From the NCBI GenBank assembly GCA_012514315.1, contig JAAZAN010000006.1:1-64000 (forward strand): a DNA stretch of 64,000 nt. Direction: 5' to 3'. Both the position numbers and the translations under genes were made by a program. Shown here in pieces: positions 1-64,000 of the stretch. How positions within the stretch are numbered: the stretch's first letter is position 1; each line of letters begins with the position of its first letter. Source of the stretch: Chloroflexota bacterium. Its GTDB lineage: Bacteria; Chloroflexota; Anaerolineae; B4-G1. The notes below the pieces were generated by a model. That model saw nothing but the letters and a program-made list of their open reading frames with translations, was not told where the DNA came from and searched no databases.

Positions 1-26
1 TCCTCATTGCCCGAGAGCGCGTGCGG

Positions 27-35
27 TGGTATAAT
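27..35 (+). promoter_or_regulatory. extended -10 promoter, apparently leaderless
   Basis: TGG-TATAAT at 27-35 is a perfect extended -10 element. The GTG of the next gene lies only 8 bases beyond it, so transcription should begin at or within a few bases of the start codon, and no Shine-Dalgarno sequence fits in between. The -35 region is mostly outside the window. Confidence 0.6.
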
Positions 36-43
36 CAGCCCTC

Positions 44-1093
44 GTGAGACAAACACGCCTGTTGGTCAGCATAGTTGTCAGCGCGGTCAGCCTTGTCTTG
101 GCCGCGTTGGGCATCGATTGGAGCAGGGTGGGGCAGGTATTCGAGCAGGCCGACCTCAGATACCTCGCGCTGGCGACAATCGCTCTTCTGGGCTTTGTGG
201 TGGCCCGGTCTGTCCGTTGGCGGATTCTGCTCGGGGACCGTGTAGGTCTCCGAACCGTCTTCGCGGTGACGAACATCGGCTACCTGGTGAGCAACGTGTT
301 CCCATTTCGTCTGGGCGACCCTACGCGGGCCGTCATTGTGGCATTGGGCAGAACGGTGCCCTTGAGCACTGCGTTGTCGACGGTGGTCGTTGAACGGACG
401 CTCGACATGTTCGTCGTCGTTGTATTGTTAGGCGCAACGCTTCCTTTCGTGAGTGATGCAGGTTGGACGCGAGTAGCGGGTCTCGTCGGTGGGGGGGCGA
501 GCATTGTCGCACTGATCATATTCTTTGTCCTGGCACGCTGGCCGCAGCTGGGCCAGCGTGTCGTGCGGCACGTGACGGCGCACACACCGTCTCTGAACAA
601 GGATCGCTGGCACAGGGCGATTGATGGGGCGCTGGAAGGGTTTGCGGCGTTGGGTTCGCCGAGCCGACTGATTACCACAGCCGCATGGTCGCTGGTGGCG
701 TGGGCGTGCAGTGTCGGATTCTATCGTGCGGTGCTTCAAAGCTTCGTCGACTCACCAACCTGGCTTCAGGCAGCGTTTCTCACTTGTGCAATCAGTTTTG
801 CTGTGGCGTTGCCCTCATCGCCAGGTGCTCTGGGCGTCTTCCAGACAGTCGCCCGTTACATGCTTCAAGTGCCTTTCGGCATTCGCGGTGAACAAGCGGT
901 TTCAGTGGCTTTCGGGGCACATGCACTGATGTACGTCATGATGTGCCTATTGGGCATCCTCGGTCTGGCTCAACTTAATCTGTCTTTCGCCAGTCTGCGT
1001 CGGGCGGTTGGCTCAGCCGTGAGTCGCGTCGACGACCCCTCTAGCATCGCCCTGGTCTCCGAAGGCGTGTCGACCGTTTCGGGGGAGGAGTAG
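44..1093 (+). CDS. LPTi/UPF0104 flippase-like integral membrane protein
   Basis: A 349-residue polytopic protein with about eight hydrophobic segments. It belongs to the lysylphosphatidylglycerol synthase transmembrane-region family (UPF0104, PF03706-like): an RLGDPTRA motif near residue 92 is followed by ERTLD near residue 118, matching the family's R-G-[ED]..R and ER..D pattern. Stand-alone members are thought to act as lipid or lipid-linked glycan flippase-like proteins; the exact substrate is unknown. GTG is the start because a perfect -10 sits just upstream and leaves no room for a longer ORF. The next gene, a GT4 glycosyltransferase, follows after 7 bases, so the two probably share a transcript for surface glycolipid synthesis. 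Confidence 0.8.
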   Translation: MRQTRLLVSIVVSAVSLVLAALGIDWSRVGQVFEQADLRYLALATIALLGFVVARSVRWRILLGDRVGLRTVFAVTNIGYLVSNVFPFRLGDPTRAVIVALGRTVPLSTALSTVVVERTLDMFVVVVLLGATLPFVSDAGWTRVAGLVGGGASIVALIIFFVLARWPQLGQRVVRHVTAHTPSLNKDRWHRAIDGALEGFAALGSPSRLITTAAWSLVAWACSVGFYRAVLQSFVDSPTWLQAAFLTCAISFAVALPSSPGALGVFQTVARYMLQVPFGIRGEQAVSVAFGAHALMYVMMCLLGILGLAQLNLSFASLRRAVGSAVSRVDDPSSIALVSEGVSTVSGEE

Positions 1094-1100
1094 CATCGAT

Positions 1101-2270
1101 TTGCGCGTACTCATCGTACTGACCTACTATAGGCCGCACACGAGCGGACTCACGATATACGCTGAACGACTGGCGCGTGGCCTGGCTGCACTGGGACACG
1201 ATGTCACCATTCTGACATCGCGGTTTGATCGTTCCTTGCCTGTTGCGTCGGTTGAGAATGGCATCCACGTTGTGCGTGCCCCGGTTCTGTTCAGAGTCAG
1301 TAAGGGCGTTATTATGCCGACCTTTGGTTGGTTGGCCACGAGGCTGGTTCGCGAGGCAGATGTCGTGAGCGTGCACTTGCCTCAGTTCGATGCCGCCGGT
1401 GTGGCCGCCCGCGGTCGGCTGTTCGGGAAGCCCACTGTGTTGACGTATCATTGCGATCTGAAGCTTCCCAGAGGATGGTTCAACCGGGTGGTCAACAGTG
1501 TGGTCCGCGTGATGAACCACCTGAGCGGCGCCTGGGCTGATGCCGTGGTTGCCTATACCCAGGACTTCGCTGAAGCGTCGCCCTTCCTCCAGAAGTTCGG
1601 TAGCAAGGTGCGCGTAATCTCACCGCCTGTCGAGATCCCAGAGGTCGGGGCCGGTGCGGTGGCGGCATTTGCCAGGATGCATGACCTGGAGAATGCGCAC
1701 CCTGTGATTGGAATGGCCGCGCGCATGGCATCCGAGAAGGGTGTTGAGGTGTTGCTCACAGCCATGCCAGCGATTCTGGATCGGTACCCAAGCGCCCAGG
1801 TCCTATTCGCTGGACAGTTCCGAAATGTACTGGGCGAGGAGGCCTATGCCGACAGACTCAGGCCACTGCTTGAACGGCACAAGGATCATTGGCAGTTTCT
1901 GGGGGTCCTCAATCCTCAACAGATGGCCGCCTTCTACCCGAATGTCGACGTGATTGTCGTCCCCAGCCTGAACTCGACCGAATCCTTCGGCCTGGTGCAG
2001 GTCGAGGCGATGCTGTGCGGGACGCCTGCCATTGCGAGTGATCTGCCTGGCGTTCGGCAGCCGGTCCGTCAATCTGGCATGGGTGAGGTTGTCCCAGTGG
2101 GAGACAGCGACGCACTGGCAGAGGCCATTGCCCGCGTGGTCGACGCGCGAGCCAACTACCTCCGTCACCGCGATGAGATTGTCCGCCTCTGGAGCACGGA
2201 GAGCACCGCGTGGGACTACGAGAGTCTCTTCCAGGAACTACTGGGGGCTGATGGCGGCTATGTCGGATAG
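1101..2270 (+). CDS. GT4-family glycosyltransferase (GT-B fold)
   Basis: A 389-residue cytosolic glycosyltransferase. The N-terminal Rossmann half opens with RVLIVLTYYRPHTSG, usual for GT4 enzymes that act on lipid-linked acceptors. The C-terminal half carries Arg208 and Lys213 (nucleotide-sugar phosphate binding) and the EX7E motif at Glu294-Glu302 inside ESFGLVQVE. Specificity cannot be read from sequence, though mannosyl or phosphatidylinositol-type acceptors are common in this group. The start is TTG, with GGGGGAGGAG ending 10 bases upstream. It overlaps the following methyltransferase start, which indicates translational coupling. Confidence 0.88.
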   Translation: MRVLIVLTYYRPHTSGLTIYAERLARGLAALGHDVTILTSRFDRSLPVASVENGIHVVRAPVLFRVSKGVIMPTFGWLATRLVREADVVSVHLPQFDAAGVAARGRLFGKPTVLTYHCDLKLPRGWFNRVVNSVVRVMNHLSGAWADAVVAYTQDFAEASPFLQKFGSKVRVISPPVEIPEVGAGAVAAFARMHDLENAHPVIGMAARMASEKGVEVLLTAMPAILDRYPSAQVLFAGQFRNVLGEEAYADRLRPLLERHKDHWQFLGVLNPQQMAAFYPNVDVIVVPSLNSTESFGLVQVEAMLCGTPAIASDLPGVRQPVRQSGMGEVVPVGDSDALAEAIARVVDARANYLRHRDEIVRLWSTESTAWDYESLFQELLGADGGYVG

Positions 2271-3129
2271 GGGAGGATTGTCATCGGGTGGGGCGCACAT
2301 CGAATCGCCGCCCGTGTTGAACGGAGTCAGCGGCGCTGAGGACTGGCTCTGGCTCCATCTGAGGGACCTTCCGGCCTTCCGTGCGCTGCTGCGGGCAGTT
2401 GAGTCAAGCTTCTACGCTGACCTGCCGCTTGAGCGTCCGATTCTAGATCTGGGGTGTGGAGATGGGCACTTTGGATCAGTCACGTTCCCGAGGGGTTTGG
2501 ATGTAGGTTTCGACCCTTGGCTCAAGCCGCTTCGTGAGGCCACACGTCAGCGGGGCCACGCCTACAGGATGCTGTCTCAGGCCGATGGATCACAAATGCC
2601 ATTCGCTGACCACTCATTTGCCACGGTGATCAGCAACTCGGTGCTGGAGCATATCCCTGATGTAATGCCTGTGCTGCGGGAGGTCACAAGGGTGCTCCAG
2701 CCCGGTGGGCGCTTCTACTTCTGTGTTCCAGGCCCTATGTTCTTGCCCTATCTGTCGGTGGGACGATTACTCGATCAAGTGGGGCTGCGGCCTCTGGGAG
2801 ACGCATACAGACGTTTCTTCAACCGCATCTCGCGGCACCATCATTGTGACGGCGCTGAGGTCTGGGCCAGTCGTCTGACAGCATGTGGCCTGGTGCTCGA
2901 CCGAGCCTGGACGTATTTCCCGCGGAGCGCCGTCGCTGCGCTGGAATGGGGGCACTACCTGGGACTGCCCTCAGCCGTGTCGAAGGCACTTATGGGGCGT
3001 TGGGTGCTGGCGCCCGTGCGCGCCAACCTGAGGCTCACTGAGCTGCTTGTTCGGCCGGCGTTCAGGCGCTCGTTGGAAGCGAATACGGATGAGGGAGCCT
3101 ACCTATTTGTGGTGGCCCGCCGCCCATAG
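2251..3129 (+). CDS. class I SAM-dependent methyltransferase
   Basis: About 292 residues. The SAM-binding motif I, LDLGCGDGHFG, is at residues 65-75; a motif resembling post-II/III (SNSVLEHIPD...EVTRVLQPGG) follows, as in the Methyltransf_11 group. Such enzymes in glycan clusters commonly methylate sugars or lipid carriers; that is inference here. The frame is open upstream inside the GT4 gene, but sequence before ATG 2251 has no methyltransferase character. ATG 2260 is an equally possible start. The gene overlaps the GT4 gene by about 20 bases. The C-terminal 100 residues resemble lipid-acting methyltransferases with hydrophobic stretches. Confidence 0.8.
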   Translation: MAAMSDRGGLSSGGAHIESPPVLNGVSGAEDWLWLHLRDLPAFRALLRAVESSFYADLPLERPILDLGCGDGHFGSVTFPRGLDVGFDPWLKPLREATRQRGHAYRMLSQADGSQMPFADHSFATVISNSVLEHIPDVMPVLREVTRVLQPGGRFYFCVPGPMFLPYLSVGRLLDQVGLRPLGDAYRRFFNRISRHHHCDGAEVWASRLTACGLVLDRAWTYFPRSAVAALEWGHYLGLPSAVSKALMGRWVLAPVRANLRLTELLVRPAFRRSLEANTDEGAYLFVVARRP

Positions 3130-3216
3130 TGTGAGCGCGGTCTAGCCGCGACCTTTGGAAGCGTGCGAATCGCCAAGAGTAGAGTAGTCACAGACTAGCC
3201 GAGGTGTGTTGCGCTC

Positions 3217-5217
3217 GTGGACGAATCCACCCTGCTGCGTCGCCTGCTCCTGCTGATCGGGCTGACGGCGGCTCTACTGGGACAGTGCTTTCTCTTCCGT
3301 CGTGGCGAGGATTTCCGCGATGGGCTGCTGATGTGGGGCGCAGCAGTGCTCGCCTTCGCGCTGCTGCTTCGGAGCCGGCACTGGGGGAAGAAAGGGCAGC
3401 GCTCAGTGCCGGCGCCGAGGGCTGAATTTAGGCTCCGGCTTGTGCGCGGCGTGATCGCTACCCTCGGAGCCCTCGCGTCATTCATTGCGGCTGGGTCGGC
3501 AGTACGTCGACCTTCAGACCAAGACTTCAGCGATCTGCTGGCACTCTGGATAGTTGGATCGGTCTGGTTTGTTGTGGCGTTTGTCCCAGTTCCACCGCTT
3601 TCGAGTCTCCGGGTTCGCCTGGTCCGATGGTGCAGGACCCACGCCTGGGAAGGTATATTGGTCGTGACGCTGGTCACTTCGGCGCTGCTGGTGAGGAGCA
3701 TTGGACTAGAGCGGGCTCCAGCCAATCTGGGGGGTGACGAGGGGACGTGGGGATTGGAGGGCGCCGCGATGCTCACTGGCGGTCGCGTGGCCAATCCATT
3801 CTGCACGCGTTGGTTGGCATTTCCCAGCCTCTCATTCCTGGCCACGGGCATTGTGATGCGGCTCGCTGGCACAACTGTCTCGGGCGTACGTTTGCTGTCT
3901 GCCGTCGTGGGCGCGCTCTCGGTTGCAGGCGCCTTCGCGTTAGCGCGCGAGCTGTTTGGGAAGCGTGTCGCTCTCTATGCTACGGTATTCCTGGCCTTTG
4001 GCCATTACCACATCCACTACAGCCGACTGGCATACAATAACATCGGAGATGCGCTCTGTGTCAGTGCGGCGCTGTGGTTCCTCGTGCGGGGTCTGCGCCG
4101 TGCAAGGGCTATCGATTTCGCCCTCTCGGGCGCCGCCATCGGCCTGGGCTGGTATGGCTACTTCGGAGCGCGACTCATCGGCATCATAGTAGTTATCTAT
4201 CTAGCTGTGCGCGCCGCACGTGAGTGCTCCTTCCTCAATCGGTACGGGTGGCTGGTAGCTGTCATGGTTGGATCCGCGGCTGTTGTGGTGGCTCCCCTGA
4301 TGGTCCACTATGGCCTACACCCAGAGGAGTTCGCTGCCCGATCCAGTCAGGTCAGCATCTTCGGATCCGGCTGGTTGACGAATGAGGTCGCAGTGACGGG
4401 GCGGAGCGCGGCCGAGCTGCTTCTGGACCAGTGCTGGAAGTCGATATCTGCCTTTCACTACACGCTGGATCCCACCTTCATCTACAGGCCGACCGTACCG
4501 CTATTGGATGCCGCAAGTGGCATCTTCCTCGTGCTGGGCATCATCTGGTTCCTGGGCCATATGCGCTACCCGGGAAGCCAGTTGCACATGATATGGCTTG
4601 CGCTTGCGCTGGTTCTCGGCTGGGTCATCACCGAGAACCCTCCAGCCAGTCAACGTCTGGTTATCGTGACGCCATTGCTCGCGATTGCTGCAGGAGTTGG
4701 ACTGAACTGGGTGGTCATCAGCGCGGAAGCTCTCATCATCGGAGACAGACGACTATGGCATGGCCTCGCTTCGTTGTGTCTCGTCGCAGTTGGAGCGTGG
4801 AATGTACAGTACTACTTTCTCGACTACACGCCAACGCGTGTCTACGGGAATCCGACCGCGGAAGTGGCGACCGATCTGGCGCGTGCGCTGAATCAGCGAG
4901 CGGATGACTGCGTCGTGTACTTACACGCTTCACCGTTCATGTACTGGGATTTCGCCACAATCCAGTTCATGGCACCCGATGTGACGGGCTTCGACGTGCC
5001 AATGCCCGGCGACGACTCCTTACCGCTTGTCGAACCGGATCCGGTGCGCTGCAATCGATTCGCGTTCTTACCTGAGCGAATGGACGAGATGGCAGCGGTC
5101 CGCGAACGGCACCCGGGCGGAGTCCAGTGGACACTGTTCTCTGAGCACGATGGTCGCCCGATTCTCTATGTTTATGACGTGGCCGCGCGGCAGCAGCCTG
5201 CCGATACCGCTCAGTGA
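3217..5217 (+). CDS. GT39-like (PMT/ArnT-type) membrane glycosyltransferase
   Basis: A 666-residue polytopic protein. The first extracytoplasmic loop contains LGGDEGTWG with the acidic pair Asp174-Glu175, the position of the catalytic Asp-Glu in PMT_2/GT39 enzymes that use polyprenyl-phosphate sugars. About five extra hydrophobic segments (residues 1-165) precede the canonical domain, which is unusual. A soluble C-terminal domain of about 130 residues ends the protein, as is usual in bacterial relatives. It heads a run of four large membrane proteins spaced 13, 19 and 10 bases apart, so they are likely one operon. The GTG start has no strong Shine-Dalgarno sequence. Confidence 0.8.
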   Translation: MDESTLLRRLLLLIGLTAALLGQCFLFRRGEDFRDGLLMWGAAVLAFALLLRSRHWGKKGQRSVPAPRAEFRLRLVRGVIATLGALASFIAAGSAVRRPSDQDFSDLLALWIVGSVWFVVAFVPVPPLSSLRVRLVRWCRTHAWEGILVVTLVTSALLVRSIGLERAPANLGGDEGTWGLEGAAMLTGGRVANPFCTRWLAFPSLSFLATGIVMRLAGTTVSGVRLLSAVVGALSVAGAFALARELFGKRVALYATVFLAFGHYHIHYSRLAYNNIGDALCVSAALWFLVRGLRRARAIDFALSGAAIGLGWYGYFGARLIGIIVVIYLAVRAARECSFLNRYGWLVAVMVGSAAVVVAPLMVHYGLHPEEFAARSSQVSIFGSGWLTNEVAVTGRSAAELLLDQCWKSISAFHYTLDPTFIYRPTVPLLDAASGIFLVLGIIWFLGHMRYPGSQLHMIWLALALVLGWVITENPPASQRLVIVTPLLAIAAGVGLNWVVISAEALIIGDRRLWHGLASLCLVAVGAWNVQYYFLDYTPTRVYGNPTAEVATDLARALNQRADDCVVYLHASPFMYWDFATIQFMAPDVTGFDVPMPGDDSLPLVEPDPVRCNRFAFLPERMDEMAAVRERHPGGVQWTLFSEHDGRPILYVYDVAARQQPADTAQ

Positions 5218-5230
5218 TTCAGGAATCTCT

Positions 5231-8200
5231 ATGACCCCAACACCTAAGCACCGCAACAAGGTCTTCATAGCCGCCGCACTTCTTGTGATACTCGCTGTGG
5301 CCGCTTATCTTCGGCTCTACGGGCTCAATTGGGATGAGGGGGAGTGGATCCATCCCGATGAGGGGCATATGCGGATGGTGAACGCCGTGATCCAATTCCC
5401 CTCCGAACCTGCAGTCTACTTCGATACGCACAGATCACCTCTCAATTCGCTGAACAGTGGGATGCCCTATAGCTACGGCACCTTGCCCTTGTTCGCCACT
5501 CGATTGACTGGTGAGCTGATGAATCGGGCGTGCGAGTCGCCGACACAAGGCCTCGGGTGGGCTGTGACCGAGTTCCTGCTGGGCGGAGACGCGTCTCAGT
5601 GCGCCCCCGGCACGTTCACAGGCAGCCGGAGCGCCGTCGTCGGCCGTGCTCTCTCGGCTCTGGCCGATCTAGGCACCGTATTGCTGGTCTTCTTCATCGG
5701 CCGGCGTCTGTTGGGCGACCTCGCCGGTGTGGTTGCCTCTGGCTTGGCCGCATTCACTGCATTCACGATCCAGCAGGCGCATTTCTTCACAGTTGATAGT
5801 ATTGCCTGCTTCTTCACCACAGCCGTTGCCCTATTCTCGCTTCGTGCGAGTCACACCGGCGCGTGGCGCGACTTCATCCTGGCGGGTCTGATGGTTGGAT
5901 TAGCAGCCGGCTGCAAGATCGATGGAGTCTTCTCAGCAATGCTTGTGGCGTTGGCGGCAGCCAAGTACCTGTTCGACGAGCGAGCAGCGCGGTGGGCGCA
6001 GCGTGCCCCCACGATCCTCGGATCGCTCGTGTTGGCGGGAATCCTGGCGTTTGCCGCGTTCAGGTCTGTGCAGCCCTATGCGTTCGAGGGGCCGGGCTTC
6101 TTCGGTATACGCCCCAATCCCGAGTGGTTTGGTCGGCTGAGGCAAATTGTGGCTGAGCAGAGCGGGGAACTGGACTATCCCTCCGGGAGACAGTGGACCG
6201 ATCGAGCTCCGATCGTGTTCTCCTGGATGAATATGGTGGTCTGGGGCATGGGCCTACCGCTGGGACTGGCAGCCTGGGCGGGGTGGGCGGTGTCCGGATA
6301 CCGCCTGCTACGAGGTGACCGAACCTACCTGGTGCTCTGGGTCTACACTACGGCGATCTTCGTATACCAGTCGACTCGCTGGGTGAAGGCCATGCGCTAC
6401 ATGCTCTCACTCTACCCGCTCTTCGTGGTCTTCGCGGTTCTACTACTGGTAACGCTAGCTGTGCGAGCGACCCGGCGCTGGCAGCGTTGGGTGGTCATAG
6501 CCGTCTCCGGCGTCGTAGGCGCCGGCGCCATTATGTGGTCAGTGGCCATCTTCTCCATCTACCAGCGCCCGCATACGCGTCTGGCGGCGTCGCGCTGGAT
6601 CTACGAGAATGTTCCCGAAGGCTCGACAGTCGCCAATGAGCACTGGGACTGGGGACTACCACTCAGAATCGACGGACACAATCCGTTCAGCGGTATGTAC
6701 CACGGTATCGAGATGGAGAACTACAATGAAGATACGGTTCAGAAGCGTGAACAGCTCATCGGTTGGCTGGACGAGGCGGACTACGTGTTCCTCGCGAGCA
6801 ACCGATTGTATGCGTCGATCCCGCGGATACCCGCGCGGTACCCTCTCACAACCCTATACTACAGATCTCTGTTCAATGGGACACTGGGTTTCGAGCTAGT
6901 CGGGGACTTCACGTCCTATCCGGCCATCGGGCCGTTCCTGTTTCCTGATCAGGAGAACCCATTTCCCATGGTCGAGCCACGATACCGCTCGCAGTCAGTG
7001 CCATTTCGGATCAGCTTGCCGGCGGCTGAGGAGGCGTTCGGTGTGTATGATCATCCACGCGTGTTGATCTTCCGCAAGACCCATGCATATTCGCACGAGA
7101 GAGCGCGTGACCTGTTCTGGTCCGTTGACGTCGACCGGGCATTGCACGGACTCAAGGCCGTGGACGCCAGCGCAGCCCCCGGCATGCTGGAGTTTGACGA
7201 GCAGGTCTGGGCCGATCAGCGAGCTGGAGGAACCTGGGCAGAGATGTTCAGTCGAGATAGCCTTCTGAACCGATATCCCGCGCTTGCGGCGGTTGCGTGG
7301 TGGGCTGTTGTGTTAGGCCTCGGATGGATATCGGTTCCTATCGCATTCGTCGCTCTGCCCGATCTGGTAGATCGCGGATACGGACTCTCGAAAACGCTGG
7401 GTGTCCTGCTACTGGCGTACGGCACCTGGCTATGCGCCAGCGCGCGCGTGCTGCCCAACACACGGGGAACCATCGTGCGCATACTCATTCTCTTGGTCGC
7501 CGTCGGTCTGGGCGTGGGATGGATGAAACGCCGTGAGCTTGCGGCATATGTCCGGGAGCGGTGGAGGACGATTGTGCTCACCGAATTGTGCTTTGCCGGT
7601 CTGTACAGCGCATGGTTGGTGATCCGCCTCGTGAATCCCGACCTGTGGCACCCTGTTGTAGGCGGCGAGAAGCCTATGGACTTCGCTTACTTCAACGCCG
7701 TGCTGAAGACAACCTGGTTTCCAGCCTACAATCCATGGTACGCGGGCAGCTATGTCAACTACTACTACTTTGGTTTCGTCATCGTTGGAACACTGACGAA
7801 GCTCGTAGGTACAGTGCCTTCGGTCGCCTACAACCTGGCGATTCCTACGTTGTATGCGCTGACGGGAGTGGGCGCCTTCAGCGTCGCGTACAACCTCGCG
7901 CACGGCAGCATACGCGCCGGGCTGTCTTCTCTGGGTTTCGCCGTGCTGCTCGGCAACCTGGGGGTCGTGCGTCTGGTTCGAAACGGCCTGATCCGGTTGG
8001 GTGGAGGCCTTCCATTTCCGTCAAGGATACCAGGGTTCGCCGAGACGGTTGCGGCGCTCCGCGGCCTGTGGCAGATCATTGCGCACGGCGCGCGCCTGAC
8101 GTTCCGTCCCGAGTCGTGGTACTGGGACCCCACGCGAATCATCCCGGCTACTCCTGGCGAAGCTGGGCCGATTACGGAGTTTCCCGCCTTCACGTTCCTG

Positions 8201-9631
8201 TACGCCGACCTACACGCCCATATGATCGCTCTGCCGATCACTCTGCTAGCCTTGGGGTGTGCAGTGCAGTGGGTCCGCACCCATCGTGTCCATTGGAGCA
8301 GCTACGCAGTGGGTGCGCTGGCGATCGGAGCTCTGCGACCCACCAACACGTGGGACTACCCGACGTATCTGGTACTTGGCTGTGCGGCGATACTGCTGAG
8401 TAGCCTCACCAAGAGGCCCAACTCGGTCAGGCTGTGGCCGTCCCTCAAATCAGCGCTGCTGTCCTGCGGCGCCCTCGTGCTGATGACATCGGTGCTGTTC
8501 TTGCCATACACGCGCCACTATGCTCCTGGCTACACATCGGTGGACCTCTGGAGGGGATCGAGAACCCCATTCGACATCTACCTCTGGATGTGGGGTATCC
8601 TGCTGGCGCCCATCGTGACGCAACTCGTTCTGGAGATCAAGGATGCCGGACGTCAATGGTCGCGACGCTCCCTTCTAACCCAGTTACTCCTGGCCTTGGT
8701 GATCGCCTCGTGTGGGCTGGTCGCACTATTGACAGTCAACGGTGGTCCACCGCCGATATCCGCATTGGTTATCCCACTCGGAATTGCCTGTGCATGGCTG
8801 GTGGTCTCACACGACCGCCTGGCCGATCGGAGGCTGATGTGGTTTGCTGTTGGGAGTGGGCTGGCTCTGACTCTGATGGTTGAGTTGATCGTTCTCAGGG
8901 GTGACATCGGCAGAATGAACACGGTGTTCAAGTTCTATCTGCAGGTGTGGGTACTTCTATCTGTCGCTGGCGGCGTCTGTCTAGCTGCGATTGCAGACCG
9001 TTCACCGGGCTGGCGCTGGGACCGGGCGGCACTCTGGTGGGGCGGTATAGCGTTGCTGATCGCTGGGGGGGCGCTCTTCATCCCCATGGGAGTTCGAGCA
9101 AGGGCGATCGACCGAATCTCAAACCGGACCGGTCTGACGCTGGATGGCGCCGCCTTCATGGAACACAGCGAGGTGTTCGATGGCGATCCTTCGCGCGACG
9201 CTATCCCGATCCCTCTGCACGGTGACCACCTGGCCATTCGGTGGCTGCAGGACAACGTCATTGGTTCGCCCGTCATCATCGAGGGGCTGGGTCACCGCGA
9301 ATATCTGTGGGCCAACCGCGTCTCGATCTACACAGGCCTCCCTACGGTGATTGGATGGCGTTGGCACCAGGTGCAGCAGAGGGCGGCCTTGCCTGAAGCA
9401 ATGGTTCAGTGGCGCCGGGATGATGTGCGCGAGTTCTACTCAACGCTGTCAGTGCCTAAAGCGGTTCAGATCCTCGAACGTTACGAGGTGAAGTATGTCT
9501 ACCTTGGCGCATATGAACGTGCCTACTACGATCCACTAGGTCTGGGTAAGTTCGATGACATGGTAGATCGGGGGATCCTGCAACTGGTCTATGACGCCGA
9601 AGAAGTGCGCATCTACGAGTTCCGAAGCTAA
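5231..9631 (+). CDS. GT39 glycosyltransferase fused to a YYY (DUF2298) membrane domain
   Basis: A 1466-residue giant membrane protein with two homology units. Residues 1 to about 640 are a GT39/PMT_2-type unit whose first loop has WDEGEWIHPDEGH (Asp43-Glu44). From about residue 690 the protein is a YYY/DUF2298 unit with VGGEKPMDFAYFNAV, NYYYFGF near 842, FPAFTFLYADLHAHM near 980 and GRMNTVFKFYLQVW near 1227, then a periplasmic tail. The AGGA at 5221-5224 and ATG at 5231 set the start; the frame is open further upstream only inside the previous gene. The YYY family's reaction is not established, but extracytoplasmic glycosyl transfer is a reasonable inference. The next gene is a free-standing paralogue of the second half. 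Confidence 0.85.
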   Translation: MTPTPKHRNKVFIAAALLVILAVAAYLRLYGLNWDEGEWIHPDEGHMRMVNAVIQFPSEPAVYFDTHRSPLNSLNSGMPYSYGTLPLFATRLTGELMNRACESPTQGLGWAVTEFLLGGDASQCAPGTFTGSRSAVVGRALSALADLGTVLLVFFIGRRLLGDLAGVVASGLAAFTAFTIQQAHFFTVDSIACFFTTAVALFSLRASHTGAWRDFILAGLMVGLAAGCKIDGVFSAMLVALAAAKYLFDERAARWAQRAPTILGSLVLAGILAFAAFRSVQPYAFEGPGFFGIRPNPEWFGRLRQIVAEQSGELDYPSGRQWTDRAPIVFSWMNMVVWGMGLPLGLAAWAGWAVSGYRLLRGDRTYLVLWVYTTAIFVYQSTRWVKAMRYMLSLYPLFVVFAVLLLVTLAVRATRRWQRWVVIAVSGVVGAGAIMWSVAIFSIYQRPHTRLAASRWIYENVPEGSTVANEHWDWGLPLRIDGHNPFSGMYHGIEMENYNEDTVQKREQLIGWLDEADYVFLASNRLYASIPRIPARYPLTTLYYRSLFNGTLGFELVGDFTSYPAIGPFLFPDQENPFPMVEPRYRSQSVPFRISLPAAEEAFGVYDHPRVLIFRKTHAYSHERARDLFWSVDVDRALHGLKAVDASAAPGMLEFDEQVWADQRAGGTWAEMFSRDSLLNRYPALAAVAWWAVVLGLGWISVPIAFVALPDLVDRGYGLSKTLGVLLLAYGTWLCASARVLPNTRGTIVRILILLVAVGLGVGWMKRRELAAYVRERWRTIVLTELCFAGLYSAWLVIRLVNPDLWHPVVGGEKPMDFAYFNAVLKTTWFPAYNPWYAGSYVNYYYFGFVIVGTLTKLVGTVPSVAYNLAIPTLYALTGVGAFSVAYNLAHGSIRAGLSSLGFAVLLGNLGVVRLVRNGLIRLGGGLPFPSRIPGFAETVAALRGLWQIIAHGARLTFRPESWYWDPTRIIPATPGEAGPITEFPAFTFLYADLHAHMIALPITLLALGCAVQWVRTHRVHWSSYAVGALAIGALRPTNTWDYPTYLVLGCAAILLSSLTKRPNSVRLWPSLKSALLSCGALVLMTSVLFLPYTRHYAPGYTSVDLWRGSRTPFDIYLWMWGILLAPIVTQLVLEIKDAGRQWSRRSLLTQLLLALVIASCGLVALLTVNGGPPPISALVIPLGIACAWLVVSHDRLADRRLMWFAVGSGLALTLMVELIVLRGDIGRMNTVFKFYLQVWVLLSVAGGVCLAAIADRSPGWRWDRAALWWGGIALLIAGGALFIPMGVRARAIDRISNRTGLTLDGAAFMEHSEVFDGDPSRDAIPIPLHGDHLAIRWLQDNVIGSPVIIEGLGHREYLWANRVSIYTGLPTVIGWRWHQVQQRAALPEAMVQWRRDDVREFYSTLSVPKAVQILERYEVKYVYLGAYERAYYDPLGLGKFDDMVDRGILQLVYDAEEVRIYEFRS

Positions 9632-9650
9632 GGGGCACGGGGCGACGTAG

Positions 9651-12125
9651 ATGAGCGAATTGGAAATGGCATTTCGTTGGTACATCAGCCTCCAAGCTAT
9701 AGGGCTTGCAGGCTTGCCGCTCTGTCGGGTTCTCTTTCGGTTCCTTCCAGACAGAGGGTACGCAGCCTCCAAGGCATTGGGTCTTCTGATGGTGGGTTGG
9801 GTGTTCTGGCTCGGCGGAGTGCTGGGCTGGGTGCAGCCATCTCCCGGCGGCGTGGTCGTTGGGATTGTGGCCATTCTCGCTGCTGGGTCAGTCGCACACC
9901 TAAAGGGCACGCGAACGCCCGACACGCGCGGACGGCTCCATGATCTGCGTGACGTCATCGCGATCGAGATGGTCTTCGCTTTCATGTTCGTGGCCGCCTG
10001 CCTGGTCAGGAGCTGGATGCCCCGAATCGAGACGGCAGGCGGTGAGAAGTGGATGGAGATCGCGTTCCTGAACTCAGTACTGCGATCTGAATCCTTCCCG
10101 CCTCCGGACCCGTGGCTGTCTGGCTTCGCCATCTCGTACTACTACTTTGGGTATGTCCTCGTCGCCATGTTGGCCTGGCTCTCCGGTGTTCCGGCATCGA
10201 TCGCGTTCAATCTTGCGGTGGCCACGCTATTCGGATTGACGGGAATCGGCGCCTACGGTATTCTCCACAATCTGCTGCGTGTTCGCAAGTGTTCTGGATG
10301 CGGGTCCACCGCGCACGTAGGGCGTGTTCGCAACGCGGCGCTTCTTGCGCCACTGCTCGTCGCCGTCACGGGCAATCTGGAGGTAGTTCTAGAGATAGTG
10401 CACGCGCGCGGCATAGGACCAGCCAGCTTCTGGCAGTGGCTAGATATGAGGGGAATCGATGCAGTACCGCCGACTTGGCGGGACGGCGCGTGGGTACCCC
10501 AAGGCTTCTACTGGTGGTGGCACGCGTCACGCGTTGTTCGCGATCGGACCCCCTGGGGTGATGTTCAGGAGGTGATCGATGAGTTCCCGGCCTTCAGTTT
10601 CATCCTGGGTGACTTGCATCCCCACGTTCTCGCGCTTCCATTTGTCCTTCTCGCCATTGCGTTAGCGCTAAATCTGTTCGTCCACGCAAGTCAGTCGGGT
10701 CGCCGCGGACTTGTCCGGTCCTGGGACGTCACTGCTGGGGATTGCGTGCTGTACGGGATCTGTCTGGGAGCACTGGGATTCCTCAACACATGGGACTTTC
10801 CCATCTACCTGTTTCTGTTCGTGGTGTGCTTCCTGCTTGGCAATATTCTGTCCTGCACTCAACCCAGCGCGCTTGGGTTGGCGGCTGATACCACTTGGCT
10901 GACGGTCAAGGTCGTTCTTGTGGGTGTCCTGGCCTACCTGCCGTTCTGGTTGGGCTTTCAGTCCCAGGCGGGCGGCATCTTGCCAAATCTGTTCAATCCA
11001 ACTCGGTTGCCGCACTTTCTCGTGATGTTCGGCATCCAGTTGGTGATTCTCTTCCTCTTCCTCGTGCGAATGGTGCGTGCCCGAGGAGTCGGCTGGGGTC
11101 GGATCGCCGCAGTTGGTGGCGTGACATGGCTCTCAGTATCGGCGGCACTGGCGGCGGCTATCGGAGCGCTCGTGGTTGGAGTCCGGGTGGGCTGGCTGCC
11201 GGCTCGGGGCGTGCTGCGCTACATCGAAGCCTGGATCACTGGCGGGCCGATTCCGGGCCTCGAGGACGTGCCGGATGCGCACGCGGCCATCGGGCGTGGC
11301 CTGTTCGCCCATGTCTTGAATCCGTGGACAGCCCTGCTGCTGGCTGGTATGCTGGCCGCGGTACTTCTGCTCCTGAGGCGTGCCAAGGCGTCACCTGGGA
11401 CGTCGCATAGCGACGTGTTCGCGCTTCTGCTTGTGGCCGTTGGCCTGCTTCTGGTGGGCAGCGTGGAGTATGTCTATCTTCAGGACACGTTCGGTACCCG
11501 GATGAATACGGTCTTCAAGTTCTACTTTCAGACGTGGGTGCTCTGGTCATTGGCTGCAGGTTACGCACTCAGTAGCGGCCAGATCGCAGCCAAGACCTGG
11601 GGCGCCGGTGTTGTGGGCATTCTGGTCTTAGCTGGCCTGCTCTATCCGTGCTTGGCGATCCCTGCTCGTGCGCGCGAAAGCGGAGCCGGGTCTCCGACTC
11701 TGGATGGCCTGGCCTACCTCGAGGTGGCGCATCCTGAGGACCACGCGGCTATTGTGTGGCTGAATCGAACAGTGAACGGCTCGCCAGTGATACTGGAGGC
11801 GCCCGGAGACCGGTACGCCGCCTACACGTATTCCGGGCGTGTGTCGGCGCAGACGGGATTGCCCACGCTGTTGGGGTGGGGAGGTCACCAACTTCAGTGG
11901 CGCGGCGACTACGACGAGCCATCGCGGCGTGAGCCCGATATCGAGAAGCTGTACTCGACAACCGATCGGAACGAGACCTTGACCCTGCTGGACAAGTATG
12001 ATATAAGCTATGTCTACGTTGGGCCGCTGGAGCAGGAACGGTATCCCGCCAATGGGCTGGCGAAGTTCGGTGAGTTCATGGAGGTTGTCTACACGAATCC
12101 ACGAGTCACGATCTATCACCGGTGA
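9651..12125 (+). CDS. YYY/DUF2298 family membrane protein
   Basis: An 824-residue polytopic protein that parallels the C-terminal half of the preceding gene: AGGEKWMEIAFLNSVL, SYYYFGY near 162, DEFPAFSFILGDLHPH near 315, NTWDFPIYL and TRMNTVFKFYFQTWVL near 617, then a soluble tail ending in a YVYVG segment like its neighbour's. This set defines the family named for the Tyr-Tyr-Tyr motif in Chloroflexota and Archaea. A short Cys-containing insert (KCSGCG near residue 212) is absent from the paralogue. The tandem arrangement suggests duplication, with the two copies perhaps acting on successive steps of one surface glycan. Confidence 0.85.
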   Translation: MSELEMAFRWYISLQAIGLAGLPLCRVLFRFLPDRGYAASKALGLLMVGWVFWLGGVLGWVQPSPGGVVVGIVAILAAGSVAHLKGTRTPDTRGRLHDLRDVIAIEMVFAFMFVAACLVRSWMPRIETAGGEKWMEIAFLNSVLRSESFPPPDPWLSGFAISYYYFGYVLVAMLAWLSGVPASIAFNLAVATLFGLTGIGAYGILHNLLRVRKCSGCGSTAHVGRVRNAALLAPLLVAVTGNLEVVLEIVHARGIGPASFWQWLDMRGIDAVPPTWRDGAWVPQGFYWWWHASRVVRDRTPWGDVQEVIDEFPAFSFILGDLHPHVLALPFVLLAIALALNLFVHASQSGRRGLVRSWDVTAGDCVLYGICLGALGFLNTWDFPIYLFLFVVCFLLGNILSCTQPSALGLAADTTWLTVKVVLVGVLAYLPFWLGFQSQAGGILPNLFNPTRLPHFLVMFGIQLVILFLFLVRMVRARGVGWGRIAAVGGVTWLSVSAALAAAIGALVVGVRVGWLPARGVLRYIEAWITGGPIPGLEDVPDAHAAIGRGLFAHVLNPWTALLLAGMLAAVLLLLRRAKASPGTSHSDVFALLLVAVGLLLVGSVEYVYLQDTFGTRMNTVFKFYFQTWVLWSLAAGYALSSGQIAAKTWGAGVVGILVLAGLLYPCLAIPARARESGAGSPTLDGLAYLEVAHPEDHAAIVWLNRTVNGSPVILEAPGDRYAAYTYSGRVSAQTGLPTLLGWGGHQLQWRGDYDEPSRREPDIEKLYSTTDRNETLTLLDKYDISYVYVGPLEQERYPANGLAKFGEFMEVVYTNPRVTIYHR

Positions 12126-12135
12126 GGAGCATTAC

Positions 12136-13962
12136 GTGACCAGGGGTGAACTACCCTCAGACAAGAGGCGACTCAGACCCGAGACCCTGATATGGGGGCT
12201 TGTGGTGCTGCTGGCCGCATTCATCCGGTTCTACAGGATTGGGCAAGCCCCTCTGGACGTCACAGAGGCGTCGGTGGCGTGGTCGGCCTGGGAGGCCTCT
12301 CAGCGTGGCACAGCACCCTCTTTCGTTGGTCCCAGCCCGTTTCTGCTGGTTGTCACTTCAGGCATATTCGCCATCAGCGGGTGCGCCAGTGGGGCGCTTG
12401 CGCGGCTTTGGCCCGCAATTTCGGGAACCCTTCTGGTCGCAGTCCCTCTCCTCCTGCGGTCGCGCCTCGGCCGTGCGGGGGCACTGGGGACCGGGTTACT
12501 CCTGGCGATATCGCCGGTCGCGGTGACGGCGTCTCGCCGGCTGGATGGAGCTACCGGGGCGTGTCTAGGGGTTGCGCTGGCTGTGGCCGCGGCGCTGCGT
12601 TACATTGACACAGGACGCCGATCCTTGTTCGCGGTCGCTGCCTGCAGCCTCGGGCTGGCGCTTGCTTGCGGGCCCGCCCATGCATGGCAAATTGCAGTCG
12701 CGATGTCCGTGGCATTGATCGGTGCACTAGGCGTGCCAATGTTGGCTGAGCGCCAGGGCGGCACACCAGCGTGGCACAGCGGTATCGCGCAGGCACTGCG
12801 TTCAGACGCGCCAGGCGGAGCCCTTCTCGTCGCAGCATCTCTGGTCGTCTTTTCCACCGGCCTAGGCTGGAATCCTCGTGGCCTTAGCGCCGCGGCAAAC
12901 GCCTGGGTAGGTTGGGGCGGGGTGGTCGAAACGGCCGTCGTCTCGATCCGGCCTACTGTCGTGGTACTGGTATACGAGCCGTTGGTACTGTGTCTCGCTG
13001 TGGCGGGCATGCTATGCGCCTGGCGCGCAGGTAGCGCATTCCTCAGCGCCTTGGGCTATTGGGCTCTCGCGGCCTTCGCAGTGGGTGGGGTTGTGCCGTC
13101 AGCCGTGCCTGGCGCGGCGCTGCTTGTGTCACTGCCACTTGCATTTGTCGCTGGCGTGGCAGTAGATCGTATCGCCCGGTGGTCCAGCTGTCAAGAGAGC
13201 GGCGTGTGGCGTCCGGCCCTATACTCGCTCGCCACAGTCCTTCTGTGGGGGCACACCTATCTGGCACTGGCTCGTTACGCGCACTTGGGAACAATGCAGC
13301 CGTTGCTGCTGACTGCGCTGGCTATCTGCCTACAGGTCGTCCTCGGTCTCGCCTTCGCAACGCTGCTCAATGGGCGACAGGCCTTCCACGCGTTCAGCAT
13401 CGGCGCCTCTGCCGTTCTCGTGCTGTGGACGCTGGCCTCATCAATCAGGGCCGCCCACTTCCTGGCCGGCGATCCTCGTGAGTTCGTCGATGGTCGGTCC
13501 TCGGGTAATGTCGCCGAGCTTGTATCGACGTTGATGGAGATGTCGCTCGAGACGTATGGCGTGACTGATGGACTGCAGGTCGCAGTGGCCACCAGTGAGG
13601 CGCGCGAGGCGCTGCTCTGGCACTTGAGAGACTTCCACACGACGGTACGTGATGTAGGCGACGGTCGCCAGCTGTGGGACGTCATGGGCGCAGACACAGG
13701 CACGGACGTCGTTTTGACGGCGGCAGATTACGCCGCTGCTGCGCGACCGACAGACACCGGATATGTCGGCCATACGTTCCATCTTTCACAGTCCTGGAAT
13801 CCTGCGAACGCCGCTCCAAGCAGTATCTGGCCGCCTGACTTTTCTGCCTCCGCGTCGTGGTTACTGTTCCGCGAAGCGCCAGGCGTTGCGCCAGCGTGTC
13901 CGGTCTCGGTTTGGGTGCGACGGCCTCTTGTAGCGCCGGGACTGACTCCAGTAGAGCACTAA
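12136..13962 (+). CDS. GT39-like polytopic membrane protein, divergent
   Basis: A 608-residue protein with about 11 hydrophobic segments. Its N-terminus (FIRFYRIGQAPLDVTEASVA) aligns with the first loop of PMT_2/GT39 enzymes, but the usual adjacent Asp-Glu is altered to D-V-T-E, so catalytic competence is uncertain. GTG 12136 is chosen because GAGGAG lies 6 bases upstream and directly follows the stop of the YYY gene; the longer open frame only overlaps that gene. The C-terminal 150 residues are soluble and Ala/Thr-rich. It is the last gene of the left glycan operon and is followed by 484 bases without a gene. Confidence 0.65.
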   Translation: MTRGELPSDKRRLRPETLIWGLVVLLAAFIRFYRIGQAPLDVTEASVAWSAWEASQRGTAPSFVGPSPFLLVVTSGIFAISGCASGALARLWPAISGTLLVAVPLLLRSRLGRAGALGTGLLLAISPVAVTASRRLDGATGACLGVALAVAAALRYIDTGRRSLFAVAACSLGLALACGPAHAWQIAVAMSVALIGALGVPMLAERQGGTPAWHSGIAQALRSDAPGGALLVAASLVVFSTGLGWNPRGLSAAANAWVGWGGVVETAVVSIRPTVVVLVYEPLVLCLAVAGMLCAWRAGSAFLSALGYWALAAFAVGGVVPSAVPGAALLVSLPLAFVAGVAVDRIARWSSCQESGVWRPALYSLATVLLWGHTYLALARYAHLGTMQPLLLTALAICLQVVLGLAFATLLNGRQAFHAFSIGASAVLVLWTLASSIRAAHFLAGDPREFVDGRSSGNVAELVSTLMEMSLETYGVTDGLQVAVATSEAREALLWHLRDFHTTVRDVGDGRQLWDVMGADTGTDVVLTAADYAAAARPTDTGYVGHTFHLSQSWNPANAAPSSIWPPDFSASASWLLFREAPGVAPACPVSVWVRRPLVAPGLTPVEH

Positions 13963-14032
13963 CTGCCTTGTTACAGGACTACACGAAAGAAAGCGCTGTC
14001 TCGCGACGCGAGGACAACTTCTGACTAGATAT

Positions 14033-14079
14033 ATTATGTAAAGTTACACAGGTTGAGCACGGGGGCAACTTTACATAAT
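14033..14079. repeat. perfect 13-bp inverted repeat, AT-rich
   Basis: ATTATGTAAAGTT at 14033-14045 is the exact reverse complement of AACTTTACATAAT at 14067-14079, separated by 21 bases. The left arm also contains a small dyad, TGTAA-AG-TTACA (14037-14048). No T-run follows on either strand, so an intrinsic terminator is unlikely. A two-site operator or a structured RNA/DNA element is possible. Confidence 0.7.
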
Positions 14080-14325
14080 GTAGCGATCAGTAGGATAATA
14101 CTGCTGCCTTGTGCGGCTCGCGTCACTGGCCCCTGAACTAAGTTTTCTCTCAGCCAGTGGCGTCGCCAGCGCCTCGTGGTCGAGGCTGGGTCTTCGCCGA
14201 GCTTCCAACCCCTCGCGAGCCAATAAGTCCCGGTTGCCTAAGTTGCGATACTGCAAAATACTTTGCGGTGTTGTCGGTAGCCGCCACTAGAGCTGTCCTC
14301 AGGCCGTCGTCTGTCATGTGGCCGC

Positions 14326-14353
14326 TTGCTGGTCCCGAGCAATGTGCTAGAAT
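14326..14353 (+). promoter_or_regulatory. sigma-70-type promoter for the S41 peptidase gene
   Basis: TTGCTG (14326-14331), a 16-base spacer and TAGAAT (14348-14353). The GTG of the peptidase gene lies 93 bases downstream, giving a leader of roughly 85 bases. Confidence 0.5.
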
Positions 14354-14446
14354 AGCATGCTGCACCCGATGTACGAGGGCCGTCTAGCCCGGCGGGATGC
14401 GTGAGCACTTGCCCGGCTAGAGTACTGCGTTCGAGAGGACTTCTCC

Positions 14447-15712
14447 GTGAAGCAATTGGTCAGGATCCTGGTCGTTCTACTGTTGGGGCTCGCCCTGGTC
14501 TGCGGCACGTTCGCTCTGGGCTTCGGCTCGGGATATGCGTTGTCGAGGTCTACTTGGGCATCACAATCGCCAGTTGTGGCGGTTACTGAGATAGCCACGC
14601 ATTCCCCAACCCAGCCTACACTTCCTCCGTGCGCCACACCGAACTGTGGCGACGGTCCGGCCTGGTTCGGCGTGTACTGGGAAGCGTGGGATCTGATCGA
14701 GAACCATTTCTATGGTGACCTACCCGGCTCCTCGGAGGTGACATACGCGGCGATCCGAGGCGTGCTAAGCGCATTGGGTGATGACTACACCGCCCTGATA
14801 GAGCCCCAGGTCGCGGCGATCGTGGAGGAGGATGCCACGGGCGAATTCGAGGGCATCGGCGCCTATGTGAACGTCGATGCCAACGGACAGTTCGTTATCA
14901 CCCAGCCGTTCAGGTCGGGGCCTGCTGAGGAGGCTGGGCTTGTCTCGGGCGATGCCGTACTCGCGGTTGACGGAGTGTCCACAGTGGGCATGTCATTGTA
15001 TGACGTGATCAACCTGATCCGCGGGCCAGCTGGCAGCACAGTCACCCTACTGATACAGCGCCCAGATGAACCGGAAGCGTTCGAGGTGGTGGTGACCCGA
15101 CGCCGGATCGAGATCCCCATCGTAGAGGCGGAGCTCAGAGACGATGGTATTGCTTACCTGCGCCTCAACGAGTTCAGCGCGACCGCCACACGCCTCGTGG
15201 AACGCTCGCTGTCAGACCTGATCGAGGACGAGCCCGTCGCGCTTGTACTCGATCTTCGCCAGAATCCCGGCGGTTGGCTCGACCAGGCCATTGGGGTCGC
15301 GGACATCTTCCTCGACGAGGGTGTCGCCGCACGTGAGCAGACCAGTGACGGCGTCGACCATGTGTTTGAAACCGAGACCGGCGACGTGGGCGAATACATC
15401 CCGATGGTGGTGTTGGTCGATCGGGGCAGCGCCAGCGCCTCGGAGATCGTAGCAGGTGCTCTGCAGGATCGTGGTCGGGCTCTTCTGATCGGAGAGACGA
15501 CTTTCGGCAAAGGGTCGGTACAGCGCCCATTCGGTCTCAGTGATGGTTCGGAGCTTCGCGTCACCGTAGCGATGTGGTATACCCCCGATAACCGGGCGAT
15601 CCATCAAGAGGGACTTCAGCCCGATATCGAGGTCCCGTGGCCCGATGAGCCGGATTCAACGTCGGATCCACAGCTTGAGCGGGCGGTTGAGTACCTTCTG
15701 GGGGGCGAATGA
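14447..15712 (+). CDS. S41-family C-terminal processing peptidase with PDZ domain
   Basis: A 421-residue exported protease of the CtpA/Prc type. An N-terminal membrane anchor (residues 5-30) is followed by a Pro/Thr/Cys linker, a PDZ domain (about 130-220) and the catalytic core. DRGSASASEI places the nucleophile at Ser330, and TTFGKGSVQ supplies the general base Lys355; the 25-residue spacing equals that of E. coli Prc Ser430/Lys455. It should cleave C-terminal tails of envelope proteins outside the membrane. The start is GTG 14447. The stop overlaps the ATG of smpB, so the two genes are translationally coupled, a pairing with no obvious functional logic. Confidence 0.92.
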   Translation: MKQLVRILVVLLLGLALVCGTFALGFGSGYALSRSTWASQSPVVAVTEIATHSPTQPTLPPCATPNCGDGPAWFGVYWEAWDLIENHFYGDLPGSSEVTYAAIRGVLSALGDDYTALIEPQVAAIVEEDATGEFEGIGAYVNVDANGQFVITQPFRSGPAEEAGLVSGDAVLAVDGVSTVGMSLYDVINLIRGPAGSTVTLLIQRPDEPEAFEVVVTRRRIEIPIVEAELRDDGIAYLRLNEFSATATRLVERSLSDLIEDEPVALVLDLRQNPGGWLDQAIGVADIFLDEGVAAREQTSDGVDHVFETETGDVGEYIPMVVLVDRGSASASEIVAGALQDRGRALLIGETTFGKGSVQRPFGLSDGSELRVTVAMWYTPDNRAIHQEGLQPDIEVPWPDEPDSTSDPQLERAVEYLLGGE

Positions 15713-16173
15713 TGCCGGGCGTGAAAGTTGTTGCCACGAACCGCAAAGCCAGCCGCGACTACAGCCTTGAGGATCGCTATGAGGCAGGACTGGTGCTGAA
15801 GGGGACGGAAATCAAGTCCATTCGTGCGGGACGGGTCAGTATTACGGATGCCTATGCACAGCCAAGGGACGGAGAGCTATGGCTCATGAATATGCATATC
15901 GGGGCGTATGATCCCTCAGGCCGTTCAGGACACGAACCGCTTCGTCCGCGCAAGATGCTGCTTCATCGGGGTGAGATCAACCGGATCCTGGGCCGTATCT
16001 ACGAACGTGGTTACACAGTTATCCCTGTCAGACTCTATCTGAAGGAGGGCCTAGCAAAAGTGGAGATCGCGCTGGCTCGCGGCAAGCGCAAGTACGACAA
16101 GCGTGAAGCGATCGCCAAGCGAGATGCGGACCGCGATATCGAGCGCGCCCTGAAAGATCGATACCGGTCGTGA
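15709..16173 (+). CDS. smpB: SsrA-binding protein SmpB
   Basis: A 154-residue SmpB of standard length, which binds tmRNA and delivers it to stalled ribosomes. Signature stretches are ATNRKASRDYSLEDRYEAG at the N-terminus, GTEIKSIRAGRVSI, and a basic C-terminal tail (ARGKRKYDKREAIAKRDADR) that occupies the vacant decoding site. The start is either of two consecutive ATGs (15709 or 15712) overlapping the stop of the S41 peptidase. No tmRNA gene was recognised nearby. Confidence 0.97.
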   Translation: MMPGVKVVATNRKASRDYSLEDRYEAGLVLKGTEIKSIRAGRVSITDAYAQPRDGELWLMNMHIGAYDPSGRSGHEPLRPRKMLLHRGEINRILGRIYERGYTVIPVRLYLKEGLAKVEIALARGKRKYDKREAIAKRDADRDIERALKDRYRS

Positions 16174-16238
16174 GAGGGCACGTCGGCGCACAGGCGCTAT
16201 GGCCGCGGGGTTGCTGTCGCGGTCTACGGTGGTAGTAC

Positions 16239-16266
16239 TTGACAGGCTCGGGCCCTGGTGTATAAT
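16239..16266 (+). promoter_or_regulatory. consensus sigma-70 promoter for the S1-domain gene
   Basis: A perfect TTGACA (16239-16244) and a perfect TATAAT (16261-16266) with a 16-base spacer. The leader is about 35 bases and ends in AAGGAG (16295-16300), 7 bases before the GTG. This is the best match to the vegetative consensus in the window, implying strong constitutive expression. Confidence 0.8.
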
Positions 16267-16307
16267 CCCAAAGTTGTTCAATGTTCTGAAGAAGAAGGAG
16301 TGCCAGC

Positions 16308-17018
16308 GTGATAGAAGAATCGAGCCAAGCCACTCAGCCCACGTCAATTGGAGAGCTGAAGCCGAAGATGAAGCTCCAGGGTGTCGTGAAAGACACGCAG
16401 TTGTACGGGGCGATTGTGGACATCGGCCTGGATCAGGACGGCTTGGTCCATATCTCTCAGCTAGCTCGCAGTCGCACCAACCGGGTGACGGATGTGGTGA
16501 GCGCTGGTGAGACAGTAACGGTCTGGGTCACAAGGATTGACGCGGGTCAAGGGCGTATTGGTCTGACTATGGTCGAGCCGCCTGATGTGGACTGGAACGA
16601 CCTGAGCGAGGGTCAGACGTGCACGGGCAGCGTCATCCGAATTGAATCGTATGGGGCGTTCGTCGATATTGGGGCAGAGCGACCCGGGCTCCTGCATGTC
16701 CGAGAGATGTCCTCGGGTTATGTCAGGCATCCTTCGGAGATCGTGAAAGAGGGAGATGTCGTTGAAGTGCGCATCCTCAGTGTAGACCGGAAGAAGCGCC
16801 GTATCGACCTCACCATGAAGGGTGTTGGCCCGGAAGTGAGTCTGACCGACGAAGCGGAAGATGACGAGCCGCTTCCTACAGCCATTGAGATGGCGCTGCA
16901 AAGAGCTCGGGCCGACAAGAACGCTGAGAGTCGAGGACGCCGGAGCAAGCGGAAGTCAGCGGATCTGGCTGAACGCGAGGCGATTCTATCCCGCACCCTG
17001 CGGCAGCATTCGCGCTAG
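16308..17018 (+). CDS. two-domain S1 RNA-binding protein
   Basis: A 236-residue cytosolic protein with two S1 OB-folds: residues about 15-90 (LQGVVKDTQLYGAIVDIG...GLVHISQL) and about 100-175 (CTGSVIRIESYGAFVDIG...GLLHVREM). A charged tail (KNAESRGRRSKRKSADLAER) follows. It resembles truncated ribosomal protein S1 and general RNA-binding S1 proteins; Chloroflexota often have S1 proteins with few repeats. It could help translation initiation or RNA turnover. It is monocistronic: a consensus promoter lies upstream and a strong hairpin terminator downstream. Confidence 0.88.
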   Translation: MIEESSQATQPTSIGELKPKMKLQGVVKDTQLYGAIVDIGLDQDGLVHISQLARSRTNRVTDVVSAGETVTVWVTRIDAGQGRIGLTMVEPPDVDWNDLSEGQTCTGSVIRIESYGAFVDIGAERPGLLHVREMSSGYVRHPSEIVKEGDVVEVRILSVDRKKRRIDLTMKGVGPEVSLTDEAEDDEPLPTAIEMALQRARADKNAESRGRRSKRKSADLAEREAILSRTLRQHSR

Positions 17019-17052
17019 GACAGCGCAATCTCCAGACTTGTCTGGTGTTCGG

Positions 17053-17095
17053 TTCGGCAGCAGCGCGCGACGCGCTGCTGCCGAGTTGTTCTTGG
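17053..17095 (+). terminator. rho-independent terminator after the S1 gene
   Basis: CGGCAGCAGCGCG (17055-17067), a CGA loop and CGCGCTGCTGCCG (17071-17083) form a perfect 13-bp stem, extendable by U-A and U-G pairs, followed by GTTGTTCTT. It separates the convergent S1 and PTPS-related genes. The T-tract exists only for the plus strand. Confidence 0.8.
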
Positions 17096-17142
17096 GGTGG
17101 ATGTGGAGCGCGTTGGTGGTCGCCTGACAGGCACGATCCCAA

Positions 17143-19911
17143 TTATTCCTCGGGAGTGCTTACAGTGAGCGACCCCACCGGGATGTAGTCCGACACGGCT
17201 GATTCTGTGACCAGGCGCACCCTGATCTCATACTGGCCCGGTGAGACGAGCCCGTTGCTCTCGGTTACCTCCAGACGGATCGGATCACGCACCGCCTCGT
17301 CGCGACTCCACAGGCTGAACGGATAGTCAGCGGGGGCCCCCGCCGCTAACGTAATCATCGCGCCGTCGTCGCGGAAGAGCGCCACCTCGCGCTCAGTGCA
17401 TCCTGGTGCTGCCTCCTTGGCCCGCCAGTAGAGGTCCATCGACCACACCGCCGGAATCGTTATCTCGTTCGATTCACGCTGAGTGCCCACCAGGTAAACC
17501 GAGCAACCGTCAACACGCGGCTGGTCTTCAGTGGGCTGCGCACCGAGCTGTTGATCGGTCGGTGGACGAATCGGCGGCAGTACCTCGATGGTCGCGATGA
17601 CCTGACTATCACCCGCGAAAGCCCCAGAGTCGTCCAGGCGAAACAGACGCACACCCTGTTCCATGGAGTACAGACCGACGTTCAGATGGTACTGTCCGGG
17701 AGGCGTCCCGGGTTGCACGGTGACTCGGAAGCTATCAACCACGTACTTGTGGTTGACCCACCGCCTGGTTGGCAATCCGCCAGGATTCAGATGGTCCTCC
17801 TGTCCCCAGATGATGTGGAGCGGATTCGCGATGTGAACGAACGACTGGTAATTGGCCCCCACAGCGCCGATGGCTTGCCAATAGAGCGACACCGGCAACG
17901 AGTCGCCGGAGCGCACACGTGTCCTCGGGAGGTCGTACCCAAGAAGAGCGATCTGGTCTGAGAAGTTGACGTTCAGCGAGTGTTGAGCCGCCCACGCCTC
18001 GCCGGGCGGTGATGTGTAGCGTAGCCAGTCATCGTTAGGATCGATGAACCACGCCTTGACCAGTGCGAATGCGAGCCCGATGCCCGCCAGAATAAGGACC
18101 GTCCGGCTGCGTTCTGACAAGACTGCGTCGCCTGCGTCCACTTGCGCGCCGTGGCGCCCCTGGCGTGTGATCGCTCTCGCGCAGATCAGCCCGAGCAGCA
18201 CGCTACCCAACGCGGTCATCCCCCACCCCACTCTGCGGACGGGAGTATCTTCGAAGCGTACAACCACGTCGTGCTGGCCCTCAGGCACCCACACCGTGAT
18301 GAATCCCTCGGGATGAGCGATCTCGATTTCTTCAGTCTCACCATCAACGTACGCGCGCCACCCGGGGAAGTAGAACGTGAACAATCGCAGGACGAAGCGC
18401 TCTGTGGTGGTCACAAGAAACCGGTCGTGCAGCGGGCCGTGTTCGATGATGTCCACCGATGCGCCGTTGGGAAGCGATGCTCTGTTCACCTTATCCACTG
18501 GTCCGGGTGCACTGTAGGAAGCAATCAGGCTTTCCTGAGCTCGCATGCGGACCCTCGCTGCTCCTGTGGGCACGAAGTCGCCCGTAGACGTCGTCCCAAG
18601 CGCGTAGCTCTGTCGCTCCCACGCGATAATGTCCGCCGGTTCGGTCCCTCCGAAATCCGCTTTCCACATAGGAGGATACATCACTGGGAGGGCAAGGACC
18701 AGTGTAATGGTGAGAGCGCATGCCAGGATCGCGTCTCCGGACCTCTCCCGACCGTGCGTCAGGCTCCAGACACCGGCTGCTCCGAGGATCGCCAGCATCA
18801 GGTTTGCAGGCGCCAGAAGCCGCCAAGGGAACTGAAGGTAGGCCATCGGCTTGATCGCCTCCCATATCGGTGTCGATATGGGCAACATGAGGATGATCAG
18901 GGCGCCTGCCGCACAGGTGAGGAACGTGAGCTCACTCCGATGCCGCTTTCGCGCAGCGACAGAAACCCCCATTACCCCGAGTGTCCATTGGGCAAGGCCT
19001 AGATTGTAGACAAAGCGCGGGGCCGACGCACCAAGATCCATGATCCTCGAATGGCCGAACAGGTCGGTCAGACTGAGGAAATGCTCACGGAAGTCGAAAT
19101 GCCCTGGGCCCGTCACGTTGAGCTCAACTTGGCTGATCTCCAGGAGAGCCGGGAACCAGAAGAATGCACTGATGAGCATCGCCAGACCGATGGCCAGAGC
19201 TCCCCGACCGGCCCGAGCGCGTAGCGGTTCACCCGACAGCCACGCCCACAGCCAGTAGACACCGACCAACCCTGCGCCAACCAGTCCCATCAGGTTGTGA
19301 CTGAAGACCAAAGCGGCCAGGCACAGGGATGCAAGAGCCAGGCTACCAGTGCGCCCATCACGGTAGAGGATCCGGTGAAACGCGTAGAATACCCATGGCA
19401 AGATGCAGATCGCGAAGTGCTCGGCGAGATCGCCACGCGCGTGAGGATCAATGAAGACAATGTATGGTGCAAACGTATACATACCCGCTGCGACAAGCGC
19501 TGGGCCTGCCCCCCAGCGCTCCCGGCTCCACAAGTAGACGCCCGTTGAGGCGAGGACGAGCCCGAGCACAAACACAGCCTTGACGGCCGCGACGACATCC
19601 TGCGCAAACACGGTCTCGATCAGGTGGGCCAAATAATAGGTCAGTGGGGCATAGTAATTGAAGATGGGATAACCGTAGCCCAGATACAGGTTCGGGGCCC
19701 AACGCGGATAGAACGCCCCAGCGCGCAGTGCGTGGCCCAGCTCCGCTGCTCGGTAGATGTGCAGCTCGGCATCTGTACCGCGGGGAAGACCTGGCCGGGT
19801 AAGGAAAGGACCCGCAGCCACCAGCGCCAGTCCGATGGCAGCCAGCAGGCCGAGCGTCGATGGTTCGATGAGTCGGCCGAGACGTCGGCCTGTGCTAGAC
19901 GCTCTTTGCAT
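17143..19911 (-). CDS. PTPS-related-domain polytopic membrane protein, probable glycosyltransferase
   Basis: About 922 residues. The N-terminal membrane part carries the 6-pyruvoyl-tetrahydropterin-synthase-related domain (PF10131-like): [40 protein letters not shown] and [10 protein letters not shown], the last three typical of a GT-C-like family despite its name. About 12 membrane segments precede two extracytoplasmic beta-rich regions (about residues 430-530 and 640-920). ATG 19911 is chosen because the longer frame extends further into sucD; even so it overlaps sucD by 17 bases. Activity is unproven; transfer of polyprenyl-linked sugars outside the membrane is inferred from fold similarity. 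Its link to sucCD seems positional only. Confidence 0.78.
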
Positions 19912-20776
19912 ACTGAGCAACCAACTCTGCGACCTCGTCCGGGTATCGCGCGACACGAACGCCTGCGTCGATCAGCGCGCCGATCTTCCTGTCGGCTGCG
20001 CCCGAGTCCCCCTCGATGATCGCCCCAGCATGTCCCATTCGTGTACCCGGCGGTGCACTGCGGCCAGCTACGAAGGCGGTCACTCGCTTCTGCATCGACA
20101 TCGCGATGAAGTCGGCGGCGAGTTGCTCCTCCAGGCCCCCGATCTCCCCAATGAGCACCACCTGCTTCGTCTCCGGATCTGCTTCGAACATGCTCAGGAT
20201 CTCGGTGAAACGGGTTCCGACCACGGGATCTCCGCCGATGCCGATGCACGTGGATTGACCTAGCCCCCGCGAAGTGAGCGCGTGCACGATCTCATACATC
20301 AGGGTGCCTGATCGAGATACAACGCCAACCGATCCCGGTCTTGCGATGCTGCCCGACATGATCCCTACACTGCTTCTGCCTGGCGACACGATCCCCGGCG
20401 TATTCGGTCCAATCAGTCTGGTTTCTCCCTGAGCCATGAATGCGCACAGCCGGACCATGTCGAGCACGGGAATCCCCTCGGTAACGCACACGACCAGTTC
20501 GATGCCTGCATCTGCTGCCTCCAGGACAGCGTCAACTGCCGCTGGAGCTGGCACGAACGCGACTGACGTGTTAGCTCCAGTCTGCTGCACAGCCTGCAGG
20601 ACGGAATCGAACACCGGTATTTGCGAATCGCCGACGAGACATCCACCCTTTCCAGGGGTGACGCCCGCGACAACGTGCGTACCGTACGCGCACATCTGTT
20701 CAGTGTGGAATCTGCCTTCTCGCCCGGTGATGCCCTGCACCAGAACCCGGGAGGTCTCATCGACTAACACTGCCAT
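19895..20776 (-). CDS. sucD: succinate-CoA ligase (ADP/GDP-forming) alpha subunit
   Basis: A 293-residue alpha subunit of succinyl-CoA synthetase, of usual length. The N-terminal CoA-binding domain contains [33 protein letters not shown] and later IGPNTPGI. The phosphorylated histidine is in [10 protein letters not shown] near residue 246. With SucC it interconverts succinyl-CoA and succinate in the TCA cycle while making NTP. Its ATG overlaps the stop of sucC by one base (TGATG), indicating coupled translation. A malate-CoA ligase alpha subunit (MtkB) is a close relative and cannot be fully excluded. Confidence 0.93.
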
Positions 20777-21939
20777 CAGCCCACAACCCTCAGCGCACGA
20801 TCTTGACGTGCTGCATCTATGGCCAATCTGGCCGCTTCTGTGAGCGTCTTGGCCAGCACGATGCCAGATCCTGACGACTCCAGGATGCGCCGTCCCTCCT
20901 CCTCGTTCGTGCCCGCCAGCCGTACGATAACCGGAACGTCGGTACTGACACCCTGCAGCGCGTGCAGAAGGCCATTCGCCACCTCGTCGCAGCGAGTGAT
21001 ACCTCCAAACACGTTCAGCAGCAGTGCCTTGATCTGCGTGTCGCGCAAAATGATCTGCAGTGCTGTCGCGACTCTGTCAGAGTCAGCGCCTCCACCGATG
21101 TCCAGGAAGTTGGCCGCTCTCCCCCCGAGCATCTGCAAGATATCCATTGTTGCCATTGCGAGCCCTGCACCGTTGACCAGACAGCCCACATCGCCGTCCA
21201 ACTCGACGAAGCTCAGCCCTGCATCTCGTGCTTCGTGCCGGGCAACGCCCTCCGGTTCACCACCCCACTCTGCTATCACATCGGGGTGACGATACAGGCT
21301 GTTGTCGTCGACGATGATCTTGGCATCCAGCGCTATAAGAGCACCCTCGGCTGTAATGGCCAGGGGGTTGATCTCAACAAGTGTGGCGTCAAGCGCGATG
21401 AAGGCGGCGTAGAGGGTGCGCAACGTCTCCTGATATGCACGCGCAGGCTCATCCGTGAGCCCAGCGTGGGCGGCAGCCGCTCGCGTGACGTAGACAGGAA
21501 CCCCGATACAGGGACGGACGGCTGCACGATACACGGCGTTCGGCTCAGTGGTCGCGATCGACTCTATGTCGATGCCGCCTATCGGAGAGCTGATCAGAAC
21601 CGGCATCTGTTGCGCCCCATCCAGCGTGACTCCGATATACAGCTCTCGGGCAATCGATACGGCCTCCTCCACCAGCACGGACGAGGCCAAGGCGCCGCGC
21701 ACGCGACCCGACAATAGGTCGGTTGTCGCTTTCGCCACCTCAGTGTCGGTTCGAGCGATGCGCACTCCCCCAGCCTTTCCTCGTCCGCCCACGAGCACTT
21801 GGGCCTTGACCGCAACAGGATAGCCCAGGCTTCTCGCGTTTCGCTGGGCCGCCTCGGGAGTGCTAGCTACTTCTCCCCGCGGTACAGCGATACCGTGTGC
21901 TAGCAGCAAATGCTTGGCCTGGTGTTCGTGAAGTCTCAC
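20776..21939 (-). CDS. sucC: succinate-CoA ligase beta subunit (ATP-grasp)
   Basis: A 387-residue beta subunit with the ATP-grasp fold. It begins [16 protein letters not shown], then [18 protein letters not shown] (nucleotide binding), VEINPLAI and [13 protein letters not shown] near the CoA interface, and [13 protein letters not shown] at the C-terminus. GTG 21939 is the start because GGAGG lies 5 bases upstream and the family starts at exactly this point; the open frame runs further upstream, but the extra residues resemble nothing. The upstream extended -10 should drive sucCD and perhaps the PTPS-related gene. Confidence 0.94.
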
Positions 21940-21978
21940 ATACGCCTCCAGAGGGGCCTGCCGTCGACAATGCAACCG

Positions 21979-21987
21979 ATTATACCA
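21979..21987 (-). promoter_or_regulatory. extended -10 promoter for sucCD
   Basis: On the minus strand TGG-TATAAT is a perfect extended -10 (21987 down to 21979). The -35 region is poor (TTACCC at 18 bases), as expected for extended -10 promoters. Transcription should start near 21972, with a leader of about 33 bases containing GGAGG. Confidence 0.6.
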
Positions 21988-22074
21988 TGCGGTCCGGCAA
22001 ACGGGTAAGTACTGGCCCGAGGATCCATACCCATACACAATGAGGTTGAGGATTCAGGCAACCACTTGGTGGGA

Positions 22075-22102
22075 TTGACAGGCGGGCCTCGTGGCCTATA
22101 CT
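22075..22102 (+). promoter_or_regulatory. promoter for the nagA-like gene
   Basis: TTGACA (22075-22080), a 16-base spacer and TATACT (22097-22102). An ATG at 22091 in frame with the gene lies between the two boxes, so it cannot be the start. Directly upstream, CCAC-TTG-GTGG (22062-22072) is a small dyad that could be an operator. Confidence 0.7.
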
Positions 22103-22189
22103 GACAACATAGCGCGGAATCACAGGCCTACGAGGCATCAGGCCACGCCCGATATCGGACATACGAGTGTGAGGAGGAGAACACTATCG

Positions 22190-23389
22190 GTGGCAACATT
22201 GGAGCAGTCAGGATCGCCTGCACGCTACGCGATTGTGAACGGTCGCGTTGTCCTGGCGGACCGGCTTGTCGACGGGGTTTCGCTCCTGGTTGAGGAGGGG
22301 CGTATCGCGGGTGTGGGGGATACGGACGCCTTCGGTTCCGAAGTCCTCCAGATTGATGTTGAAGGCCGGCTTGTTGCTCCAGGGTTCGTGGATATTCATA
22401 CCCATGGGGCGCTGGGGCATGAGTTCAATGAGGGTACGCCTGAGGCATTCAGCACGATCCTGCGCGAGCAGGCAGTGCACGGCGTGACCTCAGTACTGGC
22501 TACCACATCGTCGAGCCCTCTGCACGATACCACCCGATGCCTCGAACTCCTATGGGGTTGGTCTGGAGTACCTGACGGAGCGCAGATCGTCGGGGCGCAT
22601 CTGGAGGGGCCGTTCTTCAATACCAGACAGGGCGGTGCACAGGACCCCCAATGGTTGAGCGCACCGGATTCCGCGGCTGTTGATGAGCTGCTGCAGTATG
22701 CGGATGTGATCAGAATCATGTCGCTGGCTCCGGAACTGCCCGGTGCGCGAGCACTTGTGCGGAGGCTGAGCGCGTTGGGCATCGTGCCGGCTGCAGGCCA
22801 TAGTGAAGCCCGAGACCAGGACATCCTGTTGGCGGTAGGCTCCGGACTGCGCCACGTGATTCACCTCTGGAGCGGCCAATCGACGACTGTACGGAACGGT
22901 CCCTGGAGGCAGCCCGGGCTGCTAGAGGCAAGCCTGGCGTTCGACAGCCTTACGGCTGAGATCATCGCTGATGGTCGGCATCTGCCTGCAACGCTGATGC
23001 GCATGGCCTATAAGTGCAAGGGTGCGGATCGACTCTGCATCGTGTCCGATGCGACGAGGGGCGCTGGGCTTGCCGAGGGTGCGCACTTCCGCCTCGGCAG
23101 CCTCGAGTGCGAGGTCCGAGATGGCGTCGCTATGCTGATCGACCGGACCGCCTTTGCCGGGAGTACTACCCTTCTGGATCGAATGCTCTCGGTGGTCACG
23201 CGGGACGTAGGAGTGCCATTGGTCGAGGCGATCAAGATGATGACGCGAACTCCTGCAGCCATCATCGGGCTAGACGACAGGAAAGGCCTCATCCGAGAGG
23301 GAGCAGACGCCGACCTCGTTGTCCTGGACTCAACGCTCAACGTGTGGGCTACTGTCGTGATGGGCCGTTGGGTGTACCGTGCGTCGTGA
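22190..23389 (+). CDS. nagA: N-acetylglucosamine-6-phosphate deacetylase-like amidohydrolase
   Basis: A 399-residue metal-dependent amidohydrolase. It shows the HxH motif in VDIHTHGALG, the catalytic-loop GAHLEGPFFN, the metal ligand in AAGHSEA, DGRHLP and the final-strand Asp in VSDATRGAG, in the order of NagA. It should deacetylate GlcNAc-6-phosphate on the way to glycolysis or cell-wall recycling. The usual HLFNAM is HLWSGQ here, so substrate preference may differ. GTG 22190 is the start: GAGGAGGAG ends 10 bases upstream and the promoter excludes longer versions. No nagB or sugar transporter adjoins it. Confidence 0.85.
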   Translation: MATLEQSGSPARYAIVNGRVVLADRLVDGVSLLVEEGRIAGVGDTDAFGSEVLQIDVEGRLVAPGFVDIHTHGALGHEFNEGTPEAFSTILREQAVHGVTSVLATTSSSPLHDTTRCLELLWGWSGVPDGAQIVGAHLEGPFFNTRQGGAQDPQWLSAPDSAAVDELLQYADVIRIMSLAPELPGARALVRRLSALGIVPAAGHSEARDQDILLAVGSGLRHVIHLWSGQSTTVRNGPWRQPGLLEASLAFDSLTAEIIADGRHLPATLMRMAYKCKGADRLCIVSDATRGAGLAEGAHFRLGSLECEVRDGVAMLIDRTAFAGSTTLLDRMLSVVTRDVGVPLVEAIKMMTRTPAAIIGLDDRKGLIREGADADLVVLDSTLNVWATVVMGRWVYRAS

Positions 23390-23414
23390 CACGGCCTTCG
23401 CGCACGACGTCCTG

Positions 23415-24869
23415 CTAGCCCTTGATGACAGAGAGTGGTCGCAGACGGACCACCTTGCGCGCAATGCCGGCCTGGTCAACAATTCGCACCACCAGATCGA
23501 TGTCCTTGTACGCGATGGGGGCTTCCTCAGCCAGGCTTCGGTTGCTGCCTGCGCGAACGATGATGCCTTCTGACGCCAGGTCTCTGCGAAGCTGCTGTCC
23601 TCGCACCGCTTTCATCGCCTGCCTGCGGCTCATTCTCCGTCCGGCCCCGTGACAGGTCGACCCGAAAGCGAGCTCCATTGCGCGCTGGGTACCTACCAGG
23701 ACGTACGACGCTGTGCCCATCGAGCCAGGGACCAGAACCGGCTGGCCCAGCTTCTGGTAGGCCCTCGGCAGAGCGGGATGCCCCGGTCCGAACGAGCGGG
23801 TTGCGCCCTTCCGATGCACGCACAGGCGCAGCCTCTGTCCGCCGACTGTGTGTTCCTCGATCTTCGCGATGTTGTGAGCCACGTCGTACACTTGCGTAAG
23901 GTTGTGATCGGACACCTTCCCGGCCAGAACGCGCTCGAAAGCCTCGCGGACACCCATGGCCAGGACTTGACGGTTCGCGAACGCATAGTTCACCGCGCAG
24001 GCCATCGCTCCGAAGTACGCCTGTCCCTCACGGGAATCGAATGGCGCACAGACCAGCTCACGATCGGGGAGCTCGATCCCATACCGTCGCACGACAGACT
24101 GAAGCTCCTGGACGTAGTCGTCACACACCTGATGGCCGAACCCGCGTGAACCACAGTGTATCTGCACCACGACCTGACCTTCCCACAGTCCCAGGCACCC
24201 AGCGGCGGCAGAATCGTAGACAGCGTCGACCACATCGGTCTCCAGAAAGTGATTGCCCGATCCAAGCGACCCAACCTGGTCTGCCCCGCGGCTCCTGGCG
24301 CGGGCACTGACCGCGCTGGGGTCCGCACCAGGCATCCGCCCACCCTCTTCCGTATTCTCCAGGTCCTCATCCGCAGCCAATCCGGCCCTGCGCGCCCAGC
24401 GAGCTCCCTCAGTGAGCACATCGTCCAGTTCGCCGGGAGAGACGTGGCGCCGCCCGCTCCCACCCAGGCCGCTGGGACACGCCAGATAGAGGGCGTGGGT
24501 CAGGTCATCGAGATATGGCATCAACTCTTCCGCTGTCATCTCGGTACGCAGCAGACGAACTCCGCAGTTGATGTCGTACCCAACGCCTCCAGGCGAGATT
24601 ACGCCACCCCTCGCCGGATCAGTCGCTGCCACTCCGCCGATCGGAAATCCGTATCCCTGGTGCACATCCGGCATAGCGATAGCGCGACCTACGATACCCG
24701 GCAGTGTCGTCACGTTGAGGAGTTGCTCAGCCGCTCGATCGGCGATGGCGGCTTCCACGATACTTGAGTCGCCGAAGAGCCAGGCCGGGACGCGCATATC
24801 ATCCCGTGTCGTGCGCGGCGCCTCCCATATGAACTCATCGATCCGTCCGAAGTCCTGCCTCCTCACCAT
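23415..24869 (-). CDS. rtcB: RNA-splicing ligase RtcB
   Basis: A 484-residue GTP-dependent RNA ligase that joins 2',3'-cyclic phosphate (or 3'-phosphate) and 5'-OH ends. Metal and catalytic elements are visible: MPDVHQGYGFPIGG, GGVGYDINCGVR with Cys102, SLGSGNHFLE, HRKGATRSFG, GSMGTASYVLVG and the guanylylated-His motif CHGAGRRMSRRQA. The length and C-terminal L-x-P-L motif fit archaeal-type RtcB. It follows archease by 13 bases, its known activator, so the pair forms a functional RNA-repair operon. No RtcA or RtcR is present, unlike the E. coli system. Confidence 0.96.
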   Translation of the reverse strand: MVRRQDFGRIDEFIWEAPRTTRDDMRVPAWLFGDSSIVEAAIADRAAEQLLNVTTLPGIVGRAIAMPDVHQGYGFPIGGVAATDPARGGVISPGGVGYDINCGVRLLRTEMTAEELMPYLDDLTHALYLACPSGLGGSGRRHVSPGELDDVLTEGARWARRAGLAADEDLENTEEGGRMPGADPSAVSARARSRGADQVGSLGSGNHFLETDVVDAVYDSAAAGCLGLWEGQVVVQIHCGSRGFGHQVCDDYVQELQSVVRRYGIELPDRELVCAPFDSREGQAYFGAMACAVNYAFANRQVLAMGVREAFERVLAGKVSDHNLTQVYDVAHNIAKIEEHTVGGQRLRLCVHRKGATRSFGPGHPALPRAYQKLGQPVLVPGSMGTASYVLVGTQRAMELAFGSTCHGAGRRMSRRQAMKAVRGQQLRRDLASEGIIVRAGSNRSLAEEAPIAYKDIDLVVRIVDQAGIARKVVRLRPLSVIKG

Positions 24870-24882
24870 AGTCCCTTACTCC

Positions 24883-25290
24883 TCACACATCAAACACGAT
24901 GGTGGCCTCGAGCTGCCCCCCAATCCTGACGATCTTGAGATCGCTGAACGTCACGGCCTTGATGTGGGCTCGTCGCACCGACGGGACACCACCGTGGGCG
25001 CGTGTTGCCACCTCAGTCTCGCTCACTTCGAGCGGACAGAATCGAGCAAACACCACGTGCTCCTGTTCGCAGTGAAACAGCAGCTCGTTCAGGAACTTGA
25101 CCAAGAGTGCCTCGGCATCGACGGCTGCCAACACGATCGGCATCGACCGGCTGATCTGGACCGTCGACATCTCGGTGAGCTGGCACGCCATACCGTAGGC
25201 GGCGCTCGCAAACAGACTAGCCAAGTCATCGCCCCAGGCGCGAATCGCGATGTCTGCGGTATGCTCAATCTCCTCGAAGCCTGCACTCAT
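24883..25290 (-). CDS. archease, RtcB cofactor
   Basis: About 135 residues, the standard archease length. FEEIEHTADIAIRAWG at the N-terminus and the central DAEALLVKFLNELLFHCEQE are diagnostic of the family. The protein promotes RtcB guanylylation and turnover. ATG 25290 is preferred: a possible TTGAAT-17-TACCAT promoter ends at 25301 and would put transcription initiation near 25294, and neither this ATG nor ATG 25299 has a Shine-Dalgarno sequence. The choice between the two is uncertain. It is first in the archease-rtcB operon. Confidence 0.92.
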   Translation of the reverse strand: MSAGFEEIEHTADIAIRAWGDDLASLFASAAYGMACQLTEMSTVQISRSMPIVLAAVDAEALLVKFLNELLFHCEQEHVVFARFCPLEVSETEVATRAHGGVPSVRRAHIKAVTFSDLKIVRIGGQLEATIVFDV

Positions 25291-25432
25291 TTCAACCATA
25301 ATGGTATCACAGAGTCAATGACTATTCAAGCTTCGGGCCGCTCTCCTTCCCGCCGGCCACGCCCGACCGACCGATCTGGAGGTACAGTGTGACCGCGCAG
25401 AGATCTGTTGCTGCATCTCTGTGGCGGTCGGC

Positions 25433-25461
25433 TTGTCATTTAGGCCTCGACACACTATAAT
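25433..25461 (+). promoter_or_regulatory. promoter for the FHA operon, apparently leaderless
   Basis: TTGTCA (25433-25438), a 17-base spacer and a perfect TATAAT (25456-25461). The ATG of the first FHA gene begins 8 bases after the -10, so the transcript should start at or next to the start codon. The bases TATAATCAGC also occur at the promoter at 30-39. Confidence 0.75.
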
Positions 25462-25469
25462 CAGCGTCG

Positions 25470-26282
25470 ATGAACAAGATCGCTGCATTCGAGGCACTGG
25501 CGGAGCGCTTGGTTGAAGGAACGTTCTCACGCTTGTTCGCCAGTCGGCTGCCCCCGCTGGAGGTTGCCGCCCGCATCGCCCGCATAATGGATGACCATCA
25601 GATTGAGGGAACTGACGGCGCCAGCCTGGCGCCGACGCTCTACTGGGTGAGTCTGCATCCGCGGGACTATGATGCTTTGGGAGAGGATAGAGCGGCGATA
25701 TCCGAGGAGATTGCCGGACACGTGCAGTCACTCGCGCGCGCGCGAGGGCTTGTCCTCGTCGCCAGGCCGGTCATCTACTTGCTGCCGGATCCATCGGTCA
25801 ATTTTCGCGAGGCTTCCATCACCGCCCGTCACCTGCACGAGTTCGAACCATTGGAGAGAACGACGGAGATGGGGTCTGCTAAGAGGACAGGAGAGGGTGA
25901 TGAGGCGATTCCTTCTGGCGAGGCGCCGCGAGGTCGTCCATTTCTAATCGTCGATGGCACGCGGCACATCAATCTCGTGCGCCCATTGGTCACTATCGGA
26001 CGTGGTCTGGGCAACACCGTCATTATTGAGGACGCTCGGGTGTCCCGTGAACACGCTCAGCTTCGACTTCGGTTCGGGAGGTACGTGCTCTATGACCTGG
26101 GCAGCTCAGGAGGCACGCTGATCAATGGCTATCCGGTTGAGGAGTGTGTGCTCCACTCAGGCGATGTGATCTCGCTTGCGGGCGTGGAGCTGATCTATGG
26201 TGAAGACCCCCCCACCCCGTTTCCTCTGCCAGGTGCGGAGGATACCCCTCCGCTCCACGGGGACCCTTCGACGACCGAGTAG
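25470..26282 (+). CDS. FhaA-like protein: DUF3662 N-terminal domain plus FHA domain
   Basis: A 270-residue cytosolic protein. Residues 1-125 match the FhaA N-terminal domain (DUF3662) of Actinobacteria: FEALAERLVEGTFSRLF, then PLEVAARIARIMDDHQ and the HPRDYDAL segment. A short acidic linker leads to a C-terminal FHA domain (about 165-255) with the phosphothreonine-binding residues Arg in TIGRGLGN, Ser and His in RVSREHAQL, and GSSGGTLING. FHA domains bind phosphothreonine peptides; in mycobacteria FhaA links Ser/Thr kinases to peptidoglycan synthesis. It is followed after 3 bases by a second FHA gene. Confidence 0.88.
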   Translation: MNKIAAFEALAERLVEGTFSRLFASRLPPLEVAARIARIMDDHQIEGTDGASLAPTLYWVSLHPRDYDALGEDRAAISEEIAGHVQSLARARGLVLVARPVIYLLPDPSVNFREASITARHLHEFEPLERTTEMGSAKRTGEGDEAIPSGEAPRGRPFLIVDGTRHINLVRPLVTIGRGLGNTVIIEDARVSREHAQLRLRFGRYVLYDLGSSGGTLINGYPVEECVLHSGDVISLAGVELIYGEDPPTPFPLPGAEDTPPLHGDPSTTE

Positions 26283-26285
26283 GCC

Positions 26286-26714
26286 ATGGACATTGCGCTT
26301 CTCGCTCTGCGGCTGATTCTGTTGGCCACGCTATACTTGTTTCTGGCAGCCGTCCTCGTGCTGCTTGCGGTGGATTTGGGCCACCGCCGGCGTACCTCGA
26401 CAGGAACGCCGGTTGAGGGGCGTCTGGTCGTCGTCGCCAGTGAGGCCCCCGAGATCGTGGCAGGCGCCATCTTCGGACTGCAGCGGCTGACCTCGATCGG
26501 CCGGTCACCCGACAATGTTGTCGTTGTTCCGGATACCTTTACCTCCAGCCGACATAGCTTGTTGGCCTGGCGTGAGGGTCAATGGTGGTTGGAGGATCAG
26601 GGGAGCCGCAACAACACATTTCTGAATGGACACCCCATCACCGAGCCGACTGTTGTCAGTACCGGCGATCTCATCGGTGTGGGCAAAACGCAATTCAGAT
26701 TGGAGTTGGGATAG
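26286..26714 (+). CDS. FhaB-like membrane-anchored FHA protein
   Basis: A 142-residue protein with one N-terminal membrane helix (about residues 5-29) and a cytosolic FHA domain (about 66-140) containing SIGRSPDNVVVVPD, SSRHSLL, DQGSRNNTFLNG and a final GKTQFRLE strand. The architecture equals that of mycobacterial FhaB/FipA, which recruits phosphorylated partners to the division and elongation machinery. Core phosphothreonine-binding residues (Arg, Ser, His, Asn) are intact. It lies 3 bases after the FhaA-like gene and ends immediately before the SDR gene. No kinase or phosphatase is adjacent. Confidence 0.87.
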   Translation: MDIALLALRLILLATLYLFLAAVLVLLAVDLGHRRRTSTGTPVEGRLVVVASEAPEIVAGAIFGLQRLTSIGRSPDNVVVVPDTFTSSRHSLLAWREGQWWLEDQGSRNNTFLNGHPITEPTVVSTGDLIGVGKTQFRLELG

Positions 26715-27506
26715 ATGGACCTAGGACTGGCGGGAAAGACGGCGCTAATCACAGCAGCAAGTCGTGGTCTTGGGAGAGCAGTGGCCCACCGGCTTGCACT
26801 GGAGGGGGCGAATGTAGCCATCTGTGCCCGCGGCAGCGAGGCACTCGTCCAGACGGCCTCGGAGATCCGTGCGCAGACAGGGAGCGACGTCCTCGCGGTC
26901 ACCGCCGATGTCACACAGCGTGACCAGATCACTCAATTTGTCTACGAGACGCACGACACGTTCGGCCGGCTTGATATCGTAGTGGCGAACGCGGGGGGGC
27001 CGCCTCCAGGCGGCTTTCTCGAGGTCGACCCGGATGCCTGGAATTCGGCAATCGATCTGACGCTGATGAGTGTTGTGACGCTGTGCCGCGAGGCGGCGCC
27101 TATCCTCAGGGAGCAGCGGGCGGGAGCAATCCTGGCCATCGCCTCGATGAGCGTCAAGCAGCCGTTGCCGAGGTTGGTGCTCTCCAATAGCCTGCGTCTT
27201 GCTGTGGTCGGCCTGGTCAAGTCGTTGGCTGACGAGCTGGCCGCAGATCACATCCGGGTCAACGCGATCTGTCCCGGATGGACCGCGACTGAACGCGTCA
27301 CTCAGTTGCTGAGCGACCGAGCCGCGCGTTCTGGAACCACGCCCGAGCACGAAGCCCAGTCGATCATCGCCGATATCCCGCTGGGGAGAATGGGAACACC
27401 GGAGGAGTTCGCCAACGCAGCAGCCTTCCTCGTTTCGCCAGCTGCGTCGTTCATCACAGGCGTTAGCCTGCTGGTTGACGGGGGCGCGTACCGGGGGACG
27501 ATGTGA
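26715..27506 (+). CDS. SDR-family protein lacking the YxxxK dyad (FabG-like)
   Basis: A 263-residue Rossmann-fold protein: TAASRGLGRAVA binds the dinucleotide, followed by NAGG (about 95), catalytic-Ser region IASMSVKQPLP, and a C-terminal NAICPGWTATERV and FITGVSLLVDGGAYRG. At the YxxxK position the sequence is LSNSLRLAVVG, so Tyr and Lys are replaced by Ser and Arg. A known subgroup of SDRs (BKR_like_SDR_like) has the same loss; its function is unclear. It may bind NAD(P) without the classical reduction mechanism. The ATG directly follows the FHA gene's stop. Confidence 0.83.
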   Translation: MDLGLAGKTALITAASRGLGRAVAHRLALEGANVAICARGSEALVQTASEIRAQTGSDVLAVTADVTQRDQITQFVYETHDTFGRLDIVVANAGGPPPGGFLEVDPDAWNSAIDLTLMSVVTLCREAAPILREQRAGAILAIASMSVKQPLPRLVLSNSLRLAVVGLVKSLADELAADHIRVNAICPGWTATERVTQLLSDRAARSGTTPEHEAQSIIADIPLGRMGTPEEFANAAAFLVSPAASFITGVSLLVDGGAYRGTM

Positions 27507-29044
27507 CGGAGGTGGACTCCCGGAGGTGTGCGGCAGCACTTTGGCCAATTGCGGTATGCGGGACGTGCGTAGCCGCGATCGTAGGCTTCTGGATCACGGG
27601 TTACTCGCTCACGCAGGGCCGATCCGGTGTCCCTTTGGATGACGCCTGGATCCATTTCCAGTTCGCTCGGAACATCGCCGAGGGCACGGGATTCGCCTTT
27701 AACCCCGGGGAGCCGACAGCGGGTTCGACATCTCCCCTCTGGACCCTGATGCTAGCCGCCGTGTACTGGGCGGGTGGTTCGTTTCCGCTGGCCGGACAAG
27801 TACTGAGTGCGGTCACCTATCTGGCGATTCCCCTGGCCACCTATGCTCTGGCCAGGTCATTAGTGCGATGCGACTGGCTGGCCTGGCTGAGTGGGCTGGT
27901 TGTGGCGCTCAACGGACGTCTAGTCTGGGCAGGCTTGTCGGCCCTCGAAACTGGGGTCTTCACTACCCTGGCTCTTCTGAGCGTGCGCAGCTACCTGACC
28001 GACCGTCGGGATCGTGTGCTTCGATGGTCCACCGCGCTACTCCTCGGGTTGGCCACGCTAGCCCGTCCTGAGGGGTACTTGTTGTCTGCCCTTGTGTTCA
28101 CCGACTCGTTGCTGACACAGGTTCGCCATCGAGCTCGGCGTGGGTGCAGCACCATTCGTCAGCTCGTATGGCCGGGACTTCTGTACTGCGTTGTGGTCAT
28201 GCCATACATCGTGTTCAGCTTCGTGAGTAGTGGCCATTTGCTGCCGAACACGTATCACGCGAAGGTTGGAGTGAGTACTCGCATCGACTGGTCGTTTCTC
28301 AGTGTTGCCGCCAAGTACCTGATTCTCGACAACGTGCTCCTGATGCCCTTCTTCGTGTTCGGCCTGATCCTGCTCGCGCCGCAGAAGCCGGTGTTGGTGC
28401 TTTGGTGCGTGGGATTGCCGATCGGATACGCCCTCATCCACGCCATTCCGTATCAGCACGGTCGGTACCTTATGCCCCTGATTCCGTTCAACGCTGCTGT
28501 GGCGTGCTACGGCGTGCGCGAGTTCCATGAATGGGTCAGCTATCGCTGGCGCACGGTCGCCGATGCGTTGAAGCGTTGGCGGGTTGCCGGCTGCGCGCTC
28601 GCTCTGCTTGCGACGGCCTGGCGTCTGCCGACCATGGCCCAGCAGTACGCCTGGAACGTGGACAACATCTCCAGCATGCACGTGGAGGTTGGGCTCTGGA
28701 TCGATGCCCACACGCCGGAGGAAGCGGTTCTGGCGCTTAACGATATCGGAGCGATCACGTATATCTCGAGACGGTACGCCGTGGACCTGGCCGGACTGGT
28801 TACACCAGAGGTAGTGCCCATACTTCGCGGCGAGGATGCTGCGGGCGGGCTGGCCCGGTTCATGGCGCGCGAGGGTGTGGATTACGCGGTTGTCTTCCCT
28901 AACTGGTTCCCAGAGTTGGTGTCCCACTCTGACTGGCTCGAGCCAGTCCATAGCGTCGAGCTAACACGAAACACGATTGCGGGAGGCCCGCGGCTGGTCG
29001 TCTACCAGACGAACTGGCCAACCTGGAGCCCGTCAGCGCAGTGA
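27503..29044 (+). CDS. polytopic GT39/GT-C-like membrane protein
   Basis: A 513-residue membrane protein with about ten hydrophobic segments. The first extracytoplasmic loop has VPLDDAWIHFQFARNIAEG followed by FNPGEPTAGSTSPLW, typical of a bacterial GT-C subfamily where the Asp pair is the likely catalytic or metal site. A soluble C-terminal domain (about 390-513) contains ALNDIGAITY and VDYAVVFPNWF, as in related proteins. The GTG overlaps the SDR stop by 4 bases. It probably transfers a polyprenyl-linked sugar at the outer membrane face; the acceptor is unknown. Confidence 0.75.
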   Translation: MTEVDSRRCAAALWPIAVCGTCVAAIVGFWITGYSLTQGRSGVPLDDAWIHFQFARNIAEGTGFAFNPGEPTAGSTSPLWTLMLAAVYWAGGSFPLAGQVLSAVTYLAIPLATYALARSLVRCDWLAWLSGLVVALNGRLVWAGLSALETGVFTTLALLSVRSYLTDRRDRVLRWSTALLLGLATLARPEGYLLSALVFTDSLLTQVRHRARRGCSTIRQLVWPGLLYCVVVMPYIVFSFVSSGHLLPNTYHAKVGVSTRIDWSFLSVAAKYLILDNVLLMPFFVFGLILLAPQKPVLVLWCVGLPIGYALIHAIPYQHGRYLMPLIPFNAAVACYGVREFHEWVSYRWRTVADALKRWRVAGCALALLATAWRLPTMAQQYAWNVDNISSMHVEVGLWIDAHTPEEAVLALNDIGAITYISRRYAVDLAGLVTPEVVPILRGEDAAGGLARFMAREGVDYAVVFPNWFPELVSHSDWLEPVHSVELTRNTIAGGPRLVVYQTNWPTWSPSAQ

Positions 29045-29137
29045 CCTCCTCCGCAATCCAGACCCCAGCAATGAGCAGCTCGTGCTGGAGCACCTGACTG
29101 CCACAAGCACGATCACAGGTCATCAAGGAGAAACGAC

Positions 29138-30010
29138 ATGTCGGACAGTAGCGTTAGAATCGGGGTAATTGGAGGATCGGGTCTCTACGCGATGGAAGGC
29201 CTTCAGGAAGTCGAGGAACATCGCATCCAGACGCCCTTCGGAGATCCATCGGACGACATTGTCGTCGGCGCCCTCGAGGGGGTCAGGGTTGCGTTCCTGG
29301 CGCGGCACGGACGGGGACACCGGATTCTGCCCACTGAAGTGAACTCTCGCGCCAACATCTACGCGCTCAAGACGCTGGGAGTCGAACAGGTGATCTCGGT
29401 GTCGGCGTGTGGTTCACTCCGCGAGCACTTGCACCCGGGGGAGGTCGTTGTTCCAGATCAGCTGTTCGATTTCACCAAGAGGCGCCCCAACACCTTCTTT
29501 GGTGACGGGCTTGTCGCTCACGTGGGTGTCGCGGATCCATTCTGTGCGCGCCTCTCGGCGCTGGTCGTGAGTGCGGTACGCGAAGCAGGCGGCGTCGTGC
29601 ACACGGGCGGGCGATTCATTACGATCGAGGGGCCGCGCTTCTCGACTCGGGGAGAGAGCCACGTGTTTCGCGCCTGGGGCATGGACATCATTGGGATGAC
29701 GACATCGCCCGAGGCGTTCCTCGCTCGTGAGGCGGAGATGTGCTATGCCGTGATGGCTCACGTCACAGACTATGACGTGTGGCATGAGACGGAAGACCCA
29801 GTCAGTGTCGACGCGCTCCTGACCACGCTGGCGAACAACACAGCCGTGGCTCAGGAAGCCTTGCGGCTTCTGGCCAAGATGGGCGCCCAGGCGACCCGCC
29901 ACTGTGAGTGTGGTGCAGCTCTCTCTACAGCGTTGATTACTCAGCGTGATGCGATTCCGAACGCGGTGGTACGAGACCTGGCGCCGATAGTCGGCAAGTA
30001 CCTCACGTAG
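29138..30010 (+). CDS. mtnP: S-methyl-5'-thioadenosine phosphorylase
   Basis: A 290-residue member of the PNP/MTAP family. GVIGGSGLY begins the fold; TPFGDPSDDI, ARHGRGHRILPTEVNSRAN (phosphate site), FITIEGPRFSTRGES and GMTTSPEAFLAREAEMCY place it with MTAP rather than plain purine phosphorylase. It cleaves MTA to adenine and 5-methylthioribose-1-phosphate in methionine salvage. AAGGAGA (29124-29130) sits 7 bases before the ATG. Being 93 bases from the previous gene, it may have its own promoter. A MtaD-type MTA/SAH deaminase is encoded 2.8 kb away on the other strand. Confidence 0.92.
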   Translation: MSDSSVRIGVIGGSGLYAMEGLQEVEEHRIQTPFGDPSDDIVVGALEGVRVAFLARHGRGHRILPTEVNSRANIYALKTLGVEQVISVSACGSLREHLHPGEVVVPDQLFDFTKRRPNTFFGDGLVAHVGVADPFCARLSALVVSAVREAGGVVHTGGRFITIEGPRFSTRGESHVFRAWGMDIIGMTTSPEAFLAREAEMCYAVMAHVTDYDVWHETEDPVSVDALLTTLANNTAVAQEALRLLAKMGAQATRHCECGAALSTALITQRDAIPNAVVRDLAPIVGKYLT

Positions 30011-30038
30011 GACACAGAGCCGCCAGGGGATTGAAGAC

Positions 30039-32768
30039 TTGCTACCGCGATCCGATGTAGTGCGACCCAAGAGGCTGCAGGCGTCTATTCGCCGCGTGGC
30101 CGACGCAGACTCCAACCAGCGCGAGAGATTCCTGCTCGGTCTCGTGTTGGCATTCGCGGTCACAGGCGCGCTTCTTCTCCGAGCGTGCGATGCAGCCCCC
30201 ACAATCTGCAATGCGTCCGTCTCTACGACCACAGCGGCGTTGATCGTCCTCCCGCTGACGATTTCGTTTGGCAGCCTGCATCTCGTTCTGTCGAGGCGAC
30301 TGCCTACCAGAGACCCGGTGATTCTGCCGTCGGCAGCTATGCTTACTGCCTTGGGGCTCCTGCTGGTCGCCAGACTCGCACCGAACTTCCTTCTGCGTCA
30401 GGTCGCCTGGGTCGTCATCTGTGCACTCGCACTGGGGTGCGTCTCCCTCATGGGCTCCGACCTGCGTTGGCTTCAGCGATTCCGTTACACCTGGCTACTT
30501 GGTGGCCTGGCGCTACTGGCTGCTACACTGGTGCTGGGTGTGAACCCTTCGGGATATGGGCCAAGACTGTGGCTTGGCCTCGGGACGCACTACTACTTCC
30601 AGCCGTCCGAGCTCCTTAAGCTACTCATGGTCGCGTATGTGGCATCCTACCTAAGCGACAAGCGCGAGCTGGTGGCTCAGCGGACCGAGTCCGGCGCTTC
30701 GAGGCTGGCGGTCCTGACCTACATTGGTCCGCTGGTGACGATGTTCGGCATCGCACTCGTGCTGCTCGCCTGGCAGCAGGATCTTGGCGCTGCGATGCTC
30801 TTCTTCTTCACCTTCCTGAGCATGTTCTACCTTGCGACCGATAGGTTAGGCTATATTGTGGTGGGCCTTGCGCTCTTCATCGCAGCAGGCGTGGCCGGAT
30901 ACTACCTCTCGGATCACGTTGCGTTGAGGGTCGATGCCTGGCTTAACCCGTGGCCTGATGCTGCTGACCGGGCCTACCAGATTGTCCAGTCCCTCCTCGC
31001 ATTCGGCGCCGGTAGGCTTCTCGGAACAGGTCTTGGCATGGGGGTCCCGACGTACATCCCCGCCGTTCACACGGACTTCTCGTTCGCAGCGATCGCGGAG
31101 GAGCTCGGACTTGCGGGGATAGTCGCCGTGATTGCGCTGTTCGGCATTATCACTGCGAGGGGGTTCCGGGCTGCCTCACGAACCCCAAGGCTTTATGAGC
31201 GACTGCTCGTGGCCGGTCTGACCTCCGGGATCGCCATCCAGGCTCTCACGATCATGGCCGGCAACGGCAAACTGGCACCAATAACGGGCGTGACGCTCCC
31301 CTTTGTCTCGTATGGGGGTAGCTCCTTATTGATCACGTCCATAGCGCTTGGCCTCGTGCTGCGCGTTTCCGGTGAACAACGCTCAGTTGGCAGGCCCGAG
31401 CATGTCGCGGCGGGGAGCCTTCCGATTCGCGGTCTGGCGCGCTTCCTGCTGGCCCTGTTCGGTCTGGTTGCCCTGGGGTCTGGCTATTGGGCCTATGTCA
31501 GGTCAGATGCACTGTGGCTCCGCCCGGACAATCCGAGGCGAGTTCTCTCACAGCAACGAGTTGTTCGTGGGGCCATTCTGGGCAGCGATGGGACCGAGCT
31601 GGCTGGGGCCCAGGTGGACACCGATGGCCTGGTGACACGAACCTACCTGGTGCCCGAGGCCGCGCCTGTGGTCGGCTACTACAGCCTGCGATATGGGACC
31701 AGTGGCATCGAGGCCACCTATGACCCTGTTCTGACGGGTACTGAGGATGAATTGGTCCTGCTCAGAGTGTGGCGTGATCTCCGGCGCCTCCCGGTTCGCG
31801 GGCGTGGTGTTCAACTCACGCTGGACCCTGATCTTCAGACCGAGGCTCAACGAGCGTTGCAGGGTAGATCTGGGGCGGCGATTGTGATGGATGCACGGAC
31901 CGGCGCGCTCCTGGCAATGGCATCGAGCCCTACCTTCGATGCTCGGTCCCTCGACGAGAGCTGGGCAGGTCTGGTCGAAGATTCTCAATCGCCTCTGGTG
32001 AACCGGGCGACACAAGGGTTGTATCAGCCGGGCACACTGGTGCAGACATACCTGCTGGCCGAAGCGCTCACCGACGGCTTGGTCACGCTCGAATCGGCAG
32101 TCGCTGGTGCGACAGACCCTCTGTCAATCAACGGGACGTCTGTGAGATGTCTGCAGGTCCCGAGTGAGACCACAGTGGCGGGGGCCTATGCCTCTGGTTG
32201 CCCTGCGTTGGCGGCGGAGCTAGGCACGGAACTGGGCGCAGGCGGCATCCGGCGGGCGCTCGAGCGATGGCATTTGACGAGAGCTCCAGCCGTTGACGGG
32301 CTGCTCACCGACGGGCCAGAGTGGCGGGACGACGAATTCCTAGACAGCCATTCCATCAAGCTCGAGGCAGTCGGTCAGGGTGACCTTACGGTATCGCCAT
32401 TACAGGTCTCGCTCGCCGTTGCTGCGTTGGCCAATGGGGGTGAGATGCCGCAGGTCCATGTCGTCGATCGGGTCGAGGAGTCTCCTGGCATCTGGCGCCG
32501 GCTTGAGCCCAACGTAGCGACCCGGGCGGTTGCATCTCAGGGGTCGACCCGTGAGGTGCTGCAGCTCTGGGAGACGGATGGTTCGCTCATATTTCGGACC
32601 GATGTAGCCATCGCGGGGCATCAACGGATGATGCACACGTGGTTCTCAGGCATCCTGGGTGTCCGCGACGCCCCCCCCCTTGTCTGTGTTGTTCTTCTCG
32701 AACACACGGCTGCGACTCGGGACGCTTACGAGATCGGCCGTCACCTGCTTGGGTTGCTCGCAGACTGA
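30039..32768 (+). CDS. SEDS (FtsW/RodA) protein fused to a degenerate class B PBP domain
   Basis: A 909-residue protein. Residues 30-445 are a SEDS peptidoglycan polymerase: GVNPSGYGPRLWLGL, FQPSELLKL, WQQDLGAAMLF, NPWPDAADRAYQIVQSLLAF with the catalytic-type Asp307, HTDFSFAAIAEELG and PFVSYGGSSL. A further membrane helix (about 466-486) leads to a class B penicillin-binding transpeptidase-like domain (590-909). All three catalytic motifs of that domain are lost: the SxxK position reads TLVQ (Thr666, Gln669), SxN reads GCP (720-722), and KTG is replaced by HQR near 861. So polymerase function looks intact and transpeptidation absent. TTG start with AGGGGA 8 bases upstream. Confidence 0.9.
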   Translation: MLPRSDVVRPKRLQASIRRVADADSNQRERFLLGLVLAFAVTGALLLRACDAAPTICNASVSTTTAALIVLPLTISFGSLHLVLSRRLPTRDPVILPSAAMLTALGLLLVARLAPNFLLRQVAWVVICALALGCVSLMGSDLRWLQRFRYTWLLGGLALLAATLVLGVNPSGYGPRLWLGLGTHYYFQPSELLKLLMVAYVASYLSDKRELVAQRTESGASRLAVLTYIGPLVTMFGIALVLLAWQQDLGAAMLFFFTFLSMFYLATDRLGYIVVGLALFIAAGVAGYYLSDHVALRVDAWLNPWPDAADRAYQIVQSLLAFGAGRLLGTGLGMGVPTYIPAVHTDFSFAAIAEELGLAGIVAVIALFGIITARGFRAASRTPRLYERLLVAGLTSGIAIQALTIMAGNGKLAPITGVTLPFVSYGGSSLLITSIALGLVLRVSGEQRSVGRPEHVAAGSLPIRGLARFLLALFGLVALGSGYWAYVRSDALWLRPDNPRRVLSQQRVVRGAILGSDGTELAGAQVDTDGLVTRTYLVPEAAPVVGYYSLRYGTSGIEATYDPVLTGTEDELVLLRVWRDLRRLPVRGRGVQLTLDPDLQTEAQRALQGRSGAAIVMDARTGALLAMASSPTFDARSLDESWAGLVEDSQSPLVNRATQGLYQPGTLVQTYLLAEALTDGLVTLESAVAGATDPLSINGTSVRCLQVPSETTVAGAYASGCPALAAELGTELGAGGIRRALERWHLTRAPAVDGLLTDGPEWRDDEFLDSHSIKLEAVGQGDLTVSPLQVSLAVAALANGGEMPQVHVVDRVEESPGIWRRLEPNVATRAVASQGSTREVLQLWETDGSLIFRTDVAIAGHQRMMHTWFSGILGVRDAPPLVCVVLLEHTAATRDAYEIGRHLLGLLAD

Positions 32769-32801
32769 CGCCGAGCGGTGACCAGCGTGGAGACGGTTGA
32801 T

Positions 32802-34823
32802 CTAGCTCTCATTTCGGGAATCCGGCGCTCCCACAACACGGCCCAGAACCAGGTCCGGGTACTCCTCCTTAACCGGCTGCATATGCGTCAACGCAAGCGA
32901 ATGCAGAAGCTCGCCGATGAGTGCTGCCTTGCGCTCCGCGTCCTGGCTGGACCATGTGCGACTCTTGATCTCCAGGAAATGCGTGGACCAGCTCGGCTGG
33001 ATGATCTGGTCAATGTTGAGCGCGAACGCGGTACCCCCAAAACGAATGTGGTACCTGCGCCGCCGCTTCGAGACCTCGACCGTCTGAGCCGGGTCGAAGT
33101 ACTCCTTGTAGAACCTCAGGCTGTGAGTGGCGGGAGCATCGTATCGTGACTGGCTGAGAATGACCAGATTGTCGTACTCGCGTTCCCTGATGGAGCCCGT
33201 AAGAGTCAGCCGATACTCCACGCTCTCGACGTGTTCGCCATCCGACGAGAGAACCTCATCCTCCCGATATCGAATCCGGCTGTGGTCCACATCATCGAGG
33301 ATCAGGTAGGCGTCGTACTGGCGTCTGACGCTGGATCGCACCACCGCCAGTAACCCACTCTCGATCGCATCTTCCACGGAGCTCAGATCGTCCGCGGAGA
33401 GCTGTACCTTGACCTGCACCTCGAAGGCGCGTCCCTGCGAGACATCGCTAAGGGCCAGGAGCTTGCTCAGTATGCTTTCCTCACGCGCCACAATGAATGA
33501 GCTCACCTTGTTGGCAACGCGCTGCGCCTCTCTGCGTGCGTACTCAGTGTCCACAGTCAGTACTTGCCGATCCCGCATGAGCCAGCGACCGTGACACAGA
33601 ACGTGCAGAATATCGGCGCTCTTGGCTCCGTAGACGATCAGCGCATAGATGCTCGACGCAGTGTCATCAAATCGCGGAGTCAGGTGAACTGTATTGAGAT
33701 CAATGACGGCCAGATCGGCTCGCTTTCCGATCTCAATCGAGCCAGTGATCTGATCCAGGCCAAGGGCTCTTGCTCCCATGGTCGTCGCCATCTCAAGTGC
33801 CTGTTGAGCTGAGACCGCGGTTGGATCACCGGTGATGCCCTTAGCGAGCAGCGCGGCCAGCCTCGTCTCTTCAAGTATGTCCAGATCATTGTTGCTTGCA
33901 CTCCCATCGGTTCCAATGCCGACCGGAATGCCGAGTTCGAGCATCCGGGTCACCGGAGCGAATCCGCTGGCAAGCTTGAGATTGCTTGTGGGACTGTGTA
34001 CGACACCCACGTCGTGGTGAAGCAGCGTGTACAACTCACCCTCATCCAGATGGACACAGTGGGCAGCGGTTACGCGCGCTCCAAACAGTCCCTGCTTCTT
34101 CACCCAGGGTACCACAGGCATGCCGTACTCCGCGCGCTGTCTGGCGACTTCCTCGGCCGTCTCCGCTATGTGGATGTGAATGGGGACATCCTCAGCAAGC
34201 GCTAACTGGGCGCAGTCTTGAAGCATCTCGACCGTCGAGGTGTATGCTGCGTGAGGGCCGACCGCAGGGGTGATCAGCTCGTGTCCCTTCCACCGCGTAA
34301 CAAAATCCCTGGTCAGTTCCAGTGCTTGATCGTAACTCCCGGCATCGGGCGTGGCGAACTTCAGTATCGATTGGGCGCAGACCGCCCGCATGCCAGCCTG
34401 GGCCGCCGAATCTGCAACGGTCTCCTCGAAGTAGTACATGTCACCAAAGCAGGTGACCCCGGACTGGATCATCTCAGCACACGCCAGCTGCGTTCCAAGC
34501 CAACAGAAGTCGGGACGCACGAACTCGCGTTCTGCGGGCATCATATACCCAACCAACCAGACATCGAGCCGCAGGTCATTCGCCAGTCCTCGCAGAAGCG
34601 TCATCGGCGCGTGTGTGTGACCGTTGATCAGACCAGGGATCACCGCGCATCCGCTGCAGGTCAACTCCTCAGCGCCCTGGTACTCGCGCACGACCTCCCG
34701 CTCCGGGCCCACCGCGACGATGGAGTTCCCGGAGACAGCTACCGCTCCCGGCGTGTAGACGTTTCCGGCGCCATCCATCGTGACGACTGTGCCGCCCAGC
34801 AGGACGAGATCAGCTTGAGCCAT
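32802..34823 (-). CDS. MTA/SAH deaminase (MtaD-like) fused to a C-terminal CYTH-like domain
   Basis: A 673-residue protein. Residues 1-435 are a cytosine-deaminase-like amidohydrolase of the MtaD/SsnA group: INGHTHAPMTLLRG (metal HxH), HIHIAETAEE, TAAHCVHLDEGE, VHSPTSNLKLASG and GTDGSASNNDLD. MtaD deaminates methylthioadenosine or S-adenosylhomocysteine. Residues about 464-650 resemble a CYTH/triphosphate-tunnel domain: FEVQVKVQL (E-x-Q-x-K in place of ExExK), RIRYRED, VEYRLTLTG, SKRRRRYHIRFGG and THFLEIKSRTW. ATG 34823 is chosen because GGAGGG lies 4 bases upstream, within the promoter-defined transcript. It is convergent with the SEDS gene, 33 bases apart. Confidence 0.85.
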   Translation of the reverse strand: MAQADLVLLGGTVVTMDGAGNVYTPGAVAVSGNSIVAVGPEREVVREYQGAEELTCSGCAVIPGLINGHTHAPMTLLRGLANDLRLDVWLVGYMMPAEREFVRPDFCWLGTQLACAEMIQSGVTCFGDMYYFEETVADSAAQAGMRAVCAQSILKFATPDAGSYDQALELTRDFVTRWKGHELITPAVGPHAAYTSTVEMLQDCAQLALAEDVPIHIHIAETAEEVARQRAEYGMPVVPWVKKQGLFGARVTAAHCVHLDEGELYTLLHHDVGVVHSPTSNLKLASGFAPVTRMLELGIPVGIGTDGSASNNDLDILEETRLAALLAKGITGDPTAVSAQQALEMATTMGARALGLDQITGSIEIGKRADLAVIDLNTVHLTPRFDDTASSIYALIVYGAKSADILHVLCHGRWLMRDRQVLTVDTEYARREAQRVANKVSSFIVAREESILSKLLALSDVSQGRAFEVQVKVQLSADDLSSVEDAIESGLLAVVRSSVRRQYDAYLILDDVDHSRIRYREDEVLSSDGEHVESVEYRLTLTGSIREREYDNLVILSQSRYDAPATHSLRFYKEYFDPAQTVEVSKRRRRYHIRFGGTAFALNIDQIIQPSWSTHFLEIKSRTWSSQDAERKAALIGELLHSLALTHMQPVKEEYPDLVLGRVVGAPDSRNES

Positions 34824-34859
34824 TGGCCCTCCTCGAGTGAATCGTGCGAGTATCGTTGG

Positions 34860-34888
34860 ATTATACGCTCGCCCCTCATATGCGCCAA
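34860..34888 (-). promoter_or_regulatory. promoter for the MtaD-CYTH gene
   Basis: On the minus strand TTGGCG (34888-34883), a 17-base spacer and a perfect TATAAT (34865-34860). The predicted leader is about 30 bases and includes the GGAGGG ribosome-binding site. Confidence 0.72.
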
Positions 34889-34953
34889 ACGGCGAGCGAC
34901 TCCTGCAGAGGCCAACGCAAGCGGCGCCGCCTGAGCGCCTCCTTGGTCCGTGC

Positions 34954-34982
34954 TTGTCCATCAAGCGGTGACGCGGTATCAT
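34954..34982 (+). promoter_or_regulatory. promoter for the MurJ-like gene
   Basis: TTGTCC (34954-34959), a 17-base spacer and TATCAT (34977-34982). The predicted start near 34989 coincides with an in-frame ATG, so either a leaderless product starts there or ATG 35055 is used. Confidence 0.45.
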
Positions 34983-35054
34983 TCGCCTATGCTGGCGGCG
35001 GTCTGTTTCTCTACCGTCTGCGAGCTCCAGCTGGCTGTATTCGATTGGAGGTCC

Positions 35055-36554
35055 ATGCAACGGAGCGACTATCGTGCTACTGCAGTGGTGGCGCTCGGAT
35101 TGGTCATCGCATCTCTGACGGGCTTCGCTCGCCAGGCTGTGTTAGCCTCTAGACTGGGCGTCGGAGCCGCCGCTGACACATTTCTGGTTGCGTACATACT
35201 CCCTGAGTTTGTCAGCGTAGCGCTGCCCATTGTCCTGACGCCGGCCTTCCTCCCGCTGTTTGCTTCGCTGCGGCTGAGGGAGGGGGACACGTCGGCCTGG
35301 CGGCTTGCGTTCCAGATATCCTTGCTCCTCGTAGCTGTCCTTGCCGTCATCACCCTACTTGCCGCGGTAACCACACCTGTCTATCTGCCAATTCTGGCGC
35401 CAGGATTCCGTGATGAACAGGTGAGCCACGCGGTGGCCGTGTCGCGGTTGATGCTGCCAGCCATCGTTCTGATGGGGCTGGTGTCGCTGTTTGGTCCCAT
35501 TCTCCAGGTCTATCGCCGGTTCTGGCGACCCGCATTGGGTACAGGGGCATTCAACGTGGGATTCGCGGCGACCTTGCTGGCGCCCATTGCTCTGCTTCCC
35601 CTACATCTGGCGGCGTGGGGGGTTGTCGTCGGAACCGTGCTGGCCTTGGGGCTTCTGTTACCCCTTGTCTGGCGACACAGGCCGCAAGGGTTTGACTGGA
35701 TCTCAGTCCGGCCAGAGCCTACGGTCCGGGATTTCGCGCGACTCGCTGGGCCGATGCTGATTGGCTACGCGGTCCATCACATCGTGCTTCTGGTGGATCG
35801 CGCGATGGCTACTCAGTTGGGGACAGGCAGCGCCTCGTCGCTCAACTACGCCTATCATATCGCGCTGGCCGTTGGACAGATCAGCGGCCTGGCGGTGTCG
35901 ACAGCCGTATTCCCGCGCGTCAGCGAGCAGTTGGCCGACGATGATGTCATTGCAGCCAGAGGAAGCCTATCCGACGCATTACGCCTTGCATGGGTGATCG
36001 GAGTTCCCGCTGCGTTGTTCTTGATCGTCCTGCGTCAGCCGCTCATCGAACTCTTGCTTGAGCATGGAGCCTTCGGACCATCGGCGACATTGGCTGTTGC
36101 AGGGCCTCTGTTCTGGTACGCATTGGCCGTGCTCTCAGATGCGCTGTGCCAGCCGCTGTGGCGCACGGTGTATGCTGGACGCCTTTCCCACGTCGTGATA
36201 TCGGTGAACCTGATGCAGACAGCTATCCGCATCGCGGCGAGCTTTGTACTCACAGCATCCTTCGGGTATAATGGCCTCGCGATCTCAGCGTTCATTGGGC
36301 TGACGCTGCAGGCCGTGGTGCTCGGCGCCATCGTTCGCAGGCGGATAGGCTCTTTTCTTGGGAGCGCATGGTGGCGGCAGGTCGCACTCTCGAGTCTGGC
36401 GGCGGCCATCGCAGCCATCGCAAGCTACCTCGTTGGGCGACAGGCGATGGCAACACATACCGTTATTCAGATCGGGGCAGGCGGAATCGCCGGGGGGGCG
36501 CTCTATGTTGCGGCCCTCGCTACGTTGACACGATGGGAGAGGAGATTGTCGTAA
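35055..36554 (+). CDS. murJ: MurJ/MviN-type lipid II or polysaccharide flippase
   Basis: A 499-residue MATE-like membrane protein with 14 likely helices. The family signature LTGFARQAVLASRLGVGAAADTFLVAY opens the protein, with PAFLPLFASLR and a later RAMATQLGTGSASSLNYAYHIA. MurJ exports lipid II for peptidoglycan synthesis; paralogues in polysaccharide clusters may flip other lipid-linked glycans, and the company here (ligase-like and GT genes) makes that plausible. The start is uncertain: GGAGGT is only 2 bases before ATG 35055, and ATG 34989 fits a leaderless transcript (adding 22 residues). The stop overlaps the next ATG. Confidence 0.87.
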   Translation: MQRSDYRATAVVALGLVIASLTGFARQAVLASRLGVGAAADTFLVAYILPEFVSVALPIVLTPAFLPLFASLRLREGDTSAWRLAFQISLLLVAVLAVITLLAAVTTPVYLPILAPGFRDEQVSHAVAVSRLMLPAIVLMGLVSLFGPILQVYRRFWRPALGTGAFNVGFAATLLAPIALLPLHLAAWGVVVGTVLALGLLLPLVWRHRPQGFDWISVRPEPTVRDFARLAGPMLIGYAVHHIVLLVDRAMATQLGTGSASSLNYAYHIALAVGQISGLAVSTAVFPRVSEQLADDDVIAARGSLSDALRLAWVIGVPAALFLIVLRQPLIELLLEHGAFGPSATLAVAGPLFWYALAVLSDALCQPLWRTVYAGRLSHVVISVNLMQTAIRIAASFVLTASFGYNGLAISAFIGLTLQAVVLGAIVRRRIGSFLGSAWWRQVALSSLAAAIAAIASYLVGRQAMATHTVIQIGAGGIAGGALYVAALATLTRWERRLS

Positions 36555-38449
36555 TGGATCAACGAGACCGTGGCCTTCCTTCGCGGCAGATCACCATCGC
36601 CATGGGAGCCGGACTCGCGCTGTTTCTAGCGCTAATGCCGTTCCACCTGGTGATCAAACGACTCCTACCCGATCCCGTAGGCACCTACTGGAAGGAAGGC
36701 GTGCTTGGCCTGGTTCTGCTGGGATGGGTAGCACTCTGTGTTGTCAAGCGCCGGCTGACGTTGACAAGAACGACCGTGGACCTGGCCATCGGGGCCTATC
36801 TGGTGCTACTTCTTGCTCATGCCCTGCTGGAGCGCACGGGGTGGACCACGGCGTGGGGACTCTACATCTCCGTGATGTATCTGCCCCTGGCCTGGCTCAT
36901 TCCTGCCGTCCTGGAGGACCGGCCCGTGTGGTTGTCCAGGCTGTTGTGGTTGCTGGTCGGGCTGGGCGCCCTCATCGCATTGGGCGGGATCGCTGAGTTC
37001 ATGCTGAACAGGGCGCTGTGGCCATCCAGCGAAATGGTGGAGCGTCTCGGATCGCCCGACATGTACATCTACGGGACACACGTCCGGCGCGTGTATTTCA
37101 CTTTCGACTCGCCCACTACCTTAGCTAACACACTGGGGCTTCTGTTACCGATCGCGACAGCCCTCGCGATACACCCACTGGACGATGGCCCCGCCAGCGG
37201 CCGAGCGCGCGTGTTCGCCGCCCTATCCGCCGTGCTGATGGCAATGTGCATTGTGCTGACTTTCAGTCGGGGTATATGGGTTGCCACGCTCATCGGCCTG
37301 GCTGCATTCGGTTCGGCCATGGTCTTTCGGTATGGCGACCGCAGGATGCTTTTCGCTGTGGCTGGCGTGCTCGCGATCGCTGGGCTGGTCTGGGGAATCG
37401 CCGCGATTTCCACCAGGAATGCCGAGGTGGCTACAGAAAACCGGATTATCGAGCTATCGAGCGTCGCGTACGCGGACATCGAGGTCGCTGAACGCAACAG
37501 CTTACTCAGTGCGCAACCCAAGGGGGCGGATGCTGAGACTCAGACGTGGACCCTCCAGGACCCTGTGAGCCTGGCCGACGACACGCGCGAGGTGGTGTTC
37601 CTCCATCCTTCGGAGTCCGGCGAAGCAGAGATTGCCTACGAGGTCGAAGTCCCCGAGAGCGGCGCGCTGAAGTACGCGATCGCGATCTCTCCCGAGGTGT
37701 GGGGTACTGAGTACGGCGACGGCGTGGAGTTCCGGATCTACGTGGACGCCGGCGCCCAGGACAGGACCTTGGTCTTCAGTCGATACGTCAACCCCAAGCA
37801 GAATCCAAGTGATCGTCGCTGGCGGAACTACGTTCTCGATCTATCGGACTGGGCAGGCCAGGACGTGGAAGTGCTGCTGGCCACTACCGGAGGACCAGCC
37901 GGAGATTGGGGCTTTGACTGGAGCGGATGGTCCGATCTTCAGGTCGGTGTGGTCGACGCTGAGCTCTTCGAGTCGTCTCAAGGAGGGGGCGCGATTCTTC
38001 GACATACCCAATCCATCCTGAACTGGTCGACGGACGAGACAAATCGCGATCGACTGGCAGCCTGGAGCCAGGGTGTGCGTGCGTGGCTGAATGCACCCAT
38101 CCTCGGTCGTGGGCTGGGGAGCACCGGCGTGGCGGCCCTTAGGACACAACCTCAAACCGCTCTGGTCACCGAGAGCCAGGTGCTTAAGTCGTTGGTTGAG
38201 TTAGGCCTACCGGGACTCGTTGTCTGGGGCTGGCTGTGGTTCGAGATTGCCCGCGTCGGAATGAGGGCTCTGTCGCGCACGCAAGGCGCCGCCCAGAGGA
38301 CATTGATTCTCGGGGTTCTGACCAGCCTGTTGATCGTGTTTATCGAAGGTTGGGTGTACCAGAATCTTGAGGTGAAGCAGGTAAACGCCTTCTTCTGGGT
38401 CCTGGTGGGCGTAGCTGCTCATCTGGCTCGCACTGTCAATGAGCAGTAG
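36554..38449 (+). CDS. O-antigen-ligase-like (Wzy_C) protein with inserted beta domain
   Basis: A 631-residue membrane protein. About ten helices precede and two follow a long extracytoplasmic loop. The Wzy_C part is recognisable by LTFSRGIWVATLIGLAAFG, WSQGVRAWLNAPILGRGLG near 496 and ESQVLKSLVELGLPGLVVWG. Between them, residues about 300-475 form an extra predicted beta-sandwich (WTLQDPVSLADDTREVVFLH, DGVEFRIYVDAG, WRNYVLDLSDWAGQDVEVLL, DWGFDWSGWSDLQV) that looks like a carbohydrate-binding module. Proteins of this family polymerise or ligate lipid-linked glycans outside the membrane. ATG 36554 overlaps the MurJ stop (TAATG). Confidence 0.8.
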   Translation: MDQRDRGLPSRQITIAMGAGLALFLALMPFHLVIKRLLPDPVGTYWKEGVLGLVLLGWVALCVVKRRLTLTRTTVDLAIGAYLVLLLAHALLERTGWTTAWGLYISVMYLPLAWLIPAVLEDRPVWLSRLLWLLVGLGALIALGGIAEFMLNRALWPSSEMVERLGSPDMYIYGTHVRRVYFTFDSPTTLANTLGLLLPIATALAIHPLDDGPASGRARVFAALSAVLMAMCIVLTFSRGIWVATLIGLAAFGSAMVFRYGDRRMLFAVAGVLAIAGLVWGIAAISTRNAEVATENRIIELSSVAYADIEVAERNSLLSAQPKGADAETQTWTLQDPVSLADDTREVVFLHPSESGEAEIAYEVEVPESGALKYAIAISPEVWGTEYGDGVEFRIYVDAGAQDRTLVFSRYVNPKQNPSDRRWRNYVLDLSDWAGQDVEVLLATTGGPAGDWGFDWSGWSDLQVGVVDAELFESSQGGGAILRHTQSILNWSTDETNRDRLAAWSQGVRAWLNAPILGRGLGSTGVAALRTQPQTALVTESQVLKSLVELGLPGLVVWGWLWFEIARVGMRALSRTQGAAQRTLILGVLTSLLIVFIEGWVYQNLEVKQVNAFFWVLVGVAAHLARTVNEQ

Positions 38450-39452
38450 GCCAACGATCTCAGCGATCATTGTCAACTGGAATCACGGAGCGTACCTTGA
38501 GAGTTGTCTCGAGGCGCTGTGCGCTCAGCAAGGCCCGGACCTGGAAGTGGTTGTGGTTGACAACGCGTCCACAGACGGGTCTGTCCAGAAGCTATCCCGC
38601 CACGCCTCACGGGCGCGGCTGCTTCGGATGTCAGAGAATGTCGGCTTCTCGCGGGCATTCAACTCGGGCGTCAAGGCTGCCGGTGGGCAGTACATGCTCT
38701 CGCTGAATCCGGATGTGTTTGTCCGTCCCGGCTTTCTGTCCGCACTCGTTGACGCTATGGAGGCAGATCCGCGTATTGGTTCGGCGGCCCCCAAGCTGTT
38801 GCGCGCCGATGATCCAGCGGTGCTAGACTCAACCGGCCTCTTCGTCGATCGTCGTCGCCGGACATATGACCGTGGTCAGGGCCAGATGGACGCAGGCCAG
38901 TACGATCGAATGGTTGAGGTGTTCGGCGCGTGCGGAGCAGCCGCTATCTATCGCCGGACTATGCTCGACGATGTGGCGATCGATGGGCAATTCCTCGACG
39001 AGAGGTTCTTCGCATACTATGAGGATGCGGACCTTGCCTGGCGGGCGGGGCTGCGGGGATGGCGTTGTGTGTTTGTTCCAACGGCGGTATGCGAGCACGT
39101 CCGTGGATGGGGAGACACGCTCCGCAAGCGGGGGCATGCGCGTAAGGCGGGCAGCGGCCCACGCCTGGCGCTCCGCAATCGGTATCTGATGACAATCCGG
39201 AACGACACGCTGGGTCACTTCCTCTTGGACCTGCCCTGGATAGTCACTGCCGAGATTCCAAGGCTTGCCTACGCGGCGATGGCTCGCCCGCTGACTCTGA
39301 TGGGACTGCTGGACCTGATCGCAGCGGCGCCAGATGCTGTCCGGAAGCGTCAGTACATTCGAGCCAGCGCGACCGTGGATGACGGTGCTCTGCGCCATTG
39401 GTTCGTTGAGCGTGCTGCGACCGCTGCGCAGTCGGGGGGGGCAGCGTGCTGA
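38439..39452 (+). CDS. GT2-family glycosyltransferase, rhamnosyltransferase-like
   Basis: A 337-residue GT-A enzyme. It contains AIIVNWNHGAYLESCLEAL, VVVVDNASTDGS (nucleotide binding), SLNPDVFV at the metal-binding DxD-like site, and DERFFAYYEDADLAWRAGLRGW with the catalytic-base region. This order is typical of WbbL-like rhamnosyltransferases that act on lipid-linked acceptors; the sugar is not determined. It overlaps the ligase-like gene by 11 bases and the next GT4 gene by 7, so all three are co-translated. Confidence 0.85.
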   Translation: MSSRPTISAIIVNWNHGAYLESCLEALCAQQGPDLEVVVVDNASTDGSVQKLSRHASRARLLRMSENVGFSRAFNSGVKAAGGQYMLSLNPDVFVRPGFLSALVDAMEADPRIGSAAPKLLRADDPAVLDSTGLFVDRRRRTYDRGQGQMDAGQYDRMVEVFGACGAAAIYRRTMLDDVAIDGQFLDERFFAYYEDADLAWRAGLRGWRCVFVPTAVCEHVRGWGDTLRKRGHARKAGSGPRLALRNRYLMTIRNDTLGHFLLDLPWIVTAEIPRLAYAAMARPLTLMGLLDLIAAAPDAVRKRQYIRASATVDDGALRHWFVERAATAAQSGGAAC

Positions 39453-40564
39453 GAGTCCTCTTACTCTACTATGAGCCGGCTCCTGCCGGTCAGACGACAC
39501 ACGTGGTATCGCTCGCCCGAGGGTTAGTGCAGCTGGGGCACCACGTGGCGGTGGTTCTTCCTCAGGAGCTGCGGGGCAGCGCCACTGCACTGCAGGGTTC
39601 AGGAGTGGTCGTCATTCCAGTCCGTATGACCAAGATCCTCTGGCCAGCCGCATCGATCCGGGACGTAGTCCGGTTGATTCGGACTGGGCGCTTCGACCTG
39701 GTGCACATCCACAGCCAGGAGGCTGGGCTCCTGGGCCGTTGTGTGGCGTCTGCGATCGGTGCGCGCCCCATTGTGTACACACCGCAAGTCATCGAGATTC
39801 GTCGCACAGCTTGGCAACCCGTTTACGCCAGACTGGAATGGCTGCTCAGCTTGGTGACCGACCGGATCATCGCGGTCAATGACGGTGACCGGAGACGTAT
39901 GGAGGGCTGGCGCATCCCCAGCCACAAGATTGTTACGATTCCCAACGGGGTACCCATCGACTGTCAACCGGACGTATCACTTGCGGAGAGTATGCGGGCA
40001 TCTCTAGGTATCAGGCGCGACCAGGCGCTTGTGATGCAGGTAGGCCGACTGAGCCCTCAGAAGGACCCGCTCGCGTTTGTTGAAGGCGCGCGGCGCGTAG
40101 TCGCGAGTCGCCCGGGCGTACACTTCGCTCTGGTGGGAGAAGGACCACTTCACGGCGCGGTTGTGTCTCGCATCCGTGAACTGGGCCTGACGGGTCAGGT
40201 CCACTTGATGGGCTGGCAGGACTCAGCCCGTGACCTGATGGTAGGAGCTCAGGTGGTGACATTGACCTCCCGCTGGGAGGGTACTCCGTACGCTCTGTTG
40301 GAGGCAATGGCGCGGAGTCGGACGGTCGTCGCCACCGCCGTCAACGGATGCCGTGAAGTCGTCGAAGACGGTCAGAACGGATTCCTGGTCGCTGCGGGCG
40401 ATCCCGATGCCTGGGCCGACCGGGTAGTCTGGCTTCTCGATCACCCAGACAGTGCCGCCGAGATGGGTAGGACGGGCCGGCGAATCGTCGAGGCCCGCTA
40501 TTCGGTGGATCGCATGGTGCACCGGACGCTCGATCTCTACCAGCGCGTACTCAATGGCTTATGA
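39446..40564 (+). CDS. GT4-family glycosyltransferase
   Basis: A 372-residue GT-B enzyme. The N-terminus RVLLLYYEPAPAGQTTHVV leads the acceptor domain. The donor domain shows VMQVGRLSPQKDPLAFVEGA (Arg and Lys for the diphosphate) and a TSRWEGTPYALLEAMARSR motif containing the EX7E pattern. Specificity is unknown. GTG 39446 overlaps the GT2 gene. Its stop codon overlaps by 6 bases the stop of the convergent radical SAM gene, leaving no room for a terminator. Confidence 0.86.
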   Translation: MLRVLLLYYEPAPAGQTTHVVSLARGLVQLGHHVAVVLPQELRGSATALQGSGVVVIPVRMTKILWPAASIRDVVRLIRTGRFDLVHIHSQEAGLLGRCVASAIGARPIVYTPQVIEIRRTAWQPVYARLEWLLSLVTDRIIAVNDGDRRRMEGWRIPSHKIVTIPNGVPIDCQPDVSLAESMRASLGIRRDQALVMQVGRLSPQKDPLAFVEGARRVVASRPGVHFALVGEGPLHGAVVSRIRELGLTGQVHLMGWQDSARDLMVGAQVVTLTSRWEGTPYALLEAMARSRTVVATAVNGCREVVEDGQNGFLVAAGDPDAWADRVVWLLDHPDSAAEMGRTGRRIVEARYSVDRMVHRTLDLYQRVLNGL

Positions 40565-42022
40565 TCCGTTGAGCGTAGGTCGGAAGAGATAGTGCAGGAA
40601 CACACCAGCCGACTTCAGTATTCGCCGGGCTTCTCCCGGATGGCGGGCAATCTGCCCGGTCTTGGCCAGTAGGTACCGTGGCCGGGTGTAGAAGACGCGT
40701 CGGGCGTGATCACACCACGCGATCAGCTCCTCGCTCGAGATGGTGGGCAGTGTCACGGTCGAGCGGTGTAACCCGTCGTCGGTCAACCACTGCCGATAGT
40801 CCTCAGTGATCAGCATACCGTTGCGTCTGACATAGTCGTACGCGACAGTGCCTGGGTAAACCATCAAAGGGAAGAACTGCGCCGTATCCGGATCAAGCTC
40901 GAGCGCAAGACGGAGCGTCGCCGCCAGCGACTCGCGCGTCTCTCCAGGGTAGCCTGCCATGAAGCAGCCGTGTACCAGAACACCGGCTTTGCGAGCGGCG
41001 GCCCGGAACTCGTGAAACTGCTCGATGCGGATCCCCTTCTGCATGCGGTCGAGGATGCTCTGCTCACCACTCTCGAATCCTACGCAGAGCAGTCGGAGCC
41101 CCGCCGCGTGTAGACATCTCAAGGTCTCGTAATCGACGTCTGCGCGCGAATTGGCGGTGAAAGCCAGATGGATATCCCGGCGGATCAGCTCCTCAGCCAG
41201 GGCAACAGCTCGCTTTGGATTCGCTGTCAGCGTATCGTCCTCGATGAACACCTCTCTCACTTCTGGCATCTCCGTGGCGATGAACTCGAACTCATCGACC
41301 ACGTGCTTAACGCTGCGGACACGATAGCGACGTCCAGTGAGCGTCTGCGGCCACACGCAGTAGGTGCATCCATACGGACATCCTCGCCCAGTCACCAAAG
41401 CGACTTCCGGGTACTGAGTAATTGAGTAGAAGTAGTCTGCTACGTTCAGATGCTTCTGGTAGACCTTGCTCACAAATGGGAGGTCGTCAAGGTTCTCGAT
41501 CAGCGCTCGATCGGGATTGTGCAGGATTGATCCATCCGTCAGTCTGACCGTTAAGCCGAGAACATGCTCTAGTCCTGCCCCACCCTCCACCGCTTGGGCC
41601 GCTTCCAAGACCGTGAGGTCGTACTCACCACGAGCTATGGCGTCCAGCGAGGTTCCTGCGGCGAGCGTCTCAGCGGGGAGGGCAGAAGCGTGCGGCCCGA
41701 CCGCGATGATCGAAGTCGCCGGACAAGACGCCTTGATCGCCTCGGCGACCTTGATGTCGCTCTGGATACTGGGCGTACTTGTGTCCAGGATGATTAGCTG
41801 AGGCGCGAAGCTGCGACTGACGGCGACAACGTCTTCCAGGCGGCTGCGTGCGGCTGGTGCGTCAAGCAGCCGGATCTCGTACCCATGCTGCTCACACAAC
41901 CCGGCGGCTTGAGCAAGCCAGAGCGGGTAGTAGAGCACACCGCTTCGTATCACCGCAGGGCTACGTTGCGACCTGGAGAACTTGGGCAGGAATGGAGGGT
42001 TGAGGAAAAGAACTCTCATCGC
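40559..42022 (-). CDS. cobalamin-binding-domain radical SAM enzyme
   Basis: About 487 residues. Residues 1-170 form a B12-binding-like domain (RVLFLNPPF, APQLIILDTSTPSIQSD, IIAVGPHASALPAETL). The radical SAM core follows, with the 4Fe-4S motif GRGCPYGCTYC (CxxxCxxC, near 215) and VREVFIEDDTLTANP. The C-terminal part resembles class B methylases and BchE/HpnJ-like enzymes. The substrate cannot be told; co-location with glycan genes hints at lipid or sugar tailoring. ATG 42022 is the start because an in-frame ATG at 42070 lies upstream of the predicted transcription start. Confidence 0.82.
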   Translation of the reverse strand, partial: AMRVLFLNPPFLPKFSRSQRSPAVIRSGVLYYPLWLAQAAGLCEQHGYEIRLLDAPAARSRLEDVVAVSRSFAPQLIILDTSTPSIQSDIKVAEAIKASCPATSIIAVGPHASALPAETLAAGTSLDAIARGEYDLTVLEAAQAVEGGAGLEHVLGLTVRLTDGSILHNPDRALIENLDDLPFVSKVYQKHLNVADYFYSITQYPEVALVTGRGCPYGCTYCVWPQTLTGRRYRVRSVKHVVDEFEFIATEMPEVREVFIEDDTLTANPKRAVALAEELIRRDIHLAFTANSRADVDYETLRCLHAAGLRLLCVGFESGEQSILDRMQKGIRIEQFHEFRAAARKAGVLVHGCFMAGYPGETRESLAATLRLALELDPDTAQFFPLMVYPGTVAYDYVRRNGMLITEDYRQWLTDDGLHRSTVTLPTISSEELIAWCDHARRVFYTRPRYLLAKTGQIARHPGEARRILKSAGVFLHYLFRPTLNGS

Positions 42023-42057
42023 ATCGGTAAGGTACGCTTGATCTTGATCAAGCCCAT

Positions 42058-42086
42058 AGTATAATGACAAATGCTGAATGCGTCAA
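42058..42086 (-). promoter_or_regulatory. promoter for the radical SAM gene
   Basis: On the minus strand TTGACG (42086-42081), a 17-base spacer and TATACT (42063-42058); leader about 29 bases. On the opposite strand TTGATC-16-TATAAT (42038-42065) overlaps it and may serve the divergent transferase gene. Confidence 0.7.
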
Positions 42087-42186
42087 TACCGTCCCAACGA
42101 CCCAGCACGGGGAGGACGCCTGAGCAACGTGTAGTGAGAGTGTCTGTAATGTCGCTACGGTACAGTCGATTGCGGAGGGAGAGCAC

Positions 42187-43779
42187 CTGAAGGCGTCAGT
42201 CGTTATCCCAGTCTACAACGGTGAGGCATCGCTGGATGCGTGCCTCTCCGCTCTGAAGCAGCAGACCTTGCCATCCGACTCGTACGAGATCATCGTTGTG
42301 GATGATGGGTCAACCGATGGTTCCGCCGCCATAGCCTCGGCTCACGGTGTGCAGGTGATTCGTCAGGCCAACGCCGGACCAGCGGCGGCTCGGAACCGGG
42401 GAGCGCAAGCTGCTCAAGGTGAGATACTGTGTTTCACCGACGCCGACTGTGTGCCACAACCCGAGTGGCTCGCACGAATGGTGAGGGCTCTCGATGCACC
42501 GCGAGTCGTGGGGGCCAAGGGGGCGTACCGTACCCATCAGAGGGAGCTGGTCGCTCGATTCGTTGAATGCGAGTACGAAGAGCGCTACGACCGGATGTCG
42601 AGACAGACGTACATCGATTTCGTAGACACCTACTCCGCTGCCTTCCGACGTGACGTGTTCATCGCGAACCATGGTTTCGATCCCTCCTTTCCCACGGCAT
42701 CCGTCGAAGACCAGGAGTTCTCGTTTCGACTGGCCCGGAAGGGCTATCGGATGGTGTTTGTCCCCGAGGCGATTGTTTACCACACACACGACAGGACATT
42801 GCCCGAGTACTGGCGGCGAAAGTTTGGCATCGGGTACTGGAAGGCCTATCTCCTGCGATCGCATCCCGAGCGGGCCGTGCGTGACTCACACACCCCTCAG
42901 ATGCTGAAGGTCCAGATCCTCCTGGCTGGTCTTGCTCTGCTACTGATTCTGTTCAGCCTCGTGTGGAGCGGATCGCTGTGGGCAGTCGCGGGGTGCGTCC
43001 TGGGATTCTGTCTGAGTGCCCTCGGGCTCCTCCGAAGGATCGCTCGGCAGGATTCCGCGGTGCTCGTCGTAGCTCCGCTACTTCTGATGGTTCGATCACT
43101 TGCCCTGGGCGCTGGCCTGATAGCCGGGGGCTTGCGGTTTCTCGCACGACGCGTAGATCGGAAGACTTCACTGGGCTGGTTCAATCAACTGGCAAAGCGA
43201 ACGATAGACGTCGTGGGAAGCGCTGCCGGAATCCTGCTGCTTAGCCCTCTGTTAGCGCCAATTGCCATCGCCATCAAACTGGATTCGCCGGGCCCGGTAT
43301 TCTTCCTACAGGAACGCGTTGGCTCCAATGGGCGTCCCTTCATGATGGTGAAGCTTCGCACGATGGTCGATGGGGCCAACAGCATCCCGTTGGCCGAGGA
43401 ACAGGTCGCTCCCGACAGCATCCTGTTGCCCAAGCGACCTGACGACCCCAGGGTGACTCGCGTAGGTCGGATGCTGCGGCGCTGGAGCGTGGACGAGCTG
43501 CCCCAGCTCTGGAACGTACTCAGGGGCGAAATGAGCTTGGTTGGGCCACGACCGGAGGAGACGGCGGTTGTGGAGAAATACGAGGACTGGCATCGGCAGC
43601 GACTTGCCGTCAAACCCGGGATCACTGGGCCGATGCAGGTCAATGGTCGTGCGGAGCTCGACCTGGACGAGCGAGTCGCCCTCGAAGTCGACTACATTAC
43701 CGACTACACCCTGCTGAAGGATGTCACGATCCTGATGCGCACGATCGGCGTAGTCATATCTGGGAAGGGGGCCTACTGA
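42187..43779 (+). CDS. fusion of GT2 glycosyltransferase and polyprenyl-phosphate sugar-1-phosphate transferase, probable CTG start
   Basis: A 530-residue fusion if CTG 42187 is used. The N-terminal GT2 unit shows KASVVIPVYNGEASLDACL, IIVVDDGSTDGS, CFTDADCVP and VEDQEFSFRL. Two to three hydrophobic segments (about 240-320) connect to a bacterial sugar transferase domain (336-530): KRTIDVVGSAAGILLL, DSPGPVFFLQERVG, WSVDELPQLWNVL with the catalytic Asp-Glu, LVGPRPEE and PGITGPMQVNGR. It would prime a glycan on undecaprenyl phosphate and also add a sugar. The first ATG (42268) would delete the essential first beta strand. No ATG, GTG or TTG is in frame after the upstream stop, and GGAGGGA lies 6 bases before the CTG. 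Confidence 0.83.
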   Translation: MKASVVIPVYNGEASLDACLSALKQQTLPSDSYEIIVVDDGSTDGSAAIASAHGVQVIRQANAGPAAARNRGAQAAQGEILCFTDADCVPQPEWLARMVRALDAPRVVGAKGAYRTHQRELVARFVECEYEERYDRMSRQTYIDFVDTYSAAFRRDVFIANHGFDPSFPTASVEDQEFSFRLARKGYRMVFVPEAIVYHTHDRTLPEYWRRKFGIGYWKAYLLRSHPERAVRDSHTPQMLKVQILLAGLALLLILFSLVWSGSLWAVAGCVLGFCLSALGLLRRIARQDSAVLVVAPLLLMVRSLALGAGLIAGGLRFLARRVDRKTSLGWFNQLAKRTIDVVGSAAGILLLSPLLAPIAIAIKLDSPGPVFFLQERVGSNGRPFMMVKLRTMVDGANSIPLAEEQVAPDSILLPKRPDDPRVTRVGRMLRRWSVDELPQLWNVLRGEMSLVGPRPEETAVVEKYEDWHRQRLAVKPGITGPMQVNGRAELDLDERVALEVDYITDYTLLKDVTILMRTIGVVISGKGAY

Positions 43780-43815
43780 GCTGAGGCAGGCTCGCCAGGC
43801 GTGGACCGGCGCCTG

Positions 43816-45378
43816 CTACTTCGAGTCCTCCGTGCTCTGCTCGCGGGAACGCCGCAGTAGGCGCCTGAGTTCTGCAAAGACCACACGCGCCTTCTCTTCG
43901 TCCCGCCTGCTGATCGTGTGACTGCTGTACCGGGCCTCCACGAACGCTTCGGTGAGTTCGGACATCATTGGCTCCGCGTCTGGAAGGCGGCCTGCCAGGA
44001 CTGCCTGGTATTCGTAGGGCGTCTGCGTTCTCCCACGCGGTATGCCCAGACCGGTGGCTCGCTCGATCGTACTGAGGTAGTAGTACCTGACGCGATCCCT
44101 GGGAGATCTACGGATTGGCAGGCTCAAGCGGGACTGCCCCGTTCGTGCCGACCGACGTCTTCGAACGGCTTCCAGCAGCCTCGGCAGGGCACTGCGTCCC
44201 ATATAAGCCCACCGCCCGAGTGCGCGAGACACGCTCTCCAGGATGTTGCTCAGCACCCCAATGATCTGTTTCACCAGCCTACCGCGCAGAATCTCCGGAT
44301 GATCTCGGATGTACGAACGTACAACGTACACCACGATACCAACGGACACGACCCAAAACACAACGGTCTTGATTGAATCAAGCCACGGTACGCCCGTTCT
44401 GGCAGCATCCGGAGATGCGGGAGTAAGTGCATCGGGCGATGGTGGAGGTGCTTGGTTGTCCCGCCCCATGAGCCAACTCAGCAAGGTCGAGACCAGCCAC
44501 ACCACAAGAGCCAATACGAAGAAGATGATCCGGAATACAAAGAACATCCCGCGCCAGACCGTGTCAACGGCCGCCGCTCCCAGATCCAGCAGCCCAACGG
44601 TGTAACCAGTGGGTAGTAGAACGGCAAGGACAGTTGCCAACCCGATCACCGCAAGACTGTAGCGCGCCCATCTGGTAATCACGGTCCGATCGACAGCAAT
44701 GTGCTGATCGTCCCAAACCGCGGCCAGGCGTGCCAGATGCACCTGCCCCAGAAGCGCCAGCCCCACCAGGAAGTACAGGACCACATTGGCGATGAGACGC
44801 GGGACAGGAGGCCGCTCCAGCCCCATGACAGCCGCCACGCCAATGCGGGCGATCCCAGCCACCATCAGAAGGATTATCCCGCCGTAGAAGAATCGGCTCG
44901 TAACACGGTCTGCCGGATTCCCGCTCTCCCGATGCAGGGCGGGCGGTTCACCCACCCGCTGCAGATCATCCAGCGTGAGGGTTGCCGATGACCATGCAAG
45001 TAGGAGCAGGACCGATGTGGCGACCGTCTCAACATCGAGCAACCGCGATAGATCGTTCGGCCAGCTGGATACGTCGGCAACCACCGCCTGCCACGGTTGT
45101 CCGATCATGCTGGCTGCCTTGAGCAAGATCAGTAGGGCCGCGATCTCGACAGCTCGGAAGCGCAGCAACCGGCTCTGTGACAATCGGCGACTCCTGACAA
45201 TCCGAAGCGAGTGGTCTGCCTCCAGCGCGGCCAGCGCGCAGGCGAGCACGACGTATGCTCCATTCCAGGTGGGCGCAATCAACTGAATCACTTCGACGAA
45301 CGCCATGGCCACACTTCCAACCATTATCGAGACGGCGAGCGGCCGAAACCAGGTCTGGAGAAGATCGCGCCGTGTCAT
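43816..45378 (-). CDS. DUF4129-domain membrane protein
   Basis: A 520-residue protein. About eight membrane segments (residues 10-320) are followed by a Pro-rich linker, another helix (about 340-360) and a cytosolic or external basic region ending in a DUF4129 domain: RTPYEYQAVLAGRLPDAEP, then LTEAFVEARYSSHTISRRDEE. DUF4129 is commonly found with DUF58 and MoxR proteins, and often with transglutaminase-like domains; no transglutaminase core is visible. The ATG overlaps the DUF58 stop. The assembly is thought to serve envelope protein maturation, but its role is not established. Confidence 0.8.
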   Translation of the reverse strand: MTRRDLLQTWFRPLAVSIMVGSVAMAFVEVIQLIAPTWNGAYVVLACALAALEADHSLRIVRSRRLSQSRLLRFRAVEIAALLILLKAASMIGQPWQAVVADVSSWPNDLSRLLDVETVATSVLLLLAWSSATLTLDDLQRVGEPPALHRESGNPADRVTSRFFYGGIILLMVAGIARIGVAAVMGLERPPVPRLIANVVLYFLVGLALLGQVHLARLAAVWDDQHIAVDRTVITRWARYSLAVIGLATVLAVLLPTGYTVGLLDLGAAAVDTVWRGMFFVFRIIFFVLALVVWLVSTLLSWLMGRDNQAPPPSPDALTPASPDAARTGVPWLDSIKTVVFWVVSVGIVVYVVRSYIRDHPEILRGRLVKQIIGVLSNILESVSRALGRWAYMGRSALPRLLEAVRRRRSARTGQSRLSLPIRRSPRDRVRYYYLSTIERATGLGIPRGRTQTPYEYQAVLAGRLPDAEPMMSELTEAFVEARYSSHTISRRDEEKARVVFAELRRLLRRSREQSTEDSK

Positions 45379-46559
45379 GCCAGGGTCTCCAGATCAGCCA
45401 CATTCCAGACACGGTAGACAGCCATCCCGGCATGCGCTGCAAGCGAATCTTGATCCACATCCATTGGGCTTGGCTGGACGAGGATGATCGTCACCGCGTA
45501 TCCGCGGCGCTTCAGATAGGCCAGGGTATCCATCGTACCTCCAGTGTGACTGCCCGTGATTACGAGCACCGTAGCCCCCCATGAGAGACTCATCGTGTCA
45601 CGCCGGAGCACATCATCGAATGATGCCCCCGTCAGCGCCTGAGCTCGCGCCAGAACTTCGAGAACGCCCATCAGCTGACTCCGTTCCGCGCTGGGCGGTA
45701 TGAAGAAGTCGACTGCGTGCTCCGCCAGGGGGTCGTGAGCCCTGGTTGCCAGCCCGACAGGCAGCTTCTCTCGTGTCACGATGTGGTTGGCTACCGAGGC
45801 TGCGACGACGATGGCCAGCTCGGTGGCCGTCGATCGCTGTCGATGCCCGTAGTCTTCCATGTTCATGTCAAGGCAGATCAGCGTCTCGCGGGCGACCGCT
45901 GGCTGATACTGTTTGACCAGGAGGCGCCCCATCCTGGCGCTGGCCGTCCAGTGAATGCGGCGTGGGGAATCTCCGCGGTCGTAATCACGTACCCGTGTCA
46001 CCCGCGTCGGGTCTTCAAAGAGCGGTTGCGGCGCAGGGAGTGCCGCCTGGGGCGCACGCGTTGGCAGGCCCAGGTGCTCTATCGCGACAATGCGAGGGTA
46101 GACCACGAACGGGGTCGCAGCATGCTGTGCGTGTCTCTCTGGCAGCATGCCCAGAAGATCACCTGTGTGGATGATCATCGGCCCTACGCTATAGTAGCCC
46201 CGCTGTCGACAGTCCAGCGTGTACGTGAACTTGCGGGTGCCGTGAGGACCCAGTGGGAACACCTGAGTGTAGCTCGGCGCGTACCGGAGCGCTACTGGCA
46301 CGGACTCCTGCAGCTCGACCCAGGGCATTGGGAGCCAGGTCCGATTCTGAACGCGCACCGTAACGTCCACTTGATCGCCCGGAAAGGCCCGACTGATGAA
46401 CTGTCGCTCCATCCTGAGTCCGGAAATCGTGCGCTGACTCCACACCCGAGAGAGTGCGTACACGCCGAAGAACAGATAGACGATCGTGAAGTAGAAGTCA
46501 ATTCGGAGGATCGCGGCCACAACGAACAGGGCCAAGAGGAACGGAATGAATTTCTTCAC
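45375..46559 (-). CDS. DUF58-family protein
   Basis: A 394-residue protein with two adjacent N-terminal membrane helices (residues 5-45), an extracytoplasmic beta region, and the DUF58 signature VRDYDRGDSPRRIHWTASAR followed by LLVKQYQPA and a vWA-like C-terminal fold (ETLICLDMNMED). The vWA MIDAS sequence is imperfect (DMNME instead of DxSxS). In related operons the MoxR ATPase acts with such vWA-like partners to mature or export proteins. It sits 67 bases after moxR and overlaps the DUF4129 gene by 4 bases. Confidence 0.87.
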   Translation of the reverse strand: MKKFIPFLLALFVVAAILRIDFYFTIVYLFFGVYALSRVWSQRTISGLRMERQFISRAFPGDQVDVTVRVQNRTWLPMPWVELQESVPVALRYAPSYTQVFPLGPHGTRKFTYTLDCRQRGYYSVGPMIIHTGDLLGMLPERHAQHAATPFVVYPRIVAIEHLGLPTRAPQAALPAPQPLFEDPTRVTRVRDYDRGDSPRRIHWTASARMGRLLVKQYQPAVARETLICLDMNMEDYGHRQRSTATELAIVVAASVANHIVTREKLPVGLATRAHDPLAEHAVDFFIPPSAERSQLMGVLEVLARAQALTGASFDDVLRRDTMSLSWGATVLVITGSHTGGTMDTLAYLKRRGYAVTIILVQPSPMDVDQDSLAAHAGMAVYRVWNVADLETLA

Positions 46560-46626
46560 GCCAGGTTACACCTATTACACCACCAGATGGGCCATCTTAG
46601 ATTCCACAGCTACACGCTGTGTCAGC

Positions 46627-47574
46627 TCAACGCAAGCTACCGATATCGAGTTCAGTCTGCTCCAGGATCTCCTGGATAATGCCCGCAGCCGTTCGACCAC
46701 GCAACTGGCTCTCTGGCTTCAGTACCAACCGATGTGCCAGGGTTACCGGGACGAGGATTTTGATATCATCAGGCTTGACGAAGTCGCGACCGCGGAGAGC
46801 AGCCAGCGCCTGCGCAGTCTTGTAGACCGCCAACGACCCTCTTGGGCTCGCGCCCAGAGCAAGGGATGGGTGCGTCCGTGTCGCCTGCACGAGTGTGAGG
46901 ATGTACTTCTCCAGCGTTGCGTCGACATTCACATCGGAGATGGCATCCTGCATGTCCAAGAGTTCCTTGCCGTCAACTACCTGCGCGATTGAATCGATTG
47001 GGTGTTGCTTGCGCAGATTGTGGAGCATCTCGATCTCGTCCTCTAGCCCTGGATATCCCAGGGAGAGACGCATCAGGAAGCGGTCAAGCTGGGCCTCGGG
47101 CAATGGAAACGTCCCTTCGTACTCAATGGGATTCTGTGTAGCCAGAACCATGAACGGGGCGGGCAATGCGCGGGTCACCCCATCCACAGTGACCTGATGC
47201 TCTTGCATGGCCTCCAACAGGGCGGCCTGGGTGCGAGGAGTCGCCCGGTTGATCTCATCCGTGAGCAGGATGTTGACGAATACAGGGCCTGCACGGAACT
47301 CGAACGAGTTCGATTGCTGATTGAACACACTGACGCCGGTGATGTCATTTGGCAGGAGATCGGGTGTACACTGAAGGCGCTTGAACTGCATTCCCATGCT
47401 CGCCGCGATTGCGCGGGCCAGCATCGTCTTGCCAGTGCCTGGCACATCCTCGATCAGCACGTGTCCCTGACACAGCAGGGCGACGAGCAGGATCTCAATC
47501 TGCTCAGTCTTGCCAATGATGACCGTCTCCACGTTGTTGCGAACTCGTTCGGCGAACTGCGCGATTTTGCTCAC
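46627..47574 (-). CDS. MoxR-family AAA+ ATPase
   Basis: About 315 residues. Walker A is EDVPGTGKTMLARA, Walker B ILLTDEINRATPRTQAALLEAM, sensor-1 region FMVLATQNPIEYEGTFPLPEAQLDRF, and the C-terminal AAA lid has GASPRGSLAVYKTAQA, all canonical for MoxR. It is a chaperone-like ATPase that works with DUF58/vWA proteins. GTG 47574 is preferred: AGAGGAG lies 9 bases upstream, whereas the TTG at 47583 abuts that site with no spacing. It is the first gene of the moxR-DUF58-DUF4129 operon with its own promoter. Confidence 0.92.
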   Translation of the reverse strand: MSKIAQFAERVRNNVETVIIGKTEQIEILLVALLCQGHVLIEDVPGTGKTMLARAIAASMGMQFKRLQCTPDLLPNDITGVSVFNQQSNSFEFRAGPVFVNILLTDEINRATPRTQAALLEAMQEHQVTVDGVTRALPAPFMVLATQNPIEYEGTFPLPEAQLDRFLMRLSLGYPGLEDEIEMLHNLRKQHPIDSIAQVVDGKELLDMQDAISDVNVDATLEKYILTLVQATRTHPSLALGASPRGSLAVYKTAQALAALRGRDFVKPDDIKILVPVTLAHRLVLKPESQLRGRTAAGIIQEILEQTELDIGSLR

Positions 47575-47605
47575 TTGAGCCAACTCCTCTCAGCAAGGTA
47601 TCGGA

Positions 47606-47634
47606 AGTATAGCACAGCGCCAGTCCGGCGGCAA
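47606..47634 (-). promoter_or_regulatory. promoter for the moxR operon
   Basis: Minus strand: TTGCCG (47634-47629), a 17-base spacer and TATACT (47611-47606). The leader is about 26 bases and carries the AGAGGAG ribosome-binding site. Confidence 0.7.
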
Positions 47635-47682
47635 TGATCGGGTCAGCGTGCGTGGCGAATCCAATGCACGCCGTCGTGTAGA

Positions 47683-47711
47683 TTGGCGGCTTGGCTGCTA
47701 CGTGCTATACT
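47683..47711 (+). promoter_or_regulatory. promoter for the HEAT-repeat gene
   Basis: TTGGCG (47683-47688), a 17-base spacer and TATACT (47706-47711), giving a leader of about 57 bases. It is divergent from the moxR promoter. Confidence 0.65.
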
Positions 47712-47774
47712 CGCAAGCGAGCCCTGGTTCATAAACAGAGTCGCCCGACAACCAGACCACAGGGATGATGACAG

Positions 47775-49469
47775 ATGCCACTCTTCGGTTCACCCAATAT
47801 TGATAGGCTCAAGGCCAAAGGCGATATACCTAGGCTGACCAAGGCGCTGACGTACCAGCGGGACACCTTCGTACGACAAGCAGCTGCTGCTGCGCTGGGG
47901 GATCTGCGTGCCCTGGAGTCGATCGACGCCCTCATCGCCGCCATGAAGGATCCGGACCCAGGTGTGGTGGAGGCGGCCGTGGGAGCGGTCGTTGCACTCG
48001 GCGCCGACGCGATCGAACCACTGATCGCCGCGTTGAGTGACGCTGAGCATCGGATTCGAGCGGCGTCGGCCTGGGCCCTGGGCTACATCGCGGAAGACCT
48101 CAACGATACGGCGCTACGCTGGCGAACACTGGAGATGCTCATCGCCTCGCTGCGCGATGACCATCCCTACGTGCGAGAGGCGGCTGCCAATGGACTGGGC
48201 CGGTCGGGAAGCGGGCAGGCACTGAAGCCACTTCGTGGAGCTGTCGGCGACGCACATGATGAGGTGCGCGCCGCTGCTCTCTCCGCACTCACTCGAATTG
48301 TTATCCACCAGTGGGATGTTTCGCTTCGCAAGCAGATCATCGGGCACCTTGTGAGCGCGTTGGACGACGTAAGCGCCAGTGTCCGGGTCGTGGCGTTGCG
48401 CTCGCTCGGGCAGCTAGGCGCTCAGCTGCGCGATGTCGAGATGCTGGGACAGGTCGTCAAGGTAGTATGCCGAATGCTCTCCAGCTCTGATTCGAGGCTC
48501 AGGCTGACCGCGACAACGGCCCTAGGATACATCGGGGACCCCTACGCGATTGAGCCCCTCTTCAGCTTGATTGCACAGGGAGACGCAGAGGAAGCTCTGG
48601 TGGGCGCGGCCCGTGCGGCAATCGTGCAGATCGGATCCCCGGCGGTGCCATCCCTGGTTCGCGCTCTCACCGAGCACGACGCGTCCGTCCGGCAACGAGC
48701 AGCCGAACTGCTGGATGAGTTAGGCTGGGAACCGGTAACCCAAGAGTTGCGTGCTGCCAGATGTGTGGCCAGGCTGGAATGGGAAGAGTGTATCCAGATT
48801 GGCGAACCGGCGGTAGAGGCGCTGCTGCGCGAGCTGAGTAGCCCCGTGCCTGAGCATCGAGTTCGCGCTATGGAGTCGCTGGTAGCAATTGGTCATCCCG
48901 CCGCGGACGGGCTGCAATCGCTACTCCTGGAAGGACGTCCGGCCGAGCGCATTGCGGCGGTTGAGGTGCTCGACCAAGTGGGATGGGAGCCTCTTGAGGA
49001 CGAGTATGCGTGCGCGTACTGGGTGGTAAAGCGCCGTTGGGACAGGTGCGTCGAGATCGGGGCGCCGTCCATTCCGTTTGTCCTCGCCGCGATGTGGGAG
49101 GAGTGGGATTATGATGCGGCAGCGGATGCAGCGAGGACTCTCTCGCATCTGGGGTGGCGCCCTGGAGACAACCGGGACGCTGTCCTCTACTACCTGCTCA
49201 GCCAGCGCACAATCGATTGCCTGGCAATGGGCGAGAGGGCCGTCAACCCACTGCTTGAACTGGCTCGCGACAGGCGAGATGAGCGCCTGCTCCAGTCGGC
49301 ATCGGACGCTCTGCTCAAGCTGTACCGTTCAGGCGAACTGAGCGACGACAGTGCCCAGCAGATTGCCGAGGCGTTCCACCTTCCATCTCGGCAACGCCGT
49401 CTGGTCCTCAACGACCAACGGGCGCCGACCTCTGCTGAAGGCGACCTGGCGCAAGACCCCAATGCCTAA
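47775..49469 (+). CDS. HEAT-repeat protein with C-terminal GW..W..C repeats
   Basis: A 564-residue cytosolic alpha-solenoid. The N-terminal 310 residues are PBS-lyase-type HEAT repeats (for example PLIAALSDAEHRIRAASAWALG). The C-terminal part has three longer repeat units of about 85 residues, each opening with LGW.P and then A..Y or C-x-A, a W..C or similar, and IG.PA[VI] followed by a HEAT helix pair: GWEPVTQEL, GWEPLEDEY and GWRPGDNRD are the starts. Such proteins usually act as scaffolds; the partner is unknown. The stop overlaps the rlmN start by 8 bases. Confidence 0.85.
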   Translation: MPLFGSPNIDRLKAKGDIPRLTKALTYQRDTFVRQAAAAALGDLRALESIDALIAAMKDPDPGVVEAAVGAVVALGADAIEPLIAALSDAEHRIRAASAWALGYIAEDLNDTALRWRTLEMLIASLRDDHPYVREAAANGLGRSGSGQALKPLRGAVGDAHDEVRAAALSALTRIVIHQWDVSLRKQIIGHLVSALDDVSASVRVVALRSLGQLGAQLRDVEMLGQVVKVVCRMLSSSDSRLRLTATTALGYIGDPYAIEPLFSLIAQGDAEEALVGAARAAIVQIGSPAVPSLVRALTEHDASVRQRAAELLDELGWEPVTQELRAARCVARLEWEECIQIGEPAVEALLRELSSPVPEHRVRAMESLVAIGHPAADGLQSLLLEGRPAERIAAVEVLDQVGWEPLEDEYACAYWVVKRRWDRCVEIGAPSIPFVLAAMWEEWDYDAAADAARTLSHLGWRPGDNRDAVLYYLLSQRTIDCLAMGERAVNPLLELARDRRDERLLQSASDALLKLYRSGELSDDSAQQIAEAFHLPSRQRRLVLNDQRAPTSAEGDLAQDPNA

Positions 49470-50637
49470 ACAGAACATCTACCAACTTGACGAACGGGAG
49501 CTCATTGATCAGGTCGCTCAATGGGGGTTCACTAGAGAGGCCGGTGCAGCGATCTGGCGTTGTCTCCACCGTGATGCACCAGGCAGCATCCAGCAGGTGT
49601 TGGGCGTGCCCGCTGCACTGGTGCAGCGCTTGGATGAAGCGTACGAAATCACCCCGGTCGTCGCAGATGGGCAGATTGGTGCATCGCACGAGGGGGTACT
49701 CAAGTACCTGCTCCGACTTACCGACGGCGTACAGATTGAGACTGTCCTACTCTGGTACGGGCGGCGCCGCAGCGGCTGTATCTCCACACAGGTAGGCTGC
49801 GCCTGCGGCTGCCCGTTCTGCGCAACCGGCCAGACGGGCTACGTGCGCGATCTGACGCGTGGTGAGATCGTCGGTCAGGTGATGTTTCTTCAGCGTGAGC
49901 TACACGCCGTTGGCGAGGCGCTGACCAACGTGGTCCTGATGGGAATGGGCGAGCCCCTGCTTAACTACACCAACACGATTGGGGCTATCCGGCGGATCGT
50001 GGATCGGCGAGGCCTTGCCCTGGCCGAACGCAGAGTCACGCTGAGCACGGTTGGTGTTGTTCCGGGTATCGACCGTCTGGCGCGGGAGCCGCTTTCGGTG
50101 AAGCTGGCTGTCTCTCTGCACGCTGCATCCGACGAGCTCAGAGATCGCCTGGTACCGCTCAATAGGAAGTACCCCCTTGACGCGTTGTTCCGATCGATAG
50201 GTGATTATGTCGCTCTGACTGGGCGCCGGGTGCTGCTCGAATGGGTCATGATTGACGGGGTGAATGATACCAGAGAGCAGGCCGAAGAACTGGCCTACAG
50301 AGCGCAGGGCCTGCACGTGCATCTGAACGCGATCCGGCTCAACGAGACGCCGGGAAACAAGTGGCGGCCCTCCTCAGTCGAACGTATCGATGCGTTCACG
50401 GCTATCCTGGACGAGTATGGCGTTCCGCACACGCTCAGGCAGAGCCGCGGAGCCTCGGTCGCCGCCGGGTGCGGTCAACTGCGTGGGTCAAGACAGGGTG
50501 TCAGGACGACACCCGACCAGAGTGCGTTTGCCGGATCCAGAGCGTCCGAGGATCCTGTCCTGGACGAAGGGCGCGTCAGTCTCGACGTCCCCTCCGGAAC
50601 CGCTGGCGAGGCTCACGTAGAGGACCCTCAGATCTGA
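49462..50637 (+). CDS. rlmN: 23S rRNA/tRNA adenine-C2 methyltransferase RlmN-like radical SAM enzyme
   Basis: A 391-residue radical SAM enzyme. The iron-sulfur motif GCACGCPFCATG uses Cys113, Cys117 and Cys120; the methyl-carrier cysteine of AAGCGQL is Cys337. STQVGC, MGMGEPLLNY and LAVSLHAASDELRD match RlmN. It methylates A2503 of 23S rRNA and A37 of some tRNAs; Cfr is less likely given its housekeeping context. A 50-residue low-complexity tail after GCGQL is unusual. ATG 49462 is used; a longer frame only overlaps the HEAT gene. The end overlaps the convergent tex gene by 10 bases. Confidence 0.9.
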   Translation: MPKQNIYQLDERELIDQVAQWGFTREAGAAIWRCLHRDAPGSIQQVLGVPAALVQRLDEAYEITPVVADGQIGASHEGVLKYLLRLTDGVQIETVLLWYGRRRSGCISTQVGCACGCPFCATGQTGYVRDLTRGEIVGQVMFLQRELHAVGEALTNVVLMGMGEPLLNYTNTIGAIRRIVDRRGLALAERRVTLSTVGVVPGIDRLAREPLSVKLAVSLHAASDELRDRLVPLNRKYPLDALFRSIGDYVALTGRRVLLEWVMIDGVNDTREQAEELAYRAQGLHVHLNAIRLNETPGNKWRPSSVERIDAFTAILDEYGVPHTLRQSRGASVAAGCGQLRGSRQGVRTTPDQSAFAGSRASEDPVLDEGRVSLDVPSGTAGEAHVEDPQI

Positions 50638-52793
50638 TCCGTGCCCGCCCCACTCCGCCCCACCCAGCCGAGGCCAATCCTGCCGCGCTCGACATCAATG
50701 CCCTTGATGACCACGTCGACCAACTCCCCGATGGTCAAGTGAAGGCCCCTGGGGATCTGACTTCGGTGCAACAGGCCGTCGTGCTTGACGCCAATGTCGA
50801 CGAAGGCGCCGAAATCCACTACGTTGCGGACGGTGCCTATTAGCTGCATACCAGGGGCTAGGTCGTCCATACTCAGCACATCAGTGCGCACGGCTGGGCG
50901 AGGCAGACTCTCTCGTGGATCACGCCCCGGACGCAACAGTTGTTCCAGAATATCCTGCAGCGTCGGAGTCCCCACGCCGATGTCTGCAGCGAGCTCTCTG
51001 AACGATTGACGGCCGAGCAGCCGTGCCAGTCCTGCCTTTCGCTCGGACAGCGGCGACACCGCTGTCAATCCGGCGCGCGCGAGCGCCTCCCGCGCCGCCG
51101 CGTAGCTCTCGGGGTGAATCGCGGTGTGGTCGAGAGGTTCGGTGCTGTCACGGACTCGCAGGAAGCCAGCGGCCTGCTCGAACGCCTTGGGGCCAAGTCC
51201 GGGCACTCTCTGGAGTGCCATCCGGTTGGGAAACGGTCCCTGACTGTCTCGGTAGGCCACAATGCTCTCAGCTAGCTTCGGTCCGATACCAGCAACGCGC
51301 CCCAGCAGCGCGGCGGATGCGGTATTGAGCTCGACTCCCACTGCATTGACCACACCCTCCACAGTCGAGTGGAGCGCGCTCGCCAGCTCCTTCTGATCGA
51401 CGTCATGTTGATACATACCGACACCGATGGATTTGGGGTCAATCTTGACAAGCTCGGCCAGCGGATCCTGAACCCTGCGCGCGATGGAGACCGCGCCACG
51501 AAGGCTCACATCCAAATCAGGCAACTCCGCGCGAGCGAGCGAGCTTGCGCTGTACACGCTGGCGCCCGCTTCACTAACGACGAGATAGGCGAGATCGCCG
51601 CGGTCTCCTTGCCTGGAAATCAGATCAGCCGCCAGCGATGCGGACTCTTGAGAGGCTGTGCCATTGCCGATTGCCAGCAGGCTGACCTGGTGACGCGCGA
51701 CAAGACCTGCCAGTTGATCGAGGGCGCCCTCCCACTCGTTGTGCGGTGCGTGGGGATAGATTGTTGCGGTATCAAGGACCTTGCCTGTTTGGTCGACCAC
51801 AGCGACCTTGCAGCCCGTACGGTATCCGGGGTCAATTCCAAGCACCACGTGTCCGCTCAGAGGAGGCTGAGTCAGAAGCCCTCTCAGGTTAGCCGCAAAG
51901 ACGTCAATCGCATGGGTGTCGGCCTGCTCATTGGTAATCCGTCGCACGTCACGCTCAATCGCCGGCAGCAGCAGCCGCGCCACCCCATCATCGATCGCGA
52001 GCCTCAACTGCTCGGACAGAACGGAGCGTGGGTTCACAGGAAAGGCTGCCGTAATGGCTTCTCGCCACTCCCGCTCAGCGATGCTCAGCTTCACCGTGAG
52101 TACCTTATCTCTCTCACCACGTCGAAGTGCCAGAATCTGATGTGGACGCACTCGATCCACCCGCTGTTCGAAGGAGTGGTACAGACGATAGGTTGACCGC
52201 TCATCCGTTGCGCCTTGCGCAAGACCGGAGGTCAGGACGCCGCTTCGCAGTGCTCGTTCGCGGATCGCTGCCCGCACACCTGCGTGTTCGCTCACCTCCT
52301 CGGCGACGATGTCCCGAGCTCCGTCCAGCGCTTCTTCGATTGTTGGGACTGTCTCCGACAAGTAGGGTCGCGCCAGATCGTTGACTGACTGCCGCGTGAT
52401 GGGCTGTGCCTGGATGGTATCGGCCAGTTGTTGTAGCCCACGCTCCCTGGCGATACTCGCCCGTGTGCGGCGTCTGGGCCGATACGGATTGTAGAGATCC
52501 TCAAGCTCAGCCAGGCTTCTCGCATTGATGATGCGGCCCGAAAGCTCAGGCGTCAGCTTGTCCTGACTGCGTATCGTGTCGATGATTGTCTCTCGCCGCT
52601 TCTGGAGGCGGCGTTCGCGCTCAACCAGCACGCTGATCTGGCGGATCTGCTCCTCATCCAGGACGCCAGTTGCCTCCTTCCTGTATCTGGCGATGAAGGG
52701 TACCGTGTTGCCAGCGTCCAGCAGCTCGATGGTCGAGGCCACCTGTTTGGGGTGGACTCCCAGATGCTCTGCGATGACAGATGGGATGTTCAT
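50628..52793 (-). CDS. tex: Tex-family transcription accessory/RNA-binding protein
   Basis: A 721-residue Tex protein of near-typical length. Order of domains: N-terminal helical Tex region with GNTVPFIARYRKEATGVLDE and LEDLYNPYRPRRRTRA; a YqgF/RNase-H-like fold (GIDPGYRTGCKVAVVD, about 320-450); helix-hairpin-helix units (RVAGIGPKLAESIVAYRDSQ, RVPGLGPKAFEQAAGFLR); and a C-terminal S1 domain (VRNVVDFGAFVDIGVKHDGL). It binds nucleic acids and affects transcription or RNA quality control. The ATG overlaps the stop of the MEMO-like gene by 4 bases. Confidence 0.95.
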   Translation of the reverse strand: MNIPSVIAEHLGVHPKQVASTIELLDAGNTVPFIARYRKEATGVLDEEQIRQISVLVERERRLQKRRETIIDTIRSQDKLTPELSGRIINARSLAELEDLYNPYRPRRRTRASIARERGLQQLADTIQAQPITRQSVNDLARPYLSETVPTIEEALDGARDIVAEEVSEHAGVRAAIRERALRSGVLTSGLAQGATDERSTYRLYHSFEQRVDRVRPHQILALRRGERDKVLTVKLSIAEREWREAITAAFPVNPRSVLSEQLRLAIDDGVARLLLPAIERDVRRITNEQADTHAIDVFAANLRGLLTQPPLSGHVVLGIDPGYRTGCKVAVVDQTGKVLDTATIYPHAPHNEWEGALDQLAGLVARHQVSLLAIGNGTASQESASLAADLISRQGDRGDLAYLVVSEAGASVYSASSLARAELPDLDVSLRGAVSIARRVQDPLAELVKIDPKSIGVGMYQHDVDQKELASALHSTVEGVVNAVGVELNTASAALLGRVAGIGPKLAESIVAYRDSQGPFPNRMALQRVPGLGPKAFEQAAGFLRVRDSTEPLDHTAIHPESYAAAREALARAGLTAVSPLSERKAGLARLLGRQSFRELAADIGVGTPTLQDILEQLLRPGRDPRESLPRPAVRTDVLSMDDLAPGMQLIGTVRNVVDFGAFVDIGVKHDGLLHRSQIPRGLHLTIGELVDVVIKGIDVERGRIGLGWVGRSGAGTDQI

Positions 52794-54082
52794 TGGGCTG
52801 ACGTCCTTGTACGCTTACCAGTCTCCACTCCGTCGGCTCCGAAGATGACACCGCAGACCGAGACCAGAGATGTACCCTTGGAGTCAGCCGGGCACATGTC
52901 ATAGGCGACACAGTGTCCTCCGACCCCATTCAAAGCGCGCAGCGCGATGTAGATGGGCGGAACCCCGCATACATTGTACTTGTCCCTACTGCGCCGTACA
53001 CTCAGGTGGAACGCCCTGGCATCCCCCGCTTCGATGTGCGCGATCATCTCCATATCGGCCGCTCTGACGCGCGCTCGTCCCATCGCGTCACTCGGCTGCC
53101 CCTGAAACGCCGGCCCAACGTGAGCCAGATCCCCGGCGGCGATCACAATGGCCCGGCGACCGGCGGTGCTGTGTCGCCACGTCTCCACGAGCCGTTCAAT
53201 CCGAGGGTCCTCGGCGGGATCCTGTTCGCCAGAGACGTACGGGGCAAACGACCCACACAGAACGGGCACAACAGGACATGACTTGCCGCCGCGCATATGA
53301 AGAAGCCACACCAGTGCCAGCTCGATCGAATGCTCCACAGAGTGATGCAGTTCGTCACGGAAGACATCACAGGCGTCTGGCAGTTCGCCGAGTGCCTGCG
53401 CGATCCTGTCGACAATCCCCCGATCCGTTTCCAAGACACCCACCGGCGTCGCATAGCTCTGGCGGGTGAGCGTCAGAGTCCCGCCGTCTCCTGCATGGTC
53501 CGTGCCCAATACAAGCGCGACATCGGCGCTCCGAACCAGTTCGGCAGCCCGCCCCCACACCCGAGCGTAGACCTGACCTCCACGTTGATAGTCGATGTGG
53601 GGCGAGATCAGCCCTTGGCCCATTGGGTCGGCCACGACGTCGGCGTCGTCCACTCCGTCCAACAGCGCGTCAAGATACTCAACCAAAGCTCTTGGCTCAT
53701 CGGGGTACGAGAGGCCGGCGACGACCGGCCTCCGATGGGGCGCCTCTCGATAGGCGTCCAGTGCTTGCCGGCGCGCGTGCTCGAAGTGCTCGTTTGCGAG
53801 AAGGCAGGCGTCGTCAAGAGCGGATATGACCTGCTCAATAACCTGTATCGACACGCGGACGCCATAGCGCACCATCAATGAAGCTCGCAGTGCGTCTGTA
53901 TCACGCGTTCCATCGCACAGAATCAGCAGTGGCGCCAGCGGCTGGGGCAATAGCACGTTTTTCGTGCTCAGCCGCAGCGGGTCGCGCAGCAACACAGCCG
54001 GGCGCCCAGACTGGACGATCGGGGTCGCGTCCACGGCCCTGAGCTTCGGCAGGGCTTGAGGCTTCAGCGTTGACTCACTCAT
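52790..54082 (-). CDS. MEMO1-like (AmmeMemoRadiSam system B) protein with N-terminal PqqD-like region
   Basis: A 430-residue protein. Residues about 150-430 form a MEMO1-type fold related to class III dioxygenases, with LISPHIDYQRGG, VLGTDHAGDGG and AAGDLAHVGPAF supplying three probable metal histidines. Residues 15-105 resemble a PqqD-like winged helix (LLPQPLAPLLILCDGTRDTDALRA, then VEQVISALDDACLL-type helix). The companion AMMECR1 and radical SAM genes of the AmmeMemoRadiSam set are not in this window. Its ATG overlaps the dinB stop, and tex follows with a 4-base overlap, so it lies in a repair/RNA operon. Confidence 0.8.
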   Translation of the reverse strand: MSESTLKPQALPKLRAVDATPIVQSGRPAVLLRDPLRLSTKNVLLPQPLAPLLILCDGTRDTDALRASLMVRYGVRVSIQVIEQVISALDDACLLANEHFEHARRQALDAYREAPHRRPVVAGLSYPDEPRALVEYLDALLDGVDDADVVADPMGQGLISPHIDYQRGGQVYARVWGRAAELVRSADVALVLGTDHAGDGGTLTLTRQSYATPVGVLETDRGIVDRIAQALGELPDACDVFRDELHHSVEHSIELALVWLLHMRGGKSCPVVPVLCGSFAPYVSGEQDPAEDPRIERLVETWRHSTAGRRAIVIAAGDLAHVGPAFQGQPSDAMGRARVRAADMEMIAHIEAGDARAFHLSVRRSRDKYNVCGVPPIYIALRALNGVGGHCVAYDMCPADSKGTSLVSVCGVIFGADGVETGKRTRTSAQ

Positions 54083-55208
54083 TCAGTGTGTCGAGAAACG
54101 AAATCTGCGGCGACGGCTCACACAGGTCACGCACCGTGACACCGAGCAAACGCACGGATCGAGCCGGTTCCCAAGTATGAACGAGTAGTCCACGCGCGGC
54201 GCTGAGTATGGTGCGTTCATCGTTCGTGGGAATCGAGAGACGGATCTGCCTGCTCACTGTGGTGAAATCCGGGTACCGAAGCTTGAGCGCGACCGTCCGG
54301 GCTGCCATCCGAGAAGCGCGTAGCCTCCCGGCCACCCGTTCGCACATTTCGGTCAACCGGGCCTCAAGTATGCCTGCATCGACAATATCGTGCTCGAAGG
54401 TCCGTTCCTGTCCCATCGACCGAGGAGTGTGTTCGGTTACGACAGCGCGCTCATCGATTCCACGCGCCATCTGCCAGATCCACTTGCCCCTTTCTCCAAA
54501 CATGTCGCGCAGAGTTGGTTCGGGGACTTCCTGTAGGTCGGCCACCGTCCTGACGCCCAGTCGATCGAGACGCTGCGCAGTGACCGGCCCGACACCCCAC
54601 AGGACGTTCACTGGCAGCGGCGCCAGGAAGCTCGCTCCCTCGCCAGGACGCACCACTGTCAGCCCAGCCGGCTTCTGCCGGTCCGAGGCAACCTTGGCGA
54701 GCAGCTTGTTCGTCGCGACGCCGAGAGACGCCGACAGCCCAACGTCGTCCCAGATGCGCGCCTGCAGCTTTCTGGCGATCTCAATGCCCCCATCCCATTC
54801 CTGAACGTGGTATGTGAGATCCAGAAAGGCCTCATCGATGCTGATGCGTTCCATATGGGCGGACGTCTGGTATAGGATGTCCATCACGCGACGGGCATAC
54901 GATGCGTAGACTGATTGGCGCGGATGGCACACCGTGGCGTGCGGACATAGCGTCAACGCCTGGTACATGGGCATAGCTGAGTGCACGCCGTACGCCCGAG
55001 CCTCGTACGATGCTGCAGCGACTACGCCCCGATGTCGTCCGCCAACCAAGAGTGGCTTGCCCCGTAGGTCCGGCCGTTCGACCTGTTCGACGGAGGCATA
55101 GAACGCGTCCAGGTCCACATGCACGATCGTCCGTGGTCTCTCAGTGGGCACAGCACGAGGCCTCATCGCGGTGGTCTGGGAGGGTGGCGATATGATTGTC
55201 GTGCTCAT
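54075..55208 (-). CDS. dinB: DNA polymerase IV (Y-family)
   Basis: About 377 residues. IVHVDLDAFYASVEQVE carries the first catalytic acidic residue, and RISIDEAFLDLT the second pair. ATNKLLAKVASDRQKP, a helix-hairpin-helix (RLDRLGVRTVADLQEVP) and a little-finger domain follow. The C-terminus QISFLDTLNE may be a beta-clamp-binding motif. It performs error-prone translesion synthesis. ATG 55208 is chosen because the longer frame overlaps the DUF4062 region and lacks homology; ATG 55166 is also possible. No LexA-like box was recognised upstream. Confidence 0.93.
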   Translation of the reverse strand: MSTTIISPPSQTTAMRPRAVPTERPRTIVHVDLDAFYASVEQVERPDLRGKPLLVGGRHRGVVAAASYEARAYGVHSAMPMYQALTLCPHATVCHPRQSVYASYARRVMDILYQTSAHMERISIDEAFLDLTYHVQEWDGGIEIARKLQARIWDDVGLSASLGVATNKLLAKVASDRQKPAGLTVVRPGEGASFLAPLPVNVLWGVGPVTAQRLDRLGVRTVADLQEVPEPTLRDMFGERGKWIWQMARGIDERAVVTEHTPRSMGQERTFEHDIVDAGILEARLTEMCERVAGRLRASRMAARTVALKLRYPDFTTVSRQIRLSIPTNDERTILSAARGLLVHTWEPARSVRLLGVTVRDLCEPSPQISFLDTLNE

Positions 55209-55285
55209 CGTTTCCGGTTGCGACACGTGCAATGGCCAGCAGCGCCTCTCTCCCGGCGCAGGGCAGGGCGCTGCCGCGTGGTGCG

Positions 55286-55852
55286 TCACTCATCCTCCTC
55301 GTGTCGTGGGCGACTGAGAATTACCGCGCTGTCCCCTGCGCCCTGGCGTTCAGTCAGATCGCCGGGTGCATCGACAGGTCGCTTGAGTGCCAGTAACAAG
55401 GCGTCGATCTCGAAAACCTGCAGTCCAAAGAGCTCACCGTTGTCAAGCACAGACTGGATGAGCGATCTTCGCATCTTGGTCTTGAGCTCGACTGACGTCG
55501 AGAACTCCGTCCATTGTGTGTCCGGGTACTGATGCAGCAGGTGCAGCGCTGCCGGAGTGTAGAGACCGCGCTTGCGGTACGCCGTCATCTGACGGCCCGA
55601 GGCGAGGGCCTCGGACCATTCAATCCCCATCGGCGCCGTGAAGTCGGCGCCTAGAAGCATGACATAGAAGTCGCTCGTGTCAATGAACTCCAGAACGTCC
55701 TGAATGTCAGCCCCCAGCGTGGGAGTATGCATGATCTCCCAACCTTCGGAAATCGGGACCTCGGCGACAGTCTGGCCAACCACCTCCCGTTCAGCCACCA
55801 ACTCAGGGCTGCTGCTCACGAACAAACGGATTGCTCTCTTCAAGACCCTCAC
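55286..55852 (-). CDS. stand-alone DUF4062-domain protein
   Basis: A 188-residue cytosolic protein. The N-terminal 100 residues match DUF4062: IRLFVSSSPELVAEREVVGQ, ISEGWEIMHTP, DTSDFYVMLLGADF and GIEWSEALASGR. This domain has a TIR-like fold and is best known at the N-terminus of STAND/NLR-like and other signalling or defence proteins; a free copy is unusual. The C-terminal 80 residues are charged and have no recognised domain. GTG 55852 is chosen, with AGGA 5 bases upstream. It is first in a minus-strand operon with dinB (77 bases away), the MEMO-like gene and tex. Confidence 0.75.
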   Translation of the reverse strand: MRVLKRAIRLFVSSSPELVAEREVVGQTVAEVPISEGWEIMHTPTLGADIQDVLEFIDTSDFYVMLLGADFTAPMGIEWSEALASGRQMTAYRKRGLYTPAALHLLHQYPDTQWTEFSTSVELKTKMRRSLIQSVLDNGELFGLQVFEIDALLLALKRPVDAPGDLTERQGAGDSAVILSRPRHEEDE

Positions 55853-55958
55853 CTCTTTCCTGATGCGCTTGCAGCGTTCGTTGCCGGCCTGTGGAACCAT
55901 CCCACGGGTGCCGGCGCGTGAACGGGACGGATAACACAACAGTGCTCCACACGATGCC

Positions 55959-55987
55959 AGTCTACCGCGTGCAGCGCAAGTCCTCAA
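55959..55987 (-). promoter_or_regulatory. possible promoter for the DUF4062-dinB-MEMO-tex operon
   Basis: Minus strand: TTGAGG (55987-55982), a 17-base spacer and TAGACT (55964-55959). The predicted leader is about 100 bases and contains a potential hairpin built from two GCCGGC blocks and GTGG/CCAC. Confidence 0.45.
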
Positions 55988-56038
55988 GCTGTGGGGACCC
56001 GGGCTGGCCTGCGGGATTCTGAGATCGGCGCCACAGCG

Positions 56039-57058
56039 CTAGAGGTCGGACCGATCGATCATAGCGTGGCGGATGTGAGTCCGATTGTAGGTGTACACTG
56101 TGTGGATCGTTCCATCCCTGGACTCAATGATGGATGGGTATGAGAACTCCCCTGCTCCGGACTCCAGCACACTCTGTGTTCTCCACGTCTCCCCGTTATC
56201 GGCCGATATGAGAAGACTCAATGGCGTGCGGTCGGTGGCTGATGGATTGCACACCAGTGCGATGCGGCCATCCCTGAGTCGGACGGCGTCCAGCCCGCTG
56301 TTCGGGCACTCAACTTCGAGCATTCTCGCCTCACTCCAGGTCCGCCCGAAATCGTCCGAGTCCGTCACGCATACGAAGCCAACGTGCTGCGTAGTGCGCA
56401 TCAGCATCCTCAGCCTGCCGCGTGCATACTCCCATACGGTTGGTTGGATCACACCTGCGTACTGCTGTGGCAGAATGAGTTGCTGATCATCGTCGGCCCA
56501 TGCGGCGCTTACGGGACCCCCAGGCCCTGTCTCCGAAGGGTTCCATCCAGGTGCGGTGATTGGACCGTATCGAGCCCAGCTCCTGCCGCCGTCCGAACTG
56601 ACTTCCACCCAGCAGGTCCAGGATCTCCACGATTCGGCGGAGGTTCCGGATACAATCTCTCCGTTGCTCGCCACGATCGGCTTGTTCTTGGATGGTCCCA
56701 GCAGCCCGGCCGGGAGCAGCTTCGGGTGCGACCAGCTCCGCCCACCGTCACTGGATCGAACAAACGCGCCTGTCCACGCCGGAATGGTCGGTCCAACCTT
56801 GTAGAAGAGCCAGACGACACCATCTGCGTCCCGAAACAGGACAGGATTCCACAGCGGTACGTCGCGCTCATCAATGAGCTTGACAGGAGGACTCCACTCG
56901 CCGTGGTCGAAGGTGGAGGTCCAAATCGCCACATCTGGATGCCCTTCATACGTTCCACCGAACCACGCAGCCAGCAGGCGTCCGTCTGCCGTCTCAACGA
57001 CAGTCGCCGCGTGGCACGAAAGACACTCGCGAGTAGGCGCAGAGATGAACCGATACAT
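56039..57058 (-). CDS. BNR-repeat sialidase-like protein
   Basis: A 339-residue predicted six-bladed beta-propeller. Asp-box repeats are visible as SSDGGRSWS, SSDGGRSWA and SADNGETWR. SCHAATVVETADGRLLAAWFGG and LYKVG-type segments match the BNR_2 exo-alpha-sialidase-like family (PF13088). The classical FRIP motif is not present (FISAPTRECL there instead), so the substrate could be other than sialic acid. No signal peptide is seen, so the protein is probably cytosolic. It is divergent from a GH127-like gene, which points to glycan degradation. Confidence 0.8.
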   Translation of the reverse strand: MYRFISAPTRECLSCHAATVVETADGRLLAAWFGGTYEGHPDVAIWTSTFDHGEWSPPVKLIDERDVPLWNPVLFRDADGVVWLFYKVGPTIPAWTGAFVRSSDGGRSWSHPKLLPAGLLGPSKNKPIVASNGEIVSGTSAESWRSWTCWVEVSSDGGRSWARYGPITAPGWNPSETGPGGPVSAAWADDDQQLILPQQYAGVIQPTVWEYARGRLRMLMRTTQHVGFVCVTDSDDFGRTWSEARMLEVECPNSGLDAVRLRDGRIALVCNPSATDRTPLSLLISADNGETWRTQSVLESGAGEFSYPSIIESRDGTIHTVYTYNRTHIRHAMIDRSDL

Positions 57059-57099
57059 GATGAACGCATACTCCCTTCAGTAGGCTGTATTCGACGAAG

Positions 57100-57128
57100 A
57101 GTATGCCACAGAGTCGCAACCGTGTCAA
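57100..57128 (-). promoter_or_regulatory. promoter for the sialidase-like gene
   Basis: Minus strand: a perfect TTGACA (57128-57123), a 17-base spacer and CATACT (57105-57100). It is back to back with the GH127 promoter, 29 bases away. Confidence 0.7.
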
Positions 57129-57157
57129 AGCGATTCGAGGCGGCGATGGCCCGTGTC

Positions 57158-57186
57158 TTGTACATCCCTATGCCGTGGTCTATAAT
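57158..57186 (+). promoter_or_regulatory. promoter for the GH127-like gene
   Basis: TTGTAC (57158-57163), a 17-base spacer and a perfect TATAAT (57181-57186). An AAAGGAG (57215-57221) lies in the leader, 9 bases before ATG 57231. Confidence 0.72.
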
Positions 57187-57230
57187 GGGCCGTGTCGCTC
57201 AATCGTCACTCCAGAAAGGAGCCAAACCCA

Positions 57231-59117
57231 ATGACCGAACCTGCGCTGCACGATCTGGCCTTCCGGCCCCTGGCCCTGGGAGCCGTTCGCCCCAGGGGTT
57301 GGTTGCTCACCCAGCTTCGGATACAGGCCGATGGGCTCAGTGGTCACCTCGATGAGTTTTGGCCCGACGTCGGGGAGAGTGGATGGATAGGCGGATGTGC
57401 GGAAGGCTGGGAACGAGGTCCGTACTGGCTCGATGGCGTGGTGCCTCTGGCCTTCCTGCTGGACGATGAGACACTGCTCGCTAAGGTGCGGAGATGGGTT
57501 GACTACATCCTGGCGCATCAGCGTGAGGACGGTTGGCTGGGCCCGGTCCAGGACCAGGCAACAGGCAAGTACCGCGCCTACGATCCCTGGCCCACGTACG
57601 TAACGCTGAAGGCACTGACCCAGTACGGCGACGCGACCGGCGATCCCCGCGTTGTGCCGGCAGTGACCCGTTTCCTGCACAGATTGAGTTCTCTCCTCAA
57701 TGAGCAGCCGCTGTTCGACTGGGGATGGGTTCGCTGGGCGGATCTGGCGCTCACGATTCACTGGCTCTTCGACCGTACGGGCGAGAGCTGGCTGCTGGAT
57801 CTGGCAAGCAGAGTGCGTTCGCAGGGCTTCGATTGGGGCGCCCACTTCGCTGACTTCCCCCATACGCAGCGGACGGCGCCTGACGGATGCACACTGATCA
57901 CGCATGTTGTGAACAACGCGATGGCCATCAAACAACCGGGGGTCTGGTACCGCCAATCGGGCGATACCCGCGATCGCGCCGCAGCACATACCATCACCGA
58001 GGCGCTCGACACGTATCACGGTCAAGTCACGGGAGTCTTCACCGGTGACGAGCATCTCGCAGGCAAGAACCCGTCACAGGGCACTGAGCTCTGCGCCGTC
58101 GTCGAGATGATGTTCTCGCTGGAGACGCTGATCAGTCATCTCGGCGACCTGCAGCTGGCAGATCGACTGGAGCGCATCGCCTTCAACGCGCTCCCAGCCA
58201 CTTTCAAGCCAGACATGTGGGCCCATCAATACGATCAACAGGCCAATCAGGTGCTGTGCAGGGTCGCTGACGACCGCATCTACACCAGCAATGGACCCGA
58301 TGCCAACATCTTCGGACTGGAACCGAACTACGGCTGCTGCACTGCAAACATGCACCAGGGATGGCCGAAATTCGCCTCGCATTTGTGGATGGCCACGCCG
58401 GACGGCGGGCTCGTGGCGGCATCGTACGCCCCATCGGAGGTCGCGACGCGGATCCGTGATGCGAACGTTCGGGTCACACTGGATACCGAGTACCCCTTCT
58501 CGGAGGATCTGTCGTTCTCTATCAGGACGGATCGGGAGGTCGTCTTTCCACTACGTTTCCGCATCCCGGTCTGGACGGAAGGAGCCACAATCTCAGTAGA
58601 CGGTAGCGCGCGGATCCCGGTTCAGGCGGGCACAGTCCACACGTTGACTTCACTCTGGGGACGTGGGGATGCGAATGTGATCGAACTGCACCTGCCCATG
58701 CCAGTGACGGTTGAGTCGCGTTTCCACGGAAGCGCGGCCGTGGTACGCGGGCCGTTAGTGTTCAGCCTGAAGGTAGGGGAGGACTGGCGGCTGGTGGGCG
58801 GTGAGTTGCCACACGGCGATTGGGAGGTCTACCCCACATCGGCGTGGAACTACGCGCTGCGCGTGGATCGCTCAGACCCGGCCCGATCCGTGCGGTTCGA
58901 GCGACGACCCATGGGCGACGCTCCCTTCTCGCCCGACGGTGCACCGATTGTCGCCCACGTACAAGGATGTCGCGTTGCGGGGTGGACGCTTGAGCATAAC
59001 GCGGCAGGCGTCCCACCTTGGAGTCCGGTCGACTGTTCTGGACCGCTGGAGAATCTGGAGTTGATCCCCTATGGCTGCACAAGCCTTCGAGTGACCGAAT
59101 TTCCAACGATCGGGTGA
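57231..59117 (+). CDS. GH127-like (DUF1680) glycoside hydrolase
   Basis: A 628-residue protein of the beta-L-arabinofuranosidase (GH127/DUF1680) group. The (alpha/alpha)6 barrel begins at GWLLTQLRIQADGL and contains ESGWIGG, the GTELCAVVEMMFS Glu/Cys segment near residue 285 and NYGCCTANMHQGWPKF near 368, which supply the zinc-thiolate cysteines and glutamate of the family. A C-terminal beta-sandwich follows. It should release terminal furanosides or related sugars. No signal peptide is seen, so oligosaccharides would be cut after import. ATG 57231 is set by its ribosome-binding site and promoter. Confidence 0.88.
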   Translation: MTEPALHDLAFRPLALGAVRPRGWLLTQLRIQADGLSGHLDEFWPDVGESGWIGGCAEGWERGPYWLDGVVPLAFLLDDETLLAKVRRWVDYILAHQREDGWLGPVQDQATGKYRAYDPWPTYVTLKALTQYGDATGDPRVVPAVTRFLHRLSSLLNEQPLFDWGWVRWADLALTIHWLFDRTGESWLLDLASRVRSQGFDWGAHFADFPHTQRTAPDGCTLITHVVNNAMAIKQPGVWYRQSGDTRDRAAAHTITEALDTYHGQVTGVFTGDEHLAGKNPSQGTELCAVVEMMFSLETLISHLGDLQLADRLERIAFNALPATFKPDMWAHQYDQQANQVLCRVADDRIYTSNGPDANIFGLEPNYGCCTANMHQGWPKFASHLWMATPDGGLVAASYAPSEVATRIRDANVRVTLDTEYPFSEDLSFSIRTDREVVFPLRFRIPVWTEGATISVDGSARIPVQAGTVHTLTSLWGRGDANVIELHLPMPVTVESRFHGSAAVVRGPLVFSLKVGEDWRLVGGELPHGDWEVYPTSAWNYALRVDRSDPARSVRFERRPMGDAPFSPDGAPIVAHVQGCRVAGWTLEHNAAGVPPWSPVDCSGPLENLELIPYGCTSLRVTEFPTIG

Positions 59118-59168
59118 CGGAGGGGCGGAGCCACCCGGCTGCACAGAATCGCGTTGCAGGAGGTGAAT

Positions 59169-60356
59169 ATGGCGAATGATCTGAAGCAGCGAACAGTTGA
59201 AGTCGTCGATGAGCTGGGCGAGCTGCTGATCTCCATCTCCGACGAGATACATCGGAATCCGGAAGTAGGGTTCAGGGAGTTCAAGGCAGCGTCGCTGCTG
59301 ACGCGGACGCTGCGGGACCGTGGGTTCCTGATCGACGAAGGCGTCGCCAGTATGGAGACCGCGTTCGTCGCCAGGTTTGACAGTCGCGCCCCAGGCCCAG
59401 TGATCGCCTTCCTTGCCGAGTACGACGCGCTGGAGGGACTCGGACACGCCTGTGGACACAACCTCATCGCCGCCTCGGCTCTCGGCGCTGGAATCGCCGC
59501 TGCCTCCGCACTATCCGAGTTGGACGGCAGCATCCTGGTCATTGGCACGCCTGCTGAGGAGTCGGGGGGCGGAAAGGTGCTGATGGTGGAGGCCGGGGTC
59601 TTTGAGCAAGTGGACGTGGCGTTGATGGTGCATCCGTCAACCGAAAGCGGCACGTTCAAACCGTCTCTCAGTTGTTACCAGGTCGAGCTCGAGTTCCGTG
59701 GCAAGTCGGCCCACGCCGCTGTCAGCCCGGATGCTGGAGTGAATGCACTGGATGCCATCATTTTGACGTTCTCGAGTCTGAACGCGATGCGGCAGCATCT
59801 GCGGGATGATGCTCGCATCCACGGGATCATCACGCACGGCGGCGATATGCCCAACGTCGTGCCTGACTACGCTGCCGCCCAATTCTACGTCCGCGCCAGC
59901 GATACCGCGTATACTGAAGTGGTGTTCGATCGGTTGATCGCTTGCGCCGAGGGAGCTGCGCGCGCCACCGGTGCGCGGCTCGAGTATCGTGAGTACGGGC
60001 CGCGCTATGAAGCCAGGCTCCCCAATCGCGTGCTCGCTGAGTTGATGGCCGCCAACATGCGGGCGCTTGACCTGGAGCTCACCGACTGGAGCACGCAGAG
60101 AATCAGGATGGGCTCGTCGGACATTGGCAACGTTAGCCAGGTCATTCCGGCGCTGCACCCATATATCGACATCGGTTCGCCAGAGGTAAAGGCGTCTCAC
60201 ACGGTCGAGTTCCGGGAGGCCGCCGCTTCTCCAAGAGCTCATGTCGCCCTACTGGACGCCGCCAAAGCTCTAGCAATGACAACGATCGACCTTCTCAGTG
60301 AGCCTGACCTGATGGACCAGGTCAGACAGGAGTTCAGAGTGCAGAAGTCCCGGTAA
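59169..60356 (+). CDS. M20-family amidohydrolase (AbgB/ACY1L2-like)
   Basis: A 395-residue metallo-amidohydrolase of the M20D group. It shows IHRNPEVGFREFKAASLL, FLAEYDALEGLGHACGHN with metal ligands, GTPAEESGGGKVLM (catalytic Glu and ligand), a dimerisation lid (YQVELEFRGKSAHAAVSPD) and MGSSDIGNVSQVIPALHPYI, all as in p-aminobenzoyl-glutamate hydrolase subunit B and ACY1-like 2. It would hydrolyse an amide or dipeptide-like bond; the substrate is unknown. AGGAGGTGA lies 5 bases before ATG 59169. It follows the GH127 gene by 51 bases. Confidence 0.87.
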   Translation: MANDLKQRTVEVVDELGELLISISDEIHRNPEVGFREFKAASLLTRTLRDRGFLIDEGVASMETAFVARFDSRAPGPVIAFLAEYDALEGLGHACGHNLIAASALGAGIAAASALSELDGSILVIGTPAEESGGGKVLMVEAGVFEQVDVALMVHPSTESGTFKPSLSCYQVELEFRGKSAHAAVSPDAGVNALDAIILTFSSLNAMRQHLRDDARIHGIITHGGDMPNVVPDYAAAQFYVRASDTAYTEVVFDRLIACAEGAARATGARLEYREYGPRYEARLPNRVLAELMAANMRALDLELTDWSTQRIRMGSSDIGNVSQVIPALHPYIDIGSPEVKASHTVEFREAAASPRAHVALLDAAKALAMTTIDLLSEPDLMDQVRQEFRVQKSR

Positions 60357-60453
60357 GGACGCCAGTCGCGAGACACCCACTGCCGACCCAACGGGGCGGC
60401 TCACACGTGTACCTGACATCGAGGAGTTCGGAGACAGAATTGAGCTGCGAGAG

Positions 60454-61212
60454 TCACAGCGCTGCGATGAGATCCTCGCTTGACACGCTCGGGCACCAGA
60501 ACTTCTCAATGAACCCGACGACCAGTTGGGTGCCTTCGTCATGGCTGACGTATGGCGGCTTAGCAGGATTGTACATCGCGTCGGTCAGATCCCGCACAAG
60601 CGCAACCGGAACGCCCCAGCGCACCATCTGCTTGATCCCGAAGCCGCGATTGAGGATGCACATATTAGTGTGCACGCCGACGTAAAGCAGGCGACGGATG
60701 TTCCTCTTGATGATGATGCTGTACACCTGCTGTCCTTCATCAGTTATGAAATCCTGATCTTCGTCGATGTGGATGGCGCGATGCTGCCGATGCCATACGC
60801 GATACTCCACAGTCTCCTTCGTGTCACATCCTCTGTCCGAGTCATCGATGGGAAGAGGGGGATCGATGTGTTCCCGTTCCTCAGGCAGCGGCACCCGAGG
60901 CGCCTCCCACACACGCTCCCGGGCCTGATTGCCCGCGTAGAAGTCCATCGTGTCGGACGGGCTGTGGATGATGAGCACACCTCTGCCACGAGCGGCCTGC
61001 AGCAGCTCGTTTATCCGGGCGGCCATCGCGTCCACACGCTCCTCCGCTCCGCGACACCAGTGCTGATCCCATACGTCGCAGACGAGTATTCCTACAGCTC
61101 GAGCAGGAATCACATCCTCACCAGTCAGCGTGCGCCACACAGCGCGGCCACCATCATCTCTTGTGAGCTCCTGCCTTCGCAAGCGGAGTGTTAGCATTTC
61201 GAGAGTCGACAA
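60454..61212 (-). CDS. isochorismatase-like cysteine hydrolase
   Basis: About 252 residues. AVGILVCDVWDQHWC carries the catalytic Asp, and VGVHTNMCILNR the nucleophilic Cys; a Lys between them is in IIKRNIRRLL. The family hydrolyses isochorismate, nicotinamide or other amides; the long insert (DPPLPIDDSDRGCDTKETVE) makes a nicotinamidase assignment unsafe. TTG 61212 is the favoured start, with AGGAGGT 6 bases upstream; the later ATG 61197 lacks a close ribosome-binding site. It is convergent with the M20 gene and has its own promoter upstream. Confidence 0.78.
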   Translation of the reverse strand: MSTLEMLTLRLRRQELTRDDGGRAVWRTLTGEDVIPARAVGILVCDVWDQHWCRGAEERVDAMAARINELLQAARGRGVLIIHSPSDTMDFYAGNQARERVWEAPRVPLPEEREHIDPPLPIDDSDRGCDTKETVEYRVWHRQHRAIHIDEDQDFITDEGQQVYSIIIKRNIRRLLYVGVHTNMCILNRGFGIKQMVRWGVPVALVRDLTDAMYNPAKPPYVSHDEGTQLVVGFIEKFWCPSVSSEDLIAAL

Positions 61213-61356
61213 TAAACTACCTCCTGAGTGCCTTCCTGTGTCGCACGACCTTGTTCGCATACGTCATTTGAATCTGCCCCGCATCCCCAGAGCTGGCTCC
61301 AACGCGAGGCGGCTCAATGAAGAGCGAGACCGACCCGGTCTGCCCAACAGTCGAGA

Positions 61357-61384
61357 AGTATAGCGGCGAATCAAGGCAAGTCAA
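61357..61384 (-). promoter_or_regulatory. promoter for the isochorismatase-like gene
   Basis: Minus strand: TTGACT (61384-61379), a 16-base spacer and TATACT (61362-61357). The leader to TTG 61212 would be about 140 bases. Confidence 0.6.
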
Positions 61385-61403
61385 GGACTCGAACTCCAGC
61401 ACA

Positions 61404-61453
61404 CAGCGCATCCGCCGGGCAGGAGTCAATCCTGCCGCACGACGGATGCGCTG
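61404..61453. repeat. bipartite hairpin between solute-binding-protein and isochorismatase genes
   Basis: CAGCGCATCCG (61404-61414) pairs perfectly with CGGATGCGCTG (61443-61453), and inside them GGCAGGA (61418-61424) pairs with TCCTGCC (61430-61436). It lies 58 bases after the stop of the solute-binding-protein gene on the minus strand. No T-run follows, so it may be a transcript 3'-end stabiliser rather than a simple terminator. Confidence 0.65.
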
Positions 61454-61511
61454 CTCTGCGAAGGTCCAGTCGGGCTGCCGGTGTCCTGACGATGGCGTCA
61501 ACCGGTAGCTA

Positions 61512-63296
61512 TCAGCGGACGGGCCGCTCCGGATACTCGATCGTTGTGTTCCAGCTCTCGGGCGCAAGGAACGCCTTGGGATCGGTCATCTCTGGATGCT
61601 GGGTCGCGTACGCAGCATACTGATCAGTGATCTCCTGGAGGCGGACGTCTCCTCCCGACGCCATCCACTGGTCCCAGAACTCCCTGACTCCAGCGGTGAC
61701 CTCCAGCTCGCCCTTGATGATCTTGGTGGCGTACTCGTCTCTCAGCGCGATCAGGTCAGGTTCGAACTGGGCGGACTGGACCCAGTTCCAGGGCACAAAG
61801 TGGTATAGACGCGTGAGTGTTGGATACTCATTGGCCTGTGGTACGTTCGTCTGCGGCCGGTTGTAGATATGCGGGCCGTAGATTCTGGCAGTGATGTTGG
61901 GGTCCTTCGGCATGTTGTCCGGGCATGGAGGCAACGTCTGGTACTTCATCTGCCATTTCGGTGACCAGACGACTCGGCACATTCCCGAGTACTCTTGGTT
62001 CGGTGGATTCGAGCGCAGATCGACATAACAGCCGTTGTCCCCCCATTTCCAGTGCTTGCCCTCGATGCCGAACATGCTGAGCATGTAGTTCTCCCATGTT
62101 GCGTTGTTCCAGTCGCAGAAGGCGATGATCGCTTCAGGACAGTTGGCCCAAGAAGTCACCACGACCGTGCGCTCAAGCGGCACTTCAGTGAGAATCCGGC
62201 CGGTCTCGGGTCTCCCTTTGAGTGATACGGGCGGATAGATTTGAACCCAGTCCTGCGTTGGGTCGATCTCACGTTCGGTGGTCAGAAGGCTACCGTTGGT
62301 CGCCCACCACCCACAGAACATGCATCCCACGATGCCTTTATCAACCGCTGCCTGGTTATCCTCACTCTTGAACGTGGGCCACTCCGGATTGAGCAGTCCG
62401 TCCCTGTGCCAGCGCTGCAGTAGCTCTAGACGTTCTTCGCGCATCGCACAGCCGTGCTCGTACTGAAAGTCCTGGCCGTTCTCCAGCATGGAGAGCTGCT
62501 CATCCGGCTCTGGCGCGAATGGGCCTTGGAGCACGTAGCTGGGGATCAGCCACCCTCCAAGCTCAGGACTGATCGGGATGGTGACATCGCCGCCCAGACT
62601 CTTCTCCTTGAACAGCCGCAGGCATTCCTCCAGGTCCTCAATGGTCTGGGGCACGTCACGATCGATCCTGTCGAGCCAGTCCCGTCGGATGGAGATAAAC
62701 TCGCAGTCGACCGGCGTGCTGTAGAAGTTCGAGATCGCCCGGCGCTTGCCGTCCTTGGCGAAGTAGTCAAACGCTGCTTGCGGGAACTCATCGGCAAGGT
62801 GGGGCCCGTACTCCTGACAGTAGCTCTCGATGTCCTGCATCAGGCCCTCATCGGCCAACCAGCGCAACGCCGAGGCCCCATCTCGTTCGATCGAGTCGCA
62901 CGCCTTGGTCTCGAGACGGGTCACGACCAACGGATCAAAGTCCGACCAGGGCGCTGACTCAAACTCGATACTCACGTTGAGACCGTACTCATTTCGCAGC
63001 GCCTCCTGCTGAATCTCGATGATGAGCTGATCATCGGGTCCAGGGCCAATATGACCTCCAGTCATATGATGGTGGATGCACATCTTGTCCCCATACTTGA
63101 GAACTGCGGGAGCCGTCACGACTGGAGTGGCCGCCGCAGGGGCTGTGGTGGCCACAGGCGCCGCGGTCGCTGGAGCAGTAGTTGGCGCTGCAGCCGGCGT
63201 CGCGCTTGGCGCGCATCCTGCCAGCAGACCGGCGCCGATCACTCCCGCACTTCCCTTGAGAAACTCCCGACGTTTGATCGTACTCCTGGCACTCAT
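61512..63296 (-). CDS. extracellular solute-binding lipoprotein of a sugar ABC transporter, Tat-type signal
   Basis: A 594-residue binding protein. The signal has twin arginines at residues 9-10 (KRREFLKG) and a lipobox (LLAGC) with Cys28, so it should be exported folded by Tat and then lipidated. An Ala/Pro/Thr linker (about 30-75) separates it from the globular domain, which resembles family-1 or LplA-type large-substrate binding proteins. ATG 63296 has AGGAGGGG 4 bases upstream. It lies 148 bases downstream of a permease gene on the same strand. The ligand is unknown; nearby GH127 and sialidase-like genes suggest an oligosaccharide. Confidence 0.87.
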   Translation of the reverse strand: MSARSTIKRREFLKGSAGVIGAGLLAGCAPSATPAAAPTTAPATAAPVATTAPAAATPVVTAPAVLKYGDKMCIHHHMTGGHIGPGPDDQLIIEIQQEALRNEYGLNVSIEFESAPWSDFDPLVVTRLETKACDSIERDGASALRWLADEGLMQDIESYCQEYGPHLADEFPQAAFDYFAKDGKRRAISNFYSTPVDCEFISIRRDWLDRIDRDVPQTIEDLEECLRLFKEKSLGGDVTIPISPELGGWLIPSYVLQGPFAPEPDEQLSMLENGQDFQYEHGCAMREERLELLQRWHRDGLLNPEWPTFKSEDNQAAVDKGIVGCMFCGWWATNGSLLTTEREIDPTQDWVQIYPPVSLKGRPETGRILTEVPLERTVVVTSWANCPEAIIAFCDWNNATWENYMLSMFGIEGKHWKWGDNGCYVDLRSNPPNQEYSGMCRVVWSPKWQMKYQTLPPCPDNMPKDPNITARIYGPHIYNRPQTNVPQANEYPTLTRLYHFVPWNWVQSAQFEPDLIALRDEYATKIIKGELEVTAGVREFWDQWMASGGDVRLQEITDQYAAYATQHPEMTDPKAFLAPESWNTTIEYPERPVR

Positions 63297-63444
63297 AGTC
63301 CCCTCCTGGGCATCATGTCGAATGCCTGTGCCGACTCTGGTCGACATCAGGTTGAACGTATTCCAACCACCCGCTGTCCATCAATAGAGCAGAGCGATCA
63401 CCTCCTTTGTCAGTTAGTGATCCACCGTCGAACCAATGACTTGA

Positions 63445-64000
63445 CTAGCCCTTGATCGCGCCAATCATCACGCCTTTGACGAAGTACTTCTGGAGGAATG
63501 GGTAGACCAGGGTGATTGGCAGGACCGTCACGATGATCGTTGCCATCCGAAGCACCTCGAGTGGCGGCATTTCCGAGGCCATCCGCGCCTGTTCCTTCGC
63601 TGCATTGGGGTTCAGCACAGGCATCATCTGGCTCAGGATGCCGCGCAATACCTGTTGGAGCGGCAGCAAGTCCGCATTCCGGATGAATACCGTGGCCCAG
63701 AACCACTGGTTCCAGAAATACACCGCGAAGAACAGCCCGATGGTCGCCAGCACTGGCTTCGAGAGTGGAAGAACGATTCGAAATAATATGCCGATTTCGC
63801 TACAGCCGTCGATTCTGCCGGAATCCCCAAGTTCCTGGGGGAGCGAGTCGAAGAACCGAACCATGATGAACATGTACCACGCATCGAAGATGAACGGGAT
63901 CATCATTGACCACACAGTGTCGACCATCCCCAGCCACTGAACAATCAGATAGAACGGAACCATGCCTCCTCCGAAAAGCATCGTGAAGAACACGAAGAAC
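63445..64000 (-). CDS. sugar ABC transporter permease, truncated by the window edge
   Basis: The C-terminal 184 residues of a carbohydrate ABC permease (YtcP/LplC-like); the start is beyond the window. Membrane segments near FYLIVQWLGMVDTVWSMM and GLFFAVYFWNQWFW flank the EAA loop ELGDSGRIDGCSEIGILFRI, where the permease meets its ATPase. The tail KYFVKGVMIGAIKG is characteristic of this subgroup. It precedes the solute-binding protein gene on the same strand. A second permease is expected just outside. Confidence 0.9.
   Translation of the reverse strand, partial: FFVFFTMLFGGGMVPFYLIVQWLGMVDTVWSMMIPFIFDAWYMFIMVRFFDSLPQELGDSGRIDGCSEIGILFRIVLPLSKPVLATIGLFFAVYFWNQWFWATVFIRNADLLPLQQVLRGILSQMMPVLNPNAAKEQARMASEMPPLEVLRMATIIVTVLPITLVYPFLQKYFVKGVMIGAIKG

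Follow-up and report, generated by a model that had tools for sequence, protein, structure and literature searches.

A two-unit membrane protein carrying a YYY (TIGR03662/DUF2298) domain and its free-standing paralogue in Chloroflexota: putative GT-C glycosyltransferases

The window analysed here is a 64,000-nucleotide stretch of a Chloroflexota bacterium (Anaerolineae, B4-G1; assembly GCA_012514315.1, contig JAAZAN010000006.1, positions 1 to 64,000 of the forward strand). It begins with a run of seven genes, from position 44 to 13962, all on the plus strand, with gaps below 90 nt and with two starts chosen by us, in the following order:

44..1093, plus strand: PF03706/TIGR00374 flippase-like protein (164.5 bits), the first gene of the run
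1101..2270, plus strand: GT4 glycosyltransferase (PF00534, 96.2 bits)
2272..3129, plus strand: methyltransferase (PF08241, 62.9 bits), start chosen in a frame open from 2032
3217..5217, plus strand: second PMT_2-type membrane protein (66.2 bits)
5231..9631, plus strand: fusion gene, a PMT_2/GT-C unit joined to a YYY (TIGR03662/DUF2298) unit, 1466 residues (P0001), translated without a stop
9651..12125, plus strand: free-standing YYY gene, 824 residues (P0002), 19 nt after the fusion gene
12130..13962, plus strand: Agl23-like membrane protein (TIGR03663, 95.6 bits), start chosen in a frame open from 12010

The ATG at 5231 is likewise a choice, as the frame of the fusion gene is open upstream to a TTG at 5027. 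The protein it encodes can be divided into the following parts:

5231..7228, plus strand: N unit (residues 1-666; PMT_2, 47.5 bits), with a predicted GT-C fold and a C-terminal globular domain
7229..7270, plus strand: conserved linker GGTW..F......N between the units (residues 666/667-680)
7274..7525, plus strand: three additional helices with which the fused YYY unit begins, ahead of its GT-C core (about residues 682-765), as aligned to the helices of the P0002 model
7283..9622, plus strand: fused YYY domain (residues 685-1464; TIGR03662, 537.5-540.3 bits)

Other envelope genes were observed in the window. A 937-residue PTPS_related (PF10131) membrane protein is encoded close to the YYY run (17143-19956, minus strand), and a second envelope-glycan run is found at 34950-40564 (plus strand), composed of MurJ (34950-36554), an O-antigen ligase-like protein (36368-38449), a GT2 (38439-39452) and a GT4 (39446-40564) glycosyltransferase. 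The gene at 30039-32768 (plus strand) codes for a 909-residue fusion of a SEDS protein (FtsW/RodA/SpoVE, residues 116-448) with a class B PBP (dimerisation domain, and transpeptidase at 612-848). Spanning matches to this fusion, in frames of 807-935 residues, were present in at least 7 of 61 genomes (G005, G011, G018, G028, G046, G055 and G064), and the two parts are in separate adjoining frames in, for example, G019 and G081, among the matches listed for the same 61 genomes.

Both YYY units score well above the TIGR03662 cut-off of 300.25 bits (556 bits for P0002), and DUF2298 (PF10060) matches P0001 with 384.6 and P0002 with 398.4 bits. The alignment of the second half of the fusion with the 824-residue protein, which the first-pass annotation had called for, identified them as homologous: BLASTP aligned residues 687-1145 of P0001 with P0002 at 29% identity over 492 columns (6e-39) and residues 1217-1463 at 37% over 252 columns (2e-34), a sequence similarity that is far above chance. 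The same motif order had been described for the two units, and the order holds, but NYYYFG occurs in this form in the fusion alone and is SYYYFG in the free copy; the shared YYYFG is located at residues 844-848 of P0001 and 163-167 of P0002, and the YYYxG motif is the signature of TIGR03662. The TIGR03662 record already covers proteins with one copy of the domain as well as long proteins in which an N-terminal region is combined with two copies and TPRs. The window differs from these long proteins in having one YYY unit behind an N unit and a free copy adjoining, and no TPR was found in P0001 by Pfam profile search.

The fusion had been presented as a rare type of membrane protein, and its distribution does not bear this out. 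Of 301 Chloroflexota genomes, at least 193 have a TIGR03662 match that exceeds the cut-off, and a control search gave a match in the genome of the archaeon Haloferax volcanii as well. We constructed a profile of the junction from 12 sequences, in all of which G667, T668, W669, F673 and N680 of the linker are invariant, and ran it on 121 genomes at least 90% complete, 81 of which gave a match among those listed. In at least 64 of the 121 genomes, the window's own included, one match extends across the junction of N unit and YYY unit in a single frame, and in 6 more (G012, G128, G024, G061, G094 and G003) two pieces were matched in one frame, among the matches listed. The mapping across the phylum that had been proposed thus describes a common fusion, present in at least 70 of 121 genomes, with a domain already covered by TIGR03662. 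Partial matches were observed in G026 and G016, and no junction-spanning match is among those listed for 9 of the 81 genomes, including three with separate N-unit frames (G148, at locus L099, G022 and G050). For G042, G059 and G108 there is no entry among the matches listed, and their best matches are weak. Frames longer than 2000 residues, a size typical of proteins that contain the YYY unit twice, occur in 13 of the 70 fusion genomes, among the matches listed, and the two such proteins inspected (L072 and L077) have C-terminal TPRs. At L099, the N unit is a gene of its own, of 619 residues, beside one free YYY gene, and G148, the genome of this locus, has a single TIGR03662 match among those listed; with a separate N unit and no fused YYY, the fusion appears dispensable in this genome.

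The possibility that sequencing or assembly had joined two genes has some grounds, since the window genome is in 354 contigs with 6.74% contamination and one relative (L052) has broken frames in both the fusion and the free gene. Nevertheless, the junction is free of stops in all 64 spanning matches among those listed, single-contig genomes (G005, G112 and G118) among them, which excludes an artefact concealing a stop between the halves and leaves an erroneous joining with a practically negligible probability. Together with the uninterrupted frame of 1466 residues, this establishes the fusion as genuine.

The first-pass annotation regarded the second half of the fusion as duplicated in the next gene. 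We calculated a tree of 107 YYY domains (IQ-TREE, quick search, LG+G4), leaving out domains shorter than 600 residues and one locus (L064) that is a copy of another (L037). Two sequences cut at one end (L038_3 and L039_3) were labelled as fused, and one in an over-long open frame (L069_4824) as free, before the tree was made, and the two YYY copies in each of the L078 and L079 proteins were separated manually. A branch with 100% SH-aLRT support separates 47 fused and 8 tandem sequences from 51 free ones and the Pseudobutyrivibrio outgroup, in a quick-search tree whose root is unsure and whose end branches are long (median 0.52). A DUF2298 gene of a Pseudobutyrivibrio xylanivorans plasmid (L104:7941-10196) is located among polysaccharide genes. 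Since all fused units are parted from all free ones by this branch, the neighbouring gene is not a recent copy: paralogy stands, a recent duplication of the second half of the fusion is excluded by the split, and the free YYY protein is, judging from the tree, an ancient paralogue kept separately from the fused one.

The N unit had been labelled GT39, a designation that is imprecise. PMT_2 matches residues 134-271 of P0001 with 47.5 bits, above a cut-off of 26.1, and the unfused relative at L099 matches PF02366, the PMT family, at 38 bits, but P0001 itself gave no PF02366 match at E<=0.001. Two Anaerolineae N units (L041:598-5961 and L048:335-5632, the second from Bellilinea) have some 250-270 additional residues ahead of the C-terminal part, a segment with no Pfam match in the former and a DUF4082 match below cut-off in the latter.

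Structural models were obtained with AlphaFold from alignments of 40 YYY and 16 N-unit sequences, taken from 27 loci and the window, excluding truncated or frame-broken sequences (L052, L054, L058, L060, L061 and the free gene of L056). The free YYY model has a pLDDT of 88.6 and a pTM of 0.93, and the model of residues 1-700 comprising the N unit a pLDDT of 76.4 and a pTM of 0.81. Foldseek retrieved four matches at E<=0.001 for the free YYY unit (TM-scores 0.28-0.51), namely two oligosaccharyltransferase (OST)-bearing translocon chains, DPY19 and AftA; we take the translocon chains to be STT3, as we do chain A of yeast OST, which was the first of the VIA-align matches (Z 15.5, rmsd 7.0 over 462 residues). 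It was followed by ALG12 (Z 15.2, rmsd 3.8 over 323), PMT (14.2), AftA (14.0), DPY19 (14.0) and ArnT (12.9). By chance, helical bundles can give VIA-align Z scores as high as about 13 to 14, close to the values of the free YYY model, and the uniformity of the match list carries more weight for this model than single Z values: apart from one GPI-transamidase chain, the best 41 entries are all either GT-C enzymes or C-terminal domains of AglB. An AglB-like domain is predicted at the C-terminus of the free unit:

11712..12122, plus strand: C-terminal globular domain of the free YYY protein, AglB-like (3vu0, Z 10.5, rmsd 2.6 over 114)

The N unit model aligns with AglB (3waj, Z 29.3), ALG12 (27.6), ArnT (26.6) and Pmt4 (9i5l, Z 25.4, rmsd 3.6 over 389), and the best 50 matches listed are all of the same kinds, GT-C enzymes, the GPI-transamidase chain or the AglB C-terminal domain. 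Judged from the models, the N unit and the free YYY unit have a GT-C fold, as the first-pass annotation had proposed for these units, and that of the fused YYY unit is deduced from its homology to the free one. Sequence searches against solved structures gave no credible relative (best E 0.13 and 0.7). A profile-profile match between N unit and YYY was rejected as uninformative, as it covers only 25 residues at the linker end that are common to both alignments.

We identified residues conserved in each type of unit, mapping the putative active sites by motif order and model helices:

5351..5362, plus strand: HPDE of the N unit (residues 41-44), in what the model gives as its first outer loop, candidate catalytic acid, kept in 47-48 of 50 N units
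6395..6400, plus strand: R389-Y390 of the N unit, putative lipid-phosphate contact (R in 50/50, Y in 49/50)
7667..7669, plus strand: E813 of GGEK in the fused YYY unit, candidate catalytic acid (47/47 fused sequences)
8207..8221, plus strand: D993-x-H995-x-H997 of the fused YYY unit, candidate metal or substrate site (D, H and H each in 47/47)
8912..8938, plus strand: R1228 and MNTVFKFY of the fused YYY unit (R1228, N1230, F1233 and K1234 each in 47/47)
10044..10046, plus strand: E132 of the free YYY unit, candidate catalytic acid (E in 49/51 free sequences, with one D and one gap, in the truncated sequence of L058)
10611..10625, plus strand: D321-x-H323-x-H325 of the free YYY unit (D in 46/51, with four C and one T; H in 51/51 and 50/51)

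Other conserved positions are D189 (46 of 50), W456 (50) and W472 (49) in the N unit and, in P0002 numbering with counts for 51 free and 47 fused sequences, respectively, R617 (51 and 47), K623 (49 and 47), E716 (51 and 47) and H746 (50 and 47). An acid is conserved in what the model helices place as the first outer loop, E132/E813 in YYY and D43/E44 in the N unit. As mapped from the models, both kinds of unit have a common order: an acid where the first outer helix begins, a second, polar motif before a core helix, an arginine starting the last-but-one helix and then the globular domain. This is the order of motifs in GT-C enzymes.

The four free copies with a cysteine in place of D321 (L082, L092, L098 and L099) are all those of one family (f29), and their C-x-H-x-H sequence would be in keeping with a metal site. 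An additional free copy, L088_4276, departs at three of five sites, E132, D321 and H325 being replaced by D, T and F, respectively. Constant differences distinguish the two types, with W750 in all 51 free sequences and Q at this position in 46 of 47 fused ones, and a tryptophan at position 806 of P0001 in 47 of 47 fused sequences; these suggest that fused and free units may act on different substrates.

One reading of the fusion is that the N unit alone is catalytic and the fused YYY unit a degenerate scaffold. Among the eight tandem sequences, the first copy of L077 (L077:5992-12990, minus strand), on a branch of length 2.26, is without most of the sites and is perhaps a decayed unit, and at least three second copies differ at E716; moreover, G148 is without a fused YYY among the matches listed, and that of G153 (L096) is interrupted by a TAG in frame, which falls within the YYY domain and not at the junction. 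Against this, the E, D, H, H, R and K positions are kept in all 47 single-fused sequences, and we consider a scaffold role very improbable. Residue conservation in both halves is compatible with the two-sugar enzyme that had been suggested, and nothing observed points to processivity, the other activity put forward, which is thus unsupported.

The three additional helices of the YYY unit, at residues 3-28, 37-58 and 65-86 of the P0002 model, allow a proposal for its topology. The mean number of lysine and arginine residues in free/fused sequences is 2.37/1.77 after helix 1, 0.57/1.13 after helix 2 and 3.90/4.55 after helix 3, which, with the helices taken from the model, is consistent with an N-terminus outside. 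The YYY unit would then begin and end on the outer face, with the three helices preceding the GT-C core. With an odd number of extra helices and an outer C-terminal domain, a YYY unit may follow another GT-C unit, and such an outside-outside topology would account for proteins with one N and one YYY unit as well as for those with one N and two YYY units.

Concerning the genomic context, fusion and free YYY genes are both present in 41 of 66 loci, in all 41 on the same strand (the loci having been picked in part for containing both), and the fusion is upstream in 40, the exception being L069 with its over-long frame. An Agl23-like gene is found directly behind the free YYY gene in 33 of the 49 loci with 1.5 kb of sequence behind it, and not in the other 16. 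In the window this gene is Agl23-like only, scoring 95.6 bits with a TIGR03663 cut-off of 126.25, and the genome has a copy above cut-off on another contig (C112), outside the window. TIGR03663 exceeds its cut-off in 79 of the 81 genomes with a junction-profile match and in none of the other 40, among the matches listed and in genomes that are related and not independent; weaker matches were listed for G108, G148 and 22 of the 40 genomes with no YYY junction match.

As both kinds of unit have a GT-C fold, judging from the models, the simplest account is that sugars on flipped polyprenyl phosphate are used in turn. We regard it as probable, by a small measure, that the N unit and the fused YYY unit, in one polypeptide, and the free YYY unit are three outer-face GT-C transferases, two of them covalently coupled, of one pathway glycosylating the envelope or surface proteins. 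A sugar would be attached to polyprenyl phosphate within the cell and then brought to the outer face, with the Agl23-like protein, the PF03706 protein or both as the probable flippases; each unit would then pass its own sugar, in turn, to a common acceptor, a lipid-linked or protein-linked glycan, and the fusion would keep two successive transferases next to each other. In this explanation we infer the catalysis, the donor and the acceptor, the sequence of steps and the topology.

A different assignment, in which protein receives a complete glycan en bloc from its lipid carrier through at least one of the units, standing in for a missing STT3/AglB, is suggested by the top structural matches, which include full-length STT3/AglB with the AglB-type C-terminal domain. 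Strong STT3 matches occur in only 1 of the 121 genomes (G082, three matches of 68-93 bits), which has no junction-profile match, and likely O-glycans were proposed from densities for a Chloroflexota archaellin (PMC12488501). However, neither P0001 nor P0002 has an STT3 (PF02516) match at E<=0.001, ALG12 and PMT fit with similar Z and lower rmsd, and the Agl23-type neighbours point toward single-sugar donors. Besides, the scarcity of STT3 is an observation and not a test, with weak matches (up to 32.3 bits, over a low cut-off) in 13 other genomes. The fold of STT3/AglB, C-terminal domain included, is present in the models, and fold alone is not membership. We assign the YYY units to TIGR03662, and the N unit together with the free YYY unit to the GT-C fold, rather than to OST or Agl23, and consider en bloc transfer unlikely, yet deserving attention. 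An archaellin-type O-glycan is a possible product of the locus, in a comparison with a strain not linked to the locus here.

Nor does fold prove function, and Agl23 itself works as a flippase, even though proteins of the TIGR03663 type score as PMT relatives do. Haloarcula hispanica Agl23 is described as a putative hexose-phosphate-dolichol flippase, and the purified protein supported translocation of the lipid-linked oligosaccharide M5GN2-PP-Dol in liposomes (PMC11182771). TIGR03663 is named after Agl23, and the likeness of the downstream gene to this protein is through its profile score, below cut-off. The YYY units could accordingly be imagined as GT-C-fold flippases of lipid-linked glycans or as accessory subunits, an idea that the near-constant presence of TIGR03663 alongside YYY (the 79 of 81 genomes above) would accommodate. 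The near-invariant polar set in what the models place as outer-face loops and the AglB-like C-terminal domain favour catalysis instead, which makes a flippase or accessory role quite improbable, and transfer of single sugars by each unit remains our preferred reading. We would advance with much doubt a broader proposal, in which a modular, chained outer-face line (N-Y, N-Y-Y-TPR and free Y proteins, with termini outside) together with an Agl23-type flippase would replace the classical oligosaccharyltransferase, the D-x-H-x-H of YYY, or C-x-H-x-H in one family, serving where STT3 has its acidic second motif.

In comparison with characterised GT-C enzymes (STT3/AglB, ALG12, PMT, ArnT and AftA), the modelled fold is alike, as is the C-terminal domain in the case of STT3/AglB, whereas YYY adds three N-terminal helices and the DxHxH motif and has no credible sequence match. 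The archaeal arCOG00563 (HVO_2052) was described as distantly related to PMT/STT3 OST and as adjoining a PF03706 protein (arCOG00899) and an AglD-like glycosyltransferase, and a flippase role in archaeal glycosylation was argued for PF03706 proteins (PMC5898192). The run in the window likewise contains PF03706 and GT4 genes, a likeness that we take as a lead only; the word DUF2298 is absent from the text of that article. In the open-licence literature, searches found no functional study of the YYY family and neither of the names TIGR03662 and Chlor_Arch_YYY, with DUF2298 appearing in a gene list, and works on GT-C classification, fused GT-C enzymes and Chloroflexi envelope glycosylation contained nothing on the family. 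What this work adds is the separation of fused from free types by the tree and the modelled GT-C fold.

The fusion is thus a matter of phylum-wide biology and not an oddity of one window. The placement in the GT-C fold, the named residues and the recognition of two ancient, Agl23-linked types would turn an anonymous DUF into testable candidate enzymes of surface decoration.

Follow-up and report, generated by a model that had tools for sequence, protein, structure and literature searches.

A SEDS polymerase fused to a class B PBP without catalytic motifs at the FHA locus of Anaerolineae

The window, a 64,000-nucleotide stretch of a Chloroflexota genome (class Anaerolineae), carries at 30039..32768 on the plus strand a gene whose product joins a SEDS polymerase to a catalytically dead class B PBP (bPBP) of the PbpA type. 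The frame starts with TTG, has no internal stops, and encodes 909 amino acids (925 codons are open); since most homologues align only from residue ~20-30, the real start may lie 3' of the TTG at 30039. To briefly describe the domains, all on the same strand, the first half of the chain is by both fold and sequence a SEDS (FtsW/RodA/SpoVE) protein (residues 116-448, 30384..31382; PF01098 FTSW_RODA_SPOVE, E 7.9e-71), with SEDS chains as its best sequence matches in the PDB. A transmembrane linker helix (residues 463-487, 31425..31499; from model helix H463-487 and the alignment) joins it to the second half and occupies the place of the bPBP N-terminal transmembrane helix. There follow the pedestal, or PbpA dimerisation domain (residues 498-592, 31530..31814; PF21922, PBP_dimer_2, at 510-581, E 5e-13, and the rate analysis below), and a pseudo-transpeptidase domain (residues 593-909, 31815..32765; PF00905, Transpeptidase, at 612-848, E 3.5e-19, and a PDB fold match to Mycobacterium tuberculosis PBPA). 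By Pfam, model, and fold search, the bPBP half thus has its membrane anchor, its pedestal, and its transpeptidase fold. The single open frame and the Pfam domains bear out the earlier note on this DNA, which had read the 909 residues as one SEDS-transpeptidase chain.

The genes upstream, also on the plus strand, are conserved members of the locus: an FhaA-like protein with FhaA_N and FHA domains (25470..26282), an FhaB-like FHA protein (26286..26714), and an MTAP-like nucleoside phosphorylase (PNP_UDP_1; 29138..30010), the conserved upstream neighbor of the SEDS gene. The order common across the class is RtcB-archease, then FhaA-FhaB-(SDR)-MTAP-SEDS-PbpA. FhaA-FhaB-SEDS-PbpA is also found in Actinomycetota, where it is flanked by PknB, and the bPBP half has what marks the PbpA of an FHA locus, namely a PF21922 domain, a SEDS neighbor, and an FhaA/FhaB locus. 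Tree position and gene order support orthology between the fusion and the RodA-PbpA pair of the actinobacterial FHA locus, and M. tuberculosis PBPA (PDB 3un7/3lo7) has a like domain order and PF21922 pedestal. The fusion departs from the actinobacterial pair in several respects: the two proteins form one chain, none of the three catalytic motifs survives, an additional gene, MTAP, has been inserted, and PknB was not found at the locus. Downstream, 32802-35060 on the minus strand is a 752-amino-acid frame with an amidohydrolase domain to about residue 493, followed by some 250 residues to which Pfam assigns nothing. At 34950-40564 on the plus strand stand in a row genes for a flippase of the MurJ type, a Wzy_C protein resembling O-antigen ligases, and a pair of predicted glycosyltransferases; the MurJ frame (34950-36554) overlaps the next one (36368-38449), as listed.

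Class B PBPs are recognized by SxxK, SxN, and KTG, none of which the fusion has. In an alignment with active homologues, the SxxK position reads TLVQ (T666 to Q669; 32034..32045), SxN reads GCP (G720 to P722; 32196..32204), and KTG reads RTD (R853 to D855; 32595..32603), all on the plus strand. The motifs are gone in all close homologues as well, most close relatives of the fusion having HLG at the KTG position. Motif positions were assigned by this alignment, in which ~67 active homologues from Clostridia, Actinomycetota, Thermomicrobia, Dehalococcoidia, and some Anaerolineae served as internal controls. SxxK, SxN, and KTG are all intact in these, and the method therefore detects the motifs where they are present. 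Could the motifs have shifted, as the earlier note allowed? Aligned with the active controls, the fusion's transpeptidase domain has no SxxK, SxN, or KTG elsewhere, and TLVQ and GCP stand as that note had read them. KTG, which it had called absent, is indeed lost, but by replacement with RTD, in a strand that is kept in the model (E850-859), and not by deletion. Because the nucleophilic serine and the lysine are missing, penicillin binding and transpeptidation by this domain are predicted to be absent.

The AlphaFold2 model of the fusion (31 rows; mean pLDDT, 89.4; pTM, 0.81) keeps the transpeptidase fold, including the former KTG strand, with pLDDT >90 across most of the domain. Foldseek against the PDB ranks the PBPs of Atopobium and Eggerthella (Coriobacteriia) and M. 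tuberculosis PBPA at the top, with TM scores of ~0.8 by target length. A pair of cysteines, Cys704 and Cys721 (32148..32201, plus strand), includes the x of the lost SxN (Cys721). Of the dead homologues, 73 have both, which is nearly every one without a gap there, versus 30 of 67 active ones. Few columns are newly conserved in the dead homologues: Arg566, Cys704, Pro724, and Leu783, in the numbering of the window's protein.

What of the SEDS half? Asp307 (30957..30959, plus strand) falls at the ECL4 residue proposed as the catalytic Asp of SEDS proteins (FtsW D297/RodA D262), and the other SEDS signature motifs, QPSE, HTDF, and GGSS, are retained. FtsW D297 has been discussed in the literature, with residues critical for FtsW activation located at the interface of ECL4 and the FtsI pedestal (PMC8765783). 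The earlier note had pointed to a catalytic-type Asp307; the residue is there, but it is weaker evidence of catalysis than was stated, because the column varies in the family, intact PbpA partners included. Where the partner is dead, 64 of 84 homologues have D or E in this column; where it is intact, 14 of 20 do. An acid occurs somewhere in the loop in 81/84 and 19/20, respectively. Asp307 would thus neither prove nor exclude polymerase activity, which the lack of strict conservation at the proposed catalytic column leaves short of guaranteed. The proposal that the SEDS half is also dead is unsupported, as the partners of intact PbpAs vary alike at this column. The genome's own RodA (G000:C95:6404-7534), whose PBP2 partner is intact, is not strictly Asp at the ECL4 column either (NPSGNPD), and the same is true of some FtsW proteins of the order.

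Among 60 related genomes searched, the fusion was found in three families of the order, at 42-56% identity. Counting the window's own, 30 fusions were examined (29 from the order plus L038 from another family of the class), and the triad is lost and the junction the same in 30/30, although the L026 sequence ends before KTG. Among the named relatives from another genome collection are MAGs of Thermoflexus sp. (L145) and of a member of the Thermoflexales (L134), which makes the source of the window a Thermoflexales-like Chloroflexota. The search for homologous fusions that the earlier note had proposed thus returned 29, likewise without the motifs, and for this reason the fusion and the motif loss are not an assembly error. 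A frameshift or mis-assembly at the junction, about which that note had been wary, is ruled out by the same recurrence. Across the class, a PF21922 profile search of 298 genomes gave a match in 166, and the transpeptidase domain was read in 59; this sampling may have let more diverged PbpA homologues escape. Fused or separate, 52 of these 59 further SEDS-linked PbpA homologues are dead, 6 are intact, and 1 is ambiguous. The intact ones (L072, L077, L078, L087, L092, and L118) are separate proteins with SxxK, SxN, and KTG, and outgroup PbpA homologues retain the motifs too. Dead PbpA homologues also exist as separate proteins adjoining their SEDS gene.

The ambiguous case, L111 (G053:C189), is a separate PbpA frame of 380 amino acids from the same class, with KTGTAQ intact. 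A low-complexity GELEEIGELRELEG-like stretch replaces its SxxK-to-SxN segment, and its sister L072 is intact. A repeat insertion, a fault of assembly, or a recent loss may explain the stretch.

Which came first, the loss or the fusion? In a careful maximum-likelihood tree built on the SEDS domain, the columns of which do not depend on the PBP motifs, every dead-partner row falls in one clade (support, 98/92), and the intact Anaerolineae, Thermomicrobia, and Dehalococcoidia branch outside it. The state changes on this tree, 1 for active/dead versus 9 for fused/separate, indicate that the catalytic centre was lost once, in an ancestor of most Anaerolineae, and that repeated fusions came later. 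Fusion as the cause of motif loss is ruled out, given the dead separate forms, the loss on one branch, and the nine fusion changes. The phenomenon is thus older and wider than the earlier note claimed.

The dead domain has not been left to drift. For close pairs, dN/dS is ~0.13-0.29 in the pseudo-PBP and 0.05-0.22 in the SEDS domain, low values that place both under purifying selection. The distribution of constraint has nevertheless changed. In active homologues, the transpeptidase domain evolves more slowly than the pedestal (rate ratio, 0.76 [0.67-0.91]), whereas in dead homologues it evolves faster (1.44 [1.34-1.56]); the latter figure may be too high if the degenerate domain is misaligned, a bias that a core-column version was meant to limit. 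The slower and faster rates were seen with pairs matched by SEDS distance, the ratios come from disjoint pairs with columns set on an active reference, and the pedestal/SEDS rate is not raised in dead homologues. Relative to active homologues, constraint has gone from the transpeptidase domain and been retained on the pedestal, the pattern one would predict if the pedestal, which contacts SEDS, remains important and catalysis is no longer needed.

The cell has other candidates for cross-linking its wall. In its genome, FtsI shares a dcw cluster with FtsW, and PBP2 goes together with RodA and MreC; FtsI and PBP2 both retain their motifs, which answers the earlier note's question of whether a separate active class B PBP is present. 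Class A PBPs and seven YkuD (L,D-transpeptidase) homologues are encoded as well. Transpeptidase-family proteins occur in 48/48 genomes of the order, where 24 of the 29 class B PBP loci fetched match the strict pattern PGSxxK-SLN-K[TS]G. In most of these genomes the fusion comes as a third SEDS gene.

Work on known systems provides a frame for these observations. bPBPs are described as selective allosteric activators of their SEDS partners (PMC12713402), RodA being activated by the conformation of PBP2 (PMC6207328, PMC10257715) and stimulated by its transmembrane helix (PMC10449877). The E. coli pairs RodA-PBP2 and FtsW-FtsI likewise combine a SEDS polymerase with a pedestal-bearing, allosterically activating class B PBP (PMC6207328, PMC10257715), but as two chains with an active transpeptidase; the genome of the fusion has such pairs in addition. 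Catalysis can be removed from a bPBP without removing its usefulness: in Bacillus subtilis the catalysis of PBP2b is dispensable while the presence of the protein is not, and catalytically dead SpoVD of Clostridioides difficile supports asymmetric division, though only with SpoVE present (PMC12713402). Those engineered dead forms still serve their SEDS partners, as is proposed here, but they are laboratory mutants, whereas here the loss arose in nature and has become fixed throughout a large clade. Pseudo-PBP partners of SEDS proteins appear only as laboratory mutants in the literature searched, which covered few subscription journals and contained no description of a natural, conserved dead bPBP in this role; PMC8406291 makes no mention of Chloroflexi, "fusion," or "fused."

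A dead partner is unexpected, because in E. coli the coupling of polymerisation to cross-linking is thought to prevent the formation of toxic uncrosslinked glycan (PMC6207328). Why, then, keep one? Our preferred reading, to which we give a probability of about two in three, is that the fusion is a third SEDS-bPBP synthase of the cell whose PBP half survives as an allosteric activator or scaffold. The PbpA half lost SxxK, SxN, and KTG a single time and has persisted since then in pseudo-transpeptidase form. The transmembrane helix and pedestal of this half would dock on the SEDS domain and allosterically activate, position, and stabilise glycan polymerisation, the SEDS half polymerising lipid II. 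The intact FtsI and PBP2 and the class A PBPs would do the cross-linking, perhaps together with the L,D-transpeptidase homologues. The PbpA gene was later fused to its SEDS gene on several occasions, presumably because an obligate subunit without catalysis of its own benefits from a fixed stoichiometry. The evidence suggests that the lasting role of the dead partner is to switch on and hold the polymerase, not to cross-link the wall. The earlier note had likewise proposed an activator or scaffold with cross-linking done elsewhere, and this part fits the intact PBPs and YkuD homologues of the genome, the single loss, the purifying selection, and the constraint on the pedestal. Its emphasis on permanent covalent attachment fares less well: the fusion is real, but dead separate PbpAs exist and the loss predates the fusions, so attachment would be secondary to the loss of catalysis.

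Other explanations deserve a hearing. The kept fold, with its high pLDDT over most of the domain, the purifying selection, and the cysteine pair retained beside the former active site would suit a pseudo-transpeptidase that has become a binding domain for peptidoglycan, stem peptides, or a regulator such as an active PBP, targeting the polymerase to sites cross-linked by another enzyme. That the transpeptidase/pedestal rate is about twice that of active homologues, with few newly conserved columns, makes this rather unlikely, and it is in any case compatible with the activator/scaffold reading. Somewhat more doubtful is a scheme in which the SEDS half makes uncrosslinked strands or another lipid-linked polysaccharide and a useless transpeptidase has decayed to a structural cap. 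It would account for a triad lost although the SEDS half is strongly conserved, for the variable Asp column, and for the flippase, ligase-like, and glycosyltransferase genes within 8 kb downstream. Those genes, however, lie beyond an opposite-strand gene and are not among the relatives' neighbors (most flanks searched were short); QPSE, HTDF, and GGSS are kept; and the Asp varies also where PbpA is intact. An artefact of sequencing or assembly, or a decaying pseudogene, might be feared of a fragmented MAG (354 contigs, 6.7% contamination), but junction and losses recur in independent assemblies and dN/dS is well below 1, leaving almost nothing to recommend it. On sequence evidence the fusion, the loss with its single origin, and its conservation are secure, as are the action of purifying selection and the existence of other transpeptidases.

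How a class B PBP divides its work between activating and cross-linking has so far been probed with laboratory point mutants. Here is a natural experiment across a large clade, in which catalysis was lost once, the partner was kept and repeatedly fused, and constraint moved to the pedestal. On balance, we lean slightly toward the broader view that this is a class-wide SEDS synthase with a dedicated pseudo-enzyme as its bPBP, which without a transpeptidase of its own makes glycan strands either uncrosslinked or cross-linked only by other enzymes, so that the activating and catalytic roles of a bPBP would be naturally separated. For biochemistry and structural work, the fusion also provides a SEDS protein and its presumed activator as one chain, which penicillin should not acylate, and the synthase is predicted to be insensitive to beta-lactams at its own PBP.

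Natural SEDS-PBP fusions as such have been described (PMC10449877). Those of Coriobacteriia and Dehalococcoidia are likewise one chain, SEDS and then class B PBP, but in the ones examined (L147, L150, L155, L174, and others) SxxK, SxN, and KTG are intact, unlike here. L147, L150, and L155 come from Dehalococcoidia and Chloroflexi MAGs, and further fusions with intact motifs are L167, L174, L177, L185, L197, and L202. The L147 record bears the title Dehalococcoides mccartyi; because that group is generally described as having no peptidoglycan, this MAG may be misnamed.

Follow-up and report, generated by a model that had tools for sequence, protein, structure and literature searches.

A CYTH-type triphosphate-tunnel domain lacking two of three catalytic metal-2 ligands is fused to a predicted MTA/SAH-type deaminase in Chloroflexota

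What does a triphosphate-tunnel domain do at the end of a nucleoside deaminase? The question is raised by one gene in the window, by which we mean the whole stretch of 64,000 nucleotides analysed here, taken from a Chloroflexota bacterium of the Anaerolineae (assembly GCA_012514315.1, contig JAAZAN010000006.1, positions 1 to 64,000). To our knowledge, CYTH domains are widespread and their cellular roles largely unknown. The first-pass annotation, made from the letters alone, had proposed a complete MtaD-like amidohydrolase followed by a CYTH-like domain in a single polypeptide, and this architecture was borne out: an open frame of 673 residues, read from 34823 to 32802 and starting MAQADLV, encodes both parts, with Amidohydro_1 matching the N-terminal domain at 3e-69 (Pfam), and full-length fusion homologues of about 655-720 residues occur in Chloroflexota. 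All of the motifs it had quoted were found in the translation (E468-x-Q470-x-K472, RIRYRED at 516-522, SKRRRR at 585-590 and THFLEIKS at 614-621), and, judged on the homologue alignment, their conservation is far beyond chance, 14 positions being identical in 92/92 homologues. The gene and its parts are as follows.

32802..34823, minus strand: fusion gene, MtaD-type deaminase plus CYTH-type domain, 673 residues (open frame and translation; full-length Chloroflexota homologues).
34827..34834, minus strand: Shine-Dalgarno-like GAGGAGG(G), just 5' of the ATG at 34823 (read from the sequence).
33501..34823, minus strand: residues 1-441, amidohydrolase of the MTA/SAH-deaminase type (Amidohydro_1, PRK09045, 4f0r, metal ligands in 92/92, Foldseek).
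33435..33500, minus strand: residues 442-463, linker (AlphaFold full-length model).
32844..33434, minus strand: residues 464-660 (approximately), domain of the CYTH/triphosphate-tunnel fold (model, Foldseek, PF01928, hhalign).

The N-terminal half is predicted to be a zinc-type deaminase of SAM-derived nucleosides, that is, of MTA, SAH or 5'-deoxyadenosine. Its best NCBIfam model was PRK09045, of the MTA/SAH-deaminase group, at 451.5 bits, which lies below the cut-off of that model (540). The nearest solved structure by sequence was the MTA/SAH deaminase 4f0r (3.8e-92), and a Foldseek search with the full-length model ranked 3lnp, 4f0r and 4dyk first. The amidohydrolase metal ligands HxH, H, E, H and D are all present as H69, H71, H218, E221, H255 and D306 and are kept in 92/92 homologues. 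Residues 1-441 align over nearly the full length with known MTA/SAH deaminases (the PRK09045 group; 4f0r/4f0s from Chromobacterium, 4dyk/4gbd from Pseudomonas, and TM0936) and share their metal ligands, but those enzymes stop near residue 440-450, whereas the window protein runs on for about 230 residues. In the full-length AlphaFold model a predicted helix (residues 426-460) bridges the two domains; confidence is low at the linker (447-465) and in parts of the barrel, because the model was built from eight sequences only. Within the linker region, F443, R447, E448 and K454 are conserved in the homologue alignment.

Other enzymes for the same by-products accompany the fusion. MTA phosphorylase and SAH hydrolase scored over their curated cut-offs in 10/10 fusion-bearing genomes tested, and MTA/SAH nucleosidase scored over its cut-off in 0/10. 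The deaminase is therefore not the sole route for MTA or SAH in these genomes, so a deaminase that needs control is plausible, and its specific role may be in 5'-deoxyadenosine or in a regulated branch.

Searched on its own, the C-terminal domain of the window gave no sequence match in Pfam, NCBIfam or the PDB, and PDB searches with profiles or with a homologue of the domain likewise gave no match. The window copy being silent, CYTH cannot be called from the single sequence, and homologues, profile comparison and structure are needed. An AlphaFold model of the domain, built from eight sequences, reached a mean pLDDT of 79.6, mostly 80-95 in the barrel, and predicted an eight-stranded tunnel with a C-terminal helix, the elements running strand-helix-seven strands-helix, which is the triphosphate-tunnel order. 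Its best Foldseek match was the Sulfolobus tunnel enzyme 7ns9 (6.9e-8), and VIA-align gave Z scores of 19.1 to 2een (170 residues, 2.2 Å; the best), 17.5 to 7ns9 and 15.7 to Arabidopsis TTM1. The Pfam CYTH model PF01928 matched 30 of 53 homologous C-terminal domains (best 6.4e-9), though not the window copy itself, and rose above the Pfam cut-off at five fusion C-terminal domains when 81 Chloroflexota genomes were scanned. Comparison of the domain profile with canonical Chloroflexota CYTH proteins by hhalign gave a probability of 96% and an E value of 2.8e-9. Taken together, three independent lines, the model, the Pfam matches in homologues and the profile comparison, indicate that residues ~464-660 adopt the CYTH/triphosphate-tunnel fold, in agreement with the CYTH-like reading proposed earlier.

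We then counted residue conservation over 92 aligned full-length homologues and mapped it onto 26 canonical CYTH sequences from the same phylum; these had been chosen by E.E.K and R.R, so that those columns are invariant by construction and the others are unselected. Identical in 92/92 were E468, Q470, D504, Y506, R518, R520, E521, R570, K586, R588, R590, N603, D605 and E618, while K472, R560 and K620 were identical in 91/92. The strands that carry them are listed below.

33408..33422, minus strand: residues 468-472, E-V-Q-V-K, ExQxK replacing ExExK (E 92/92, Q 92/92, K 91/92).
33306..33314, minus strand: residues 504-506, D-A-Y, the DxY motif (D and Y 92/92).
33258..33272, minus strand: residues 518-522, R-Y-R-E-D, predicted phosphate-binding R-x-R strand (R518 and R520 92/92; they align to CYTH R59/R61).
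33144..33152, minus strand: residues 558-560, (R/Q)-S-R, replacing the acidic R-x-E-x-E strand (R560 91/92; E in canonical CYTH).
33054..33068, minus strand: residues 586-590, K-R-R-R-R, the K-x-R-x-R basic strand (K586, R588 and R590 92/92; R588 aligns to the invariant CYTH R).
33009..33017, minus strand: residues 603-605, N-I-D, the N-x-D strand (92/92; D occupies the column of the invariant CYTH D).
32964..32972, minus strand: residues 618-620, E-I-K, ExK replacing ExE (E618 92/92, K620 91/92; the canonical column is E in 26/26).
32937..32963, minus strand: residues 621-629, SRTWSSQDA, family-specific signature running into the C-terminal helix (R622, W624 and S625 91/92, D628 92/92).

Whether the tunnel residues are kept in homologues, a check that had been suggested for the CYTH claim, thus has a divided answer. 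The metal-1 Glu, R-x-R, DxY (a motif associated in SaTTM with a phosphate-bound water; PMC8233210) and K-x-R-x-R are retained, whereas ExExK, ExE and the acidic strand are replaced. At residues 618-620 the metal-1 Glu is kept and the metal-2 Glu is a Lys, and the TLK lysine of canonical CYTH proteins is replaced by T, I, M, V or L in the fusion homologues. The near-invariant SRTWSxxDA signature has no counterpart in the canonical CYTH columns.

The hallmark of CYTH proteins is ExExK on strand 1, and their triphosphatases use ExE on strand 8 for metals 1 and 2; the fusion domain has neither. In E. coli ygiF, three glutamates (Glu4, Glu6 and Glu162) coordinate metal 2, the water-activating one, and hydrolysis suffers when tunnel glutamates are mutated (PMC4641920). 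Since Q470 (92/92) and K620 (91/92) replace two of the three metal-2 ligands, the two-metal hydrolysis site appears to be gone while the anion-binding residues remain, and canonical triphosphate hydrolysis by the domain is, on these residues, unlikely. With the metal-1 Glu, R-x-R, K-x-R and DxY retained in all 92 homologues, selection on the tunnel is evidently strong, and the tunnel is no decaying relic.

Class IV adenylyl cyclases (CyaB) are recognized by HFxxxxExExK, by R-x-R with its first Arg exchanged for a small residue, and by an Ala in ExE (PMC8233210). The fusion domain does not show this signature: it keeps R518 and R520 in 92/92 homologues, has Lys at the second ExE position and lacks ExExK.

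Among solved relatives, the canonical CYTH tripolyphosphatases (SaTTM 7ns9, E. coli ygiF 5a60, AtTTM3) share with the fusion domain the eight-strand tunnel and C-terminal helix, R-x-R, K-x-R, DxY and the metal-1 Glu; they differ from it in ExExK (here ExQxK), ExE (here ExK), the acidic R-x-E strand (here R-x-R) and the TLK lysine (here lost). Plant TTM1/TTM2 (7z67; Z 15.7) are likewise CYTH barrels without ExExK and ExE placed C-terminal to another enzyme domain (PMC8233210), but there the barrel is joined to a P-loop (phosphoribulokinase-type) kinase in place of a deaminase, and sequence identity is ~12%. The Vtc4 polyphosphate polymerase has one metal site and basic residues replacing the acidic patch (PMC4641920); in contrast to the fusion domain, which keeps E468, it has other partner domains, and no sequence match to it was found. 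CYTH-CHAD proteins of the ygiF type, which occur in this phylum too (L118, L123), also hold CYTH in a two-domain protein but have a canonical active site, an N-terminal CYTH domain and CHAD as partner. Known CYTH fusions involve HD, exopolyphosphatase, kinase and CHAD domains (PMC8233210), and in the open literature searched we found no paper on a CYTH-amidohydrolase or CYTH-MTA-deaminase fusion.

The C-terminal domain was detected in 95/149 relatives, in about 89 of 400 genomes sampled across Chloroflexota (one chance match removed) and in 49/101 genomes of a second Chloroflexota class; carriers belong to Anaerolineae and to this second class, which includes Herpetosiphon aurantiacus. Almost all matches sit in open frames of ~660-720 residues that also encode the deaminase, and one genome (G436) holds the fusion twice (C53:23287-23889 and C121:16861-17451). 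The search for independent copies of the domain, which had also been suggested, yielded no genuine free-standing one among the Chloroflexota genomes searched. Short frames in G283 and G516 were rejected as such copies because their genes are cut by contig ends; those in G003, G029, G043 and G067 look like partial genes, contig ends having been checked for G283 and G516 only. A weak match in G354 (E 0.009) lies in an aldo/keto-reductase-type frame and was rejected as chance. Searches of plasmids, phages and viral contigs turned up no relative, and when GTDB as a whole was scanned with the one sequence from the window, using narrow patterns and no profile, only Chloroflexota records came back.

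Deaminase matches in 301 genomes split into two groups, fused at 444 bits or more and unfused at 289 bits or less, the lone intermediate match (362 bits) being the copy of G283 that is split over contigs. When 53 fused and 21 unfused deaminases were placed in a maximum-likelihood tree, one branch separated the two sets (support 100/99), and the divergence of the two halves was correlated (r = 0.82 over 4186 pairs). Given the single clade, the parallel divergence and the bit-score gap, a single, early origin of the fusion in Chloroflexota is most likely, and the fusion appears to have been undone in none of the genomes seen. On this sequence record the two-domain architecture is ancient and, within its carrier lineages, obligatory. 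A domain found only in fused form, r = 0.82 and one clade are as expected if both domains work on each other.

The tunnel is too conserved for a relic and unfit for two-metal hydrolysis, so that binding without hydrolysis is the simplest reading. The earlier suggestion had been a nucleotide-sensing or a bifunctional enzyme, and sensing or binding fits the retained and lost residues better. We hypothesize, with confidence a little short of even, that a non-hydrolysing, phosphate-ligand-binding CYTH module regulates the deamination of SAM-derived nucleosides, the ligand and the coupling being inferred. The barrel would bind an anionic phosphate ligand through R518, R520, K472, K586, R588, R590 and K620, and one metal held by E618 would accompany it; candidate ligands are ATP or another NTP, tripolyphosphate, pyrophosphate or polyphosphate. 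With no second, water-activating metal site to be built, the usual two-metal hydrolysis of the ligand would not take place. Its binding would instead switch the deaminase, or tune its activity, by way of the helix linker (426-460), and SAM by-product turnover would thereby be tied to nucleotide or phosphate status.

Loss of the motifs is no proof of lost catalysis, since AtTTM1/2, which lack ExExK and ExE, are reported to act on pyrophosphate (PMC8233210). The protein could accordingly be bifunctional, its CYTH-type domain hydrolysing a phosphate compound such as pyrophosphate (as plant TTM1/2) or tripolyphosphate by a one-metal or altered mechanism; the invariance of the metal-1 Glu, of R-x-R (with the equivalent of the ygiF catalytic Arg56), of K-x-R and of DxY is consistent with this. 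We consider it unlikely, given that two of the three metal-2 ligands are lost, one of them charge-reversed to Lys, that the TLK lysine is replaced and that hydrolysis by AtTTM3 and ygiF is impaired by mutating the first-strand Glu or the metal-1 Glu. The basic character of the tunnel also recalls Vtc4p, which lacks metal site 2 as well and has basic residues at the four-Glu acidic patch of hydrolytic tunnels (PMC4641920), and the patch positions of the fusion domain are two basic and one neutral. A transferase of this kind, building or extending polyphosphate from ATP beside the deaminase, is nevertheless highly improbable: the first Glu of the patch (E468) is still there, and a connection to nucleoside deamination is not obvious. 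No VTC chain appeared among the 50 best structural matches listed, which is not a test of kinship with Vtc4.

Two further explanations dispense with sensing. The barrel could have been recruited for oligomerisation or protein binding, with any ligand irrelevant, like the Mediator subunit Med18, whose barrels are among the structural matches; many non-tunnel residues (Y575, W624, D628) are conserved too. That charged tunnel residues, and not surface ones alone, are invariant across two bacterial classes makes such a docking role doubtful, slightly more so than hydrolysis by an altered mechanism. Alternatively, the domain could bind a substrate that is a charged nucleotide, such as an adenosine compound that is phosphorylated or linked to SAM, and hand it to the deaminase. 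Canonical tunnels can bind ATP (SaTTM-ATP structure 7nsd) and the deaminase group is known for adenosine derivatives, but the closest solved deaminases take uncharged nucleosides without such a domain and there is no sequence sign of a shared site; we regard this as improbable, if less so than a polyphosphate-building transferase.

Regulation by a bound phosphate ligand, if it holds throughout the family, would define a phylum-wide, ancient regulatory class of CYTH domains, in which a tunnel without the catalytic metal site senses nucleotide, tripolyphosphate or polyphosphate, gates the deamination of SAM by-products and couples one-carbon/SAM turnover to phosphate/energy status; we advance this broader proposal somewhat more cautiously than the regulatory reading itself. 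Across two Chloroflexota classes CYTH is locked onto a metabolic enzyme, its tunnel apparently kept for binding and not for canonical hydrolysis. The fusion offers a direct route to what a CYTH tunnel senses, deamination being a built-in readout, and its presence in a cultured organism, the type strain Herpetosiphon aurantiacus 114-95, makes tests practical; there the gene sits on the minus strand of the chromosome at about 6,199,370-6,201,337. If the reading is true, the fusion domain should not inherit database labels such as 'adenylate cyclase' or 'triphosphatase'.

The gene surroundings indicate no single ligand, as no neighbour is conserved across all fusion loci. A CoaE-like dephospho-CoA kinase lies directly 3' of the fusion gene in 11/63 loci; at L084-L094, in the second class, the CoaE-like gene is on the same strand and often overlaps, with spacings of -74 to +131 bases. 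CinA is upstream in 8/63 loci; at L033, L036, L037, L038 and L098 the CinA-type gene is 3 bases upstream of the fusion gene or overlaps it, and an inositol-monophosphatase-like gene then follows in four of these five. MTA phosphorylase is nearby in 5/63 loci, and in the window it lies 2.8 kb from the fusion gene (29138-30010; TIGR01694, 303 bits). The source genome also encodes, once, a canonical CYTH protein of 211 residues with ExExK and ExE intact (L001, C210:21718-22209). Finally, positions 30039-32768 of the window (plus strand) hold an FtsW/RodA-type flippase/polymerase and a PBP2-like transpeptidase in one frame (TIGR02614, 264 bits; TIGR03423, 130 bits). Its nucleophile motif is PGTLVQ, not PGSTxK, and no KTG was seen, so the transpeptidase part of this second fusion looks inactive.
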